This document shows positions 1 to 64,000 of a DNA stretch of 64,000 nt, in pieces. Origin of the DNA: Dipodascopsis uninucleata var. uninucleata (lineage: Eukaryota > Ascomycota > Lipomycetes > Lipomycetales > Lipomycetaceae); the NCBI GenBank assembly GCA_030568195.1, contig JAJLTO010000016.1, forward strand, positions 1 through 64,000, written 5' to 3'. The stretch's first letter is position 1. Each line of letters begins with the position of its first letter. The position numbers and the translations under genes were made by a program. The notes under the pieces are model-generated. The model had not been told where the DNA came from. It searched no databases and saw only the letters and a program-made list of their open reading frames with translations.

Positions 1-125
1 GTAACCCTATGTAACCCTATGTAACCCTATGTAACCCTATGTAACCCTATGTAACCCTATGTAACCCTATGTAACCCTATGTAACCCTATGTAACCCTAT
101 GTAACCCTATGTAACCCTATGTAAC
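1..125. repeat. Telomere: tandem 10-base repeat
   Basis: Twelve perfect copies of GTAACCCTAT (1-120) followed by GTAAC (121-125), after which the sequence becomes unique. Read outward, the G-rich strand is ATAGGGTTAC repeated. The array sits exactly at the window end with the C-rich strand on top, as expected for a left chromosome end. Yarrowia lipolytica is known to have a 10-base repeat with a GGGTTA core, so the unit fits a Dipodascales-type yeast. The species assignment is inference. Confidence 0.97.
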
Positions 126-149
126 TGCCGCTCAAATACCCACCTCTTC

Positions 150-350
150 TTTTTGTTCTGTACTTTCTTCAAATCCCTGAAGAGATCCCGAAAACAAATT
201 CTAGAACGCGTCTTGCTTCGTGTGCGAGTGAAAGAATCGCGAATATTTACCTAAAACAAATACATCTATTGCTATAATATCAACCACCTTTTCGATCTAT
301 CTTCCTCTCCTATGTCTTTTTATTTATATAATCCTATGTAACCTTATAAA
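150..350 (+). repeat. Subtelomeric diverged repeat, copy A
   Basis: This stretch aligns by eye with 1505-1690. The shared blocks, in order, are TCTGTAC-TT, TCAAATCCCTGAA, CCCGAAAAC-AA, TTGCTT, a G-GTGAAA-AAT block and a CTTCCTCT block. Both copies end in a telomere-like string (here ATCCTATGTAACC at 331-343). It is a degenerate subtelomeric repeat directly inside the telomere. No coding potential was seen. Confidence 0.7.
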
Positions 351-1504
351 AGGAGAGATAAGCAAGAACAGGAAGAAACCAAAACGATAAAACAACTTTG
401 GGTCGTCACAGCCTGAGAGACATTTTGCGTACATGAATAATACTAACTCCACATATATACCGGAGCCACCAAAGCAACACATTCGATTACACACCCATTT
501 TCGAATCATTTAGGTCTGTTAACTTCTCACCAATTGGACAGAAGTACAATTCAAGACTAGACGACGACTATCGAGATTATTTCTACGCCCTCTCGTCAAT
601 CTATACAAATACCACTATAAAAGATCTGTCAAAATCAAAGAAACCCTACAACATGTACAAACGGCAATGGATCTTATGAAACCTCTCAAGAATGTTACAA
701 TAAAACTGCCTATTGGAAAAACACATAGTCCAACAATAATAGAAATGGCTGAGTAACTGAATAAAAGACTATACATGGAGCACGTACAAATGCTGAATAT
801 CAAAATAGAATATTCAGAAACACTTACTAATAACTTCTACGACATTACTACGACATTATTCAATATTTAGAATACAAAGTTAGATCAAATTTGGAACAAT
901 TTGGGAAAAACAAGGAAATCAAACCGCCGAAGGGTTCTTACTCAGTATATTAAATCAACCTGCAGTAAATATCCAAAGGGTTGGTATATAAAAGTATACA
1001 AAAAACCAGTTGAATGAAAGCAAAAAGAAAAAGATGGAGATGGATTTGACAGAATCATCCCAGTTCTGCATCAGAGTATCGAGAAAACAATCAAGAAATT
1101 GATAAAATCTGAACTCAATACAAAAGTACGAAAGAACGCGAATCCCGGCAAAACTTAGATCGACAACAAAAAAGACAAAAAAAAATATGAAAAAGGAAAT
1201 GAAGCTTATTCATTTCGTAAGAACCGGCAAACAAACACACACAAACAAGAGACAGCACTACAAAGAGCTATAAAACTAACCAAAATCGCGAAAAAGCAGA
1301 AACGGCCAAGATTTTCCAAGAAAAACCCGCTTTCGTACCCAAACGAAATCATACACGAACGAAATAAGAAGGCGTTGCTATATTTCAATAACATGAATAG
1401 CTCAATCCTATATATTTATAGGGGTTGAAGTTTAAAATCAAGCATCCTACTACAATCACCACCAGTTGATTCAAGAAATTCAATACTCACATTCTGTCCT
1501 TCTT
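351..1504. other. Subtelomeric spacer without recognisable genes
   Basis: AT-rich, purine-rich sequence on the top strand between repeat copies A and B. Only short open frames of about 60 codons occur on the minus strand. They have low-complexity hydrophobic translations and no recognisable family. I see no gene here. Confidence 0.6.
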
Positions 1505-1690
1505 CCAAAAATCTGTACATTTTCTCAAATCCCTGAACACACCCCGAAAACCAACTCTTACATGCCTGTTGCTTTCTATACGGGTGAAACAATATTAGCC
1601 TTCATAGCTAAACACTCTGTTAGCTAATATAACTTTTTTTGCTGATTCTTCCTCTATATTTTACTGTTTAATCCTAAGTAACCCATACCT
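1505..1690 (+). repeat. Subtelomeric diverged repeat, copy B
   Basis: Second copy of the element at 150-350, in the same orientation. The matching blocks appear in the same order and end in ATCCTAAGTAACCC (1671-1684), a mutated telomere motif. The spacing and the telomere-like end suggest that an older chromosome end was buried by later addition of subtelomeric DNA. Confidence 0.65.
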
Positions 1691-2045
1691 TATACTTCCC
1701 CGCCCAACCATACCTACGTATCCCTAACCTCTGCGTATTTTGTTCTCACACCTTTTTAAATCCGTCCTCAATTCACTACACGCACCTCAGTTCTCGGAAC
1801 ATATTCATGCCGTCCGTTCCTTTATAATATAGAATACCATCCATCTCCTCATGTACTCACTAGTCTCTGACCTTTAACTCGTTCACTGTATTTACTCATC
1901 TTATCATTTACTTCATCTGAAACTAAACACTTAAACCTTCCTCACTGTGAGAGAATATACACAACTCTGCCTTATACTAGGCCCAGCTCAATTTATAACT
2001 AATAATATCTTGCCTCAACTTTATCCTGTCCCGTAATCCTCTACA
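1691..2045. promoter_or_regulatory. Upstream region of the first SDR gene
   Basis: C/T-rich non-coding sequence leading to the ATG at 2046. An AT-rich patch with TTTATAACTAATAATATC lies about 50 bases upstream of the start and could act as a TATA region. No operator-like repeat was recognised. Confidence 0.35.
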
Positions 2046-3122
2046 ATGGTTTCTATCGACTTAATCAGGCAGTCCAATGCTCATATCTCTACTACTTTTC
2101 CTGCCGGTCTTGTGGCTCTTTTCGTTGGTGCCACAAGTGGCATAGGAGAGCATAGTCTGAAAGCATTTGCAAAGTACTTTAACAAACCTCGCGTATATTT
2201 CATCGGTCGCTCACAGGAAGCCGGCAATCGAATCGTGAGCGAGTGTAAGGCTATCAACTCCGCTGGAGAATATATATTCATTAAATGTGACATCACTTCA
2301 CTCAAAAGAATAGATAAGGTCTGTCAGGACATAAAAAATAAGGAGACCACACTTAATCTGCTTTTTATCTCTGCTGGAACTCTCGCAAACGGCAGTACGT
2401 TTAATTTTAAGTCTTTGCTTGGTGTATGACTTACTGATATCTCTTTTTTACTTTTTCTAGAGACCGAAGAAGGTCTGCACTTGTCAGTGGCTGTCGTCTA
2501 TTATTGCAGACTGCGATTCATCGTTAACATGATCCCATTGTTGCGGAAAGCCAGTCATCTCCGCAGAGTTGTAAACGCATTTGTTGGTGCTCACGAAGGT
2601 CCAATCGACATACGCGACATTCAAAGTTGGAATATTCCATTGACTGCATATCGTGGACAACATGCGTCGATGTTAACCTTGATGCTAGAAGTAATCGCCC
2701 GTAGCGCACCTGAGGTCACATTTATTCATGACTTCCCAGGTGTTGTGAAGTCAGGTTTGCTAAGAGACGCCACCGGTATTATCATGTTACTCTTCAAAGC
2801 ATATTTTACTGTCGTTGGTCCCTTTGTCTATATGTCTGGCGAGGAATGTGGAGATCGGCAACTGTTCTTCGCAACTAGCTCAAGATACCTATCTAGCTCA
2901 GGAGTTGCGTGCGGCGTGCCGATGACAGATGGGATAACTACTGCTACCGCAACGAACAGTACTGTCGGTGGTGGCGTATATTCCATCAACTCCGATGGAG
3001 AACCTGCTAGTGCCAAAGTGACTACTCTCTTAAATGATTTGAGAAAAAATGGAACTGTTGATGCATTATGCGATGATGTAGAGACGATCTTTACAGCTAT
3101 CACTGGGAGCAAAGCTATTTAA
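2046..3122 (+). CDS. Short-chain dehydrogenase/reductase, fungal type, one intron
   Basis: Predicted NAD(P)-dependent oxidoreductase of the SDR superfamily; the substrate is unknown. I read two exons, 2046-2394 and 2461-3122, with a 66-nt intron (GTACGT donor, TACTGAT branch-like site, TAG acceptor). They give 336 residues. The join restores the motif K-TEEGLHLSVAVVYYCRLRF, which matches the E-T-x-EGLD...YYSR-RF signature of a family of fungal SDR-like proteins. That match is why this donor was preferred to a later one. The nucleotide-binding loop is GATSGIG (residues 28-34). A classical YxxxK catalytic pair is not obvious, as is common in this subfamily. The codon at the conserved Leu of EGL is CTG, so CTG is read as Leu. 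It is the gene nearest the telomere. Confidence 0.8.
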
Positions 3123-3547
3123 ATTTTTATTCTCTTGGAGCAGAGTTTCTTGTAAGATTGTATGTTCATCTAAATATAAACGAATAACTTTTAAATACTG
3201 TGATCCTTTTTTCAGCATTAAAGCCTTGATTACTCTTTAACATAAAAAATTACAACTTTAGGTTTCGCAAATTGCTTGCTGCAGTACAAATACCAGATTT
3301 CTGAATATCAAATTGAGGGCGTGCTACGTAGCCTAAATTACTCATCTATTGATTTATAAATAGGGCGCATGTAATAGAACGCTACAAATGCTGCGGCTGA
3401 AGAGACCGTGATAAAGCATTCTACTCACAAAGCATTCAAATCACCGTATTTGATAATCTTATATAGAATTTTCCTTAAATATTACAATAACTGGTACGAT
3501 AGCTGACATTCCAAGATAATGGGGCCTCCTCAGGACTTTTTAAAACA
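3123..3547. other. Intergenic region
   Basis: AT-rich sequence between the SDR gene and the WD40-like gene, both on the plus strand. It should hold the terminator of the first and the promoter of the second. No distinct motif was recognised. Confidence 0.5.
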
Positions 3548-4930
3548 ATGAACATATCAAGCGTATTACATGACTTTCAGCTTAATAACGAGCCACCGTC
3601 ATGGGCAGACGGTAATCCTCTATCATGGGGAAATGAAATCTCCAAGCTACAGTTCGTCGAAGAGGCTACAGCAGCTGCAATAAGCAAAGATTCACGGCTG
3701 CTAGCTATAGCTCTTTTGTCGCGTATCCTTATATATGCTCTATCTGACTTAACGCTCTTGAACGAGCTTGTGGGTCATCACGGATATATCAGTCATCTAG
3801 AGTTTAATGTACACCCACTTCACTCGGATCATTACATATTACTATCTTATGCTGACTATTTTCGTAAGGAAATTTCTCAATTTGATAATATTATTATTTG
3901 GGAGATTGATTCTCTTGGACAACGGCTATGTGGAGAAACAAGCATCGCAGAATTCAGTGTTCAGAATCTAACAGAGAAGTCTTTGATTTCTCTTCACGGT
4001 GAAATCAATGATGAATCATTTTACGCTGCTGACTGTATTAATGAGGACAAGTTGTATGAAAATATTTATGATAACCTCATAAATGCAAGAAGTAAATATC
4101 TTACAAGAGATCTGATTACACTCCGAGGATTGATCTTGACGGAATCTGCCACTACTATTGCTGATGACGGTCGATTAGTTTTATACAGTGGAGAAGATAG
4201 GACGAAAACGATTGCATTTGATATTCTTTACCGCCGTGAAAGATTTATACTTACTGAAGGACCCAAGGATGGAGCTATAGGCTTTAATAATATAGCTATC
4301 AGTCCGGATTCTCACATAATTGCATATGCCAGAGACAAAAACACGCTAGCTATAGTAGATTCGCGATCTGGCACTTCATTGATCGATATCGAAGAAGACT
4401 ATGACATTGGCGCTTCCATAGCATTTTCGCAGGACTCTCAATATATAGCTTATAGTTCTGTTCGAGTAGCCCTAATAATTAGAAGAGTTAGTGACGGCAG
4501 TTTAATTTTTAAAGGTCCCACGAGTAAATCATACCTTTTTGTCACCGGCTTGCACTGGAATCCTTCAGGTACTTTGATTGCTTTCAAGATGTGCGGGACA
4601 CTCTACATCTGGGATAGCTGTTCTGGTAAGCTCGTTCAGCGATGGAAGCTGAAAATCGATGATATGATGTTATTAAACTACTTTGGACCGAGTGGGATTC
4701 AGTGGCCAGGCAACAAGATAGCTTTCAAAAGCATAGACTGGGCGGTAAATGTATACGATATGGTCGAAAATATGGCGTGGAGATTTTATCCTGGTATTGA
4801 AACCTCTGGTTATCAATTAACTGATAATCAGCTAAAAAATTTGCAGAATCAGCTACATTATTTGCCGAGTCGCAATCAGTTGTTGTCTATAGATCTAGAT
4901 GGTGCCTTAAGGTTTTGGCAAGTTGAATAA
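3548..4930 (+). CDS. WD40-repeat-like protein of unknown function
   Basis: An uninterrupted frame of 460 residues starting at an ATG. Weak WD40/beta-propeller signatures recur along it: blocks such as AISKDSRLLAIAL, NIAISPDSHIIAYARDKN, IAFSQDSQYIAYSS and LHWNPSGTLIAFK. Each of these ends near an I-W or L-x-I-W-D strand (IIIWEIDS, LYIWDSC, LRFWQVE). About six or seven blades can be guessed. There is no signal peptide, membrane helix or added catalytic domain. Such proteins are usually scaffolds. Partner and process cannot be told from the sequence. The translation has no lesions, so it is probably expressed despite lying close to the telomere. Confidence 0.7.
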   Translation: MNISSVLHDFQLNNEPPSWADGNPLSWGNEISKLQFVEEATAAAISKDSRLLAIALLSRILIYALSDLTLLNELVGHHGYISHLEFNVHPLHSDHYILLSYADYFRKEISQFDNIIIWEIDSLGQRLCGETSIAEFSVQNLTEKSLISLHGEINDESFYAADCINEDKLYENIYDNLINARSKYLTRDLITLRGLILTESATTIADDGRLVLYSGEDRTKTIAFDILYRRERFILTEGPKDGAIGFNNIAISPDSHIIAYARDKNTLAIVDSRSGTSLIDIEEDYDIGASIAFSQDSQYIAYSSVRVALIIRRVSDGSLIFKGPTSKSYLFVTGLHWNPSGTLIAFKMCGTLYIWDSCSGKLVQRWKLKIDDMMLLNYFGPSGIQWPGNKIAFKSIDWAVNVYDMVENMAWRFYPGIETSGYQLTDNQLKNLQNQLHYLPSRNQLLSIDLDGALRFWQVE

Positions 4931-7900
4931 TTATGCTATATATGACGCTCTCGGAACACAATCTAGTGATTTCAAAGACCTGATTAGCTGCGATGGCGCA
5001 CTAATTACTTTTGAATAAGTAGATAGATATAAAACGCTCATTTATCTCACAATTGCTCTCTTTTTTTTATGATAGCTAAATTTCAAACTTATTCAAACTC
5101 GAATTACATGTCATCAAAATATCTGGCATATGATTCTTTCTCCTATTTGACAGACGTCAATTTCTTTCTCATTCCACAGCTTTGACAACCTCACAGATCA
5201 ACACAATGTATCTTCGCTATCAATCATATCAGTAGCTAATCGAACATGCTATTTAATGTGCCTGCCACTTCGTTATTTAACTTGCATCTTATAGTCACAT
5301 GCTTTTATTACTCCTGTGCTCTTACAAGTCAGATTTAGGATGGATCGCAGCATTTGCCACTTTGTACCCGTTGTCAGCTCAATTGTATTATTAAGTATGA
5401 ATGCTCGAGCTACCACCACAGACGGATAGTACGTAGCCCTGCTTTCACCTGAATGTGACAAGGCCATGACTGATCTATTCCTCTCGAATAAGTCGGCTCA
5501 TATTCCGGCTGAAATCGGTAGAAATCACAAAGTCCAAGCTTTAGAAATATTATTGTAATATACTGATTGCAATTTAGTATGTAATTCCTGTTCTTCTGAA
5601 TAGAGATCCTGAATAGCAGTGGAGGATTTGGAATACATTATATTTTATGGGCGCATTTTCTAAGTTCTACTTATCTCGCTATAGTTATGCATGGCTTAGC
5701 CTTTAGTTATTATATTCACAGACAGTATAGTAATCTTTACTGTCTTGGCAGCTCCAGACGTTTGATCTGTCGCTGTTGTAGGATAGATACTTCAGCCTCA
5801 CCAGATTTAGCATCTTAGTATTCTTCCATCGTGCTCACCATGAAATTTACTATTTGATCGATATCCGGAAATCATAGCATGAATAATAATACCAGCACAG
5901 TAGATCGATATTTCTCAAATTTAATAAGACGTATTATTTTGTTTAATGTGATCGCAGTAATTATACAGCCATCCAAAGTTTCTAACTCTATTATAACCGT
6001 GTTGTGATCTCTAACTTGCGAAACTGGAATATAGTTGCCATGTCTCTACCAGAAGGGCACGGCACTTCATATACATGGTTAAAAGCACAATTGACTGTCG
6101 CTCATTAGCAAGTGCAGACTCTCGATGAATTCTACAGTTTAATATTGTCAACCTAATATATCTGCATTTTGTCTGAAGACCGTGATATTAACTATTAATA
6201 CTACACTTGCAAGGAAGTGAAACTGATCATTTTATTTCTGTTGATATTATTAAATAATATACTCAATAGTGTTAGTAAAGCAGACTTGAAGTGCCTCGGT
6301 CCAGATTTGCTCCATCAATATTGTCATTGGCATAGAAGTAGCAAGCAATTCTGGTGCTTTTAGAGGTGTTAACAGTATTTTAAAAAACACACGCACGGAT
6401 CTAGATTACGAGAAAGCCTTGCAGTAAAAAAAAGAACGATGGTTGTCGCAGAAACAGTTCTAAAATACATCGGAGAGAAGCGCCATTCACAATAGCTATA
6501 TATTTTTGAGAGATTGGGCTGGCATCGGTGGAACAAGCACCAGATAGAGTAGCCAAACCTCGATCTTTCGCACAGGAGTTAGCCCCATGAAATTTGGTGG
6601 CACCTACCTTGCCTCAATACACAGTATATCCGTCACCAGATGCGGCAAACGAAGAGATAGGAGCTGCCTCGCTGATTCATAACCCAGACCAGTGTTTGAG
6701 CTATTTATAATTGCATATTTGCTATGTACGTCTAGATATTTATATTTAGTCAAAGATATAGGTCCGTGAGTGATTTTTGATCAAGAACAGGACCAAATTC
6801 TTTGTCCTACTAGTCATATCATCTGAGAAATCTCCTACAAGTCTAGGTCATAATTACGCTTCTAACACGAGAGCATTCTAGACCTTATGCCCCAAAGGAA
6901 ATTTTTTTCGAATGCTTTGGGATTACGCTTAGCAAAATGTGAAAAGCGTTTGGAAACCCAAGTACGAAGTCGAGAGTATTTTCGTGTTTGAAACTAATTA
7001 ATGACGTTACATAGCCGTATATCTACAGTATATCGGTGGTAATTTAGATTATGTTATTTGCAAAAGCTTATGAAACGCGGTGTGCTCAATTTTTTCGGCT
7101 CCCTGCTGTGAAATTCTCTGATTATTATGGGCTTTGAGTGTAGTAAGTACTGTCGTCGTGAAGAGTTATCAAAACTCCAGCATTTATCTTAATTTCACTT
7201 TACCTTGAGACCCATAAATACAACTTATATGTGAAAACTTAAAACAGAACAAAACGAGCTGTCAATGAAAAGTCAATTACTTGGAATAGGGCTCACCTAT
7301 TAGCCCTCTCATCTGTCTGCTCCCAGATAGCTATAGCCTTCGCGGTAACTAGCTTGGAAGTGCAGCATGTTCACCGTGTATGAGGTCCGTTAACCGGCAT
7401 TCTTCCTCTGCCTTGCGCTACAGGTATGTGACAGACTATTTGTTTCTTCTGCAGCACTGCCAGTTTGAGCACTTTCATATTGAATAAACAGGTTAATGTT
7501 TAAATTCTACTTAGAGATGCGCCATGCAGTATCAAAGGCATATTTTGAAGTTGATTTATATGTGGCATTTAATAGTATCGAGAATCTCATGTAAACTTTT
7601 GAAATAGAGCTCCCAGTATTGTGAATCATCGTATAAGCATCTCTTAAGTGCGTATATTCTCTAGAATGCACTAATCGTAGCCCTTTAATCAGTGTATATA
7701 GCTCTATCAGGCTCATAAGTAGCAAATTTACTACTGATTTGCCAAATGGAACGGCTATCGTAAGGCAAGCATGTGGCTAAATTAATCTCTTCTAACCCTA
7801 TTATTTGTTACAAGGCTCTATAAGCGATTTCTGGATATATTCAAATGGCTATATTTAAGTTATTTCACTATTCTTCTGCGCGTTCTTCTTCGCTTTGGAG

Positions 7901-10313
7901 ATCCCCGAAATCCAATTATTACAAGCGCATGCTGCTTAACATCGGAACGAAGATTCTTACTTAAAGCCCCTAATATACTGATATTTTACTTTAACTCTAT
8001 CGTTTCCGAGTGGAAATATCCTCTGAAGTTCGCAGACCAAAATAACACCAGGGATACTTGCTCGGATGCAAAGTTCAGCAGCGGCTTTTTGATACAGCTA
8101 CGGGAAGTGGCGGAAGCTGGATGCTGCTTTTCCTGCCAAGACTCTAGTCTAGGAAAACACAGCAACATTAGCGCAAAGCACGAGAATACAAATTCCTCTG
8201 TAATACATCTTTAGAAGATTCCATACTCCGCAATGCCCTCTTTTCTTTAGCATCGCGAGTCCTCAGGCTTGCCGCTATATAATTCAATGCTGTCTAGGAA
8301 GTGCCGGCTATAATATCCACTCTTGCCCAGGAAACCGCACTCCATGCTCTCCGGTAGCCGGCCGATTGTTGGCATAATAACAGGGAATTTTATAGCTCTC
8401 CAGCTGCTCAAAATAGACGAGTTCACGGCATCTTACTGCTGCATAAAAACGACAAGTGGGGAAGCGTTTAGCTCATTTAAGTTTAAAGAACTTGCATTTA
8501 ATGTAAATGTCGCTAACCACAGAATTACACTAGTAAATCTTCTTCGTGCGTATCAGTCAAACTAAACCACTCATTGCAAGTCCAAGGCATCCATAGAACA
8601 TGCCTACAGAAGCGGGGTTTGACCATTGTGATGCAGATGAAAGAAGGTGTGATTATGGTAGGTTGATATACAAAGGATGACAGCGAAGGAATAGTAGTCA
8701 CATGCTTTGTACTAGTCATTTATATAAATAATATAGAGAACAGAGCATTGAAACAACCTTCCTTACGCTGCCTAGCTACGGAGAGCGTGATTTTCAAAAT
8801 CCTTTCCCGCCGCCAACTAACCTATAAAACTCAAACTCTTCAAGGACTGCCTGCTTTGGATTAGCATTATACCGCTAGAGAGACGAGCTAGGCATATACC
8901 ATACACTATCTCTTAAAGCAGCAGAAATACTTAGATCCTCTTGGGCCGCTCCTCCCTCAGCTCGGCTTGCTATCCTCATTCAGCTGCGTGAAGCCCACAC
9001 AGTCTGTAAACAGACTTCAATCCGCCATTGGCGAGTATTGCTACCTGTAGATAGCTTGTGTCCCATTGCCGTCAGCTCGCATGTTTGACTACAAGTTGAG
9101 TATGCCGAGAGATAAGCTTTGATATTTTCTGCCTTGCTATGATCATACTGTTGCTCTTACGTTGCTATCTAAAGACTTCTAGGAGAACTTTAGTGGGGCG
9201 CCGGTATCAGAGAGATCATCTAATTATCCCTCAATTTTAGACAGCTTCCCCCCTCCACCCCCACGCTCCTCACGCTTCTTTCCCCAGCAATGGATATAGA
9301 GGAGCCGACAGCTCTCACAGAGTGTACTGTTATCACAGTATGCCTACTATTTCTCCTGCGACTCTGCACATAGCACACCAAAGTGAGATCCAAACTACTT
9401 TGGCCGAGCGCAGCCGACTACTTCTCTTCAAATAAAGACTTTTGTGGGGCTATACCTTACTGACATATCTAGATAATTACACTGCGAAAGCAAACGCTAT
9501 TCGCAAGGTGCCTGAGTTAGTGCAATTTTCGCAATTTCTAGTCAATCGAGTGCTAGAAACACTCTAAATCTAATTAGAAAGATCCTGCAGAATATGATAT
9601 ACTACACTTCTGTGATTTCCCCATGTTTCCTTTATGCGAAGTAGCTCTCTGACGATCTGACGATTAGCCTCTTATCCGCGTACTGTGGCTCATGTCATAG
9701 CCCAGTAATTGATCACCTGTTCGATAGCTGTCCTGTTCGTAATGTTCGTAAATGTATCAAAGGAGGCTCCGATGCAGAGTCCTCCGCATCTTGATCCATT
9801 CTGGGCCTAAAAAGGTAACGATCCCGCTAGAGGAAGTCGTCCGGAGACGAATACCGTTATGTTGCCACTATCTGATTATGGTAGTAGAGTCGCAAAAATA
9901 TACGTCTTAATAGACCTAGCTACTAGACTATTTAGGGTTTAGGTGCATTTAAACTCATACGAAACAACTCCGGTATATAATATACCCCGCAATTTAGCCC
10001 AATAGCCAGAGAGAAGGTCTTAGCGGGTTAGCATGATCTCTTGCCTAACTTTAGCCATACATGCTCTAAGAGAGAAGTATTAGACTCCCCGGGAAACAAA
10101 AACAAAAAAGAAAAGAGAAAGAGTAGGAGTATGGAGAAATATAGCGAAACACCGGAAAATAAGTACCAGGGACCGACCCACTAATTTCGCATCTTGTTCT
10201 TCAGTTTATGAGCATAATCCAAAGGCTAGTTACTATAAAGTCCTCTCTCCAGTACTATTATACAGCATATTCCTTACAATTTACTACTTCTAATCTACAG
10301 TTGTCAAATAGAA
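4931..10313. other. Long gene-poor subtelomeric stretch
   Basis: About 5.4 kb with no convincing gene. It contains the possible third copy of the subtelomeric repeat (about 7870-7965), a stretch of higher GC between about 8.2 and 9.9 kb, and a strongly C/T-rich tract at about 9243-9295. On the minus strand around 6.2-6.7 kb a few protein-like frames of 30-50 codons are interrupted by stops and could be a decayed gene, but I recognise no family. The last 300 bases are the promoter of the transporter gene, with a TATATAATATA patch near 9973. Confidence 0.5.
7870..7965 (+). repeat. Possible third copy (C) of the subtelomeric repeat
   Basis: A short block reads GATCCCCGAAATCCAATT, then TTACAAGC and TGCTGCTT. 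It keeps the order of the central part of copies A and B. The flanks are too diverged to align by eye, so this copy is tentative. Confidence 0.35.
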
Positions 10314-11921
10314 ATGGCTGGTGGCGGTGCTACTCTCACCGAGGCGGTCACCATCAACCGTGTTGAAGCTCCGGTTACCTTCAAAGCGTACATGATGTGT
10401 GCTTTCGCAGCGTTTGGTGGTATCTTCTTCGGTTACGACTCTGGATACATCAGCGGTGTCATGGGTATGGATTATGTTATTCATATGCTCACAGGTCTTG
10501 ATAAAGATTCTGTTTCTTCTGATAGCTACGTTCTTCCTTCATGGAAAAAGTCTTTGATTACATCTATTCTCTCTGCTGGTACTTTTTTTGGTGCACTTAT
10601 TGCAGGCGATCTTGCCGACTACTTTGGTCGGAGATTCACTATCATCTCTGGTTGCTCAGTGTTCATTGTTGGTGTTATCTTGCAGACAGCTTCTTCCTCG
10701 CTAGGTCTTCTCGTTGCTGGCCGTCTCGTTGCTGGATTCGGTGTTGGTTTCGTCTCTGCAATCATCATTCTTTACATGTCTGAGATTGCTCCACGAAAGT
10801 TCCGCGGTACTCTTGTCTCTGGCTACATGTTTTGTGTAACTATAGGCATGTTACTAGCTTCCTGCGTTGACTACGCTTCCGAGAAGCGTCAGGACTCTGG
10901 ATCTTATAGGATTCCTATTGCTCTTCAAATGGCTTGGGCTATCATCCTTGCTTTTGGTCTCTTTTTACTTCCAGAATCACCTCGTTATTACGTGAAAAAG
11001 GACCGTTTAGAAGATGCTGTACGTGTCTTGGCACGGCTTCGTGGTCAGCCTCCTGACTCTGAGTATGTCCAGCAAGAACTTATGGAAATTGTTGCTAATA
11101 ATGAGTATGAGCTTCAATTAACTCCGCAAGGAGGATATTTTGAGAGCTGGAAGCATTGTTTCTCAGGATCACTAAGAAATCCTAGTAGCAATTTGCGACG
11201 AACTATTCTTGGTACTTCCGTGCAGATGATGCAGCAATGGACCGGCATCAATTTCATCTTCTATTTTGGTACAACTTTCTTCCAGGAGCTCGGAACTATC
11301 AATAATTCATTTCTTATTAGTCTTATTACGACCTTGGTCAATGTTTTCTCTACTCCAATCTCTTTCTGGACTATTGAGAGGTTTGGTCGTCGAGCACTCA
11401 TGATCTACGGTGCCCTAGGCATGCTTATTTGCGAGTTTGTCATTGCCATTGTTGGTGTCACCGATGGTAGCAACCCGGCTGCTGTAAAGGCCATGATTTC
11501 TTTCATTTGCATCTACGTTTTCTTTTTTGCGTCAACCTGGGGACCTGGTGGTTGGGTTGTCATTGGTGAAATTTTTCCTCTACCAATTCGATCTCGCGGT
11601 GTTGCGCTTTCCACTGCTTCTAACTGGCTCTGGAACTGTATCATAGCTGTCATTACCCCGTATATGGTTGGTACAGACCAGGCTAATCTTGGTGCTCGTG
11701 TCTTCTTTATCTGGGGAGCTCTCTGCACTTGCTGTTTTGTCTATGCCTACTTCTTAGTTTATGAGACCAAGGGTCTTACTCTCGAACAGGTTGACAAGAT
11801 GATGGAGGAATGTTCTCCTAGGACATCTAGCAAGTGGAAACCAACTTCGACTTTCTCTGTCGAAATGGGTCTTTCTGATAAGAAGATTGATGCAGTTTCT
11901 CTTCAGGAAGAAAAGGTTTAA
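10314..11921 (+). CDS. MFS hexose transporter, high-affinity glucose transporter family
   Basis: A 535-residue proton- or facilitated-type sugar porter of the major facilitator superfamily, predicted in the plasma membrane with 12 membrane segments. Family signatures in order: GGIFFGYDSGYISGVMGM in TM1, the loop DYFGRRFTI after TM2, a G-R-L-V-A-G-F-G-V-G-F motif, PESPRYYVKK at the start of the central loop, QQWTGINFIFYFG in TM7, ERFGRRALMIYG and a final YETKGLTLEQVD. These, with the N-terminal PVTFKAYMM block, fit the fungal high-affinity glucose/hexose transporters (HGT/MstC/RAG1-like). Pyrimidine-ending codons prevail, more than in neighbouring genes, which suggests strong expression. No intron is needed and the length is typical. 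The exact sugar cannot be told. Confidence 0.93.
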   Translation: MAGGGATLTEAVTINRVEAPVTFKAYMMCAFAAFGGIFFGYDSGYISGVMGMDYVIHMLTGLDKDSVSSDSYVLPSWKKSLITSILSAGTFFGALIAGDLADYFGRRFTIISGCSVFIVGVILQTASSSLGLLVAGRLVAGFGVGFVSAIIILYMSEIAPRKFRGTLVSGYMFCVTIGMLLASCVDYASEKRQDSGSYRIPIALQMAWAIILAFGLFLLPESPRYYVKKDRLEDAVRVLARLRGQPPDSEYVQQELMEIVANNEYELQLTPQGGYFESWKHCFSGSLRNPSSNLRRTILGTSVQMMQQWTGINFIFYFGTTFFQELGTINNSFLISLITTLVNVFSTPISFWTIERFGRRALMIYGALGMLICEFVIAIVGVTDGSNPAAVKAMISFICIYVFFFASTWGPGGWVVIGEIFPLPIRSRGVALSTASNWLWNCIIAVITPYMVGTDQANLGARVFFIWGALCTCCFVYAYFLVYETKGLTLEQVDKMMEECSPRTSSKWKPTSTFSVEMGLSDKKIDAVSLQEEKV

Positions 11922-12507
11922 GCATGAAATTTTTTTCTTGTAGTTGGTTTGTAGCAGTTTGATATCGTGGTTTTTAGTGATCTTAAAAACTTATGATTGC
12001 GGTTATATTTCTGTAGTTGGGTGTTCCATACATTTATACTTTTCAATATAATAATGTTTAAATGGAGCTGTAATAATCTTTATCAGTTCGAAGTGTGGAA
12101 AAGAACAGTAAAACCTTGCTAAATAGCACAATTGTTAGTAATATTTGTACATTGCTTACGTATTATCTACGAAACGCGAACACACCATTTTGGAGTCGGT
12201 ACTCAATACCAAGTATCCGTGGACTTGAGATAATAATCTCAGTCTTCTATTGTCAAGGGAACTTCCTTATTAAGAAATCAGATAGCAGAAGTTTTAGGAC
12301 GTAGATGATTATGACTTTCCACCGCCGGTTTACATTAATAACAACAAGAAGAAAGAAAATAGAAGCCTGAACTGCGACGATCCTATGCTCGCGGTGATCA
12401 TTAGGATCAGTTTTATTGACCTTGTTGGAATCGGAAATGTGGTTAGAGCAACTTTGATTTCCCATCATTTCTAAGGCAGGCATTTTAAGCTGTAGCTCTA
12501 GATGCTG

Positions 12508-12720
12508 TTATTTACAAGTGTTCTCAATGCGTGTATTTTCTAACTCCAGAACAGTGCGAATCATGCAGTCTGCTGTTTCCAGAGCTCTCTCTTCCGGCAA
12601 TATATATGATGTTGGCCAGAAAATTATCGTCCAACATGCCCTCGAGAGAGAATATGTGATATTATAGTCCGTCAAATCTCTTCCTGTCTGTTCCATGATA
12701 GATTGGAATAGCGACATCAT
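12508..12720 (-). CDS. Small open frame of unknown function (doubtful)
   Basis: An ATG-started frame of 70 residues, with a plausible soluble composition (EERALETADCMIRTVLELEN near the end). There is no recognisable family, no obvious promoter and no splice extension I could justify. It may be a remnant or chance. Confidence 0.15.
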   Translation of the reverse strand: MMSLFQSIMEQTGRDLTDYNITYSLSRACWTIIFWPTSYILPEERALETADCMIRTVLELENTRIENTCK

Positions 12721-13450
12721 CCATCCTACATTCCCCTCTCCTCTCCTATTTCATCGTAGTCACACTCCAATTGTGAATGCTGTGTATTTTTATATGTAAA
12801 AACAATTCGTCAACTGTATCAATCTCGACGTAATAATGAATGTCAGAGTGGATTTCTTTGTGGCTTCCACCTTCCCGCCCTTTACCTTACTAGCATTTCA
12901 CTAATACTCCTACTTTCATGAAAAGTTAGAAAATGTAGCCGCTCTCCAGTAGCCTCCGTGACAATTCCAAAAGAGTCATCACTTCCAATGGACAGTCAGT
13001 GAGGCTATGGCTAATAATTTGCTTCTAAGATTGCTATCTATTCTTGATAGTGATTGCATCTGCAAGTAACGGCAATGAAACATCTTTCTCTCTCTTAGCT
13101 CAAAGGTCTAGCACTGATGTCAGACGGACTTAATCATTCCTCGGAGCTACGTACTTCAGGCGTGTCCTAATGGTATATAAGACCATTTCAGCTCAAATAT
13201 TGATTGCACTCAACATACATTACACCTGGCAGGATCAAACCTTCTAGTTCCGCTGATATGCTGTCAATCTCGTTCGTTTTAGACATCTCTAGTGAGCTAT
13301 CATTCCTTCGAACAGCATACATGTGCTCTTATACGCTGCTCTGTTTCCGGAGTATCTTAGAGCTATACTTGTAGGTCATGATTCTTTTGAAAGAATATGA
13401 TGCGGTACAGCTAGTTCAGTTGACGGCTCTCGACGTTCTTATTTTAGAAG

Positions 13451-13576
13451 CTACCTGTCGCGATCAATTGACTCTCTGATGAACCGAATAATTCTGTCAA
13501 AATCTTCAGCAGAGTAAACTCGGAAGAGAGAAGACATCTCCGGGGTAAACTGATTTAGGAAGTCTAGCTGCTCCAT
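13451..13576 (-). CDS. Very short protein-like frame, perhaps an orphan exon
   Basis: ATG to TAG, 41 residues, beginning MEQLDFLNQFTPEM and including RVYSAEDFDRIIRF. The composition looks coding, rich in charged residues and aromatics. The TAG overlaps a possible donor (CAG/GTAGCT), so it could be the first exon of a lost or mis-spliced gene. No family was recognised. Confidence 0.15.
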   Translation of the reverse strand: MEQLDFLNQFTPEMSSLFRVYSAEDFDRIIRFIRESIDRDR

Positions 13577-14938
13577 ATTATCAAGTGATTGCCAGTGAAC
13601 CTTCAAAGGTCAGATAAAAGATATAATTTACTATCGCGAATATAAATGTCCTCTATAACAATATCAAGAGTAGTGCTAGTGTGATTCATTTCTCAAATAA
13701 TGCATTAAGATATACTAGCTACCTATTAGTGGTACTGGAAGGATAGTGATTTATTCTGTCTATTGTGCGTGAGATAACAAAAACTTGTGGCTAGTATGCA
13801 ATCTAGTATGTGAACTCGTAGACTGTAGATGTGAATTACTACAATGATAATAAAAACATTTAAGTGGTATTTTAATTCAAAGTTTAAGGCTATATCATGT
13901 TAACTCTAAGATCCTTAACGCATTTGCTTGCTCTCGATTATCGTCTCTTCGTGCTTGGCCCATTAGCATGTAGCCAAAAGTTGACGCGACAGGCAAATAA
14001 ATCCCTGAGATCTTATTTATTTCTGCCATGGAATTCATGACCAAATAGCTAAATAATCAGCTACAAGTTGCGCTATAGGTGACCTATTTATGCTTTTCCA
14101 TTAAGTATACCAGATCTATCAGCAAATCTATCGTAAAAGGTTTCATAATCAGTTAGAGTACACTTAAGGAAGCTCAATGACTCCAAAGACCATACTTTCT
14201 AGATCAATCTTGCTTTGCGCTGGTTATCATAGCTTTCACATGTGTGTTTCAGTGACTCTCAGTGATATTTACCAAACATCAGTGCCCTCAAGAACCCACT
14301 TGGGCTTTTTCAGACCTTAAGATCATATCATCTAATGGAATAAATAAAAAAATGGTCAAGACCACAGTCCAAATCCCGATAGCGTCGTAAGAGGCGAGGC
14401 ACAAGAGCCTGTGTGACTTGGCGAGCGCTCCTGATAGTTGCTTACCCATAATATTTTCAGTTGCACTACTGGTGAAGAAATCTCACCAGCATTGACTTTC
14501 CTACTGGGAGGTGACAGAGTTTTGACGATATCGTCTTACATGAACTTTGAAAATGTATATGATTGCTTGCCATGGCATATCACGTATAACTTTTAATTTT
14601 TCACGAATGTATTTTTCTATCTTTCTAACACGACTGCACAGCATGTTGAACTTGAAACCCATTGATACAATTGTTAATATTCAGTTATTTTACGTTAACA
14701 GCTTTGTTAAAAGAGATTGAATTAGCATTCCTATTTCCTTTTTCATATCTGAAGTATTAAATTTTTTATCTTCTAATAATATAGGTGCCATTATCGTCAT
14801 AATATTTATATGTCACCAATATCAGTTGCGTAGTAACGAGGTCCCCATATAACAAGCCTATTCGATGGAGACTGCAGCTCCATTTGAAGCAGTATGCCTG
14901 AGGATGTTTTTCTGGATGATCTATAAACGACTAGCGAA

Positions 14939-15907
14939 CTATAGATTCAGACTCGCACCTGGCGCGATCGTCTCCAGAATCTCTCGCAATTCCGTCCAAA
15001 GCTTTTCAGCTGCTTTCTTGCCTTCTTCGCTCTTGACAAAGTCAGATAGAGCTCCATCATCTATTAGCCCATTATGCATATACCTGCCATGAGATTCTTT
15101 TCCTGCAACAGCTGCAGCTACAAGTGTCCGGCTTCCCACCTCCGTCGTACGAGCGAGGAAGAACTTAAAAATTTGAAGGCCCAAGCCCGCATTGCGTAAC
15201 AGCTCGGAATGACATAACCCAGGATTAAGCATATTGATGATCACACCACTGTCTTCCAGTTTGGGCGCAATTTGTCGGACGAGGAGGACTTCGATGAGCT
15301 TACTGGTAGGATATCTTTCAGACATTCTAGCATTAGTCTGGTCATCAAGAGCGACAAAAGTGTTAGGCTCTTTCCATTCGGGGAATGACGACATGGCATG
15401 AACTTCGCTCGACACGATAACAAGACGGGGATGAATGCCAAATGCCTCTGCGGATGACTTTAATTTAGGAAGTATTAGTAGAGCCAGAAGAAACGTACTG
15501 ATAACATTGATTGTGATAGTGCGTTCGTGACCTTCGGCTATCATGAAATCAGATGACGCGACACCGGCGTTCTCAAGAAGAACATCGAGACGTGGCAGTT
15601 TAGATGCTCGGTCTGCGAATGACTTGACTGAGGCATAGGAGGAAAGGTCAAGCTGCCAAACCTCGATGACGGCCGGATCACACTTGGTGGTAATCTCAAT
15701 ATCCTTCTTCGCTTGTTCTCCAGCATTAAGATTGCGAACAGCCAAAATCACTTTGGCAGCCCCGAGACGAGCAAAATGACGAGCCGCTTCTTTACCAAGA
15801 CCAGTATTGGAGCCGGTTACAATGATTGTTTGTCCGGCCAAGGAGGTACTAGGAATCGCAGGTGTCACAAAAAGCTGCGCGTAAAGGAAACCGAAAATGC
15901 CATTCAT
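14939..15907 (-). CDS. Short-chain dehydrogenase, retinol-dehydrogenase/TIC32-like
   Basis: A 322-residue classical SDR on the minus strand, complete and without introns. The Rossmann loop is TGSNTGLG (residues 31-38), the NAG motif is ENAGVAS (around 112-118), and the active site reads S166 in VSSEV with Y199-P-T-S-K203. The hydrophobic N-terminus (MNGIFGFLYAQLFVTP) could be a membrane anchor, common in retinol-dehydrogenase-like fungal SDRs. It would reduce or oxidise a carbonyl or alcohol using NAD(P); the substrate is unknown. It is transcribed divergently from the NmrA-like gene at 16511, and the shared 600-base promoter holds a perfect TCCGTACGGA palindrome. Confidence 0.9.
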   Translation of the reverse strand: MNGIFGFLYAQLFVTPAIPSTSLAGQTIIVTGSNTGLGKEAARHFARLGAAKVILAVRNLNAGEQAKKDIEITTKCDPAVIEVWQLDLSSYASVKSFADRASKLPRLDVLLENAGVASSDFMIAEGHERTITINVISTFLLALLILPKLKSSAEAFGIHPRLVIVSSEVHAMSSFPEWKEPNTFVALDDQTNARMSERYPTSKLIEVLLVRQIAPKLEDSGVIINMLNPGLCHSELLRNAGLGLQIFKFFLARTTEVGSRTLVAAAVAGKESHGRYMHNGLIDDGALSDFVKSEEGKKAAEKLWTELREILETIAPGASLNL

Positions 15908-16510
15908 ACTGAAATTAACTTAGATCAACGATGACGATATAGTAGAGCAAATCGGGTGGATTAATATGATTAGTGTATAAGTCTCAGTGTAATAATATAA
16001 TGATCTATAGTATTTAAAAGCCACAGGATAACAAAGGTAATATAAGTTATCTTATACTCTTAACAGGGTATGTAAGAGTAATACCAGGCTCTCATAATAC
16101 TTGACATTTTATGAGGACCAAAATCTCAAAGTTCACCTTAAGCGATGTATCCCTCGCTTTGCATAATGAATTGGGACATATTTTAAGTCCGTACGGATCT
16201 AAGTATACGGAAATAAATACATGAATAGATCACGTTCACTCCACTCATTATTGACAATATATTCGCTACTTTAAGAAGAACTATCATGCCATGATATACT
16301 GCTATCAGAGAGATTACAATATTCCGGCACTTTTTCAGTGGAGTTAGAACGGACTTTAGATGAAAATATAGGGCTCGGAAGCTATATGATTATAAAAGTC
16401 TGCACTTTACATCCTGTTCACATTGTCGGCGAACCACAAAGCTTTCTATTTTAACTCAACTCAATACCTGGATATAAGATATCAAACAGCAAGACGTGGT
16501 ACAGATTCAT
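15908..16510. promoter_or_regulatory. Divergent promoter of the SDR and NmrA-like genes
   Basis: About 600 bases between two genes transcribed away from each other. It is AT-rich, with the palindrome TCCGTACGGA at 16188-16197 near the middle. A further CGG lies just beyond, in AGTATACGG. Confidence 0.55.
16188..16197. promoter_or_regulatory. Perfect palindrome TCCGTACGGA (CCG-N2-CGG everted repeat)
   Basis: A 10-base perfect palindrome about 280 bases upstream of the SDR ATG and 314 bases upstream of the NmrA-like ATG. CGG/CCG triplets in fixed spacing are the usual targets of Zn2Cys6 regulators. That it is a binding site is inference. Confidence 0.4.
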
Positions 16511-17530
16511 ATGGCTACTTCATTCGTGAATAGACAGCCCGCTGGTTTTAGGAATCGCGTAAAAAGTGTTGCTATTATCGGTGCTGGTGGACGATCTGGC
16601 GGCGTCATTGCAGATGCCTTGATCAAAGGGAAGAAACATCGAATTACCGCTCTTACTCGATCAAATAGTACCAGCAAGTTGCCCTCTGGACTGCATGATA
16701 TCAAGGAAGTTGATTACAACAACCGTGACTCTCTTGTTAGGGCCCTGGATGGACAAGACGTTTTAATCATCACCATGAGTGTGATGGCTCCCCGGGACAG
16801 CCAGATCAAGCTCATTGACGCTGCCGTGGAAGCAGGTGTTAAGTGGATCATGCCAAATGAATGGGGTGGCGACCATTCGAATGTGGAGGTGAGCAAGGAT
16901 GCTTTACTCTACGATCGTATCGCTTATGTCAGGGAATACATTGAGAAAGTCGGCGCAGACAAGACTCGATGGATTAGTCTTTGCTGTGGATTTTGGTATG
17001 AGTTCAGCTTGGCTGGAACAGAGGCAAGATACGGCTTCGACTTTGACAAAAAGACACTGACATTGTATGGAGACGGCAACACTAAAATTAACACTTCTAC
17101 CTGGCCACAAGTTGGTAGAGCTGTTGCCAGTCTTCTATCGATGAAGATTCTTCCGGAAGACGAGAAGGACAAAAGTCCGTGCCTGGTTCAGTACAATAAT
17201 AAATCCGTTTACGTTTCTTCATTCTTCATCAGTCAGAGAGACATGTTTGAATCCGTCCTCCGAGTGACGGGTGACAGTGAAAAAGACTGGACAATCACCC
17301 ATGAAGACGTCGTCGAGCGTTACAGGCGTGGAAAGAAACTTATGAAGGAAGGTAAGATGGTCGGCTTTGGAATTCTTTTATACGCTCGAGTCTTCTACAA
17401 GGACGGAGCGGGCGATTTCAACGATAAGCTTGACAATCATATACTAGGATTGCCGATGGAAAGTCTCGACAATGCTACTAGAGTTGCGGTAGCTATGGCA
17501 CTTTCTAACGATACTAATCCTCTTGATTAA
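16511..17530 (+). CDS. NmrA-like / isoflavone-reductase-like NAD(P)-binding protein
   Basis: 339 residues from the first true ATG at 16511; the open frame continues upstream only through non-ATG codons. The N-terminal dinucleotide loop is AIIGAGGRSGG (about residues 21-31), followed by the basic stretch ALTRSNSTSK that suits NADP. The middle block, VKWIMPNEWGGD, is typical of fungal NmrA-like/isoflavone reductase-like proteins (atypical extended SDRs). Members act as redox-sensing regulators or reduce aromatic compounds. Which applies here cannot be told. There is no intron and no lesion. It forms a divergent pair with the SDR at 14939-15907, suggesting co-regulation. Confidence 0.88.
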   Translation: MATSFVNRQPAGFRNRVKSVAIIGAGGRSGGVIADALIKGKKHRITALTRSNSTSKLPSGLHDIKEVDYNNRDSLVRALDGQDVLIITMSVMAPRDSQIKLIDAAVEAGVKWIMPNEWGGDHSNVEVSKDALLYDRIAYVREYIEKVGADKTRWISLCCGFWYEFSLAGTEARYGFDFDKKTLTLYGDGNTKINTSTWPQVGRAVASLLSMKILPEDEKDKSPCLVQYNNKSVYVSSFFISQRDMFESVLRVTGDSEKDWTITHEDVVERYRRGKKLMKEGKMVGFGILLYARVFYKDGAGDFNDKLDNHILGLPMESLDNATRVAVAMALSNDTNPLD

Positions 17531-19190
17531 CCGCTTTGCAAACACGCGCATATTTTTGCACGATATGTCGAAGTCATCTTAGATTTTATTTGTGTGGCAA
17601 TGGTACTTACAAGGCAACTATGATCATAAATATAATTCGAAGATGACTTCGTTGATGTATATTTCACGTAATCTGGAATTGAATTTCAAATTGGAAAAAA
17701 GTCAGGTCTTGTTGATGATGAGAGTGGTGAAACCCTGTAGTTATTATTTCACTGCTACTCTGACCACTATCCCTAATTGAGCCTCACTCGATCACAGGTC
17801 AGTCCCGGGATCTCTCTACCGTAAGTTGTCGCCGAAATGAGATTTAAAGAAAAATAAAATTGTCTTCTTTTGTACGATGATCTTACTGCTTTGACTGGCT
17901 ATTGATGCTAGAAACCTTGAGTTCATAGGATTATTCCATGTCTGCGCGATATTAACACAGAGAAAGCATAATAGGGAGCACAGAATGACTGAGTATTTCA
18001 TTTTTCAAAGGCCCTTATTCCTCTATAGAAGTTCTGCTAGTCATGCTGATTCTCCGTGGTCATTTGTAATGGACGTACATTCCAATCGCATCGTCGTTTA
18101 AGTCGAGATCAACAAGACTTTATAATTTTGTAATTAGGAGTGTACTTTTCTCCAGATGGTGAAGTTCTTGGAACATATGCCTAGTTGATCACTATAGTGA
18201 ACGAGATTAAGTGGACGTTTCTAAAGTGTAACAAGATATGTATTCTTACCATTTCGTCCGACTCACTAATGATCGATAGCCTCTTGACGTTTCAATACCA
18301 GATATGCAGCAGATTATTGAAAGTGCGGTAAAAATTCAATGATGACTTAGAACGCACTAAAGGAACTGCTGGTATTGAAGAAATCAGCAACATGAAGCTG
18401 TCCTTGAGAGATTTTTACGATGACATGCAAGCGCAACTTAGTCTTCTCTGAAAGTACAACACAACCGGATTATTACATGCGAAGGAAATATGCGTAAAGA
18501 TTCCTGTTTTGTATAACAATCTAAAGCGTTATAAAACTGGAAGGAGAGTGCAGATTGGAACATGACTTCATCAAGATTGTTACAATTCGTTATTAGTTTA
18601 ATAAGCATACAAGCCAGTGTAAATAGTCCTATAGACTACTGCTTATGATTGAAATCGCTGTCTAGCTACTAAAATTTACTGCCAATCTTTTCTTCATTAT
18701 ATTATTATAGCTTATGTTCTGACATTGAAAATTAGGCATTTGTTGGCCGAATGATCTGATGATGCGCAACTGAAATCAGATGCTGAGTAAAGTGAGAAAT
18801 GGGAAGTGAACAAAACGACAAGCGAATTCTGAAGGGCCCTTGAGTTACACAACTCAGCCATACCACATATTTCCAGCATTCCTTTTCTAATTTTTATTTA
18901 AGTTTGAGAGCAAAACGGCGTGGCCAAGATCTCTAGCGATAAATTCTATGTTCTTTGTTCGTAAAAGCTAGCTCTATGTTTCTAGATATACGACTCTTAT
19001 TGAAATGAAGGTGCATGACACATACCCTTGTAGTATCAAGAAGTGGAAAATCTTGTTTCACTGTATCGAAATAAGCAGCTTTTTCCTGAGGCAGCTTATT
19101 TCATATATAGCACAGTAACTAGAAAGTAAACGAATGACCGTCATAATGAATGTGGTTAAAATAAAGAAAGACAATCGCCTGTTGGTAGCT
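17531..19190. other. Gene-poor interval with a possible decayed WD40-like fragment
   Basis: No intact gene. A splice-acceptor-like TTGTAATTAG at about 18131-18140 is followed by a frame reading GVYFSPDGEVLGTYA, a WD40-blade-like motif that soon hits a stop. About 200 bases further on there are protein-like frames with no recognised family. This could be a decayed gene, but the evidence is thin. Confidence 0.3.
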
Positions 19191-20155
19191 TTAGTATTCT
19201 GAATCTTCCAGGCTCGGAGGATATTTCTCTGTTGAACCTAATGATGCTGTATCTAGAGTCTGAACTGTGTTAGGATGTAACACTGCGAGGGTTATAGCTA
19301 ATATAGCCATCATTGCGGCATCAAATACGTAGAAGCACCATTCTTGATTAACGATCACAGATGAAGGATCTGTAATACGAAATTCTATCAATCGATAGAT
19401 AGTGCGAATTAAAATTACTATACATGCAATAAACATACCCAGAGCATGTCTTTCAAAATGACTAACAGAGTAGAACTCCTGTGTTGGTTCTCTAGTCATA
19501 TTGACGTAAAAGTAAACAAAAGCAGCAAAAAACAAAATAAACGAAACTAGTTGAATTATCATCCCTGCTGTAGCAATGGTCCTGCCTGTTTCAGACCTCG
19601 CTACATCTGTTATGTTAGCTGCAATTATTCCACCTCCTGCTGCCTGTACAATGAGGGTGATTATGTCGCTGACGATGAAGAATTTCGATAGCCATTTCAG
19701 CCTTCCAATCGAGTGACGTTCACCGTTTGTAATTTTCACAATGCGCGAAAGGCACATATAAATGCTCATCACATAGAATACCGGCCCAAGAAGGATGAGT
19801 ATTGTTTGGACAATGTATGCGGACAGATCAGCTGTGCCTCCTTTGATCGCTATCACGCGAAATACAAATCCAATGGTAATAACTAGTATTTCATGTCAGT
19901 TGGCGTCTACAGTTCCAGAAAGGCCATATCGTCAAAAGACTTACTAAATCCTCCGAAGACAAAAGAAAGCATTCGCCAGCCTCGCAAATATATGAGTAAT
20001 ATTAAATGTGCTGTGGTTGTAAGAAAGAATACAGTGCCCGCTGCGATGGCCGCTGCCAGCGAGGGATCGTATCCAAACAGGCCATTCGTCATGTCTAGTG
20101 TTTTTCTCTCTGGCCACTTCAAGGTCGCATTACAGGTGTTGAACTTCCCGCCCAT
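19191..20155 (-). CDS. RTA1-like seven-helix membrane protein, one intron
   Basis: Predicted plasma-membrane protein of the fungal RTA1 / lipid-translocating exporter family, linked in other yeasts to resistance to lipid-like drugs and to sphingoid-base handling. Exons on the minus strand are 20155-19945 and 19882-19191, with a 62-nt intron (GTAAGT donor, CTAG acceptor), giving 300 residues. The join yields GGFIITIGFVFRVIAIK, the expected TM3 region. The family hallmark LFGYDPSLAAAI follows a short N-terminus with a possible N-glycosylation site (CNAT), and about seven hydrophobic helices follow. I chose the ATG at 20155. A second in-frame Met lies just before LFGYDP, and an upstream ATG frame (20184-20273) could be a leader or an alternative first exon. 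Confidence 0.85.
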
Positions 20156-20183
20156 ATATATAAATGAAGTCAATTCCAAGCTC

Positions 20184-20273
20184 TCACCTAGGTTTGTTTA
20201 AAGGCTCGCCCAGCCTTGAAAGGTGTATGGTCAGTTCTTCTCCAAACTCTGCCTCTAAGCTGGCGATATCCAT
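20184..20273 (-). CDS. Upstream small frame or alternative first exon of the RTA1-like gene
   Basis: A 29-codon ATG frame (MDIASLEAEF...) just upstream of the RTA1-like start. Its TGA stop lies inside a good splice donor (AG/GTGAGA). It may be a regulatory upstream ORF. It could instead be a first exon spliced to an acceptor before KTLDMTNG, but that acceptor (GAGAG) is poor. Confidence 0.3.
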   Translation of the reverse strand: MDIASLEAEFGEELTIHLSRLGEPLNKPR

Positions 20274-22866
20274 TCTTGGCGAGATTTACCCCTGAAAAAG
20301 GTTAAAAATCTAACTACAACAGAAATAAAGTTACATGTCTGCATAAGCGAACTTTTTTGTGCCACTCCACAAAGTCTAAACCTAAAATAACGCAGAATCT
20401 GTGAGAATTTGTTTATAGCGCTCCACGCGTCCTATGAAGGCTATCCCCTTTACCTGTAATTAAAATTGCTAGATCTGATTGAGATACTCCCATCACTCAA
20501 TTGAGACTGTTATTCTATATTCTTGTGCTATAAATATACTTAGACCCTTATACAGTAATTGCATTTCAGACAAACGATATATATATGGTGTACTCACTGC
20601 ACGGCACTATAACCCCTGCTCTCTTACAACGGCTGCAATCACAAACTAACGTCTCTAAGATCAATGGCCAGCACTACGTATTCCACATTACGTTATGTCA
20701 GGGAAAGATATGTGCTCTAGCCGAATCAACGTCTAAAGAGATTCCCCTGATTCTATCTTGTCAATCGTGTCGATATACTACTTCGGCATCGTCACATATT
20801 GGCTTCCCAGTGAAGTATTGGCGTCATACCGTCAGCCTGTATGGGTCTTTCTCCAATAGAATTTAGTGCCCTTGGCATGAGCTATATACTAGATACATAT
20901 AGACTGCTTATTTAACTGCTATCACATTGGAGCCATACGGTATTGTAGACAATGGACTTAAGGATACTACGATAATCCAAGTTAATACTATATGATCCTT
21001 CGAGCTATTGAGAGGTCATCTCCTTAATTTTTCGCATATCACATTTCCATTTGTCTAAGTCTGGACTCAGAATCAATTTTATTGGAATTCTGCTGCTGAA
21101 TCCTTCATAAATGCCAATGCTATTATTATAAAGGATGTAGTTTCCATAGATACCATGAATTTAGTCTAATAACTGGCCATACTCATCCGGAAGTCAATGA
21201 TTCTCCCTCAATAAAATCGACCTATACCAAGTTTTCGTCACGTGCAAATCATAAAGGAATGCTAAAGAGAAAAGTTTCATATATTCTACATATGATTACG
21301 CTATTTTCCTATGTCAAGATCTATCTTTAACTCCTTTCACCGTTCGCAATCAGTATAGTATATCTGAACTCAGTAGATGTCTGCAGCTGGAATTCTCCTT
21401 TTAATACCAACTGCCTAACCGAAGGACCAAGATGATTATTTGGGTGGTCTTTCTTGCCGGCCATCATACACTACTGGTGATAACATTAAACATGCAACCG
21501 ACCTTCTATTGAAGTGTCCTTCTCTCTGCCAAAAATATTACCTAAATTTATAGCTTATTGCCTGGTTCTATTACAGCATACATGTCTAATGCTATTACCG
21601 AAATTTTGGGCCGTCTTAAAACTTCGTTCGAAATTCAGGATCAACAGTCGGTCGAAACTATAACGGTGCCATTTTCGTGGCTAAAGATTCGAAAAGCTCG
21701 CTCCAGCTCTATATTAGATGCTTTATATAGGGTCCACTACCAGCAAGCCTATCGATACTACTGATATTAACAATTGTTGTCGGTTCACTTTTGGATTGTA
21801 AAACTAGGACCGGTCTCTTGAGCACCCAGATCACTGCAAGATTATCCTTATTAAATAGCTAGTAGGCTCTTTGTCTGATAGTAGTTGAATCAACCTGCGA
21901 GTCCTCTTCCTCGCCAAACTATCTTCTTCGCAATCTCAGTAGCTTCTCGCTGCCAAAGTCTAATACAACCATCTACCATCTAATTACTCCACTCTGAAAG
22001 CATGTCAACTGTTTTGTAGCTTTTGAACTATGATCAGCATGCGAAATTTTGATTTTTAGTGCCTTGAAATATTACCCAGACTGAGATGAACCGTAATAAA
22101 TCAGAAAGGCTTCAGCATTTACGATGGCAGGAGCTACTATTATTCTACCTTTAAATAGCAGTTTTCCTTCAATATGATTCCTCTTTATATCGTTATGCCC
22201 TCATGGTTGCCGCTCATCTGCATTGTTTATACTGTGCCTGTTTGCATGACTGATGAGTGCCTTACACCGATTTGGGAGCAGAAACAGTAAGATTTAGAGT
22301 TCAGAATATCCGACTGCCCACATCCGTTTTGTTCGGTTCCTATAAACTCTAACTTGATTTGTAAACAAATCAATCAATCTAGGACAGCCGACTTCAAACT
22401 TTAAACGTTAAGTTGGGACAAGAGTTTTCAAGGTCCCGTTATTCGCGATCACAATCATGCTCAATCCTGTGTTATTTGCTACGACAAGTTCGCTTGGATT
22501 CTAGCCAACAAAACTGCCTTGAATACGTCCATCTATTATTTTCCGAATTACTTAAGCGTGATTTGAACACTCGCATTGTACAGTCCTCACCTCGGCTACC
22601 TTGTATAGTATTCATGTTGTTCACAATATTCTACATAAAAGCGCTTGCTCGCCATCCATAAACATGTCTTGCATAATTACTAGACCTTTCTATTTCGCTT
22701 ATATTTATCAGTTTAGTAAACCATCTGTATTTCATAATATCTGTTAAGCTTCAAAACAATTTGCTCAGCAGCACACTGTCGTTAACTGGCCAAAGAAAAA
22801 ATTATTCTTGTTTGACATTTTCTTGACATTTCTTTATACATCATTTAATAGAAATAGTAAAAACAT
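20274..22866. other. Gene-poor interval
   Basis: About 2.6 kb containing only short unsupported frames. The only one with an ATG and a TATA-like sequence upstream is listed at 20585-20866. I see no repeats, RNA genes or recognisable pseudogenes. Confidence 0.4.
20585..20866 (+). CDS. Small open frame of unknown function (doubtful)
   Basis: 93 codons from an ATG preceded by TATAAATATA about 55 bases upstream. The translation has six Cys (for example CQSCRY) and no signal peptide or known family. It could be a small gene or chance. Confidence 0.2.
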   Translation: MVYSLHGTITPALLQRLQSQTNVSKINGQHYVFHITLCQGKICALAESTSKEIPLILSCQSCRYTTSASSHIGFPVKYWRHTVSLYGSFSNRI

Positions 22867-23949
22867 CTACTTCTTAAAGCACTTATCATAGCCAACCATC
22901 GTAACTCTAAATCTTGGCTTGCCAGAGTCAACATGCTCCCAAGCCTCTGCGAGCCCCTTTTCACTAATATCAAAAGTCTCAACCCATGGCTTGATGTTGT
23001 GCTTAGAAACTAAATCAAGCAAATAATCGATGTCATCAGGAGAGCCAATAGCAGATCCACCAATAGAATAGCCACCTCTAAGGAGTAGCATCGGCGTAAT
23101 AGATAGTTTTTCGTCGATTGGAGGAGCAGTAATAAAAACTATCTTTCCCCTACCGGTTAAAAGGCTGAAGATCTTATTAACTTCGCCCTCGGAGAACGAA
23201 CTAGAAGTGATAACAATCAAATCAAGACTATCTCTATACTCTTGATCCCAGCCGGATTCTGCAGTTGCAATGTAGTGGTCAGCTCCCAGTTCTTTGGCAA
23301 CTGCCTCCTTTGACCGTGAACGGGAAATAGCAGTGACTTCGGCACCCAATGCTTTGGCAACAAGAATAGTCATGTGCCCAATACCACCAATGCCCTGTAC
23401 GCCAACTTTGGTCCCTTTGCCAACATTATTCTGGAAAAGAGGAGAGCAACCAGTAATGCCTCCACACATCCATGGGGCAGCGAGCTCTGAGGGAATATTT
23501 TCTGGGATCTTGAATGCAAACTTTGAGTTAACGCGAATGTGAGAAGCGTCACCTCCATGTGTCTTAGTACCATTTGGATACTGAGAAAAATATGTGTCAA
23601 TAGGAGTTAAGCAGTTGTTCTCATGATGCTTGCAGCATCGTGAGCACTGACCGCAAGAATCACACTGAGCACCAATTCCTACTCGATCTCCGAGCTTGAG
23701 TCCAGCTTTGGCCTTTGGACCAATCTTTACAATCTTCCCAATAATCTCATGACCGACGGCAATTGGAGTGTAAGGATCACCCCAGTTTCCTTTCACAGTG
23801 TGAATGTCAGATCCGCAAATTGCACAGGCCTCGATTTCGACATCAACATCATAGTCACGGAACTCGTTAGGAGTATACGTGAATCTATTCGGAGTCTTCC
23901 AGCCCTTAGGTTCCACCACTCCAATTGCTTCAATTGACTCTGGATACAT
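22867..23949 (-). CDS. Zinc-dependent, probably NADP-dependent alcohol dehydrogenase (ADH6/7, cinnamyl type)
   Basis: A complete intronless 360-residue medium-chain dehydrogenase on the minus strand. Catalytic zinc ligands: C45 in CAICGSDIH and H67-E68 in AVGHEIIG. Structural zinc: four Cys in CDSCGQCSRCCKHHENNC (from C96). The cofactor loop is GVQGIGGIGHM, and the loop after the second strand is SRSRSKE rather than an Asp, which points to NADP. The MCGGITGCSPL block is typical of the ADH6/ADH7 cinnamyl-alcohol family, which reduces aromatic and branched aldehydes to alcohols in the cytosol. This activity would suit detoxification of plant aromatic aldehydes. The gene stands alone between two long empty stretches. 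Confidence 0.93.
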   Translation of the reverse strand: MYPESIEAIGVVEPKGWKTPNRFTYTPNEFRDYDVDVEIEACAICGSDIHTVKGNWGDPYTPIAVGHEIIGKIVKIGPKAKAGLKLGDRVGIGAQCDSCGQCSRCCKHHENNCLTPIDTYFSQYPNGTKTHGGDASHIRVNSKFAFKIPENIPSELAAPWMCGGITGCSPLFQNNVGKGTKVGVQGIGGIGHMTILVAKALGAEVTAISRSRSKEAVAKELGADHYIATAESGWDQEYRDSLDLIVITSSSFSEGEVNKIFSLLTGRGKIVFITAPPIDEKLSITPMLLLRGGYSIGGSAIGSPDDIDYLLDLVSKHNIKPWVETFDISEKGLAEAWEHVDSGKPRFRVTMVGYDKCFKK

Positions 23950-26900
23950 TTCTAAAATATTCTTAAATCGCTGACTTTCTTAAATACTGAAATTAAATTG
24001 ATTTCCGATTTAATTTTTAAACTTATAGCAGTATTCGGTGTCGATAAGGCTCTTTATATAATCTATAGGTAACCCATTTTGGGATGAAACCCTTATACAT
24101 TTTTAGTACTGCCGATCACCAATTGGGAGCTGTTCGGAAAACATGCACTCTAATTTCTCTTCTAATCCAACAGCCACTCTCAAAATACATTACCTGTTAA
24201 TATTATGATTCATCTCTACCGATATTAGCTGAAGCTCAGCTTCGCTATTAAGTGTAACCAAACGGACATATAACGCAATGCGGAATTAATAGTGGAGGTA
24301 GGATTTAGTATTGACGAACCTAGTAATTGTAGATATGCCTCGGATCGCACCGTTTATAAAACCAAAAAGAAGAGAAAATTTACGCCACAGAATTATCGAA
24401 GTGAAAGAGACAGAATTCGAGAAGCTTCCACTTCAACAGAGCACTAGACAAGCATGATTGATTCAAAATCTCGTCTCGTAGAATATAATCAGAAATGGCT
24501 GATTCAAGTAAAAGTGGGAGACTGAACAAATACTTCGATGCTCTTGAAAGAGAGAAGCACTTTGAAAAACTTCTGTACACAAGCCCCTTAATTATTACAC
24601 AGGATCTGCTTACTAATAGTAGATTCGGAAAGTGGAACCGAATCATTTATCGTTATTCTAGCTGCACGCTACTGGCAACGATAGCTAATGCATTTCCTAT
24701 CACAAGTGATTAACTAATAAATTGTAGCATTGTAGCCTTTAAATTCTCACGAAAGCACTAATCTATTATTTTGAAGGTCCTTCAGGTCTGATGTAGACTT
24801 TCTGACAGTAACAAGTCAATCCACACTTATTGAATAGGCAAGTGCCTTGTTAAGATCTAACTCATATAGTAAAAATGTCAAATAAGAGTGCACTCTAATT
24901 GTGTATCAGTTAACCATTAGTCAAGTTTCAATAGATAAAGATTAGTCTGATTCGCGACATTTGATATGCCGGGGTATTTACAGAGTGATCATAGTAAGGG
25001 CAATTGAGCCGCAAATCAGTACTCTCAAGGAACTACGTCCCACTATGTATTTTGGCATTGAGATATAGATGGAATAGATTACCTCAGAGAAAAATGTAGA
25101 TTATCACGTATATTTTGAACGGTGCTACAAGTTCTGCGTCAGTCGTAATAAAATTTGTCTGACAGCGGAATAAATCTCAATTCCTAGACTGCATAAACTG
25201 CGTAGGACAGCTAAAAGTAATATCTTCGAGTACAGTTTCAACCATACTCCTTACTCTCATATTTCATATTTCCTTTGCCCTCAGAAAAAATGAAATCAAG
25301 ACATCTAACTTTAGTGTCAAGTTTCTGATGATACGTGCACGCTTTTGTGCACTTTACACTATCAATTTGCCAGAAGATGATATTGGCAATCAATCCACAC
25401 TATTTACATGGTGGTATCTCTTGAGCATAGCATACCAAATTACATATATATGCAAATTTAACTTATATTTAATTAAATTCCGTTTAGAACCAGCTATATC
25501 GAGGTTAAAATATAGTTCATAAATACTTGAAAATTCGATAACATCACCAAATTTCAATCAACGAGTTGTGCATGATACAAATCCAGATGCACACAGAACC
25601 TTAGCCTGTCTGTATTTCTTTGCTTCCTATTTTATAATGTCCGATGCTGTAACAGTGTCCGGTTCAATATGCTCTTCCCTATTGCGTTTTCGCGTCAAGA
25701 CGAGATAGTGACTCGACTTGCAATTCATCTGAACCTGTTATTACTATCTGCAAGTGTACTTAAGCGGGAGGATTGAACTCCTGAAGTTCCATACATAATA
25801 TCAAAGGTATGAAAAGGTCCTATGCTCAATCGACAAGTGGATGTTGCTATATCCTCGCTGGTATGCATAAACGCCATGTGTCCCTATATAACCTGCATTC
25901 AGGGACTGTGCTCGCAGCTACGACGATTGGAGAAAAGTGTTAGTCGTAATAGATAAGAATAACTATGTATTTGTAGATGGAGCACCTCTTAAACAATGCT
26001 GTATGTCTTTGAATTATTCTATTTTGAGAAGTAATTATATCGACTTGGAAGTGCTTGGATTTGGACGTGACGAACAGTAGCCCAAAAATTACATCACATC
26101 TTTAAATCGATTAAAATGCAAAACTATTGCATTTTTTGCTGTTAGTAGCCGTGCATGCTAATCCGAGTAGATAGCCTATTTATTTATCTTTCTCATAGGT
26201 GCTCGTGCAGGAATGCAGAGACAGCAATTATGCCACTCAGTGGCCTATTTTATATATTAAGTCGCAGAGCAGAGCTTTCAAATGGTGAGCTAATAAATTA
26301 CTAACAGGCTTCAATAAATTTAGCCATCTAACAAAAGCTCTCAAGGTTATGTTGCTAGTTTTTCTCTTGAGTTGGGTTACACGCAGGGCTAGCAGTTTAA
26401 ATACAATACAGTTTATTAGTTAAAGGTCTCTTATAGTTTACATTATAGCCCATAACCGAAGCGAAACTAAAAATTCAGGCGATAGCGAGGCAGAAACCTT
26501 AACGTATAAAAGCAAGCCTCACCGCAATTCGATACAAACTACAAAGCTGTCAAACACATATAACAGGCTAAGCAGACTAACAATTTTACTTGGTTTCTGA
26601 ACTAGACTCGAAACGAGATATGGGCCAGTCTAAAACAAGGATGTATCTGACTGCGAGTATATATATTACCAGTAACCTGCAGCTTGATACTCACTGAAGC
26701 TTGGTTCGAAGTACTTCTTTGGCTTAAGCAAGTACTTCACCAACTTAAAATATTACTCAAGAAGCTCTTAAGATTGCAAGCTTCTCTACTTGGTTTATAT
26801 AACAGTGTAATTGAAACTCAGTTTCACTACAAACTTAGTAATAAATAAATAGATCGAATTCTAATCGCTGAACATAAATTCATTGTTTGATAATATGAAA

Positions 26901-27049
26901 CAGTAATATATCAGTCTCAGTTATAAAAACTGCAAGCCATGCAGCTGGAAGTACTAAATTCATTTGCAACCGCAATAATACGTGCTTTTCAGTGGCGACA
27001 AGCCAATAGAAATTTCGTGTATCATGTCAATATAGGATATTATGATATC
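23950..27049. other. Long gene-poor interval
   Basis: About 3.1 kb of AT-rich DNA. One small frame is listed separately (24495-24713). I see no recognisable protein family, RNA gene or mobile element before the transporter pseudogene at the right edge. Confidence 0.4.
24495..24713 (+). CDS. Small open frame of unknown function (doubtful)
   Basis: 72 codons from an ATG with an A at -3, beginning MADSSKSGRLNKYFDALERE, with a charged, helix-like composition. The reverse strand is also open here, so the frame may be chance. No family was recognised. Confidence 0.2.
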   Translation: MADSSKSGRLNKYFDALEREKHFEKLLYTSPLIITQDLLTNSRFGKWNRIIYRYSSCTLLATIANAFPITSD

Positions 27050-27784
27050 AATACCCATCATTTGACCCATTACCTAATGCCAATAAGTGAGCATGTGTTA
27101 GATCATGTCACGGTCTGGATCACAGTCGAGTAAGGCTGTAAAGGCTTCTCTCGCTTTATCCGTTCGATTCTTATTTATCAGTCAGCGAGGAGACTAGGGT
27201 AGCTTAAGAATGAAAGCAATAGAACAAGAGCAAAGGGAATTTGGAATGTTATATGATGACATCAGGAAATTTTTCCTTTAGTAACAGGCAAAATCAATCC
27301 AATACGGCAGTTTCGAGCATAGCAGTAGATCATAAGCAGGACCTCCATTTCTGGATTTGCGTACCCCGGCAATGATATCCGTAATGCTGCAATAATAAAG
27401 CCGCTTTCAATGCCAGGCAAAGTCCTTCCGACGATAATATGAGCGAGACTAAAGGATGCAGCTAGAATATAACACCTCAACCATGATTATGAAACCATAA
27501 AAGACCACTTTCATACGACCTGGTGTGTCACCATAGAGAAAAGTATAGAGCACCTAGCATGCATCCTATCTCATAAATAGATATCGTAGCTCGTTGAACC
27601 GTGGAATTATAACTCTTTTCTTCGGCGGACAACGTTGTACTGACAGTGTTTATGGCGGGGAAGTTGTCGGCGAATAAGGTAGAGTTAAGAGATTACCCAT
27701 GACTCGCTGGTCATAGCGAAAGAGGAAAGAGCCAATGCCCGCAACAAATACAATTGCGTTATTTAAAGAGCTACCAGATACCAT
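27050..27784 (-). pseudogene. Truncated, frameshifted MFS sugar transporter
   Basis: Reading the minus strand from the ATG at 27784 gives SLNNAIVFVAGIG and then FRYDQRVMGNLL. The second is clearly the TM1 motif FGYDQGVM of fungal sugar porters. In shifted frames follow FPAINTVSTTLS, the TM2 block STVQRATISIYEIGCMLGAL, SFSLAHIIVGR (TM4), FQIPFALVLLLSFLS (TM6), and a central-loop remnant NRTDKAREAFTALLD. Several frameshifts and stops separate these pieces. Nothing from TM7 to TM12 was found, so roughly half the gene is gone. The order and spacing match the STL1/maltose-type branch, distinct from the intact porters at 10314 and 46339. Confidence 0.8.
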
Positions 27785-28378
27785 AATATTTTTTTCATAG
27801 TAAATAAAGTTTGCATCTATTCTTGAAGTTATATAATCGAGCTAACGATGTTCTCTTAATAACTTCAGATAGCATTAACGGGAGACCGTTGTTTTAAAGT
27901 TACAATTTTATTATGTCTACAATAAAAACATGTTTTTTACAATGAAATAAAAAGTACACTAAATGAGAACTTCTGTGTAGAGAAGATAATCAAGCCATAT
28001 GATGCACCAGAGTATTGTGAAGTAGTATTTGTAGATAACGGCACTCAGTGCTTAAGTAGCCTAGTTTACAAACCCAGCTATGACCTCCCTCTATTGATAT
28101 TATTCCTGTGCGGATGTATAGATGATTTACGTTTGGAAAGGGGTACTGAAACTGACAAAGTAATTACCAGTAGATACCTTGTTTTGTAACTCTTCAGATT
28201 TATGCGGTTAAAGAACAGATATCGAACATTGCGGGAGGTCGCAGAAGTTTTCAACGCTATACCGAAGGCCATCCACAATTACTGGCATTTAAACTAATTG
28301 TACACTAAATTCTTTAATACAAATTCTCTAGTAGCTACAAACTAATGGTATATTGATCGTAGCCACCTAAATCTGAAG
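27785..28378. other. Intergenic region
   Basis: AT-rich sequence between the pseudogene start and the 3' end of the Gfo/Idh/MocA gene. Only noise-like frames were seen. Confidence 0.4.
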
Positions 28379-29482
28379 TTACAGAACTTCAACCTTCGTG
28401 AGTGCAGCTCCATTCTGCGCTGATCTCGTAAGTGCTTCGAAAACAGCAAAGTGGTGGAAAGCTTTTCTTGGAGTAGCCTTAATTCGTGTCTTGTCTTTGT
28501 GCTCGACCGCATCAGCAAAGTTCTCTAGCTCTCTTACAACTCCGTTCACTTCGTCGTTGTCTACAATATAGACATTCTGGGAAAATTCAGTACCACTCTC
28601 ACCCTCAAACAACGTGACTTTAGTTGGTTCAGATGATCTCATAAAACGCTCGTAAACGATAGATCCTTTGGTGCCATATATACTAAATTCAACTTTGTCA
28701 TTTGTCGCACCCAGATTAGTTGAATACATAAATGATCCGTAAACTCCTGACTTCAAATTAATAAGCGAGTTCACAGTATCTACGGCACCTACAAAATCCC
28801 TCAATTGGCTCGCGCGTGCAGATACAGACTCAACCTCTCCAAGAACTTCTGTTAATAAAGCAATTTCATGAACTCCGCCATCGCTTATATATCCGGCGGC
28901 GTTCTCGTGTTTCTGTCTCCACGCGGTACTATGATATACGTTAGGCGCAAAAGACAACGTCACTTGATACATGAACGTTACAGATTCACCGATTCTGGGT
29001 AGAATCTGATTTATCAAATCTATGCTGTTATGATAGAGGTAATTTTCCAATACCATAACTGGCACACTGGTAGACTCAGCAAGTTCCACAATTTTTCGTG
29101 CATCAGTCAGATTAGGTGCAATAGGCTTCTCGAAAGCAATCGGCTTCCCAGCTTGAATGGCCTTCGTCACAATATCAAGGTTGAATTGCATAGGTAAAAT
29201 AGCGTCGACCACATCTATTGCGGAATCGTTTATTAAAGCAGCTAGATCGTCGTACACAGTCACAGAATTCAGCTTAGTCTCTTCAACATATGCGATCGCT
29301 TTGGCTTTCGTTCTATTGTAGACACCAGTGATTTTTAGCAGTGGAATTTTCTCTATTGATGGCAAATGAGCGAGTCGCGCAAATATCTAGAGTATGCATA
29401 CTATGAGCATAAATATCCTCCAAGTTCTTTACTACAAAGATCTACTTACGCCAGTGCCCACGAGTCCTACATTCAAACACAT
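28379..29482 (-). CDS. Gfo/Idh/MocA family NAD(P)-dependent oxidoreductase, one intron
   Basis: Exons on the minus strand are 29482-29450 and 29386-28379, with a 63-nt intron (GTAAGT donor, CTCTAG acceptor), giving 346 residues. The tiny first exon supplies the start of the Rossmann motif: MCLNVGLVGTG joins IFARLAHLPSIEK, restoring the G-x-G-I-F-A loop typical of the fold. The family EKP motif is AFEKPIAP (about residues 97-104), followed by a C-terminal alpha/beta domain with the GGVHEIALL helix. Enzymes of this family oxidise or reduce sugars, cyclitols or dihydrodiols; the substrate here is unknown. It lies on the same strand as the hydroxyquinol genes just upstream (30189-37209), so it may belong to that block. 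A second member of the family lies at 38220. Confidence 0.87.
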
Positions 29483-30188
29483 TGCTTAATTTTTCCTCTT
29501 TTAATAGTTAAAATCTTCTTGAATAGAGTGCAGAATACAATAAGCTAACGGAAAGCTCTGTTACTTTGCTAAAAATGACAGTGTAGATAACCTTGGCTCT
29601 TATAGATATCACATTTGAGAGGAGTAGCTAGGACATAAGACTTGAACTGATTTTACTTACTTATACTAGTACTTTCTCGTCGAAAGTTTTTCTTATAGCC
29701 AGCTCAAGCAGAAATATGTTGCCCAGTATCTCAGTTAGGTAATATTTCTGTCAACTGAGGTAATTCGTATGGAGCTTAGGGTAACAATAACCTTTCCCGT
29801 CGATATTCCTCGACATGAATGTTTAGTTCGACTCGGTTATGTGCCGGACTCATTTATCACCACAGCTGGCCACTCATTTTCATGATTGTTTAAATAGCCT
29901 GTCAATATGATTAGAGGTAGCTTAAATGCGTTTATCTATGGGCGTTTGCGAGAGATTACTGCACGAGAGCTAGGAAGTGTGGTTAATGGCACTCTTCCAG
30001 AGCCATATCATCAACTCTTGTAATTGATTGAAATAATTAAATAATTTAAATTTGAAATCCTTATCTAATAGCATCTTTATCATCTTTATAATTAATATTA
30101 CCTGTAATATGACTATTTATATATATCATATAACTAAATCATACGGAACGAATCTTATAAAAATTAGTGCGATGTAAATCTAATAGGA
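29483..30188. other. Intergenic region
   Basis: 700 bases between the Gfo/Idh/MocA start and the dioxygenase stop. It contains a small GTCGA...TCGAC inverted repeat and CGG triplets around 29790-29860. No gene was seen. Confidence 0.4.
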
Positions 30189-31228
30189 CTACTTACTAAT
30201 TGGAAGACCATCATCAATCTCGGCCATTACACCAAGTGCACTTAGAGCGCTAACCGCATTGTAGTCTCTCAATTGTTTAGCCTCCGCATCAGAAACTAAA
30301 ACAAAGTCGTATCTTAAATCCCAGCTACCTAAAGGTACACCGTACGTAGTAGCCACTTCAGGATCATCAATGGTATCGAGATCAATGAGAAGCGAAGATT
30401 TAACACCGAACACAGCATCTGTTGTCTCATAGGGATCTCCTCGTATATATAAAGAGGTAATTAGTTCATCGAAGCCTTCTTTCCGAAACTTGAAATGCAT
30501 ATGACTAGGACGGTATGGATGCCGACCAAGCATTTTGAGTAATTTACCGACTGGACCATCGTGTGGGATGGGGTATGGAACTGGACGAATGGCGCGAAAC
30601 CAGAAATTGCCGTTGCTATCGGACCGAATAATTCCACGACAGTCTGGACCCTCCCGATCTTCATACTGTGTGTCATACTGCCCAGTCTCATCCGTCTCCC
30701 AAACATCTATGATACATCCTTCAATTGGATCGCCATTAGTGTCCTTTAGCGTGCACCTTACCAGACAAATTTCTCCCTTTCCCTCTGAGCAGATTGAATC
30801 ACCAAGCTCAAATTCAAGAGCATCATGCGTATGAAATGGACCAAGTACAGTTCCATTAGTTGCATTAGGAGGTTTCGGGTGGTTCATAACATCAACCAAA
30901 CAAGAAAGTCCTAGAACGTCCGAGAGTAAGATAAATTCCTGTTCACTGTTAGGGGATCTGGTGAGGTCTTCGAAATAAAATATATACATACCTGTCTTGT
31001 AGCGGAGCATATTTGACCACATTCGGTAAGAAATTCAATTGCTGCCATCCATTCTTCACTTGAAATTCTAGTCTCTCTTGCAAAGTCGTGTAGATGGCTT
31101 ACTAGACGTTCGAACAAGTATTTGAGTCTTCTGTCACTTGTCTGGTTATTGATAATAATGGTGTTCTCAGTTATATTCTCATCCGTGAGATCCTTTAAAG
31201 GAGGTAAGCCATTCTGCGTAAGAGACAT
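30189..31228 (-). CDS. HDX1: Hydroxyquinol 1,2-dioxygenase (intradiol ring cleavage), one intron
   Basis: Cleaves hydroxyquinol (benzene-1,2,4-triol) with O2 to maleylacetate; non-haem Fe(III) enzyme. Exons on the minus strand are 31228-30992 and 30938-30189, with a 53-nt intron, giving 328 residues. The join CSATRQ/EFILLSDVLG matches the family motif. Iron ligands are visible: Y167 (GQYDTQY), Y201 (PVPYPIP), H225 and H227 (RPSHMHF). The loop VLGPFHTHDA favours hydroxyquinol over catechol enzymes. The symbol follows the Candida parapsilosis 3-oxoadipate pathway gene; orthology was not tested. An upstream AG in the intron would give an immediate TGA and lies only two bases after the branch-like CCTAAC, so the second AG was taken. 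A TATAAAA (minus strand, 31271-31277) lies about 45 bases before the ATG. Confidence 0.92.
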
Positions 31229-31935
31229 AGTAATAGTTCTTATGCCTATATTAGTATTTGGTTATATCAATTTTATAAGACTCGTTTGATTCTGGGTGAA
31301 CTGTTCTGCTTTCACTCATATGGTCGGTGGTAGTGTATTATATAGGTCACTCGAAATTATTGAAGCCTCAATCAATGCGGCGTTTGTGGGGAGATAGTAA
31401 CGGTTAATTGCTTATCCGGAATATTACCCACTCAGGAATTCTATTATTCTTCAATAACTTTTCTAGTTAAGACTTCGGCTACGTTTATCCTTGAAGCTTC
31501 ACACCACGTTATTACTAACATCGCAAGCTCAAATAGTTACATATGAGTTACGCTATGATTTTTTTACTTTTTACTTAAATTATAAGTAAGTGAATAGATC
31601 TCCTACCCGTAATGTTCATAACAAGCATTAGGCCGCCGGGGATGCTCGGATGTCGGATATCCAACTCAATAGCTTCGATCAAGTTACGCAATAAGCCTTA
31701 CTAACATTCCGAAATCAGTAAATATATCTATGGATCTAAGGTGTTCTATAGCAGGATGTGTTACAATTGTATTACATCGAATGGTATTTGGTCTTGAAAC
31801 CAGGGACATGGTCTGTTACAACGAACTGGCTTTTTAAGATACGAAACTATAATTAAAAATTTCAAGGTTATTCGGTTTATCATCTGTCATATGAATTGAA
31901 ATAGAGCATTAACTCATGACATAATACGTAGTGTT
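31229..31935. promoter_or_regulatory. Upstream region of the dioxygenase gene
   Basis: 700 bases upstream of the hydroxyquinol dioxygenase and downstream of the CoA-transferase. A TATA box lies at 31271-31277 (minus strand). A cluster GCCGCCGGGG...TCGGATGTCGGATATCC (31632-31662) contains two TCGGAT copies 7 bases apart, about 420 bases from the ATG. These are candidate sites for a Zn2Cys6 regulator. Confidence 0.5.
31646..31658 (-). promoter_or_regulatory. Tandem TCGGAT half-sites upstream of the dioxygenase
   Basis: TCGGAT at 31646-31651 and again at 31653-31658, a 7-base pitch. The same hexamer or its complement occurs upstream of the CoA-transferase (33914-33948) and of maleylacetate reductase (35757-35762). 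A shared operator is inference. Confidence 0.35.
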
Positions 31936-33541
31936 TTAAAATGTCTGCAGGTCAGAGGCTACTGCGAAATCAGCATCAACTTTAGCTTTTATATCCCCAA
32001 CAGTGTATCCCTCAGCAACCTCAATTAGAAGAAGGCCATTATTCGGACTGACATCAAATACAGCAATATCTGTAATAATTCTAGATACGCATTTGACTCC
32101 CGTAAGGGGAAAGCTGCACTCCTTTAAGATCTTTGGTCTACCTTTACGGTCTACAAGATCCATCACTACAACTACCCTTGTCTTCTCTGGGTACGCTACA
32201 AGATCCATTGCTCCACCCATACCTTTTACCATACCAGGGAGGGCCCAGTTTGCAAGATCTCCATATTGTGAAACTTGCATTGCTCCGAGAATTGTAAGAT
32301 TGATCTTTCCTGCGCGAATCATAGCGAATGACTCCTCAGAGCCGAAGAAGGAGGCTCCTGGGAGTATTGTAACTGTCTCTTTCCCAGCATTGATCAGATC
32401 TGGATCTTCCTGTCCAGATTGTGGATAGGGTCCTAGCCCTAATATTCCATTTTCAGATTGCAATGTGACGTGAATATCATCAGAGAGATAATTTGGTGCT
32501 AGGGTAGGCATTCCAATTCCAAGATTTGCAAAACTTCCATCTTTGAATTCTAGTGCAGCCCTCTTGATTATGCGCGCGCGCCTTATAGACTTATCAGAAT
32601 ATATGTTTTGATTATCGTTACCGAGAAAGCTATCGTTTGTCTTCAAAATCTCTATATCTTTAGTAGTAGTTGATTGAACCACCTTATCAACGTAAATGCT
32701 AGGAAGATGAACATCTTCGGGGCGAATTTCACCTGGCTCAACGATGTGTTCCGCCTCCACGATTGTCACTTTTCCAGCACGGCCCATTACAGAATTAAAA
32801 TTCCTTGCCGCTTTTCGAAAATAACAATTACCATACATATCAGCTTTATATGCCTTTACGAATGCTATGTCTCCAACAATTGCCTGCTGCAATAAGAATT
32901 TACGTCCATCAAATTCTCTTGACTCTAAAGGTTCAGATTTCTTTATAACTTCCCCATGTTGGTTGTATTTAATGGGTAATTCACCTTCTTCTACCCATGT
33001 CCCTACTCCTGCAGGGGAGTAAAATGCTGGGATTCCTGCACCACCTGCTCTGCAACGCTCTGCCAAATTTCCTTGAGGTGTCAATTCGACTTCCACTTTA
33101 CCAGTGAGATACAATCTCTCGAATAGTTTATTTCCTCCAATATAAGAGGAAATCATCTTCGAAATCTGACCGTTCTTTAAAAGCTTAGACAGACCTGTAG
33201 TCTCCGTTCCTGCATTATTTGACACAGCGACAATATTAATGATATCAGACTTCTTAGACATAGCATCAATCAGAGTATCTAGGAGATTGGTTAGTAGCGT
33301 ATTTTCACTTGCTGTATAGATATTATGTACCTGGCACACCAGACATTCCAAATCCACCACAAAGCAGCGTAAAGCCGCTCTTAATGTTAAGCAATGTCTC
33401 TTCTGCAGAATTGTATATTTTGCTCTTCTGCCAGCTTGTGGCAGCGGAGTGAAACCGAGCTGAACATCTCCATTTTTTCGCTTGTAGTTCTTCAGCTATA
33501 GACAAAAGTGTCAATATATCTCTCCGCATCGTTACTCTCAT
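31936..33541 (-). CDS. OSC1: 3-oxoadipate/3-oxoacid CoA-transferase, fused A-B subunits, mitochondrial, one intron
   Basis: Transfers CoA from succinyl-CoA to 3-oxoadipate, the third step after ring cleavage. Exons on the minus strand are 33541-33331 and 33278-31936, with a 52-nt intron (GTACAT donor, textbook CTACTAAC branch, TCCTAG acceptor), giving 517 residues, the usual length of fused SCOT-type enzymes. The join gives GGFGMSGVPDTLIDAM, matching the family. Without it the frame would run through the intron as false coding sequence. The first 40 residues (MRVTMRRDIL...KKWRCSARF) are Arg/Lys-rich and lack acids at the start, so this is a likely mitochondrial presequence. The catalytic Glu is E346 in QSENGILGLG. 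The family also contains ketone-body enzymes; the context argues for 3-oxoadipate. A (TA)n run lies about 60 bases upstream of the ATG. Confidence 0.9.
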
Positions 33542-34353
33542 TATCGTCTTCGGAAACGACAATTATATTTAAAATATTATAACGCGCACAGGATAATCCA
33601 CTTATATATATATATATGTATTTGTGTCCGTGTAAAATCATCTGTCTGTCATTACCTATTAACATTTATCTTTCCGATGGCAATGGGAATGTAATTATCC
33701 GGGATTTATCCAACAACATTCAAAACGTCCAATAGCACTTTGAAGATTAATTCATTAAAACTTTGATTCTAAAAACTACAGAATGTCATCACATTCTTGT
33801 AGTTAGCTGTACTTCGGAGTTCTCGCAAACAGTATTTCTGTGGTATGTTAACTACAAGAGTTCACAGGTGTCACACTAGGAACTGCATTTTTGTTTAAAA
33901 GGACAAGTCGTTTATCGGATTACAAATAAAAAAGACCGGAAATCCGATTAAATTTTATTATTTATGATTTAGTTTACTTCGGGATACCGAAATATATAGA
34001 TTTCTTGTTTTTCATGTTCTCTAATTTTCGGGTGAGCTTATATCCTCCACTGACCTTCTACAAGAAATGCGGGGTGTTCTAAACTCTAACAAGTACTTTT
34101 AAGTCATATAAGGTTTCAGGCACACCCACACCCTACTAGTTTTGAGTAAAACTTGTCGAGTTCTACACTAGTTGGCGTAAGAACGATAATGTTTAAGTTG
34201 CTATATAATTTAGACAAATTGCGAATACTATAGTGTAATAGCTAAAGAAGGTCGTGTTTTTGCTTGCTATCTAAGAACCTTTCCTGATCGTACCTATACC
34301 TGGCACGTTACGGCCCACTCTCGCACATTTTTCGATACAGAGCATAAAATGCT
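33542..34353. promoter_or_regulatory. Upstream region of the CoA-transferase gene
   Basis: 800 bases that also hold the 3' end of maleylacetate reductase. They contain a (TA)8-like run at 33602-33617, an inverted repeat at 33914-33948 and ATCCGG near 33698. No gene was seen. Confidence 0.45.
33914..33948. promoter_or_regulatory. Inverted repeat ATCGGATT...AATCCGAT
   Basis: Perfect 8-base arms (33914-33921 and 33941-33948) separated by 19 bases, about 370-410 bases upstream of the CoA-transferase ATG. Each arm carries a CGG/CCG triplet and the TCGGAT hexamer seen upstream of the dioxygenase. Candidate operator; inference. Confidence 0.4.
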
Positions 34354-35483
34354 TTACCAATTAGATTTTGCAGGAACTCCCGACCATGCTCTACTAATGA
34401 GCTCCCTAATACCATTCTCTTCAATTGCTCGAGGATTCCAATATGGATTTGACAGTGCTATGCTCGTAGCTTTATCGATATCAGACTCTTTCATTCCAAA
34501 ATATTTAAGGCCCTTTCTGAACTGGATCTTGTCAATCAGAATATTTAAGCCCTCAATAGCATCACCATTGCTATCGGGTAAGACATCGGCTAGTTTCTTC
34601 ATAACTTCTGGAATTGCAGGCGCGTTATAAGCCAACACATGAGGAAGAACTATTGTGTGTGTCTCGGCATGAGGCAGATTGAAACTTCCACCTAATGTGT
34701 GGCAGAGTTTGTGATGTAATGCCATCCCAACACTGCCGAGACATGTGCCACAACACCATGCCCCATAGAGAGCAAGAGAACGAGCTTCGAAGTCGGCAGC
34801 GTTTGCCACAATTATTGGTAGAGCAGTCGCCAAAGCCTTAATTCCCTCCAATGCAACGATAGAGATTATTGGATTAGCTTGTCTAGCGTACATGGCTTCC
34901 ACTACTGTTGTATTAGTTCGGCCAAAAAAAAACTTAGTATGCGGACTCTCTTACCTGCATGTGCAATTGCATTGATTCCACTAGTAGCACTCATCGTGGT
35001 TGGTAGTGACATAGTAAAGTTAGTATCATATATCGCAGCAGATGGATATATATTAACATTAGTACGAGTAGTCTTAAGGCCATCTTTTGTCTCGCCCAAA
35101 ATAGAAGTCATCTCAGAACCTGCATAAGTAGTTGGAATACATACATGAGGTAAACCAGTGCGAATGCTGATTGCTTTACCGAGACCAATTGTACTACCTC
35201 CACCGACTGATACAACGGAATCTGCAGCTATGCCTTCCAAGTACGCTACTGCCTTCTCAGTGATATGAACAGGAGTATGCATTGTAGCTTCTGAAAAAAC
35301 ACCAGCAATCTTCCCATTCAAAACTCTCCTTAAAATTTCTGCAATCTCAACCTGTTGTGGAGTCGTAAGTATGACTGGCGATAATTTACCGAGTCTCTTC
35401 ATCTCCTCAGGCAGTCTCTCTATGGAACCTACTCCAAAGAAGACGCGAGTGGGTATCGAATTGTATTCAAATTCAAGTGGCAT
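34354..35483 (-). CDS. FRD1: Maleylacetate reductase, one intron
   Basis: Reduces maleylacetate to 3-oxoadipate with NAD(P)H, the step after ring cleavage. Exons on the minus strand are 35483-34955 and 34901-34354, with a 53-nt intron (GTAAGA donor, CAGTAG tandem acceptor), giving 358 residues. The join yields NAIAHAVEAMYA, the iron-ADH-superfamily helix; using the first AG of the tandem would merely add one Val. The NAD-binding loop is VSVGGGSTIGLGKAI (about 91-105). TTYAGSEMTSILGETKDG is characteristic of maleylacetate reductases, which have lost the metal site of true Fe-alcohol dehydrogenases. The symbol follows the C. parapsilosis pathway naming; orthology was not tested. It lies between the CoA-transferase and the thiolase, on the same strand. 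Confidence 0.92.
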
Positions 35484-35983
35484 ATTTGACTATATTATTT
35501 AGACGATGTATTAGCTACTAATTGCTACTTATTCCAGTTGATACGAAATATCGATAACTATAGTTTTATTAATTTGGAGATATTTCCATAGCTATATAAA
35601 ATATCTGCATATGCAGCTGACCAAAATGACGTCGTACATATGCACCAGCTATTATTGTTGAAACTAAAGCTCAGTGTTTTAGCTTCGCTCTCCACGGTTA
35701 ATACAATATCCTTTCACACTACGGCAAAAGATTTTTCCCTTTTAGGGTCCCCAGGCATCCGAGGGCAAACTATAATAAAACACAGCGAAGACAAAATTAC
35801 TATGTAATCTTTATATATTACTAACTTCTACTACGCATATAAGAAAAAGTGAAAAATGACCATCCTTCCGTTGTGTAATGGCAGAGTAAGTTACCAATCT
35901 TCAAGGAAAATCGCCCAAAAAAGCAATCTAAATATGTCCGTCGGTTACGGTAACATTAGTCAAGCTCAAAACACAAAAGTTGT
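35484..35983. promoter_or_regulatory. Upstream region of maleylacetate reductase
   Basis: 500 bases between the reductase ATG and the thiolase 3' end. An ATCCGA (35757-35762) lies about 275 bases upstream of the ATG, and a TATATAAAAT patch lies near 35595. Confidence 0.4.
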
Positions 35984-37209
35984 CTATTCTCTTACGAAAA
36001 GACCGGCGTAGCCCTGTCCAGTGGAAGCACACATAGACACAATACCCAATCTTCCACCTGTAGTCTTCAGCCCATTTAAAAGCGTTGTAATACATCTTCC
36101 TCCAGTCGCACCTAGCGGATGACCAAGCGCAATAGCCCCTCAAATGGATTGACTTTCTCCATATCGATACCTAGACTGCGGGTTACGTATAGTGATTGCG
36201 ACGCAAACGCTTCGTTCAGTTCCCATAGATCAATGTTAGATGTTTTAATTCCATTCAATTCTAGTAATTTGGGAATCGCAATAGCAGGTGCAATGCCCAT
36301 GATTCTACAAGGCACACCTGCGACTAATGAATTTACAAATTTTCCAATTGGCTGTATTCCAAGCCGTTCTGCCACAGATCGCCTCATTACAAGTACTGCA
36401 GATGCTCCATCTGAAATCTGAGATGAATTGCCTGCTGTAGTTGTACCATTCTCTAGGAATACTGGTTTTAGCTTCGCCAGCTTTTCATACGTAGTGTCTT
36501 TGCGAACGCCATCGTCTCGCGAGACTGTGCTATACGATATTTCATCTGTCGGGCCACACTCTGTTCTATTCTTTACGAATTGCCGAGCATGAACCGGGGC
36601 AATTTCTCGGTCAAAATAGTTGTTCTCTTGCGCCTTGGCTGCTTTCAGATGGCTAGACTCAGCGAAGAGATCTTGGTCATCCCTACTAATCCCATACTCC
36701 CGTGCAACGTTCTCTGATGTAATGCCCATAGGCATGAAAACGTCTTTCGAGTCTTGCACGGTAGATTTGTCAAATGCTGGTGCTATTCTCTCTGGTATTC
36801 CCCGATGGGGAAAGTAGTCGAAGGTCATTGACTCTACACCAGCTGCAATTCCACAATCAAGAGCATTAGAACGAATAGCATAGGCAATTGAAGACAGTGC
36901 CTGAGCTGACGAGGCACACTGACGATTTATAGTACAAGATGTTGTCGACTCTCCGAACTTAACATTTTTGATAGCAGCAGCAGATGTCTTCTGACCACCG
37001 AGCTTTTGGAGCACAGTACCAGTCACGATATCTTGTATTTCTTCGACAGGAATGCGCGTCCTGCTAATGGTCTCTTTAAGAACAATTGCCAGTAGTTCTT
37101 CTGGATACATATTTGCTAGTCCACCTTTTATAGATCTAGTGAATGGCGTTCTTATAGCCGATACTATGACAATATCGGTCACCTTCTTAGTCAATAGTTT
37201 CTCCATCAT
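35984..37209 (-). CDS. OCT1: 3-oxoadipyl-CoA thiolase (acetyl-CoA C-acyltransferase), apparent single-base frameshift
   Basis: Last step: splits 3-oxoadipyl-CoA with CoA into succinyl-CoA and acetyl-CoA. The main frame runs from the ATG at 37209 with the nucleophile C98 in [13 protein letters not shown], then [13 protein letters not shown] and [13 protein letters not shown]. At 36136-36141 the frame breaks inside the [12 protein letters not shown] block: it reads NPFEG and soon stops. The next frame continues perfectly with [32 protein letters not shown] and a stop at 35984. One missing G explains it. The lost segment holds the catalytic His (GHP) and second Cys (CASTGQG), so as written the enzyme would be dead. 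No plausible intron removes the problem. All neighbouring steps are intact, so sequencing error or very recent loss are both possible. Confidence 0.85.
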
Positions 37210-38219
37210 GATTTATAATAAATTGAGTAATTCGAAGCTGTCTCCTACTATCTGGGTCCAGTGGCCTACATCGCAATAGCAAACTTATATATCTGTAATG
37301 ATAAGACATATGCTCTCTTTATTGAAACAGAGCTATAGAGCCCAACAATTATAGTTCTGGAGTTGCAATACTACGGATAAATATTTAAGCGTTATACTTA
37401 CCATCTCGCTCTGCCATTTCTGCCGCGTTTAGTTACAGGTTCCGAAGTTTCAGCAAGCAGCTCCGCGTTTTTTAATATTGCAGCATCCTAGACATAATAA
37501 TTTTACTGCTATTAGTCGAAACTAGCAGAACGCAGATTTCGAGAGTATATTTGTAGAAGAAGCATTAAAGAGTAGAGCTTTCTCCATGACAATAACCCTG
37601 GCTCCCCGCTCGCTTTCTGGTCTGTATTTTTGCGCGAATCGTTTGCGCCATAAACTTTTTTCCCATATATCTGCTAAGCATTGAATTCTTCTGCTCTATA
37701 TCATACCATGCTGTTATCCAGCATTGCCGGGACGTATCAGCTTGCAAAAAGCTATTTCTACGAGAAAAAAAACATAGTAGAGGAGAAGATTTTGATCAAG
37801 ATCCACTCTCTTGTCTTTACCGCAGTATCTCTTCCTATTAATATCTCTGTCGTTTATCCGTCATACTCAAATCACAAAAGCAAGCTAAATGGCAAATGTT
37901 CTGACAACCTCCTTCTTTCTCTGCAAAAGCTTCATCTTACCTCTCCGGCAAGTTTACTTAAGCTTAAGACTATTTTAATGTTACCTGCCTAATACAGAAG
38001 ACTATGAAACCCAAAGATGTTCTACCTAGCGCTCCAAGTTCTTTCTTTTTATACTTTCAAGTTACTTCCTCCCACTTCACTAATTATTAATCACTCTTCG
38101 AACGTTTTCAAAACAAATCTCTCGTACAATAAATATCTCTCACTTGCCCTCAACTTCCTGGGCACCCAAGTAACAATATGATATTTTATCCTGAATAAGC
38201 ATTAGTGTATTGCTACATT
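37210..38219. promoter_or_regulatory. Divergent intergenic region, thiolase and dihydrodiol-dehydrogenase-like genes
   Basis: 1 kb between two divergently transcribed genes. An ACGGAT (37373-37378) lies about 165 bases upstream of the thiolase. A C/T-rich tract with scattered TCTCTC and CTTCC runs towards the ATG at 38220. A 100-codon open frame on the plus strand (37681-37992) is not recognisable and probably chance. Confidence 0.4.
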
Positions 38220-39470
38220 ATGTCTCAACCTTCTTCTTTACCAACTATACGCTGGGGTATCATTGGTATGTCTTCTCTAATACAGTTCTCAGTATGCGAA
38301 ATATTTCCTCATCCTTGCCAACTGACTACCATCTTTAGGTGCTGGATGGATATCTTCTTGGTTCGTCGAGGATTTGCAAGTAGCTCGTCCTAATCCAAAG
38401 GCAAATCACATAATTCAAGCGATAGGCTCATCTTCTCTTCAGAAGTCCCATAAATTCGCTAAAGACTATTGTCCTAAATTATGTCCTTGTCCTTCGCTCT
38501 ACGGTTCTTATCAAGAATTATATGCGGATCCCCATGTAGATGTTATCTACGTTGGTACTCCCCATGCTTTCCACGCAGAACAAGTGCTTGAGATGCTGGA
38601 AGCTGGCAAGCATGTCCTATGTGAAAAGCCAATTACTATAAATGCAAAAGAAGCTCAGAAACTTGCTAATGTTGCTCGAGAGAAAGGTCTTTTTCTCATG
38701 GAAGGTAAGTCCAATATTTGTAACAACTCTTTCTACGACTTATCAAAATAGCAAAAACAGTCTCGGGACTTTGATATGTATCTAACATTTTTTTAGCGAT
38801 GTGGACTCGATTCACACCTGCTGTCGCCAAACTCCGCCAGCTGATTCACGTCGATAAAGAAATCGGTGAAGTGAAGCGCGTTCTCGTCGATTTTGGCTTC
38901 TTTCATGATGTCGATAACAAATCTGAAGCTTCTAGAATTAAAAATATAAATTTAGGCGCTGGAGTTCTCATTGATATGGGTGTATACTGTCTTACCTTAG
39001 CAAAATTGGCACTAGATAGGAAGATTGGCAAAGATTCTGATGTACCAAAAGTAACCGCTTGCCACTCGCTTTTCAACAATGTCGACTACATTACCTCTGT
39101 CATCCTGCAATATCCCGATACTGGCAGACAAGGTATTTGTACCATAACTGCTTATTGCAATTCAGATCCTGATAATTTTATGCGAGTAGAGGGTACAAAT
39201 GGTGTTATCATCGTTGGTGGTGTAAATACAGCTCGCCCAAACAAGGTTACTCTTACTTACAGGAACAAACTAAAGAATCCGGTAATATACGATTTTCCTG
39301 CACCTGGTCGAGGTTTTTACTGGGAGGCTGATGCTGTGGCTGTTGATATTGTAAATGGCAAGACGGAGGATGATTTGATGCCGCTGGATGAGACGTTATT
39401 CATAATGAAGCTACTGGACGACATTAGGTTCAATCACGAAGGTACCATCTACCCGCAAGATGCAGAATAA
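38220..39470 (+). CDS. Dimeric dihydrodiol dehydrogenase / D-xylose dehydrogenase-like (Gfo/Idh/MocA), two introns
   Basis: Exons 38220-38265, 38339-38704 and 38797-39470, with introns of 73 and 92 nt (GTATGT and GTAAGT donors), giving 361 residues. The first join gives RWGIIGAGWISSWFVEDL, the NADP-binding loop. The second gives FLMEAMWTRFTPAV, a hallmark of the trans-1,2-dihydrobenzenediol dehydrogenase / NADP D-xylose dehydrogenase group. The EKP motif is VLCEKPITINAKE, and GVYCLTLAKLALDRK is also typical. Family members oxidise aromatic trans-dihydrodiols or aldoses. The neighbourhood of aromatic catabolism makes a cyclic diol attractive, while sugar transporters in the window leave xylose possible. 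It diverges from the thiolase gene. The start was chosen because upstream in-frame codons are not ATG. Confidence 0.9.
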
Positions 39471-40496
39471 ATCCCTTTTTTAGTGTATCTACCTTGGTTG
39501 CTCTAATGATCTGTTCTTTTGTAACATTACTGCACTAAGCTTGAATAAAGTCATGCAAGTAGCCATGTTATACTATAAATGTGACACACCCATAACCATT
39601 GGGATAAGTTAATGATTGGTTAGATGATTTCAATATATCTAACAATCTTTGCGAGCTACCAATTCTCCTTTAAATAGAATATTAAAAGAAAAGACTATAT
39701 TTAAAGAAGTACTATGAATATAATGAATCCAGTATTTCGAAAGACAAAAACCTGTATCTGAATATCAAATTTAGCATTGTACACTTATCTGGTACTATTG
39801 GGCCAAAAGCGACTTTTGCGACTATTCCATAGAATTGAATAAAAATATCTATCTAAACGATTTCTTATTTCAAAGCGGTTTCAATTCCACTAACATACAT
39901 AATATTGTATTTTCCTATACTAATCAATGTCCTGTACTCTGAAAAGTCAAATGCTTGACTTTTCAGGATAAATACTCTTCCGGGAACGAAGGGAACACAA
40001 TAATTAAACACAGTATTGTCCTAATAAGCAAACTCTATTAATATAAGCTTAATAATACATCTCGCTACGGCTGTTTTGAGAACATTTAGCAAAAGTTTAT
40101 GCTTTTTTGACACTAATCCAACTTTCTCGACCAAATTATTACCGCATAATTTATGGATTCACAACGATATCTGTAACATCAAGGATTAGCAATTGTACTA
40201 ATATGCGGGGTCTAATCACAAAATCAACGTATCCACTTAAAGTAGTTATACATGATTGAATATAGATGATCACAATCATGAGCTATTTCTTCGCTGTATC
40301 TGCTCGCGGAACGCAGGGCGGAGTGACGACGGGAAAGTTCTCAACCGAAGTCCTTGTCTTCTTAGATATACTTCTTTAATTTAGAAAGGCACTTTGCATA
40401 TCTCTAATATAAAATCCATCCTGTATCCTCCCAATTACTTTATGAGTCTCGCCCTTTGCTTATTAGCTATATCTCTTGCGTAAAACTACTACCACA
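39471..40496. other. Intergenic region
   Basis: 1 kb of AT-rich DNA. Near the right end (about 40305-40330) a pair of CGGA motifs occurs (GCGGAACG and GGCGGAGTG), about 180 bases upstream of the SnoaL-like gene, and could be a regulator site. No gene was seen. Confidence 0.4.
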
Positions 40497-41204
40497 ATGA
40501 CGAAAGGAGACCTACATTCGCTTCCAGACGGCACGCGACCGCAACACGCCATTAGAAATAATGGACCAGATCATCTGGCTCTTGAGAGATACAAACTACG
40601 TGAACTTGCAGAGGGTTGGCCTTGCTATAGAGATTCCTGTGAATGGGAAAACTTTAGGTCTATTTTTCACTCTGACGCCTATGTCTATACGACATGGACT
40701 GGAAGAACTGCAATTGAAGACTTCATAAATGTTTCTCAAGTTGGAATGGATAAAGGTGTTTTTATTTCGCACAGAGTGCATGGCACAACGTCAGATATTC
40801 AGGATCATAGAGCAGTCACAAAGATGAAAGCTACTATTACTCAGAGGTTTACTCTTGCAGGTGGGATTGAAGTTGACGCTGAATCTGACTGCCGATTTTG
40901 TTTTTTTTTTGAGAAGAGAGATGGAAAATGGGGTGCGGTCTATGTCAGACACTGGTATGAGAAGGACAAACTAATCCCAGTAAATCCAACGAAATTGCCA
41001 GTCCTTGACGACGAAAAACTCAAAAGGTATCCCAAGGGATACAGGTATTTGTCGTATTGTCAGGAAGAGACTATGGGTATTAAAGTTAGGCTAGATCTAC
41101 CTGGTCATCGAAGCGAGGATGATAGTGTTTGTGGAAGAGAGCACGACAGACTTTACGTTCAGGCTAAACAATGGTTGGAAAGCAATGAGGATATTATCAT
41201 TTAG
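40497..41204 (+). CDS. SnoaL-like (NTF2-fold) domain protein of unknown function
   Basis: 235 residues from the first ATG at 40497, without introns. The pattern [56 protein letters not shown] and later [21 protein letters not shown] is that of fungal SnoaL-like proteins: a cone-shaped NTF2 fold with a C-terminal helix extension. Relatives include polyketide cyclases, dehydratases and isomerases acting on cyclic small molecules; the actual reaction is not known. It sits between the dihydrodiol-dehydrogenase-like gene and a Zn2Cys6 regulator, so it could be an enzyme of the same aromatic or cyclic-diol route. A ten-T run codes for Phe-Phe-Phe (near 40900) and is a spot where base miscalls or slippage could occur. 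Confidence 0.8.
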
Positions 41205-41384
41205 TATGTTCTTTTTATTCATCTAATAGTTTGTGAACTTTATAATTTCTAGTTTGAGAAATTTTGGCACTCTTCTTATACATGCATGTATTGAATATAA
41301 TGCGCTGTGATGCAATACAGCTCATAGGATTTCACTTCTATATATCTCAATTCTCACATTTTATTAGATAGGGCAATTTATTTA

Positions 41385-43709
41385 TTATGCAATACTGAAG
41401 AAAGAAAATTCTTTGCCATAGTCCTCTGCTAGTGAGCTGGACAGTCGGCTTACTGCATACTTGCTGTCATCCATCAGATAGTATTGCTGCGCCGAGTCAT
41501 TAATAGATTCTGCTTCACTTAAACTATATAAAAGGGGCTCTTCTTTTTGTTCGTTTAAGTTTTGTTCTTCAAGCAAAATATTATTTTTGGACAGCTTATT
41601 CCTTTGATAAAAGATAGCTAGTTCTTCAAAATTAGAAAGGGATATCAAGGCACCCGGCCAAGATTTTGCGATGTTTTTTAGAATTTTTATAATCTTCCTA
41701 ATTTGTAAGTACTCCTGTGGTGCAACATCATGAAATTTACTGTCAAAGCTTTCAAAGAACGCGGCGCATACACAAGCATAATACTCCATAAGCGGCGATG
41801 GTGCCATATGGCATGTACTGGTCCAAAGTAAGTTCGAAGCTTGCGTAGATATCTGAATGTACATCACTCGCCTCTCAGTAGATGTCACAGCAGGAGACAT
41901 CATCGTGAGCTGTATTAACATCCGTGCTACATGATGGACGAGCTGAAGATTTGTAATATGAGGAGCCATCAACTCTTGAGAAGAGAAATTGGTTTGACAA
42001 TATATCGGAAGTGAATCTTCCCATAAATCAAGTTCATCAGCTAAAGTATGACATATTTTAAGCTCGTTGTCACTCTTAGTAGAGCTAGTTTCAGGGGTAA
42101 ACACAGATGCCGATACCAATATTTTGTTTACAATATTAACTAGTCGTATAAGAAAGTTGAAGACTGAAAAGCACCTGGCTGGCTCAGTTCCGATCTTAGA
42201 GTTCTCGGCATTTGATAAAAAATTATAGCTCTCCCACTCTTCCGCTCCGGTTTCGTCAATAAGGGATGATATATACCAGTCTTCAGAACGCAAATTTGGC
42301 ATTTTACCTAGTCGAGCAGCAATTAAAGTGTCCAATACATAACATGCACACCACGTCCTCAGACGTTGTTTTAATGCAATATGTCCATTTCCAGTAGCAA
42401 CTGAATCGATTTCGCTTAGATAAAATCCTGAATCAATTACTAAGTTACAAGAAAATGTGATTTTTTCCCAAGACTGTTGCCAACGTCCAATTCCAAGATA
42501 ATATAGAGAGAGAATTAGATCTGTCTGGATCCTTTCTATGTTATTTCCGCCAGCGCTTATGATTGCTTCTGCATATTCCGCATACTTTAATGCTCTTGTA
42601 GGGTCTTTTGGTACCAATGATATCGACAACACCGCCCAAAGTAGTGCTAGGACTGATATAGCCGATTTGGAATTTTGATTATGAATAAGCGTCATTAGTT
42701 TATAGCGGTCAACCATTGGAAGCCAACAATGTACGGTCGCAAAGTAGTGATCCATTAGCTGTCCTGAATCTGATGGTATCGTTCGATTCAAATAGTCAGG
42801 CTTAAGAATATTAATATTATAATTATTCGAATATTGGTCATATGGAAAGACTCCAAAATACTCTAGAGTTTGCTTATAGGCACTAATCCTTGCTATCGAT
42901 AATCCACTCGACAATCCAATATATCGAAATATTCCGCTATTATGGTCTGTGTATATTCTTCTATTAGCAAATTCGAGTGGTTCACACATGAATTTTTCCT
43001 TAGTCGACTGATATGGGGAGCTTTTTATGCTATCTTGATTAGAATTTGGACTCCGGTTAGAACTCAAAGATGTAACTTTGGTTAGATCTGAACCTTGACT
43101 GCATGATCGGATTCCATCGCTCGGTGATAAAGTTCCTTCTGTTAGATCATGCTCCTCCGTAGATACGTGAAGCGCAGTATTTTCTAGCATAAAAGAATAA
43201 CTGCTAGCTTTAATCGATTCTTCTCTATGCTGAGAAAGAGATGTTCTAGATTTCTTATAGTTTAAGCCGTTGAGTCTTGCTTTGGTGTTCTCTACTTCAA
43301 GTTCAAATTTTGTGAATGCACGACTTTTATACCATTGCCACATCTCTGAGAAATAAGGCGCATCCACTGACTTGGACATGTCCCGACATAAGCTATCTGA
43401 GCTTGTTTTTAGTAAATGGATGATCTCCTGTTGAATCTCTGGATTTTTCAGGATTAAACTACTAAGTAATCTTTCAAATAATAATGTTCTGATTTCCATG
43501 TCATGTGCATGGCCTGCTGGGAGGCCCCTCTTCTTTCTCGAGCTTACATCATACTTGCACGTCTGTCGTATTGAGGCGCAGTATGAACACGAAGGCATTA
43601 TTCCATCGCACTTTGCTTTGCGTGCACGACACTGGAGGCATGCCAATGTAACCCTCTGACGTACAGTCGTTGGTGCTATTGTATACTCCATAGTTCTTTG
43701 TTTTACCAT
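41385..43709 (-). CDS. Zn2Cys6 (fungal-type) transcription factor
   Basis: 774 residues from the ATG at 43709; upstream codons in frame are not ATG. The binuclear zinc cluster is C24-x2-C27-x6-C34-x6-C41-x2-C44-x6-C51 (ACLQCRARKAKC...CSYC). It is followed by SSRKKRGLPAGHAHDMEIR, a linker reminiscent of the AmyR-like group of fungal regulators. The middle region matches the fungal-specific transcription factor domain (HYFATVHCWLPMVDR, LALLWAVLSISLVPKDPT, YYLGIGRWQQSWEKI, LKQRLRTWCACYVLDTLIAARLG read in pieces). A Ser-rich stretch lies between about residues 165 and 250. It is predicted nuclear. Its position next to the hydroxyquinol block makes it the natural candidate pathway regulator, by analogy with zinc-cluster activators of aromatic catabolism in other yeasts. 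No experimental link can be read from sequence. Confidence 0.93.
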   Translation of the reverse strand: MVKQRTMEYTIAPTTVRQRVTLACLQCRARKAKCDGIMPSCSYCASIRQTCKYDVSSRKKRGLPAGHAHDMEIRTLLFERLLSSLILKNPEIQQEIIHLLKTSSDSLCRDMSKSVDAPYFSEMWQWYKSRAFTKFELEVENTKARLNGLNYKKSRTSLSQHREESIKASSYSFMLENTALHVSTEEHDLTEGTLSPSDGIRSCSQGSDLTKVTSLSSNRSPNSNQDSIKSSPYQSTKEKFMCEPLEFANRRIYTDHNSGIFRYIGLSSGLSIARISAYKQTLEYFGVFPYDQYSNNYNINILKPDYLNRTIPSDSGQLMDHYFATVHCWLPMVDRYKLMTLIHNQNSKSAISVLALLWAVLSISLVPKDPTRALKYAEYAEAIISAGGNNIERIQTDLILSLYYLGIGRWQQSWEKITFSCNLVIDSGFYLSEIDSVATGNGHIALKQRLRTWCACYVLDTLIAARLGKMPNLRSEDWYISSLIDETGAEEWESYNFLSNAENSKIGTEPARCFSVFNFLIRLVNIVNKILVSASVFTPETSSTKSDNELKICHTLADELDLWEDSLPIYCQTNFSSQELMAPHITNLQLVHHVARMLIQLTMMSPAVTSTERRVMYIQISTQASNLLWTSTCHMAPSPLMEYYACVCAAFFESFDSKFHDVAPQEYLQIRKIIKILKNIAKSWPGALISLSNFEELAIFYQRNKLSKNNILLEEQNLNEQKEEPLLYSLSEAESINDSAQQYYLMDDSKYAVSRLSSSLAEDYGKEFSFFSIA

Positions 43710-44378
43710 AGTTATACCTCTGTTGTTTTCTCCAAGATCAGTCAATTGTTAGGAAAAATAGTATAAAGGAGATCCTTTTGAAGGATAGCCTAAATATTTA
43801 TCAAGTTATCTATCAAAAAATAATATCGATTATTAATAAAGCATATTATGGTATAGCTTTTTACGGCTACCATTATTCTAAAAGGAATAAATAGAAATCG
43901 CGAAATCTGTATACTGAATGAAAGCTGAGAATCTTAAACTTTACTCATGATCAAACTCGTAATGTAGTTACTAATATGTATACTGTAAAAGGCAATACCG
44001 AAAAAAAGGTTCGGATAATCCCAAATCACTGTGGATCAAACTTAGTTTCTTATGACTTCGAATACTGAATTTACGCATATCTAGTCAATTATAATAGCAT
44101 CGACAGATATATTTCCAATGGTTCTGGATATCTATTATTGTCACGGTCGCCGTTTCTAGACGAATTTATTAATTACTAATCGAATACCAGCTGCAGTTAG
44201 AAACCCCGCACTCACAATGAATCAGACAGTAATATAAAATAACATAAATTACTCCCATACAATGAAATAGGGTCATTATACACCATTATTTCTGTTCCAA
44301 TATTATCAAATTATAGGCCATGATGAGAATTGTTGGTAACACATTTGTAAGTGTTGTTCTCAATTTCAGAGATAGACT
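43710..44378. other. Intergenic region
   Basis: Very AT-rich sequence between the regulator start and the decayed SDR gene. No gene or operator-like repeat was recognised. Confidence 0.4.
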
Positions 44379-45510
44379 ATGAATAAAAAAAAAAAGTTAA
44401 CAGCATCTTATTGCAAAAAGATCGTCACCGGAGGTTTGTGTGGTATTGGCAAGCGTGTCATACTCGATCTCATTGACAGACGAGCCAATGTCTATGTCTT
44501 CGACGTCATTCCTCAAACAGAGGAGCAGCACAGGTTAGCGATATCAGTAAAGATCGTGTCCGATATGCAGAAGTCAACATTACCGATTCAGATAGTACGA
44601 AAGCAGCAGTTGTATTAGTGGTCGAGACTCTCGGTGCCCTAAATGGTTGTGTGCACACTGCAGGAGTTGTTCATGGCCGTAAATGGTCGAACATACTTGC
44701 TGACTCCATAGAATTTTTCAAAAATATTGGAAGTAAATACTCTAAGAGTGTTTTAATCTTTTGACTGCAGCGCATGGCTCATTTTCGAGATAGGACAACG
44801 ACCGACCATTCTCTTCAATTGGTCTAGATCTAACGGTAGGCATGACGAACTTTGGGATGAGCTTTTACTACTAATTTTACTGTTTATTAGTTGCTTATTC
44901 AGCTTCGTACTTCTATCCAATTTGAGAGTTATCGAACATAAGATTTGTCCTCACAAATTTATGTTTTCAACAAGGAGTAAGTAAATTATAGCTCTTCTAG
45001 GGATGCTTGGTTTTTAGTCGACTAATTCAATGAAGTATAAAGCTACATCAAACTTGATGCTAATTCGGGCAGACAGTTATCATCGACACTCTTGTTCTGA
45101 CGCTATAAATAAACCATTAAATGAATCACCTGATATGGGTACAGAGCCGTTTTGAACCACCAATGAACAACGTGATGTGATTATCAACTGTGCGTCAGCT
45201 GCCGGACATCAGCTGCCTGCGCGTACTCTCCCCTATGGACCGACTAAGACAGCAGTGTTAGGAATCACAAAGACCTTATGCGCCTTTTTGGGCCCTTCCG
45301 GTATCATAATGAAATCCATCTCCTCATCTATAGTGGAAACTGGAATGGTATCTGGAGTTCCCAGTGTTTGGTGATATTACTTGGAGGAAGTTAAGGAACC
45401 TTCCCTCGCCGGCCTGCTGGTTCTGAAGATATATATATGTAGTGAGGTTAGATTTTTAATTGAGAATACAGTTTGTAAACGGAGAAGATATCAAAGTTGA
45501 TGGCTATTAA
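44379..45510 (+). pseudogene. Decayed short-chain dehydrogenase (17-beta-HSD10-like) with an apparent insertion
   Basis: Homologous pieces of one SDR appear in order on the plus strand but in different frames: KKIVTGGLCGIGKRVILDL with RRANVYVFDV, then VETLGALNGCVHTAGVVHG, KILEVNTLRVF, then after a gap IINCASAAGHQLPARTLPYG with PTKTAVLGITK, PSGIIMKSISSSIVETGM, FPRRPAGSEDI and FVNGEDIKVDG. The order and the Y-G-P-T-K active site match type-2 3-hydroxyacyl-CoA dehydrogenase-like SDRs. Several frameshifts and stops break it. Between about 44800 and 45140 some 340 bases have no homology although the family has almost nothing there, suggesting an insertion of unknown kind. Confidence 0.8.
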
Positions 45511-46338
45511 AGACTCATCACAAGGAGACCTCAGGGCAGTTCTGACCCGAGGATCACTGCTCCTGTCCTAGAATAGGAAGCATGAGCACTTATTTGCAGA
45601 GTTGTGTTTGATAATATTACGTAGCTATTTAGTTTATCAAAGATATTTCGATTTTAACTTAAATTTTGCGCTATTCAACAGTCTAGTTCTGTTAGATTTA
45701 TCTCTATCATGTAGGCTATTATGCTATTTGGGATTGGCTTTTAAATCCCTGATAACTCTTATTTACCCTTCCAATTTCACTGCCTATTGCAAATAAAAAA
45801 TTGCTTTTGCATAAGTAATGATGAAATATAGACAATTCATAATATATTAACTCCATCAAGTACTCTTGGTTTGAGGTCTTTTCAATGATATTCCAATCGT
45901 AGAAGTCATTTCAAATGAGTTACCCTCAAAAGCAAAGAGCATCCGGAGTATATAACGTTATATGGCTCGTAAACGTAAGCTCAAGGTAGCTTTGTTTTAT
46001 GGAGTCATTGTGAATATCAATATTACTATTAAAAAATTCATACGTATTGTTAAGGAGAAAATTACCGGACAGCGAACATTAAAATAACTCCAGATAGGGA
46101 AATCAATATTTAATTCTCAGTTAAATAAAATCAAAAAACATCTGTAATCAAGGACTAATAGACTTGAAGAAGCCACTAGAAGTCGAGAAGTTAACTCTTC
46201 GCAGATAATATTTCAAATCTTTGTGCGTCTCGTGTCAATGCAAACAATTGGAGACTGATACGAAGGTTCAACAGTTATTTATCATTTGACTGACTAAACT
46301 TCCGTCAAACTATAGTTGGATGTTTTTTCTATCTTATT
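45511..46338. other. Intergenic region
   Basis: AT-rich DNA between the decayed SDR gene and the converging sugar transporter. Only noise-like frames were seen. Confidence 0.4.
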
Positions 46339-47901
46339 TTAATGACTAGCTTGATCGTAGCACGTAGCATCACCAGTCTGTTCGGCATGTTCCGACGTGA
46401 CTTTCTCATCCTCCCCGTTCAAAAGGTCCCTATTAGTTGCAAGTTCCGTGGTATCGATGGAAGCTGTTCTCCATGCAGGTACTTTCTTTTCCCAGATAAT
46501 ATCAATTTCCTCAAGAGATTTTCCTACAGTTTCAGGAAACATAAAAAATACATGAATACACATAGCTAAACAAAAAGTACCGAAGACAATATATGTTTTC
46601 CATTGTAAATTCTGAAATGCTGAAGGTACAAATAGACCCAATGCAAAATTAAATATCCAATTGGCTGCCGAGCACAAGCCATTTGCTACGGCTCGCTGCC
46701 GAAGTGGAAAGATTTCAGGCACATATATCCATACTCCCGGTCCCCATGTCAGTGCAAACGTTGCCACGAATAAACAGGTGAATGCAATGATGCTTTTGTC
46801 AGCAGCCGCTTCAGGAACGACCCATCTGATATTTGCATTCCCGCCCAAAGAGTCTACATAGTGACCTTTGCCTGCCATAACACCACCTACAATAAACAGA
46901 AAAGCTGCCTGTAAAATAGCTCCATAAATCAATAACGGCCGACGACCCCAATGGTCTATGAAAATAACTGAGAAACAGCAAGCTATAAAATTAACAACGT
47001 AAATTATAGATGAAGATACTAGACCCGCATTACCAGAATAGTTGGCCATGATAAACATCTCAACAATGTAGTACATCATAATATTAATACCAGTCAGCTG
47101 CTGCCAGATCTGCGAAAATATCCCTACAAAAGTGCGGGTCCTCGTACCTTTGGCGAACAGATTCATCAAAGTTACTTGACTGGACTCAAGTCGTATAACC
47201 TCGTGTAGCTCAAGAAGATCTGTTCGAACCGTTTCTTCAACATCATGAGATTTTCCTTGGGCTTCTAGGCGCGAAATAATGAGCTCGGTCTCCTCCCATC
47301 GGTCATGAGATGCCAACCACCGAGGTGACTCGGGCAATATGAAAATCAGGAAGAACATTAAAATGCCAGGAATCATTTGCAGACCCCATGCTAATCTCCA
47401 AGAAACTGTACTATGAATAAATGTACAACCATATGATATATAATACATAATCATAACTCCAGCGGTCAATGAAAGCTCAAAGACTGCAATCATTCGGCCC
47501 CGACTTTCTTTAGGACTAAGTTCCGCAATATAAACTGGAACCTGCGATGTGCATTGGCCAATAGCAACACCTGATAGAACACGTCCTATAATGAGCTGCT
47601 CAACACTGTGAGCAGAACACTGTACGACTGAGCCAACGATCCAGATCAAAGAAGCAATCTGAATAATTATCTTCCTTCCGTATCGATCGGATATGTATCC
47701 AGATCCAAGGGATCCTAGAAATGATCCTCCGGCCATTGAAGAAGTTATTCCTCCTTGCTTAATTGAAGTTGGGTAGTTAAAGTATGACCTATAGGAATCT
47801 ATGTTTATAAACGCAGACATGGAGCCTATGTCAAAGCCATCTAGTATTCCACCGAGCGCTGCAGAAGCTGCTATAGCATAGATATTATAGATTGTATACA
47901 T
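46339..47901 (-). CDS. MFS sugar transporter (fungal xylose/hexose porter type)
   Basis: A complete 520-residue porter with 12 predicted membrane segments, no intron. Signatures in order: GGILDGFDIGSMSAFI (TM1), YRSYFNYP and KQGGITSSMAGGSFLGSL (TM2), SDRYGRK, IIGRVLSGVAIGQCTSQVP, AELSPKESRGR, PESPRWLASHDRWEE, QIWQQLTGINIMMYY (TM7), DHWGRRPLLIYG, WIYVPEIFPLRQRAVANG and FPETVGKSLEEID. The block around TM1-TM2 and the DRWEE loop place it with the large fungal group that includes xylose, glucose and lactose porters, rather than with the hexose transporter at 10314. A quinate substrate would suit the neighbouring dehydroshikimate dehydratase, but the quinate-permease signatures are not obvious. 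It has a hydrophilic cytosolic tail of about 40 residues. Confidence 0.92.
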   Translation of the reverse strand: MYTIYNIYAIAASAALGGILDGFDIGSMSAFINIDSYRSYFNYPTSIKQGGITSSMAGGSFLGSLGSGYISDRYGRKIIIQIASLIWIVGSVVQCSAHSVEQLIIGRVLSGVAIGQCTSQVPVYIAELSPKESRGRMIAVFELSLTAGVMIMYYISYGCTFIHSTVSWRLAWGLQMIPGILMFFLIFILPESPRWLASHDRWEETELIISRLEAQGKSHDVEETVRTDLLELHEVIRLESSQVTLMNLFAKGTRTRTFVGIFSQIWQQLTGINIMMYYIVEMFIMANYSGNAGLVSSSIIYVVNFIACCFSVIFIDHWGRRPLLIYGAILQAAFLFIVGGVMAGKGHYVDSLGGNANIRWVVPEAAADKSIIAFTCLFVATFALTWGPGVWIYVPEIFPLRQRAVANGLCSAANWIFNFALGLFVPSAFQNLQWKTYIVFGTFCLAMCIHVFFMFPETVGKSLEEIDIIWEKKVPAWRTASIDTTELATNRDLLNGEDEKVTSEHAEQTGDATCYDQASH

Positions 47902-48760
47902 TATGGCTGTTTATCAGAAAGTAGTTTATAAGATACTTATTATATTAATCTCAGTTTCTGAGAAATTCTTAAACTCTAGCGATCATACTTGGTTATAAAG
48001 TGGTGAATTTCGCCATAATTCGCTAGGCAACAAGAAATCACTTGATAAAAGCCAGAGTTCGCGATCTCTCTGGCGAAAAACAAATTATCTGAACTATAAT
48101 ATGGTAACTGATTCAGAATCTTCTAATAGACCAGAGCGAGCGCTACATCCAAAGCATAATTCTTCGCTTTGTCTAATTCGGGTAGTCGAAATGTGGGGCA
48201 ATAATGTTAGTGGGAACTTCTCCACCTCGGACTACGGTCGTTGTCAAAAATCCACGACAAATGATAATGAAGCACAATGAAGTACTTCAGTAATAATCAT
48301 AAACAAGCTTGGTACCTTAAACGGATAAAGCGTGGACGACGTAGCTCTTACCATGGACCAGCAAAACATTGTGGGTGCTTTTCGCTCTGTTCAGAAGCAA
48401 AATCGTAACCCTGCAAACTTCCAGTAAATTTTTTTTATAAAGTAAAGTTCCTCTGTTTAGTTTTGCACTTCTTATATATTTACATATGGGATATTTTGAT
48501 TGGGCATTGAAATGTGCAGCGATCAACAGAGTCGTTATCTATTAGTTGGAACGCAATTGTAATATACTAACTCAGTCGTTTGTCACTTGATAATGCTTTA
48601 CGATTTAGTTTACGAGATATTTAAATTATGTATATATTTCAAACTCTAATAGAATTTGGCCTATCGAGAAATGGAGAGAAATGAAGAGAAAAGTATCGAC
48701 AGTTCACCGTCGTAGACAGAAAGTACTATAGCAGCATTACACCAAACTCATAAACCTAAC
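47902..48760. other. Intergenic region
   Basis: 860 bases between the transporter start and the dehydratase stop. A CGGACTACGG (CGG-N4-CGG) lies near 48228-48237, about 330 bases upstream of the transporter ATG. No gene was seen. Confidence 0.4.
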
Positions 48761-49819
48761 TTATTGCTGAATCTTCTTCAATGCTAATCTTTCAACCAAC
48801 ATATTCCAAGATCTGGCTGCTCTTAAAGCGTGTACTTTAGGTACAGATGGATCAGGATCTTCTAAAGACAGGTTGTAAATTTCAAACGAAAGCCACCCTT
48901 TCCAGCCCCATTCTAGTAGTAAGATTCGAAGAACATCCTCCGTAGGAAAGAAAGCGTCTTTGTCTTCCTCATATGGAAACACCCGAGCGTTTTCGCACCA
49001 AATTCGCCGCCAAGCTTTATTTGGGTCATACCATGGATGACTAAATGACATTGGAGGATTAAGACGGGATGCATCTGATATCTGAATATAGAATACTTTA
49101 TCCACTGGAACAGTCTTTACAAAGTCAGAAAGGCTAGACCTAAGTTGCATATCACCTCCTGGCTGGATACATGATCGTGCTGTAGGATCTCCCCAAACGC
49201 GAGCAATAACATGGTAAGTATCGAGGCATATTCCAAAATTGGATCGATTGACCTTTTGTACTATGCGCCATACGTCTTGCCATGTGTCATTATACATACC
49301 CCAAGCAAGCGCCTCAAACGCAAATCTAACTGGCGGATTATACTGAAGACCCATGTCAGCTAGAGCTTGAAGTTCATGTACGATTTGCTCATCATCACCC
49401 GTAGTCTCGTTGAATATATCAACCTGCGTGGCTATCTGGACTATATCTGTATCAACTGCACGGGCTAGTTCGATAAACAGCTCAGCTTGCTCTAACTTCT
49501 GTGCTCTGAGCATTGGATTTGTGTGCCCTTCAAAATGCATTATTGGCTCAAAGACACAAACTTTAATATTGTGTTGCTTGCACAGTGCACCATATTCTTT
49601 TGCGATTCTTATTGCATTTTCTCTGAATGTTCCTTCTTGGCACTTCAATGCTTCCACTTCAATATCTCCATACCAAAACTCGATTCCTTGAAATCCTGTC
49701 TCAATGGCAGCCTGTAATTTCTGCTTGAATCCATGACCCTTTTCAGGATATCCAAGGCTCGGCGAGGAAATGGCAATATTTAAGCCTTCGACAATAGAGC
49801 AAGTAGAATTCATAGTCAT
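48761..49819 (-). CDS. 3-dehydroshikimate dehydratase-like enzyme (QA-4 type TIM barrel)
   Basis: A 352-residue xylose-isomerase-like TIM-barrel protein, complete and intronless. The block GLQYNPPVRFAFEALAWGMY with NDTWQDVWRIVQKV, and NFGICLDTYHVIARVWGDP, closely follow fungal QA-4/QutC 3-dehydroshikimate dehydratases. The predicted metal and active-site residues are E169 (FEALAW), D200 and H203 (LDTYH), Q246 (FYIQISD) and E313 (LSFEIYN). The reaction would be 3-dehydroshikimate to protocatechuate, the entry of quinate and shikimate into aromatic catabolism. Protocatechuate could reach the hydroxyquinol genes 12 kb away through an oxidative decarboxylase not found in this window. The generic alternative is a sugar-phosphate isomerase/epimerase; the motif match makes the dehydratase more likely. 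Confidence 0.82.
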   Translation of the reverse strand: MTMNSTCSIVEGLNIAISSPSLGYPEKGHGFKQKLQAAIETGFQGIEFWYGDIEVEALKCQEGTFRENAIRIAKEYGALCKQHNIKVCVFEPIMHFEGHTNPMLRAQKLEQAELFIELARAVDTDIVQIATQVDIFNETTGDDEQIVHELQALADMGLQYNPPVRFAFEALAWGMYNDTWQDVWRIVQKVNRSNFGICLDTYHVIARVWGDPTARSCIQPGGDMQLRSSLSDFVKTVPVDKVFYIQISDASRLNPPMSFSHPWYDPNKAWRRIWCENARVFPYEEDKDAFFPTEDVLRILLLEWGWKGWLSFEIYNLSLEDPDPSVPKVHALRAARSWNMLVERLALKKIQQ

Positions 49820-50147
49820 CGTAGTGCCTCTATGAATATGGTTTTCGGTTTCTACTTGTATGTATATATGTAGAATTGGACGTTATTTTATATACGATAG
49901 AGTTCTCCCATTGCCTTCGAAGTATATTCTGTATATGCCTACACTAGTGATGGGTTTCATTTTGGGAAAACCCTATAAAGCTAAAAATGACAAACGTTTC
50001 GCTTTGTCTGTTTTTGGGAAGACTACTGATGGCTTGTACTTTTTTTTTTAACTATGCGGACCTGAAGACTAATTGGAACCTTTGATTTCTTCTCTGATAA
50101 AGTAAACCGGGACTCAAGTTTATTCTAGATTGCTATCTAAATCAAAT
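49820..50147. promoter_or_regulatory. Upstream region of the dehydratase gene
   Basis: 328 bases upstream of the dehydratase, also holding the 3' end of the ADH. Apart from AT-rich patches (GTATATATG near 49860) nothing distinctive was seen. Confidence 0.35.
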
Positions 50148-51266
50148 TCACTTTAAATCAATGACAGCACGGCCTATCAGCTGAGATTTTTCCATAAGTC
50201 TAAATATCTCTCTGATATTTTCAGCGGGATATATAATAATATCGGGAATAACAGCGTTTCTAATTACAAAGCTAATAGCATTCTTAATATCATCCCTAGT
50301 ACCAACCATCGATCCCACTATTCTGAGATCTTTATGAATAATTACCATAGGATCAACGTGTATTCTCACGTCCCTCGATGGCAAACCTACACAAACCAAA
50401 GTTCCTTGTGCTTGCAAATAAGTGCACGCTTCATTATATGTAACCTCTGATGCCGCAAGAACCACAACTCCCTGAGCTCCACCATTTGTAAGTTCGAGAA
50501 CAGACTGCTTCACATCAACTTTTTTAAAGTCGACGAAAGCAGATGCTCCTAGTTCAGTTGTTTTCTTTTTCTTGTCTTCACCAGTATCGATAGCTATGAC
50601 TTTAATACCCATTGCTATTGCATATTGTATGGCTAATGTTCCAATTCCTCCTCCTGCACCTGCAATTACAAGCCATTGGCCAGCTTTTACTGCTGATTTC
50701 TTCACTGATTTGTAAGCCGTAACGCCTCCGCATAGAATTGGCGCTATTACAGCGTCATCGCTCGCTTCGGGCACGGGCACTAAATATGAGGCCTCCAGTG
50801 TAATGAATTGCTCAAAAGATCCATTTGCCTGCTTACCATGATACTGTGCATTAGGACAAAGTGTCTCGCCATCTTCACAATTGAGGCAAGCATAACAAGA
50901 TCCACATGGATTTCTAATTAGCGGTACTCCAACTTTAGAGCCAATTGGCGGTACTGTTGAAGCAACGACGGATGGATGAATCTTGATGATCCTACCAATA
51001 CCCTCGTGACCAGGCACATCACAAGACGACGCGTGGTCCCATATGCCACTTAATGCTGAGAGATCTGAATGGCACACACCAGAATATGTCAATCTCACCA
51101 ATACCTGACCCTCTTTGAGGATTGGCACTGGATATTTGTCATTGATCTCAATAGCAAAATCGCTGCCGGTCTAATTTAGTTAGTATACGTACATAAAAAG
51201 AAATGATTGAGAGCTGACCTTTGTGGCAACAACCGCCCTTTGCGTCGAAGGAACTGAGAAGTCCAT
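50148..51266 (-). CDS. Zinc-dependent alcohol dehydrogenase, ADH1 class, one intron
   Basis: Exons on the minus strand are 51266-51219 and 51170-50148, with a 48-nt intron (GTCAGC donor, TACTAAC branch, AATTAG acceptor), giving 356 residues. The 16-residue first exon restores the normal N-terminus: VVATK joins TGSDFAIEINDKYP. Zinc ligands are C49 (SGVCHSD) and H in VPGHEGIGR; structural Cys lie in CGSCYACLNCEDGETLC. The cofactor loop GAGGGIGTL is followed by AIDTGEDKKK, where the Asp suggests NAD. It oxidises an alcohol to an aldehyde or the reverse, in the cytosol. It is transcribed away from the aldehyde dehydrogenase at 51543. The two products are a natural alcohol-aldehyde-acid relay sharing a promoter with a CGG inverted repeat. 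Confidence 0.92.
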
Positions 51267-51542
51267 ATCTAATCATCTAATCTAATAATCACGATTGCTT
51301 CTTTCGTTAAGAATTTATTTCGGATATATAGTAAATATCTCGGCAAAGTAACGAGAGTACTTATGCCGAGATGGGTCAAGCAAGGTCGCCTTTACTATTC
51401 TTGTCGCGTGAATTTACTAATCAACTCGGGACTGCCACTTTCAGAACAGTGAGAGTGGAGATCACTGTGTATAAAAGCATCGATTGCGAACTCAATTATT
51501 CAAGGAGGAATTGTAATCAAGGGTTATTAAGTGATTTCTTAT
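51267..51542. promoter_or_regulatory. Divergent promoter of alcohol and aldehyde dehydrogenase genes
   Basis: 276 bases between the two ATGs. Near the middle is a perfect inverted repeat with CGG/CCG (51337-51372). TTTCGGATATATAG close by and GTATAAAAG (51470-51478, towards the aldehyde dehydrogenase) look like core promoter elements. Confidence 0.6.
51337..51372. promoter_or_regulatory. Inverted repeat ATCTCGGCA...TGCCGAGAT
   Basis: Perfect 9-base arms at 51337-51345 and 51364-51372, with an 18-base spacer, giving CGG-N22-CCG. It lies about 70-105 bases from the ADH start and 170-205 bases from the aldehyde dehydrogenase start. The architecture suits a dimeric Zn2Cys6 regulator, and such a gene lies immediately beyond the aldehyde dehydrogenase. 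Binding is inference. Confidence 0.55.
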
Positions 51543-53125
51543 ATGCTAAGTGACGCAATGATTTTGGATAATAAAATTCCGCTAATAATAAACAATCAAA
51601 AGATTTACCACGAATCTGATAACACGCATCGGTTTACTACCTATGCGACAACAGCAAACAACGAACATGATACTCCACTCTACAATGTCCAGGGATGCAC
51701 TGTCGAAGAGGCTGTGGAGGCAGCACGTTTGTCTGCTGTTGCTTTCAAAAGTTGGCGGAAAGTCCTCCCAAAGGATAGGCGAGACATTTTTCTCAAAGCT
51801 GCAGCAATCTTAGAGGAGCGATATGAAGAAGGTGTTTCTCTGCAAATGAAGGAGACACAATGTAGTGTATGTTTCGTATGTATGATCAATTAAGCAAATG
51901 ACTAACGAGAATTCAAGCCGATCTGGGCGGAACGAATTGTAAAAGATGCAGCACTGCATCTCAAAGAATGGGCGTCGCTTACTGATACTTTGACTGGAGA
52001 TATTCCCTTTTCAGAGAATAAAGACACCCTCCCCTTAGTATTTAGAGAGCCTGTGGGACCCGTGTTAGCCATGGCAGCTTGGAACGCTGCCGCAATCCTT
52101 GGTGCACGAAGTTTTGGAACGCCAATTGCTGCAGGATGCACGGCGATTTTTCTGGTAAGTATCTATGAAATAGTCGTATATACGATATTAGCGGTTAATG
52201 AATGAGATATCAGACGTCTGAAGTGTCTCCAGCATCACATACGTTTATAGCAGAAGCCCTGCTCGACGCTGGTCTTCCTCCTGGAGTTTTACAGGTTCTT
52301 CACAAGCGTTCAGAGGATGCTCCTGCCGTGACGGAAGCTCTGATAGCATCTCCTTATATTCGTAAGATCAATTTTACTGGTTCTACTAACATTGGGCGTG
52401 TGATCTCTACTTTGGCAGCAAAGCAGTTGAAACCATGCGTACTGGAACTCGGTGGAAAGGCTGCTACGATAGTAGCAGCGGATGCTGATGTAGAAAAAGC
52501 TGCGGAGAGTATTGTTAGAGGGTCGTGGCTGAATCAAGGTCAGATTTGTATGTCAACAGAACGTGTTTATGTTATCGATAATCTCTTCGATTCTTTAGTC
52601 AATTCCGTGCTGAATCAAGCCATTAAACTCTCACCTGTTTTGGCTTCAGGTACTCAATCTGTGAGACGACATGCAATGGCTTTCAACTCTCTCATACGTG
52701 ATGCTGAAGCGAAGGGTGCTAGATATATATACGGATCTTCTGCTATGCATGGAGCTCAGGTATACCCAGTAGTTTTGACAAATGTCACTCCCAACATGAG
52801 AGTGTACTGGGAGGAAACCTTTGGTCCATGTTTTTTTATCGAACGGGTTAAATCTCTGGTAGATGCTGTTAATCTGACAAATGAGAGCTCATACGGTTTG
52901 GCCGCTAGTATTTGGTCGAAAGATGTCATGAAGGCTATTAGTATTGCAAGGGACATCGAATCTGGCGCGATTCATATTAATGGTATGACTGTGCATGATG
53001 AATCTACTCTACCACATGGTGGGGTTAAGAGCAGTGGTTATGGAAATTTTGGAAGTATTTACGGGCTGAAAGAATTTACTATTGTAAAGACCATAACGAT
53101 ACCAGGATATAATCAATCTTACTAA
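51543..53125 (+). CDS. Aldehyde dehydrogenase (vanillin/salicylaldehyde dehydrogenase type), two introns
   Basis: Exons 51543-51866, 51918-52154 and 52214-53125, with introns of 51 and 59 nt (GTATGT donor with GACTAAC branch; GTAAGT donor), giving 490 residues. NAD(P)-dependent oxidation of an aldehyde to an acid. The general base is E265 in VLELGGK and the nucleophile is C299 in GQICMSTERVYV; INFTGSTNIGR, EETFGP and SSYGLAAS are also typical. The GQICMSTERV form and REPVGPVLAMAAWN match aromatic-aldehyde enzymes of the vanillin group. In the second join the usual LK-x-SE reads FLTSE, one residue short at the cofactor-binding Lys, which is either a splice-model error or a real change. The second Met at 51558 is an alternative start. 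It pairs with the divergent ADH. Confidence 0.9.
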
Positions 53126-53506
53126 AATGTGGTCATTGGCCAAGATTTTAGCCATCGTTTAATAAATCCTTTGACGTGTTCTTTTGAACCATTATCAAGA
53201 ATATTTTAGATCAATAAGTAACATATCACATAATCTAGCAAAAAAGTGTAGTAAGTAGAAGCTGATTATTTTCGTAGACTTCTGGCAGTTACTGCAAAGA
53301 ATTATGTGGGGGTATATGGTTCTGGGTTATTCAAGCATTTTTTGGGAAATCGCGAGTTTACATTTAATAAGGGTTTTTACTTTCTGTAGCTTTGTAAGCG
53401 GCGAAACAGGATGCGGGGGAATTTATTGAACAAGTCATCTTCAATCTTTCATCCGTAAAATATAACAAATCATGTAATATTATAATAATATGTCTCTAGT
53501 GTTGAT
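53126..53506. promoter_or_regulatory. Upstream region of the second Zn2Cys6 regulator
   Basis: 380 bases between the aldehyde dehydrogenase stop and the regulator ATG. GTAAGCGGCGAAACAGGATGC at about 53394-53414 contains CGG triplets. Nothing else is distinctive. Confidence 0.35.
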
Positions 53507-55854
53507 ATGGAGGCGCAGTTTTATCTACCAATATATTCAGCACAGTGTCGAGAGCCCATGGCCGCGGTATCTATGAATTTTTGCGGGGAGATACTCAAAT
53601 ATAAGGAAGGAAATCTTGTGTCTGTCCAGCGTCGAAAACGTTCCCGCCAAGGATGTTTGACCTGTGTGGTATGTGATCACTAGTCTTTGACACAAAATTT
53701 CATCGGCTCTTGATTTTTATAAATAAAACAATAACACAATTACTGATCTGAAGTTTAGAAACGCAAGATTCGATGCGATGAAAGTCATCCTATTTGTCAA
53801 AGATGTGTCAAGGCCAGCAGGTCATGCGAATGGAGACCTACAAATCTTCGAACTGGCTCGAGTCGCCACAAGACGCCTGTCGTCAGCACATGTCGAAGAT
53901 CTGTCACTCCAATAGATGAACCGGAGGATCATATGTTTTCAGAGGCTCCTGTATTGAATAATAGTTTGTCTGTTGAGAAATGCAAGAACCCCTTAATGGC
54001 TGAAGTTGATCAATCACTTGATAATGTGAGTCTGGACATCGTATCCCAGAATCCAGCAATTCGACAAGTCTCCGATAACATATTGTGGTTTTCGGATTTA
54101 CTCGAAGAAAATATTTCAGAAGTTATATCAAAGTCAAGTTGTACGTCTCCTGAGAATTTCGAGGCTAATTCAGAGAGCCCTCAGAATGAAGAGAATGCTG
54201 AAGAAATACAGTCTGACTCATTTGAATCGTGTGGTAATCTAATAGACCCTATTGATAACGAATTCGATAATGGCTTTAATTCTGCAGTCAGTAATTCAAT
54301 TGATAACTTGCTTCAACTACCTGAATTATTTAATAGTGACGCTGAATTTGACCGGGATTCAACTATGACTGTCGAACCTGAGCATGAAAGAGCATTAGAT
54401 ATAGAGAAAAATTTTTGGAACATCCTCCTTCCAAATTTGTTGGAAAAAGTCTTGCTCGATCACTTTCTCTTACAGGTAACACCGTAAGTGAATATTTAAT
54501 TTAGCTATTATCGTTCGATTTTTCTAATTGAAATATAGTCCTATCATTGTTTCTGTTATTTCTGAATCAAAGTGGATCGGGATCAGAAAATTATTAGTGA
54601 AGCTTTGTCATTCATCACCTCTTATATATAATTCTGTATTGGCATTTTCAGAATTGCATTTATCTAGGCAGTCTCAGAGGATAATGGACACATCATTCTA
54701 TTTTAATGGTGTCCGATACCTTAAGGATGCTTTGGAAAATGCTAAATCTGTGGGTCATATAGAAAGGTGTTCCATGAGAAATTTACTCGCAGCTCTCTTC
54801 TTCTTCACATATATTGATGTAAGTGACCAAATTTCTCCTGTTTGATCCTCGTTCAACCAAAAAAGAGGAATATACACTAACTTAGTAAGCTTATCTTGGA
54901 TCCTGGTCGAGAAACTACTAGGTCTGTTCCTTCTTACCTCAGAGATGCATATGCTGTTGTTCGATCCTCAGAATGGTGTCGATTGAGTGACACTGATTCC
55001 ATTGAGTGCCAGCTGTTATCGTGGCTGCGTTTGCTTGAGCGCGAGCTGTATTGGCAGGTGGAGATGGCCTCTTCATTACGGAAAATGAAGATAATTCTTA
55101 TAATATGCTATCACGGAATCAATGTAGCGAACGTCACTACGAGATACCTAATGGGAGCTTTCAACGTTTTGAAGGCTTGGTATCTACGATAATTCCCAGC
55201 GTGGATGATGCCTTATACGATCTAATAATACAACCGGGAATCGCTTTCTTTCAAAAGACACAGTCTTATATGAGACGCATATGTTTTGTCGATATGTGGC
55301 ATCGTCCACGAGGCTCTGTGGCTGACGAGATCGAAGTCATACGAATTGCAGAATCTATTTCGCACGATCTCAGACTACTATGGGATCTTCGACCGCAGCT
55401 TATCGACTACTGTCTTGAGGGTAAAATGACATCTCTTCAGTTGAGTCCAACTATATTTAAATCAATCGAGCGTAATTATCGAGTATATGCTTGTGCTTAC
55501 TACGCTGCACTAATTCATTTGCACAGAATAGCTTACAAATATTTTGACGCATCCGATGAAGTCAAGGAAGCCATAAAAGTCATCCTACAAAACGCAAAAA
55601 TCCTTGCAAATGAAGACTTATTGAGTTCGTCGATGATGTGGCCATTATTGTTATGTGGAATGGAAATTTCGGATCCAGAGGATAGGTCGTGGATAGTGGC
55701 TCAGATCAAAAGTCTTGATAAAAGTACTGCAAATGCAACTATCACAGCACGTGTTTTGGAAGAGATTCACCGTCGACAAGACAAGTCTGAAGTCCGAGTC
55801 GACCTTCGTTTGGTTATGATGGACATATATAAAAAGCCATTCGCTGTATTATAA
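53507..55854 (+). CDS. Zn2Cys6 transcription factor (PF11951-like), three introns and an apparent frameshift
   Basis: Exons 53507-53668, 53759-54483, 54539-54818 and 54890 onwards, with introns of 90, 55 and 71 nt. The zinc cluster is split by intron 1, a common place: C50-x2-C53-x6-C60-x6-C67-x2-C70-x6-C77 (GCLTCV/KRKIRC...CQRC). An acidic, Ser/Glu-rich stretch follows (about residues 130-260). The C-terminal domain begins LLDHFLLQVTPPIIVSVIS, as in fungal PF11951 regulators. In the last exon the frame reading LLSWLRLLERELYW ends shortly after; the continuation GGDGLFITENEDNS...HRIAYKYFDASDEV to the stop at 55854 is in another frame. One G missing near 55053 would explain this. A 71-nt extra intron (54987-55057) is a weaker alternative. 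Likely local regulator of the adjacent ADH/ALDH pair. Confidence 0.82.
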
Positions 55855-56400
55855 ATTTACGTACAATCTCTTTTGGAAAATTATATCTTTCTTCATGTAT
55901 CTTTTTTAGCGCCAACAGGCAGTTATTTCAAGCTATTTATATATGTCTATTATGTTTCTTTGTTATGATTAGCCTGAGAGTGGATCTATCAAACCACTAT
56001 TCCATTCCTTTTTCAGTTTGAAAGGTTCAGAGCCGATATAAGAATCTAACGTAGCTTATGGGATGATTCACATATCACACCTATTGGTCAGCTTACTATA
56101 TGAACCCTGTTCATCCTCTTATAAATCGGAAATTTAAGTAACATCCTTTTAATTACACTACATTGAGATGCATATCTTCTGCGTAACTTATCGGTTTATC
56201 TATTTACTTATTATATGGAACAAAATATATGATAATCAGTTCCCTATATAATGGAATGATAAAGCTTTAGCTCTGGCGAGAACCCTTAACCTTTTGAATC
56301 AGAAATATTGCTGTAGCCTAGAATTAATTTATCATTCTTCTATTCTACTGACTGCTCTTCTCTAGCGGTCCCGTTAATGTTATATTAATCTTTACATACA
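55855..56400. other. Intergenic region
   Basis: 545 bases of AT-rich sequence upstream of the acyltransferase gene. No operator-like repeat was recognised. Confidence 0.4.
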
Positions 56401-57666
56401 ATGGAAAGAAATCTTGGTGTATTTGAGAATTATTTTGCCGTTAGGGCATCACTCGACTTTTATGGAGTAGTCGTAATGTGGATTGAGTATGACATTCCAA
56501 TCAGAGACCAAGAGCTCATTTCAAAAGCGGTACATTGTATGGTTCGCGACCATGCGCCCTTAAGAGCAACCATTAACTTACATCCTCCAGATAATGTAAA
56601 GCCTACCGTGAGGATTTTAGACCCACAGGAATTTGACGTGAATGACTATATAAAATACGAAATGAAAGATAAGCTCGACATGGTGTCCATATTAAATGAG
56701 ATGCATTCCTCGAAACTTGATCCCTCCGGAATTTTATGGCGTATAGTGGTAGTTAATGAGAAATTAATAGCGATCATGTTCGATCATACGTTCATGGACG
56801 GTGATTCTGGAGCAATGGCACTACAATATATCGATAAATATATCAATAATCCTACGGAACCTCCTTTAAGTGTGGATATGACGATGAAACCGCTTGAAGA
56901 TTTGATTCGAATTAACGGGCCACTGATGTACAATATTAAAGAAATTTGGAACGATTGGATGTCAAGTGGCAGAAAGTCTATGTTTGAGGATTACGCAGTA
57001 ACTTCTAATGATGAACAGCGCTGGTATATTTTGCATATAGACAAAGAGAGGGTTGTTGAACTGTTACAAAAATGTCGCAGTAATGGCGCAACTCTGACTA
57101 CATTATTTCACACAATACTCGTCAATGCCTTATCTATAACGTATAATTTAGACTCTAAATATCTAATAGAATGCGCTATACCTGTGAATTTGCGAAGAAA
57201 GATGAGTTCCGAGTATTCTCAGGTAATGGGCTCTTTCATATCTGCCTATACTGCACATACACCAGCTACCACAAAGTTCGACTGGAAAATGTGCAAAGAT
57301 CTTAAGCATAAATTAACTGATGCCACTGGGAAAGACAGCATAGCATATAAAGTAGGACTGCTCTATTTCGTGAGTAATAAACTAGAAAAGTGGATGTCTG
57401 ATAAAATTGGCAAACGAAGAAGCACAGATACCGAGATCACAAATGTCGGTGCGAAGAAGTTCCAGACTGACGGAACTTACACAGTGATTGACAGTGGTTT
57501 TTCACAAGGAAGAGGGGTCCTAAACCCCGGTATGGCACTGAGCTGTATTGGTGTTGCCGGAGGTTCTGTTAACATTACGTTCTGTTATACTTCTTCCTTA
57601 GTAAAAGGCGATGAGATGGCTGAAAAGTTTCTCAGCAAATTCCAGCAAATTCTAAATGAAATCTAA
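56401..57666 (+). CDS. Alcohol acetyltransferase-like protein (ATF family)
   Basis: A complete 421-residue intronless frame. It starts RNLGVFENYFAVRASLDFYG, like the N-terminal block of yeast alcohol O-acetyltransferases. It has the catalytic H129-x3-D133-G motif (FDHTFMDGDSG) shared by the condensation/BAHD-like acyltransferase superfamily, and later NGATLTTLFHTILVNAL and IPVNLRRKM. It would transfer acetyl from acetyl-CoA to an alcohol, making an acetate ester. It is somewhat shorter than ATF1-type enzymes (about 500 residues). It lies next to the ADH/ALDH/regulator group and could use the alcohol that the ADH produces. That link is inference. Confidence 0.85.
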   Translation: MERNLGVFENYFAVRASLDFYGVVVMWIEYDIPIRDQELISKAVHCMVRDHAPLRATINLHPPDNVKPTVRILDPQEFDVNDYIKYEMKDKLDMVSILNEMHSSKLDPSGILWRIVVVNEKLIAIMFDHTFMDGDSGAMALQYIDKYINNPTEPPLSVDMTMKPLEDLIRINGPLMYNIKEIWNDWMSSGRKSMFEDYAVTSNDEQRWYILHIDKERVVELLQKCRSNGATLTTLFHTILVNALSITYNLDSKYLIECAIPVNLRRKMSSEYSQVMGSFISAYTAHTPATTKFDWKMCKDLKHKLTDATGKDSIAYKVGLLYFVSNKLEKWMSDKIGKRRSTDTEITNVGAKKFQTDGTYTVIDSGFSQGRGVLNPGMALSCIGVAGGSVNITFCYTSSLVKGDEMAEKFLSKFQQILNEI

Positions 57667-60600
57667 GTGTTAAGAGCTACGATTAGCCTCTCTTTATATA
57701 GAGGATATTGATTGCAATATGTCAATAGAATTCTAGAACATTTATCGAATGTGTTATAGTATTCGTCTTAGTCTTTTTAGTGACCGTCTAGAGCAAGTGG
57801 AAGATTGCGCACTATTATGGGATATTTCTATCTTAACTAACGTTAATGCCTAAATTGTTAGAGAAATTGATGTTCGACCCGCTATAAAACGTAAAATATA
57901 CGACTACAGCTCTTATTGATCATCAATTCAGCATGTCGCTTTGCTAATACATTTTGGACACATCCGCTTCATTAACCACAGCAATTGATTCTGCTGTTTG
58001 AAGATACATATATTTGGAACTAATTTAGATAAATGATAATGAAAATTGTTCTTTATTGCTTTAATATTTCAAATTTGTCGCGTACGAATTTATAGACGAA
58101 AGTTATAGCAGGTTTTATTTGCAATCCACAGGTTGACTACTGCCATAATATCGCATCTCGTGAGCCTGATGTGGACAAATTGGATTCCAAATTTAATTAT
58201 GTACAATATGAATTATAGAATATTCTATACATGGCGCTTTCAGGAAATAATAAAACTCTTGAGTTGAGTCTGCTTTGGTTGTACATGTACTATATGATAC
58301 GAGATTTCACGGTAGCCTACGATTACCACTAACACGTGTTATCTTTCTAAATGAAAGGCTAAGCATTCATTATATTAATAGAAAATATCAATCCAGAAGA
58401 CGTATAATTGATTCTCGTAGATATCTGTAATATGGTACTTGGTTACGACACTCTTATATTTCAAGATATAGTAATGTCAGATTTACCTAACACATGAGTG
58501 TTCGTTAAATTGAATTCAGGATCATAATTTTTACATTCTGCCATTAATATCTCCTCTGAGATAGGATGCTTGACTAGATAATATAGCCTCCTGATTAAAT
58601 TAACTTAAAAGATAGCAATTATAAATCCAGTCGATGCTGCGGATTCTGTGGTCTCCCGAGCGCTTCAATTGCATCGTCTGCTATACTTGTATTTTCGGCA
58701 CTACCTCTGTGTTTGTTATATAAATTCCAAACTTGCTATCATATGTAGTGCCTTTCTAAGCCATAATTGCTCTACGCAGCCCTTTAATATCAATTTTTAT
58801 CTTTCAATGTACGTAGACTTGGAAACAAGCTCTACTGCTGCCAGAAAGACGAAACTCTGCATCATCATGAGACAAAAACATCGTTCCCTTGGGACAGCTT
58901 TCTAGGGGGGATCATCCGCAGACTCGGAAAATGGTTTCTATTTGCTTGTACTGCATGGATTAACCCTTACCGTGCCGAAAGCACAAATAAAAGCGACTCA
59001 AATAGCGTACCTCATCGTAGATATGACGTGCGATTATTGAGATTCGAACACATGAGAATGTGATAGCACTTATATATTCTTGACAAGCCCAGGATTGTCG
59101 AACGTCAACTAAACCTGGCTTAGGCTGCCTTCTCATGAAGATAACCGCTTATTCGGAGCTTCAACGAGGACGACGGATATTAGCATGAAATGAATTTGTC
59201 AGACTGCCTCCTAAAATATGAATAGAGACTTCAGACAGTTTCCTAAAAATACTATTTTAGAATGAATTTGGAGAGATAAAGTCCTGACACTTAACTGACT
59301 AGCTATATATTGAAATAATACACGATTCAGCTGAAAGGAACTGAATCAGTCTAAGATTGATGTCAAAAGCGTAAACTGCTCGCTTCCACCAGTTGCAAGC
59401 TGTAATTACTGTCTCGCAACATTTAAAATAAGATATAAATGCATTAATACTGTATGCAAGTCACGTACCTGTCTGAGATTGAGTCAGATACCTTATCCTA
59501 GTGGAACACCTCTCAGCCAATTAAATGAAGGAATTTGAAATTATTTGATAACAGATTATGGTGCCTGATCTATAAATTATTTATTTTTCGCTATAAGTTT
59601 AACGTGGATAAGCCATAGCGAATTAGCTTATGTCTGTCGAGAATGTGGGGAGCTACATTAAGCATTCCCTAAACACAAATCCCACTCCGGAAACTAACAA
59701 CAGAAAATAAGCTTAGCAAGTTGTAAATGGATACCATGAATATACAAGCAATTGCATGTATACTAATAGTAGCCGTACTAACCGCAAGTATTTAAACTCT
59801 GGAAGTTCCCATTGACTATACGGGCTTCCTTTCCAACCATGTCAACACATGTTCAGAGTAACTCCACGCAAATAGTGCAATAGATATGGTGCCTGCCAAC
59901 AGCGCACATAAGTTCTTGTTTACTTAGAAAGTGCGCTATTAATAAAATTAAATCGCAAGCGAGGTATCGTGAGACAACTCGCGATAATACTAGTGCATAG
60001 CGAAATGCTGGTTCTGGTGAATACGTGAACAAAGGCGATCAAGAATTCGAGCTACTATTGGTGATAAACAAAAGCAGTCATCTGGTAAATATTAGTTTGG
60101 TATTTCAGTGCCAAATAGACATAAGATAATAGACGACAGATAATCTCGGCTGAGCCGCTTATATTTCGCCGGACATGATTCTACATGGCGTCCCAACTAC
60201 TTAGCAGATAACTAAACCAAGTAGCTGTACCGTACTGCCTTGCCTCGTTTACGGCTCTGTGTATCTACTACTCCCACAGTTGAAGCACTAGCCTTTACTC
60301 ATCCATGCGTATATTGATCTGCTGTTACACTTCCCATAAGAATAGTAACGACAGTCCAATCGCAGTCCAATCGCAGCATTCCTATGTTTCCGATGGTTTT
60401 AACTAAGTTGTTCCCGCGAATGTATATTATGAGACTGAACTCCGATTGATCAGGGTACCTTTTAAGTACCAAATTAAAAGAACTAAAAAAAGTACAAGAG
60501 AAGTGACAAATAGAGAGTAAAGGAATTTGATAAGTAATCAATTTAGTCTGCTAGCCAAGCTATTTTTTGACTTAGCATTCCAACAACTTCATGTGGAAAA

Positions 60601-61107
60601 TACCGTGCTATTCCAAGAAAATGGAGATGCTAACATCGCTAGTTACAGCGGAAATAGCAGCCTCAACGTTTGAAAAGAAAACAGGGATTTCCAAGACTGC
60701 TAAGCAATTCAGGAACGATGCACGTGCATTACCGGTAATGAACGAAGGGGGAAATTTTCAAGGCTAATATAATTTAAGGTTATATTGCATTAAACATCCC
60801 GATTTTTTTTAAGCTCCCGTTAGACTATGTATCGAAAACGCTTTCTGTGCGTGTGTCACCAGTAACTAAATTTACTGGACGACTGTCGCAGCTGTCATAG
60901 AAAGAAAGCAATGCGATAGTAGTTTTTGTAACACATGGTGCCTTATTGGTTGAGCAATTGGATACATACCGAGTTCAATTGAAGAGATAAAAGTTCCTAG
61001 AAGAAGAATTTCAAATAGTATATAACAAGCCTTGTCCATCGTCATGTTCTTTCATCGACAACAGCTGCTTTCTCTACGAGTAAAACCAAAACTGTCAAGC
61101 AAAAAAT
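57667..61107. other. Long gene-poor interval
   Basis: About 3.4 kb with no recognisable gene. Short protein-like frames (around 58920-59040, and 60620-60770 on the plus strand) do not match any family I know and lack support. No RNA gene or mobile element was recognised. Confidence 0.4.
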
Positions 61108-62785
61108 ATGAAGACTTTTACCGTTTCAACTCTTGCGGTTGCCTTGTCAATTGCACAGGTTGCTCAATGTAATCCGTCGTGGCACGATCTTCGTGGAAAG
61201 GTATTAAAGACTACTGCAATTGTTTAAGTCGAAACCGCTGATGCTGACAATTTTTAGATTAAACATGTTGTCTATCTTATGATGGAGAACCATTCTTTCG
61301 ATAATATTGCTGGTTATTGGAAATTCCATCCCGGTATTGATAATTTGGTTGGCAAGTCTTACTGCAACAACTACACCAATCCCACCTATACTATTTGGGG
61401 AGAGCCCTTGTCGATTTGTGCTGGTCCTTACGAACAGGAGGTCCCCTATAATGATCCTGATCATTCATTCGCTGGTACAAGCTTTGAAATCTACAGGGAC
61501 TGGAATCCTTCCAAGCACTCAGTGCCAACTATGGGAGGATTTGTTGACCGTGAAGCTAATGCTTCCAATCTTACTCCTGGTGCTGCTTCCTTTGTTATGC
61601 AGGCTTACAGTGAGGAGAAGACTCGTCTTCTTGCTACTATTGCTCAGAACTTTGCTTTCTTTGATTCTTATGTAAGTGTACAATTATTGATCTATAGTAG
61701 GATGACTACATCTAATATATATAATATAGCATGCCGAACATCCTGGTTCTACTGGTCCTAACCGTCTCTTTGCTACTGCCGGTTCTGCTTGTGGTCAGAT
61801 TGATACTGGCACTCAGCCTGGCATTGGCGATGCTATCCCACCTGCTAACTGCACCACTTCCATCTTCGAAGCTTTGAGCAACAAGAAAATCTCATGGAAG
61901 AACGTAAGCCTGCACATACTTATAGTTTAAATGTAGCTTGGTTAGCTAATGTTATTGTGTAGTACTATGAGACAAATATTGTCGATGCTTATATGTGGAA
62001 GGTAAGAGTATTAACCAGTGTTAAACTATTGTTTTTGTACTAACTATGTTCTCAAAAGTGGGTGCAAGACAATGCTCTTGAGAATATCGTCCAATCTACT
62101 GAATTCTTCGAAGACATTAAGAAGGGTACCTTGCCTCAATTCTCTTACTATAATCCTGAGTGCTGCACAATTGACTCCATGCACCCAAAGAGCAACTTGG
62201 CAGGAGGAGAGCAGTTGATTAAGCACATTTATGATGCCTTGAGAAACTCTAAGTACTGGGAAAACACGTAAGTCTTCAATTGTCGATATTCTATCGCGCT
62301 TTAACTGACTAGAGTGTAGCTTGTTCATCATTAACTTCGACGAGCACGGAGGATTCTACGATCACGTGCCACCACCAACTAATATCCCTGCTCCTGACGA
62401 TAACTTGACTTACGAAGGACTTTCTGATGGTCATAACATTACCTTTGATTACACTAGATTGGGTGTCCGTGTTCCTGCTTTCTTGATTTCTCCTTGGATC
62501 AAGCCAAACACTCTTATCCATAATGAAGGTACCAGCTATGCTCACAATTCTGCCTATACTCACTCCTCTATGCTTCACTTTGTGCAGGAGCTTTTTGAAC
62601 TCGATGGTTTGAACAACCGAGTTCAGTGGGCTAAGACTTTCGAACATGTTTTCACAGACAATTTGAACAAGAAAGCTCCTACTAACTTGCCAGTACCAAT
62701 CTGGTATGGTTCTAACTATCAGGTGCAGCCAGCTAAGTATCCAGCTATTAATACTGTTGCACCTCCTACGACTGTCAGTTATTAA
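61108..62785 (+). CDS. Secreted phosphoesterase (phospholipase C / acid phosphatase, PF04185), five introns
   Basis: Exons 61108-61200, 61258-61671, 61730-61903, 61963-62001, 62059-62267 and 62320-62785, giving 464 residues; introns are 52-59 nt with GTAAG/GTATT donors. A signal peptide is clear (MKTFTVSTLAVALSIAQVAQC). The metal-binding N-terminal motif is YLMMENHSFDNIAGYW. Other family blocks: YHAEHPGSTGPNR, SYYNPECC, INFDEHGGFYDHVPPP and VRVPAFLISPWIKP. Members hydrolyse phospholipids or phosphate esters outside the cell; PLC and acid phosphatase cannot be separated here. Several NxT/S sites suggest glycosylation. Exon 4 is only 39 nt. Codon use resembles the hexose transporter (many pyrimidine-ending codons), hinting at good expression. 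The intron density is unusual next to its neighbours. Confidence 0.9.
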
Positions 62786-64000
62786 GCGGCCATCTGTGTC
62801 TCATAGTATTGATAATATTTCAATTACTAGATAGAAGGATATTTTCTAAAATTTAAAAGCTTTTTTTTTTTTTGCAAAAGTTCATTTTCATTTAAAGTCT
62901 TCCAGATTTTATACCAGTGATGTAGCAAGTGAGCTGCTGTAATTAATACTGTGATATCTTCAGCCACGGATCTGCCAGATTCACGTAGTTTAATCTTGCG
63001 CAAAGCCATATTAAAAAATTGCTGAAGTAAAATCTTATCTGACAATTTTACGATAACCTACATATCTAATTTTTACTCTTTTGTTCCTTAAGTCATATCG
63101 GAAAGCATATGCACCCTTGAGAGGAAGGGCCAGACTTCGGAAAATGGAATATCGCGGCTTTTGTCTGTATAGGCTGGATACATTGGATAGATATAACGAT
63201 CAAGCGACCAAAGAAACACATCTCCTGTCATTGGTGAGATTTTTTTCTACCTGATAAAGGATTTATGTTTAAAACATGACAAGAGACATTGATTTTATAT
63301 AAGCACACAGAGATAATATGGATATCAGAAAGTATTTCATATATTGTCAAGCGTGCAGTATTGTAACAAGTATCGAAGCTCATATACAAGGTTTCCTTAA
63401 TAGCAACCACATACGGTTAATATTGCCATGCGCTATTCTAGGCTTGTGGGGAATTGTGCGCAGTCGCACATGAATGCACTGGCTCTCGATTTCGCCAAAA
63501 TCATTACTAATAGGTTCCCAGAAAATTTTAGACAGTGATCTCTTAAAACGGACAAAGTAGCTAAGAGCCTATACCAAACCATATTAACATACTATTGAGT
63601 TCAACGCCACACTTTGTTGGCTATACCAATATGAGTAGGATTGGTGGAGCAAATAGGTAAAAGGATCGTCCAGGTGCTGGTATTGCATCGACGAGCCTAC
63701 TCATATACCGAACAAACCCAATCTCCAAGTATTTGATTCTGTCAGTATATCCTCTCAACTGAGTTATCTATTCTCCTTTTTACCTTAAGTGGCCTAGAGC
63801 AAGTAGCATTTTCAGATTAAATATGATACTAGGGAGTCTAGCTACAATTTGAATTTTCTTGGAAATATTATATTTAAAATGTATGTGAATTAGCAGGAAA
63901 TCATATTTAAAATATAATTATCTATTCAAGCTCAGCAAGCTCTATGCGCGAAGTCGATTCACGCAAAGGTACTAAATGTTTTTAAACCGTTTTTTCCCAT
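62786..64000. other. Right-end interval without recognised genes
   Basis: 1.2 kb of AT-rich sequence after the phosphoesterase, starting with a poly-T run near 62861-62873. One 72-codon minus-strand frame (62827-63045) has no ATG at its head and no known family. I see nothing else. Confidence 0.4.

Follow-up and report, generated by a model that had tools for sequence, protein, structure and literature searches.

The window (the first 64 000 nucleotides of contig C16, JAJLTO010000016.1, of Dipodascopsis uninucleata var. uninucleata) carries at 28.4–37.2 kb five minus-strand genes encoding a thiolase, a maleylacetate reductase of the Fe-ADH type, a fused CoA-transferase, a hydroxyquinol 1,2-dioxygenase and a Gfo/Idh/MocA oxidoreductase. 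The enzyme families, the gene order and four QA-1F-type promoter boxes are supported directly by the sequence. We consider it fairly likely that these genes form a hydroxyquinol cluster fed by protocatechuate, with a hydroxylase encoded on contig C9 acting upstream and a Zn2Cys6 factor encoded in the window activating the cluster through the boxes. In the proposed pathway, ring cleavage of hydroxyquinol would give maleylacetate, and the reductase would turn this into 3-oxoadipate, whose CoA ester the thiolase would then split. The gene set would thereby serve the breakdown of ring compounds of plant origin. Hydroxyquinol clusters are already known; the novelty lies in an apparent connection with quinic acid genes located on the same arm of the chromosome.

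The families proposed by an earlier sequence-only reading were borne out by a Pfam profile search (best domain for each of the five genes, E-values of 1.8e-21 to 1.2e-104), and the block does lie on a single strand, as had been claimed. The gene models of that reading were correctly located but lacked introns and first exons; in addition, the maleylacetate reductase is one gene and not two ORFs. The flanking Gfo/Idh/MocA gene is present on the minus strand at 28379–29482, with an intron at 29449–29387 (from Pfam and splicing on the DNA), and a second gene of this family flanks the cluster at its opposite end, on the plus strand at about 38.2–39.5 kb (38220–39470; at least two introns, start approximate). 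It is followed by a plus-strand gene for a SnoaL-like protein (40497–41204; PF13577, 5.9e-11), for which an NCBIfam search reported no family and the fold prediction was unusable (mean pLDDT of 32). The suggested nearness to a telomere is confirmed by an array at positions 1–125 consisting of 12.5 copies of the unit GTAACCCTAT; among the matches listed in a genome-wide search, the same array also occurs at the very end of C7, C8, C9, C10, C11 and C12 and is found on C5 and C14. Comparison of the C9 and C16 ends by blastn gave two short matches only.

The dioxygenase gene (30189–31228, minus strand, intron 30991–30939) is the only PF00775 locus in the genome, and its product contains both the N-terminal and C-terminal intradiol domains (PF04444, 1.9e-31; PF00775, 5.5e-34). 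Among solved structures, hydroxyquinol 1,2-dioxygenases match best (300–208 bits), whereas chlorocatechol and catechol dioxygenases score no more than 115 bits. NCBIfam reported no hydroxyquinol model for this protein, the nearest model, chlorocatechol dioxygenase, being under its cut-off. Two tyrosines and two histidines, which we take to be the iron ligands, are conserved in alignments with the solved relatives. The protein is thus a predicted hydroxyquinol 1,2-dioxygenase, nearer in sequence to the hydroxyquinol than to the catechol enzymes.

The maleylacetate reductase (34354–35483, minus strand) has one 53 bp intron (34954–34902) and is one of two Fe-ADH loci in the genome, the cluster copy aligning across the whole model. 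Its nearest solved relatives are bacterial maleylacetate reductases (E-values of 5e-108 to 4e-105), with which (3jzd and 3hl0) it shares an asparagine in place of the metal-ligand aspartate, in the segment GINAIAHAVEA; replacement of this aspartate by Asn or Arg distinguishes the maleylacetate reductase subfamily of Fe-ADHs in the accessible part of PMC5125639. The bacterial relatives raise the question of horizontal transfer, which we do not claim because the same part of that source reports the subfamily in many fungi. The CoA-transferase (31936–33541, minus strand, intron 33330–33279; CoA_trans, 1.2e-104) is a fusion of PcaI and PcaJ domains, with both PcaI/ScoA (TIGR02429) and PcaJ/ScoB (TIGR02428) exceeding their NCBIfam cut-offs. 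Its specificity for 3-oxoadipate, as opposed to acetoacetate, is putative: among solved structures it comes closest to succinyl-CoA:3-ketoacid transferases, and a paralog on C8 is 68% identical.

The candidate 3-oxoadipyl-CoA thiolase (about 35984–37209, minus strand) contains Thiolase_N (4.4e-67) and partial Thiolase_C (7e-19) domains by Pfam and is closest among solved structures to 3-ketoacyl-CoA thiolases. Its 365-residue ORF is ended early by a frameshift near 36.14 kb, and the final ~50 residues, which include GHPLG and the C-terminal Cys motif, sit in another frame; a pseudogene and an assembly error are both possible. With the PcaF model (cut-off 597 bits) this truncated fungal protein scores 218 bits, and a thiolase encoded on C19 misses the cut-off as well (284 bits). 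That the cluster is decaying and incomplete, its thiolase step lost or assumed by the peroxisomal C19 thiolase, appears distinctly unlikely to us: the frameshift and the intact 420-residue C19 protein speak for it, whereas the downstream frame has kept its good conservation, the break coincides with a run of G, the remaining core genes are intact and the assembly may be in error. Introns that could bridge the break are, among the 10 listed of 15 solutions, either 32–38 bp long, removing a conserved stretch, or longer, removing more.

The promoters of the four core genes each contain a QA-1F-like box on the minus strand: that of the dioxygenase at 31402–31417 (GGATAAGCAATTAACC, one mismatch), those of the maleylacetate reductase at 35696–35711 and the thiolase at 37375–37390 (two mismatches each) and a weak one for the CoA-transferase at 33685–33700 (three mismatches, no better than the boxes of seven of 21 other scanned promoters). 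The sum of eight mismatches was equalled by none of 200 000 resamplings. The QA-1F half-site ranks first on these promoters among 60 permuted half-sites, the runner-up scoring 11, and a spacer of 4 scores best in the tested range 0–8. The best boxes in the promoters of the window factor itself and of three quinate-block genes (see below) have three to four mismatches. No site matching the exact consensus occurs in C16:1–114 kb or C9:1–60 kb, and sites with at most one mismatch are not in excess genome-wide (31 versus 29 for the reversed control). Nor is there any enrichment of GGRN10WCC, the motif of Otf1 in C. parapsilosis (five of 15 promoters of 600 bp, compared with 25% of random windows). 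A site on C2 sharing the 16-mer of the dioxygenase promoter was set aside, the similarity there amounting to 48 bp at 79% identity with no recognizable cluster gene nearby (best tblastn E-value of 0.29).

The Zn2Cys6 factor (41385–43709, minus strand; Zn_clus and Fungal_trans domains) is the candidate activator and the nearest gene of the qa-1F type to the core genes. It is 31% identical over 709 residues to a factor adjoining a QutR-like gene at C16:101.4–103.9 kb, within a block at C16:97–105 kb that brings together a quinate/shikimate dehydrogenase, a QutR-type repressor, this second Zn2Cys6 factor and a dehydroshikimate dehydratase; the labels 'activator' and 'repressor' in this block derive from domains and position. 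Control of the cluster probably rests with this factor as a relative of the quinic acid utilization regulator. A paralog of the quinate-block dehydratase is likewise encoded in the window (48761–49819, minus strand), separated from the factor by a gene for a sugar-porter-family transporter (46339–47901, minus strand; Pfam and NCBIfam). This 3-dehydroshikimate dehydratase-like protein is 43% identical over 344 residues to the protein at C16:104–105 kb; NCBIfam reported QuiC alone for it, and 5hmq, its only solved relative, also tops the Foldseek matches of its predicted model (medium confidence). The type II dehydroquinase family (PF01220) was not found in the genome, and type I dehydroquinase domains are confined to the QutR-like protein and AROM.

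It is also conceivable, although we think it rather unlikely, that the cluster takes external hydroxyquinol only and that the adjoining activator and dehydratase paralogs serve another pathway. The promoter of the window dehydratase has no good QA-1F-like box, and A. niger possesses an activator–repressor module, NRRL3_07604/07605, of unknown function (PMC10512348), together with a dsdA paralog, NRRL3_07603, that is not induced by quinate (PMC12610400) and that, judging from the gene numbers, presumably neighbours the module. Against this stand the QA-1F-type boxes preceding the core genes and the position of the window factor as the nearest gene of that type.

The reported lack of a hydroxylase in the window holds (no PF01494 or PF07976 locus), and the suggestion that it lies elsewhere or that another upstream route is used can be answered in part: a decarboxylating hydroxylase is encoded on C9, no phenol hydroxylase was found and quinate-pathway paralogs adjoin the cluster. 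The C9 gene, one of ten PF01494 loci in the genome, lies at about 40.3–41.7 kb, 40 kb from another telomere, and encodes a PhyA/Mnx1-type monooxygenase (splicing checked on the DNA) whose best solved match is 8gsm, named 4-hydroxybenzoate decarboxylase (584 bits), followed by a decarboxylative vanillate 1-hydroxylase (355 bits). Phenol hydroxylase (PF07976) gave no genome-wide match and no candidate at first look, in a search whose control matched one of 14 genomes. A gentisate pathway for the C9 enzyme was discarded after TIGR02272 found no gentisate dioxygenase, a weaker absence since this model stayed under its cut-off in all 14 control genomes, and the genome-wide family search found no second intradiol dioxygenase. 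Protocatechuate is therefore the likeliest precursor of hydroxyquinol as judged from gene content. Its conversion to hydroxyquinol is described, in the accessible parts of these sources, for Mnx1p of C. parapsilosis (as hydroxyhydroquinone; PMC8929692), for A. niger PhyA (PMC12388069) and for several fungi (PMC9204233).

Feeding as in C. parapsilosis, from 4-hydroxybenzoate, hydroquinone and resorcinol through an Mnx3-type phenol hydroxylase, is a published pathway (accessible parts of PMC8929692 and PMC5144973) and an Mnx1-type enzyme is present, but the missing PF07976 match makes it improbable here. Since the search turned up no member of the phenol-hydroxylase family, hydroquinone, resorcinol and other mono- and dihydroxybenzenes are not expected to be substrates that feed the cluster. 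The neighbours of the C9 gene are of the gallate type (a DUF3500 gene and an FAA hydrolase), its promoter has no box with fewer than four mismatches and a gallate route has been proposed in A. nidulans (accessible part of PMC12388069), so that the enzyme might be confined to gallate breakdown with the DUF3500 protein, hydroxyquinol arising from an enzyme unrecognized here. We regard this as unlikely: the same part of that source enters PhyA for both protocatechuate and gallate, and on visual inspection no other PF01494 protein resembles this hydroxylase class, the structure comparison covering the C9 protein only.

As far as the accessible text of PMC8929692 goes, the earlier statement that the C. 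parapsilosis pathway genes are dispersed is only partly right: FRD1-HDX1-OSC1-OTF1 form a four-gene cluster, Otf1p being a qa-1F homolog, and the remaining genes lie elsewhere. As in that 3-oxoadipate cluster of C. parapsilosis and CUG-Ser1 yeasts, the dioxygenase gene here adjoins the CoA-transferase gene and a Zn2Cys6 factor of the qa-1F type, in this case a candidate activator, is linked. In contrast, the reductase here is an Fe-ADH enzyme, where the flavin-reductase-like FRD1 is the candidate in C. parapsilosis, the thiolase gene is inside the cluster, where OCT1 is outside, and the Mnx3-type enzyme was not found. In the Scedosporium apiospermum cluster (accessible part of PMC8283699), the genes for the maleylacetate reductase, the dioxygenase and the CoA-transferase likewise adjoin one another, but Scedosporium has a P450 at that site and, in addition, possesses catechol and protocatechuate branches, while here the thiolase, Gfo/Idh/MocA, activator and dehydratase-paralog genes are nearby. 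The dehydrogenase, repressor, factor and dehydratase at C16:97–105 kb resemble the Aspergillus/Neurospora QUT/qa cluster, and Gfo/Idh/MocA proteins accompany quinate genes too (qutH ortholog; PMC12610400). Unlike in QUT/qa systems, type II dehydroquinase was not found in the genome and the only intradiol dioxygenase is the hydroxyquinol enzyme, with none for protocatechuate.

In the protocatechuate-fed scheme that we favour, hydroxyquinol would come mainly from protocatechuate through the C9 hydroxylase, and protocatechuate would be taken from the medium and made from dehydroshikimate by the two dehydratase paralogs on C16. The window factor, as a paralog of the quinate-block factor, would turn on the four core genes through their boxes. 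The broken thiolase, the gallate-type neighbours and poor box of the C9 gene and the failure to find a type II dehydroquinase count against the scheme as a whole. So do the weak CoA-transferase box, the poor boxes of the window factor and of three quinate-block genes, the lack of exact consensus sites in the scanned regions and of a genome-wide excess, and the Otf1 motif result. More tentatively, and at less than even chances, quinate/shikimate breakdown may have been rewired, with the protocatechuate 3,4-dioxygenase branch gone, second activator and dehydratase copies beside the cluster and a quinate-type box driving ring cleavage, such that the arm would hold most of a quinate-to-hydroxyquinol supercluster. 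If true, a quinate-use regulator was duplicated to govern aromatic ring cleavage, which would help to explain why the C. parapsilosis 3-oxoadipate activator is a qa-1F homolog (accessible text of PMC8929692). It would also provide a readily testable example of protocatechuate having to go via hydroxyquinol, which would be useful for lignin-derived feedstocks.

The assembly of this genome comprises 16.2 Mb in 25 contigs and bears fungal marks: Zn2Cys6 factors, short GT–AG introns and an AROM gene. Its small size is suggestive of a yeast. The window covers the initial 64 kb of contig C16 (343,947 bases), which opens with 12.5 repeats of GTAACCCTAT; among the matches listed genome-wide, this array is terminal on at least six other contigs with known ends (C7–C12) and is also present on C5 and C14. 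Leucine fits at CTG codon sites, for example in ELNEAF of the thiolase, which makes membership of the CUG-Ser clade unlikely as judged from codon positions.

Spliced models on the minus strand, supported by Pfam, comprise a thiolase (37209 to about 35984), a maleylacetate reductase (35483–34354), a fused CoA-transferase (33541–31936), a hydroxyquinol dioxygenase (31228–30189) and a Gfo/Idh/MocA protein (29482–28379); the four intron-bearing genes each contain one intron of 52–63 bp. The families proposed in the sequence-only reading are thus backed by Pfam for every cluster gene. The closest relatives of the dioxygenase are solved hydroxyquinol 1,2-dioxygenases (300 to 208 bits), compared with at most 115 bits for solved chlorocatechol and catechol enzymes. 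The closest solved relatives of the reductase are bacterial maleylacetate reductases (365–269 bits), while the solved protein 9ph0, named MAR1, is distant (92 bits). The Asn residue described as marking the maleylacetate reductase subfamily (PMC5125639) is present in the alignment. With its two subunits fused, the CoA-transferase belongs to the succinyl-CoA:3-ketoacid type, and contig C8 carries a 68% identical paralog; its substrate is therefore not proven by sequence and the 3-oxoadipate role is putative. Judged by eye, the N-terminal part of the transferase resembles a mitochondrial presequence.

Near 36.14 kb, a run of G marks the frameshift that ends the thiolase's 365-residue reading frame, and about 50 conserved residues follow the break in a different frame. 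Candidate introns that would bridge the break (10 listed of 15 solutions) are either 32–38 bp long with loss of a conserved stretch or longer with more lost. The gene has either been broken recently or been wrongly assembled. Further thiolase genes are located on C19, C3 and C2. The one on C19 (∼33.7 kb; locus L020) is intact, with 420 residues and an N-terminal RLSALASHL, which we take to be a PTS2-like motif, and is probably a peroxisomal β-oxidation enzyme.

Otf1p of C. parapsilosis is described as homologous to qa-1F, a factor with the site GGATAATCGATTATCC (PMC8929692). The pattern GGATAA-N4-TTATCC was scanned for in the 400 bp upstream of 25 genes, some with approximate starts. The best sites of the core genes lie at −189 in the dioxygenase promoter (one mismatch), −228 in that of the reductase and −181 in that of the thiolase (two mismatches each) and −159 in that of the CoA-transferase (three mismatches). 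Across the 21 remaining promoters no site has fewer than three mismatches, and seven promoters reach three. The mismatch sum of 8 over the four core promoters was equalled in none of 200,000 resamplings of 4000 random windows and was the best among 60 permuted half-sites (next, 11); it depends on a 4-nt spacer, every other length between 0 and 8 yielding at least 12. Several results speak against the boxes: C16:1–114 kb and C9:1–60 kb contain no exact QA-1F consensus, GGRN10WCC is not enriched (5/15 promoters versus 25% of random windows), and sites with at most one mismatch show no genome-wide excess (31 versus 29 in the reversed control). The promoter of a candidate hydroxylase on C9, too, has four mismatches. 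Thus, the boxes support a common regulator for the four core genes only. The 16-mer box in front of the dioxygenase recurs without a mismatch at C2:1769105–1769120 (L052), 16 kb short of the end of that contig, within 48 bp of 79% identity and with no recognisable cluster gene nearby. Adjoining the cluster, a SnoaL-like protein (40497–41204) has a quinate-box site with two mismatches at 39966; it shows no family beyond PF13577 and its predicted fold was unusable.

A PF08501 search pointed to a quinate block outside the window (C16:97300–105153; L043, L044), which encodes a quinate/shikimate dehydrogenase, a 791-residue QutR-type protein in which shikimate kinase, dehydroquinase I and shikimate dehydrogenase domains are combined, a Zn2Cys6 factor and a dehydroshikimate dehydratase. 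The last two have paralogs in the window: the factor at 41.4–43.7 kb (31% identity over 709 residues) and a protein at 48.8–49.8 kb (43% identity over 344 residues). For the latter, NCBIfam reports no family but QuiC, and sequence comparison with solved proteins gives 5hmq alone; 5hmq is also the best Foldseek match of its model (mean pLDDT 65), followed by sugar epimerases. Bacterial QuiC1 is described as a fusion of a dehydratase with a hydroxyphenylpyruvate-dioxygenase-like domain (PMC7442255). Next to the dehydratase paralog, positions 50151–53125 of the window encode a Zn-type alcohol dehydrogenase and a multi-exon aldehyde dehydrogenase, possibly aromatic aldehyde enzymes. No type II dehydroquinase was found in the genome; type I domains are located in AROM and the QutR-like protein. 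Lack of the type II enzyme is reported to be compensated by more AROM in A. nidulans and to be without consequence in A. niger (PMC12610400).

In fungi, AROM is usually a single protein of five domains. Here, the AROM protein on C4 (∼294.3 kb; L050:1465–3675) stops after the dehydroquinase I domain, PF08501 has no place on C4, and a stand-alone AROM-type shikimate dehydrogenase (238 bits; cut-off 196) lies at C10:343306–344265 (L037:883–1842). From these sequences, AROM appears to be split between C4 and C10. In the papers listed by a limited search, the word tetrafunctional does not occur.

The C. parapsilosis cluster is given as FRD1-HDX1-OSC1-OTF1 (PMC8929692), and in S. apiospermum the reductase, dioxygenase and CoA-transferase are grouped with a P450 (PMC8283699). 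The gene set of the present cluster differs: it contains an Fe-ADH-type reductase and a thiolase, quinate paralogs lie nearby and no phenol hydroxylase was found in the genome. In A. niger, NRRL3_07604/07605 are described as an activator–repressor module of unknown function (PMC10512348) and NRRL3_07603, adjoining by gene number, as a dehydratase paralog (PMC12610400); by analogy, NRRL3_07603–07605 could be the counterparts of the factor and dehydratase of the window. The Gfo/Idh/MocA genes of the window are reminiscent of the A. niger qutH ortholog, which quinate induces; this is a resemblance rather than a test. A limited literature search brought up no yeast in which quinate and hydroxyquinol genes were reported to be joined.

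PF01494 has ten places in the genome (21 of 22 candidates scored), none of them inside the window, which bears out the earlier statement that the hydroxylase is absent there. One of the ten, on C9 (∼40.3–41.7 kb), matches solved decarboxylating hydroxylases: 8gsm, named 4-hydroxybenzoate decarboxylase (584 bits), the decarboxylative vanillate 1-hydroxylase 8x38 (355 bits) and 8r2t (346 bits). The remaining PF01494 proteins were assessed by eye only. The C9 gene has a single, canonical intron and sits 40 kb from the contig's telomere; its neighbors encode a DUF3500 protein and a member of the fumarylacetoacetate-hydrolase (FAA-hydrolase) family. This telomere-near region (C9:35.5–44.8 kb; L026, L027) resembles a gallate-type cluster of FAA-hydrolase-family, DUF3500 and PhyA/Mnx1-type monooxygenase genes, with a Zn2Cys6 factor as judged by eye. 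PhyA is reported to act on protocatechuate and gallate, and a DUF3500 protein is proposed as the ring opener in gallate breakdown by A. nidulans (PMC12388069); by analogy, the C9 enzyme may act on either of these two compounds or on both.

A PF07976 search of the genome for phenol hydroxylase found none, and no gentisate dioxygenase was found by TIGR02272, a model that stayed below its cut-off in all 14 control genomes. The hydroxyquinol dioxygenase is the sole PF00775 place in the genome, which therefore has no catechol or protocatechuate intradiol dioxygenase. Conversion of protocatechuate to hydroxyquinol is described for Mnx1p of C. parapsilosis (PMC8929692) and for other fungi (PMC9204233). 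Given the single PF00775 place and the results for phenol hydroxylase and gentisate dioxygenase, protocatechuate is the likeliest source of hydroxyquinol in this yeast.
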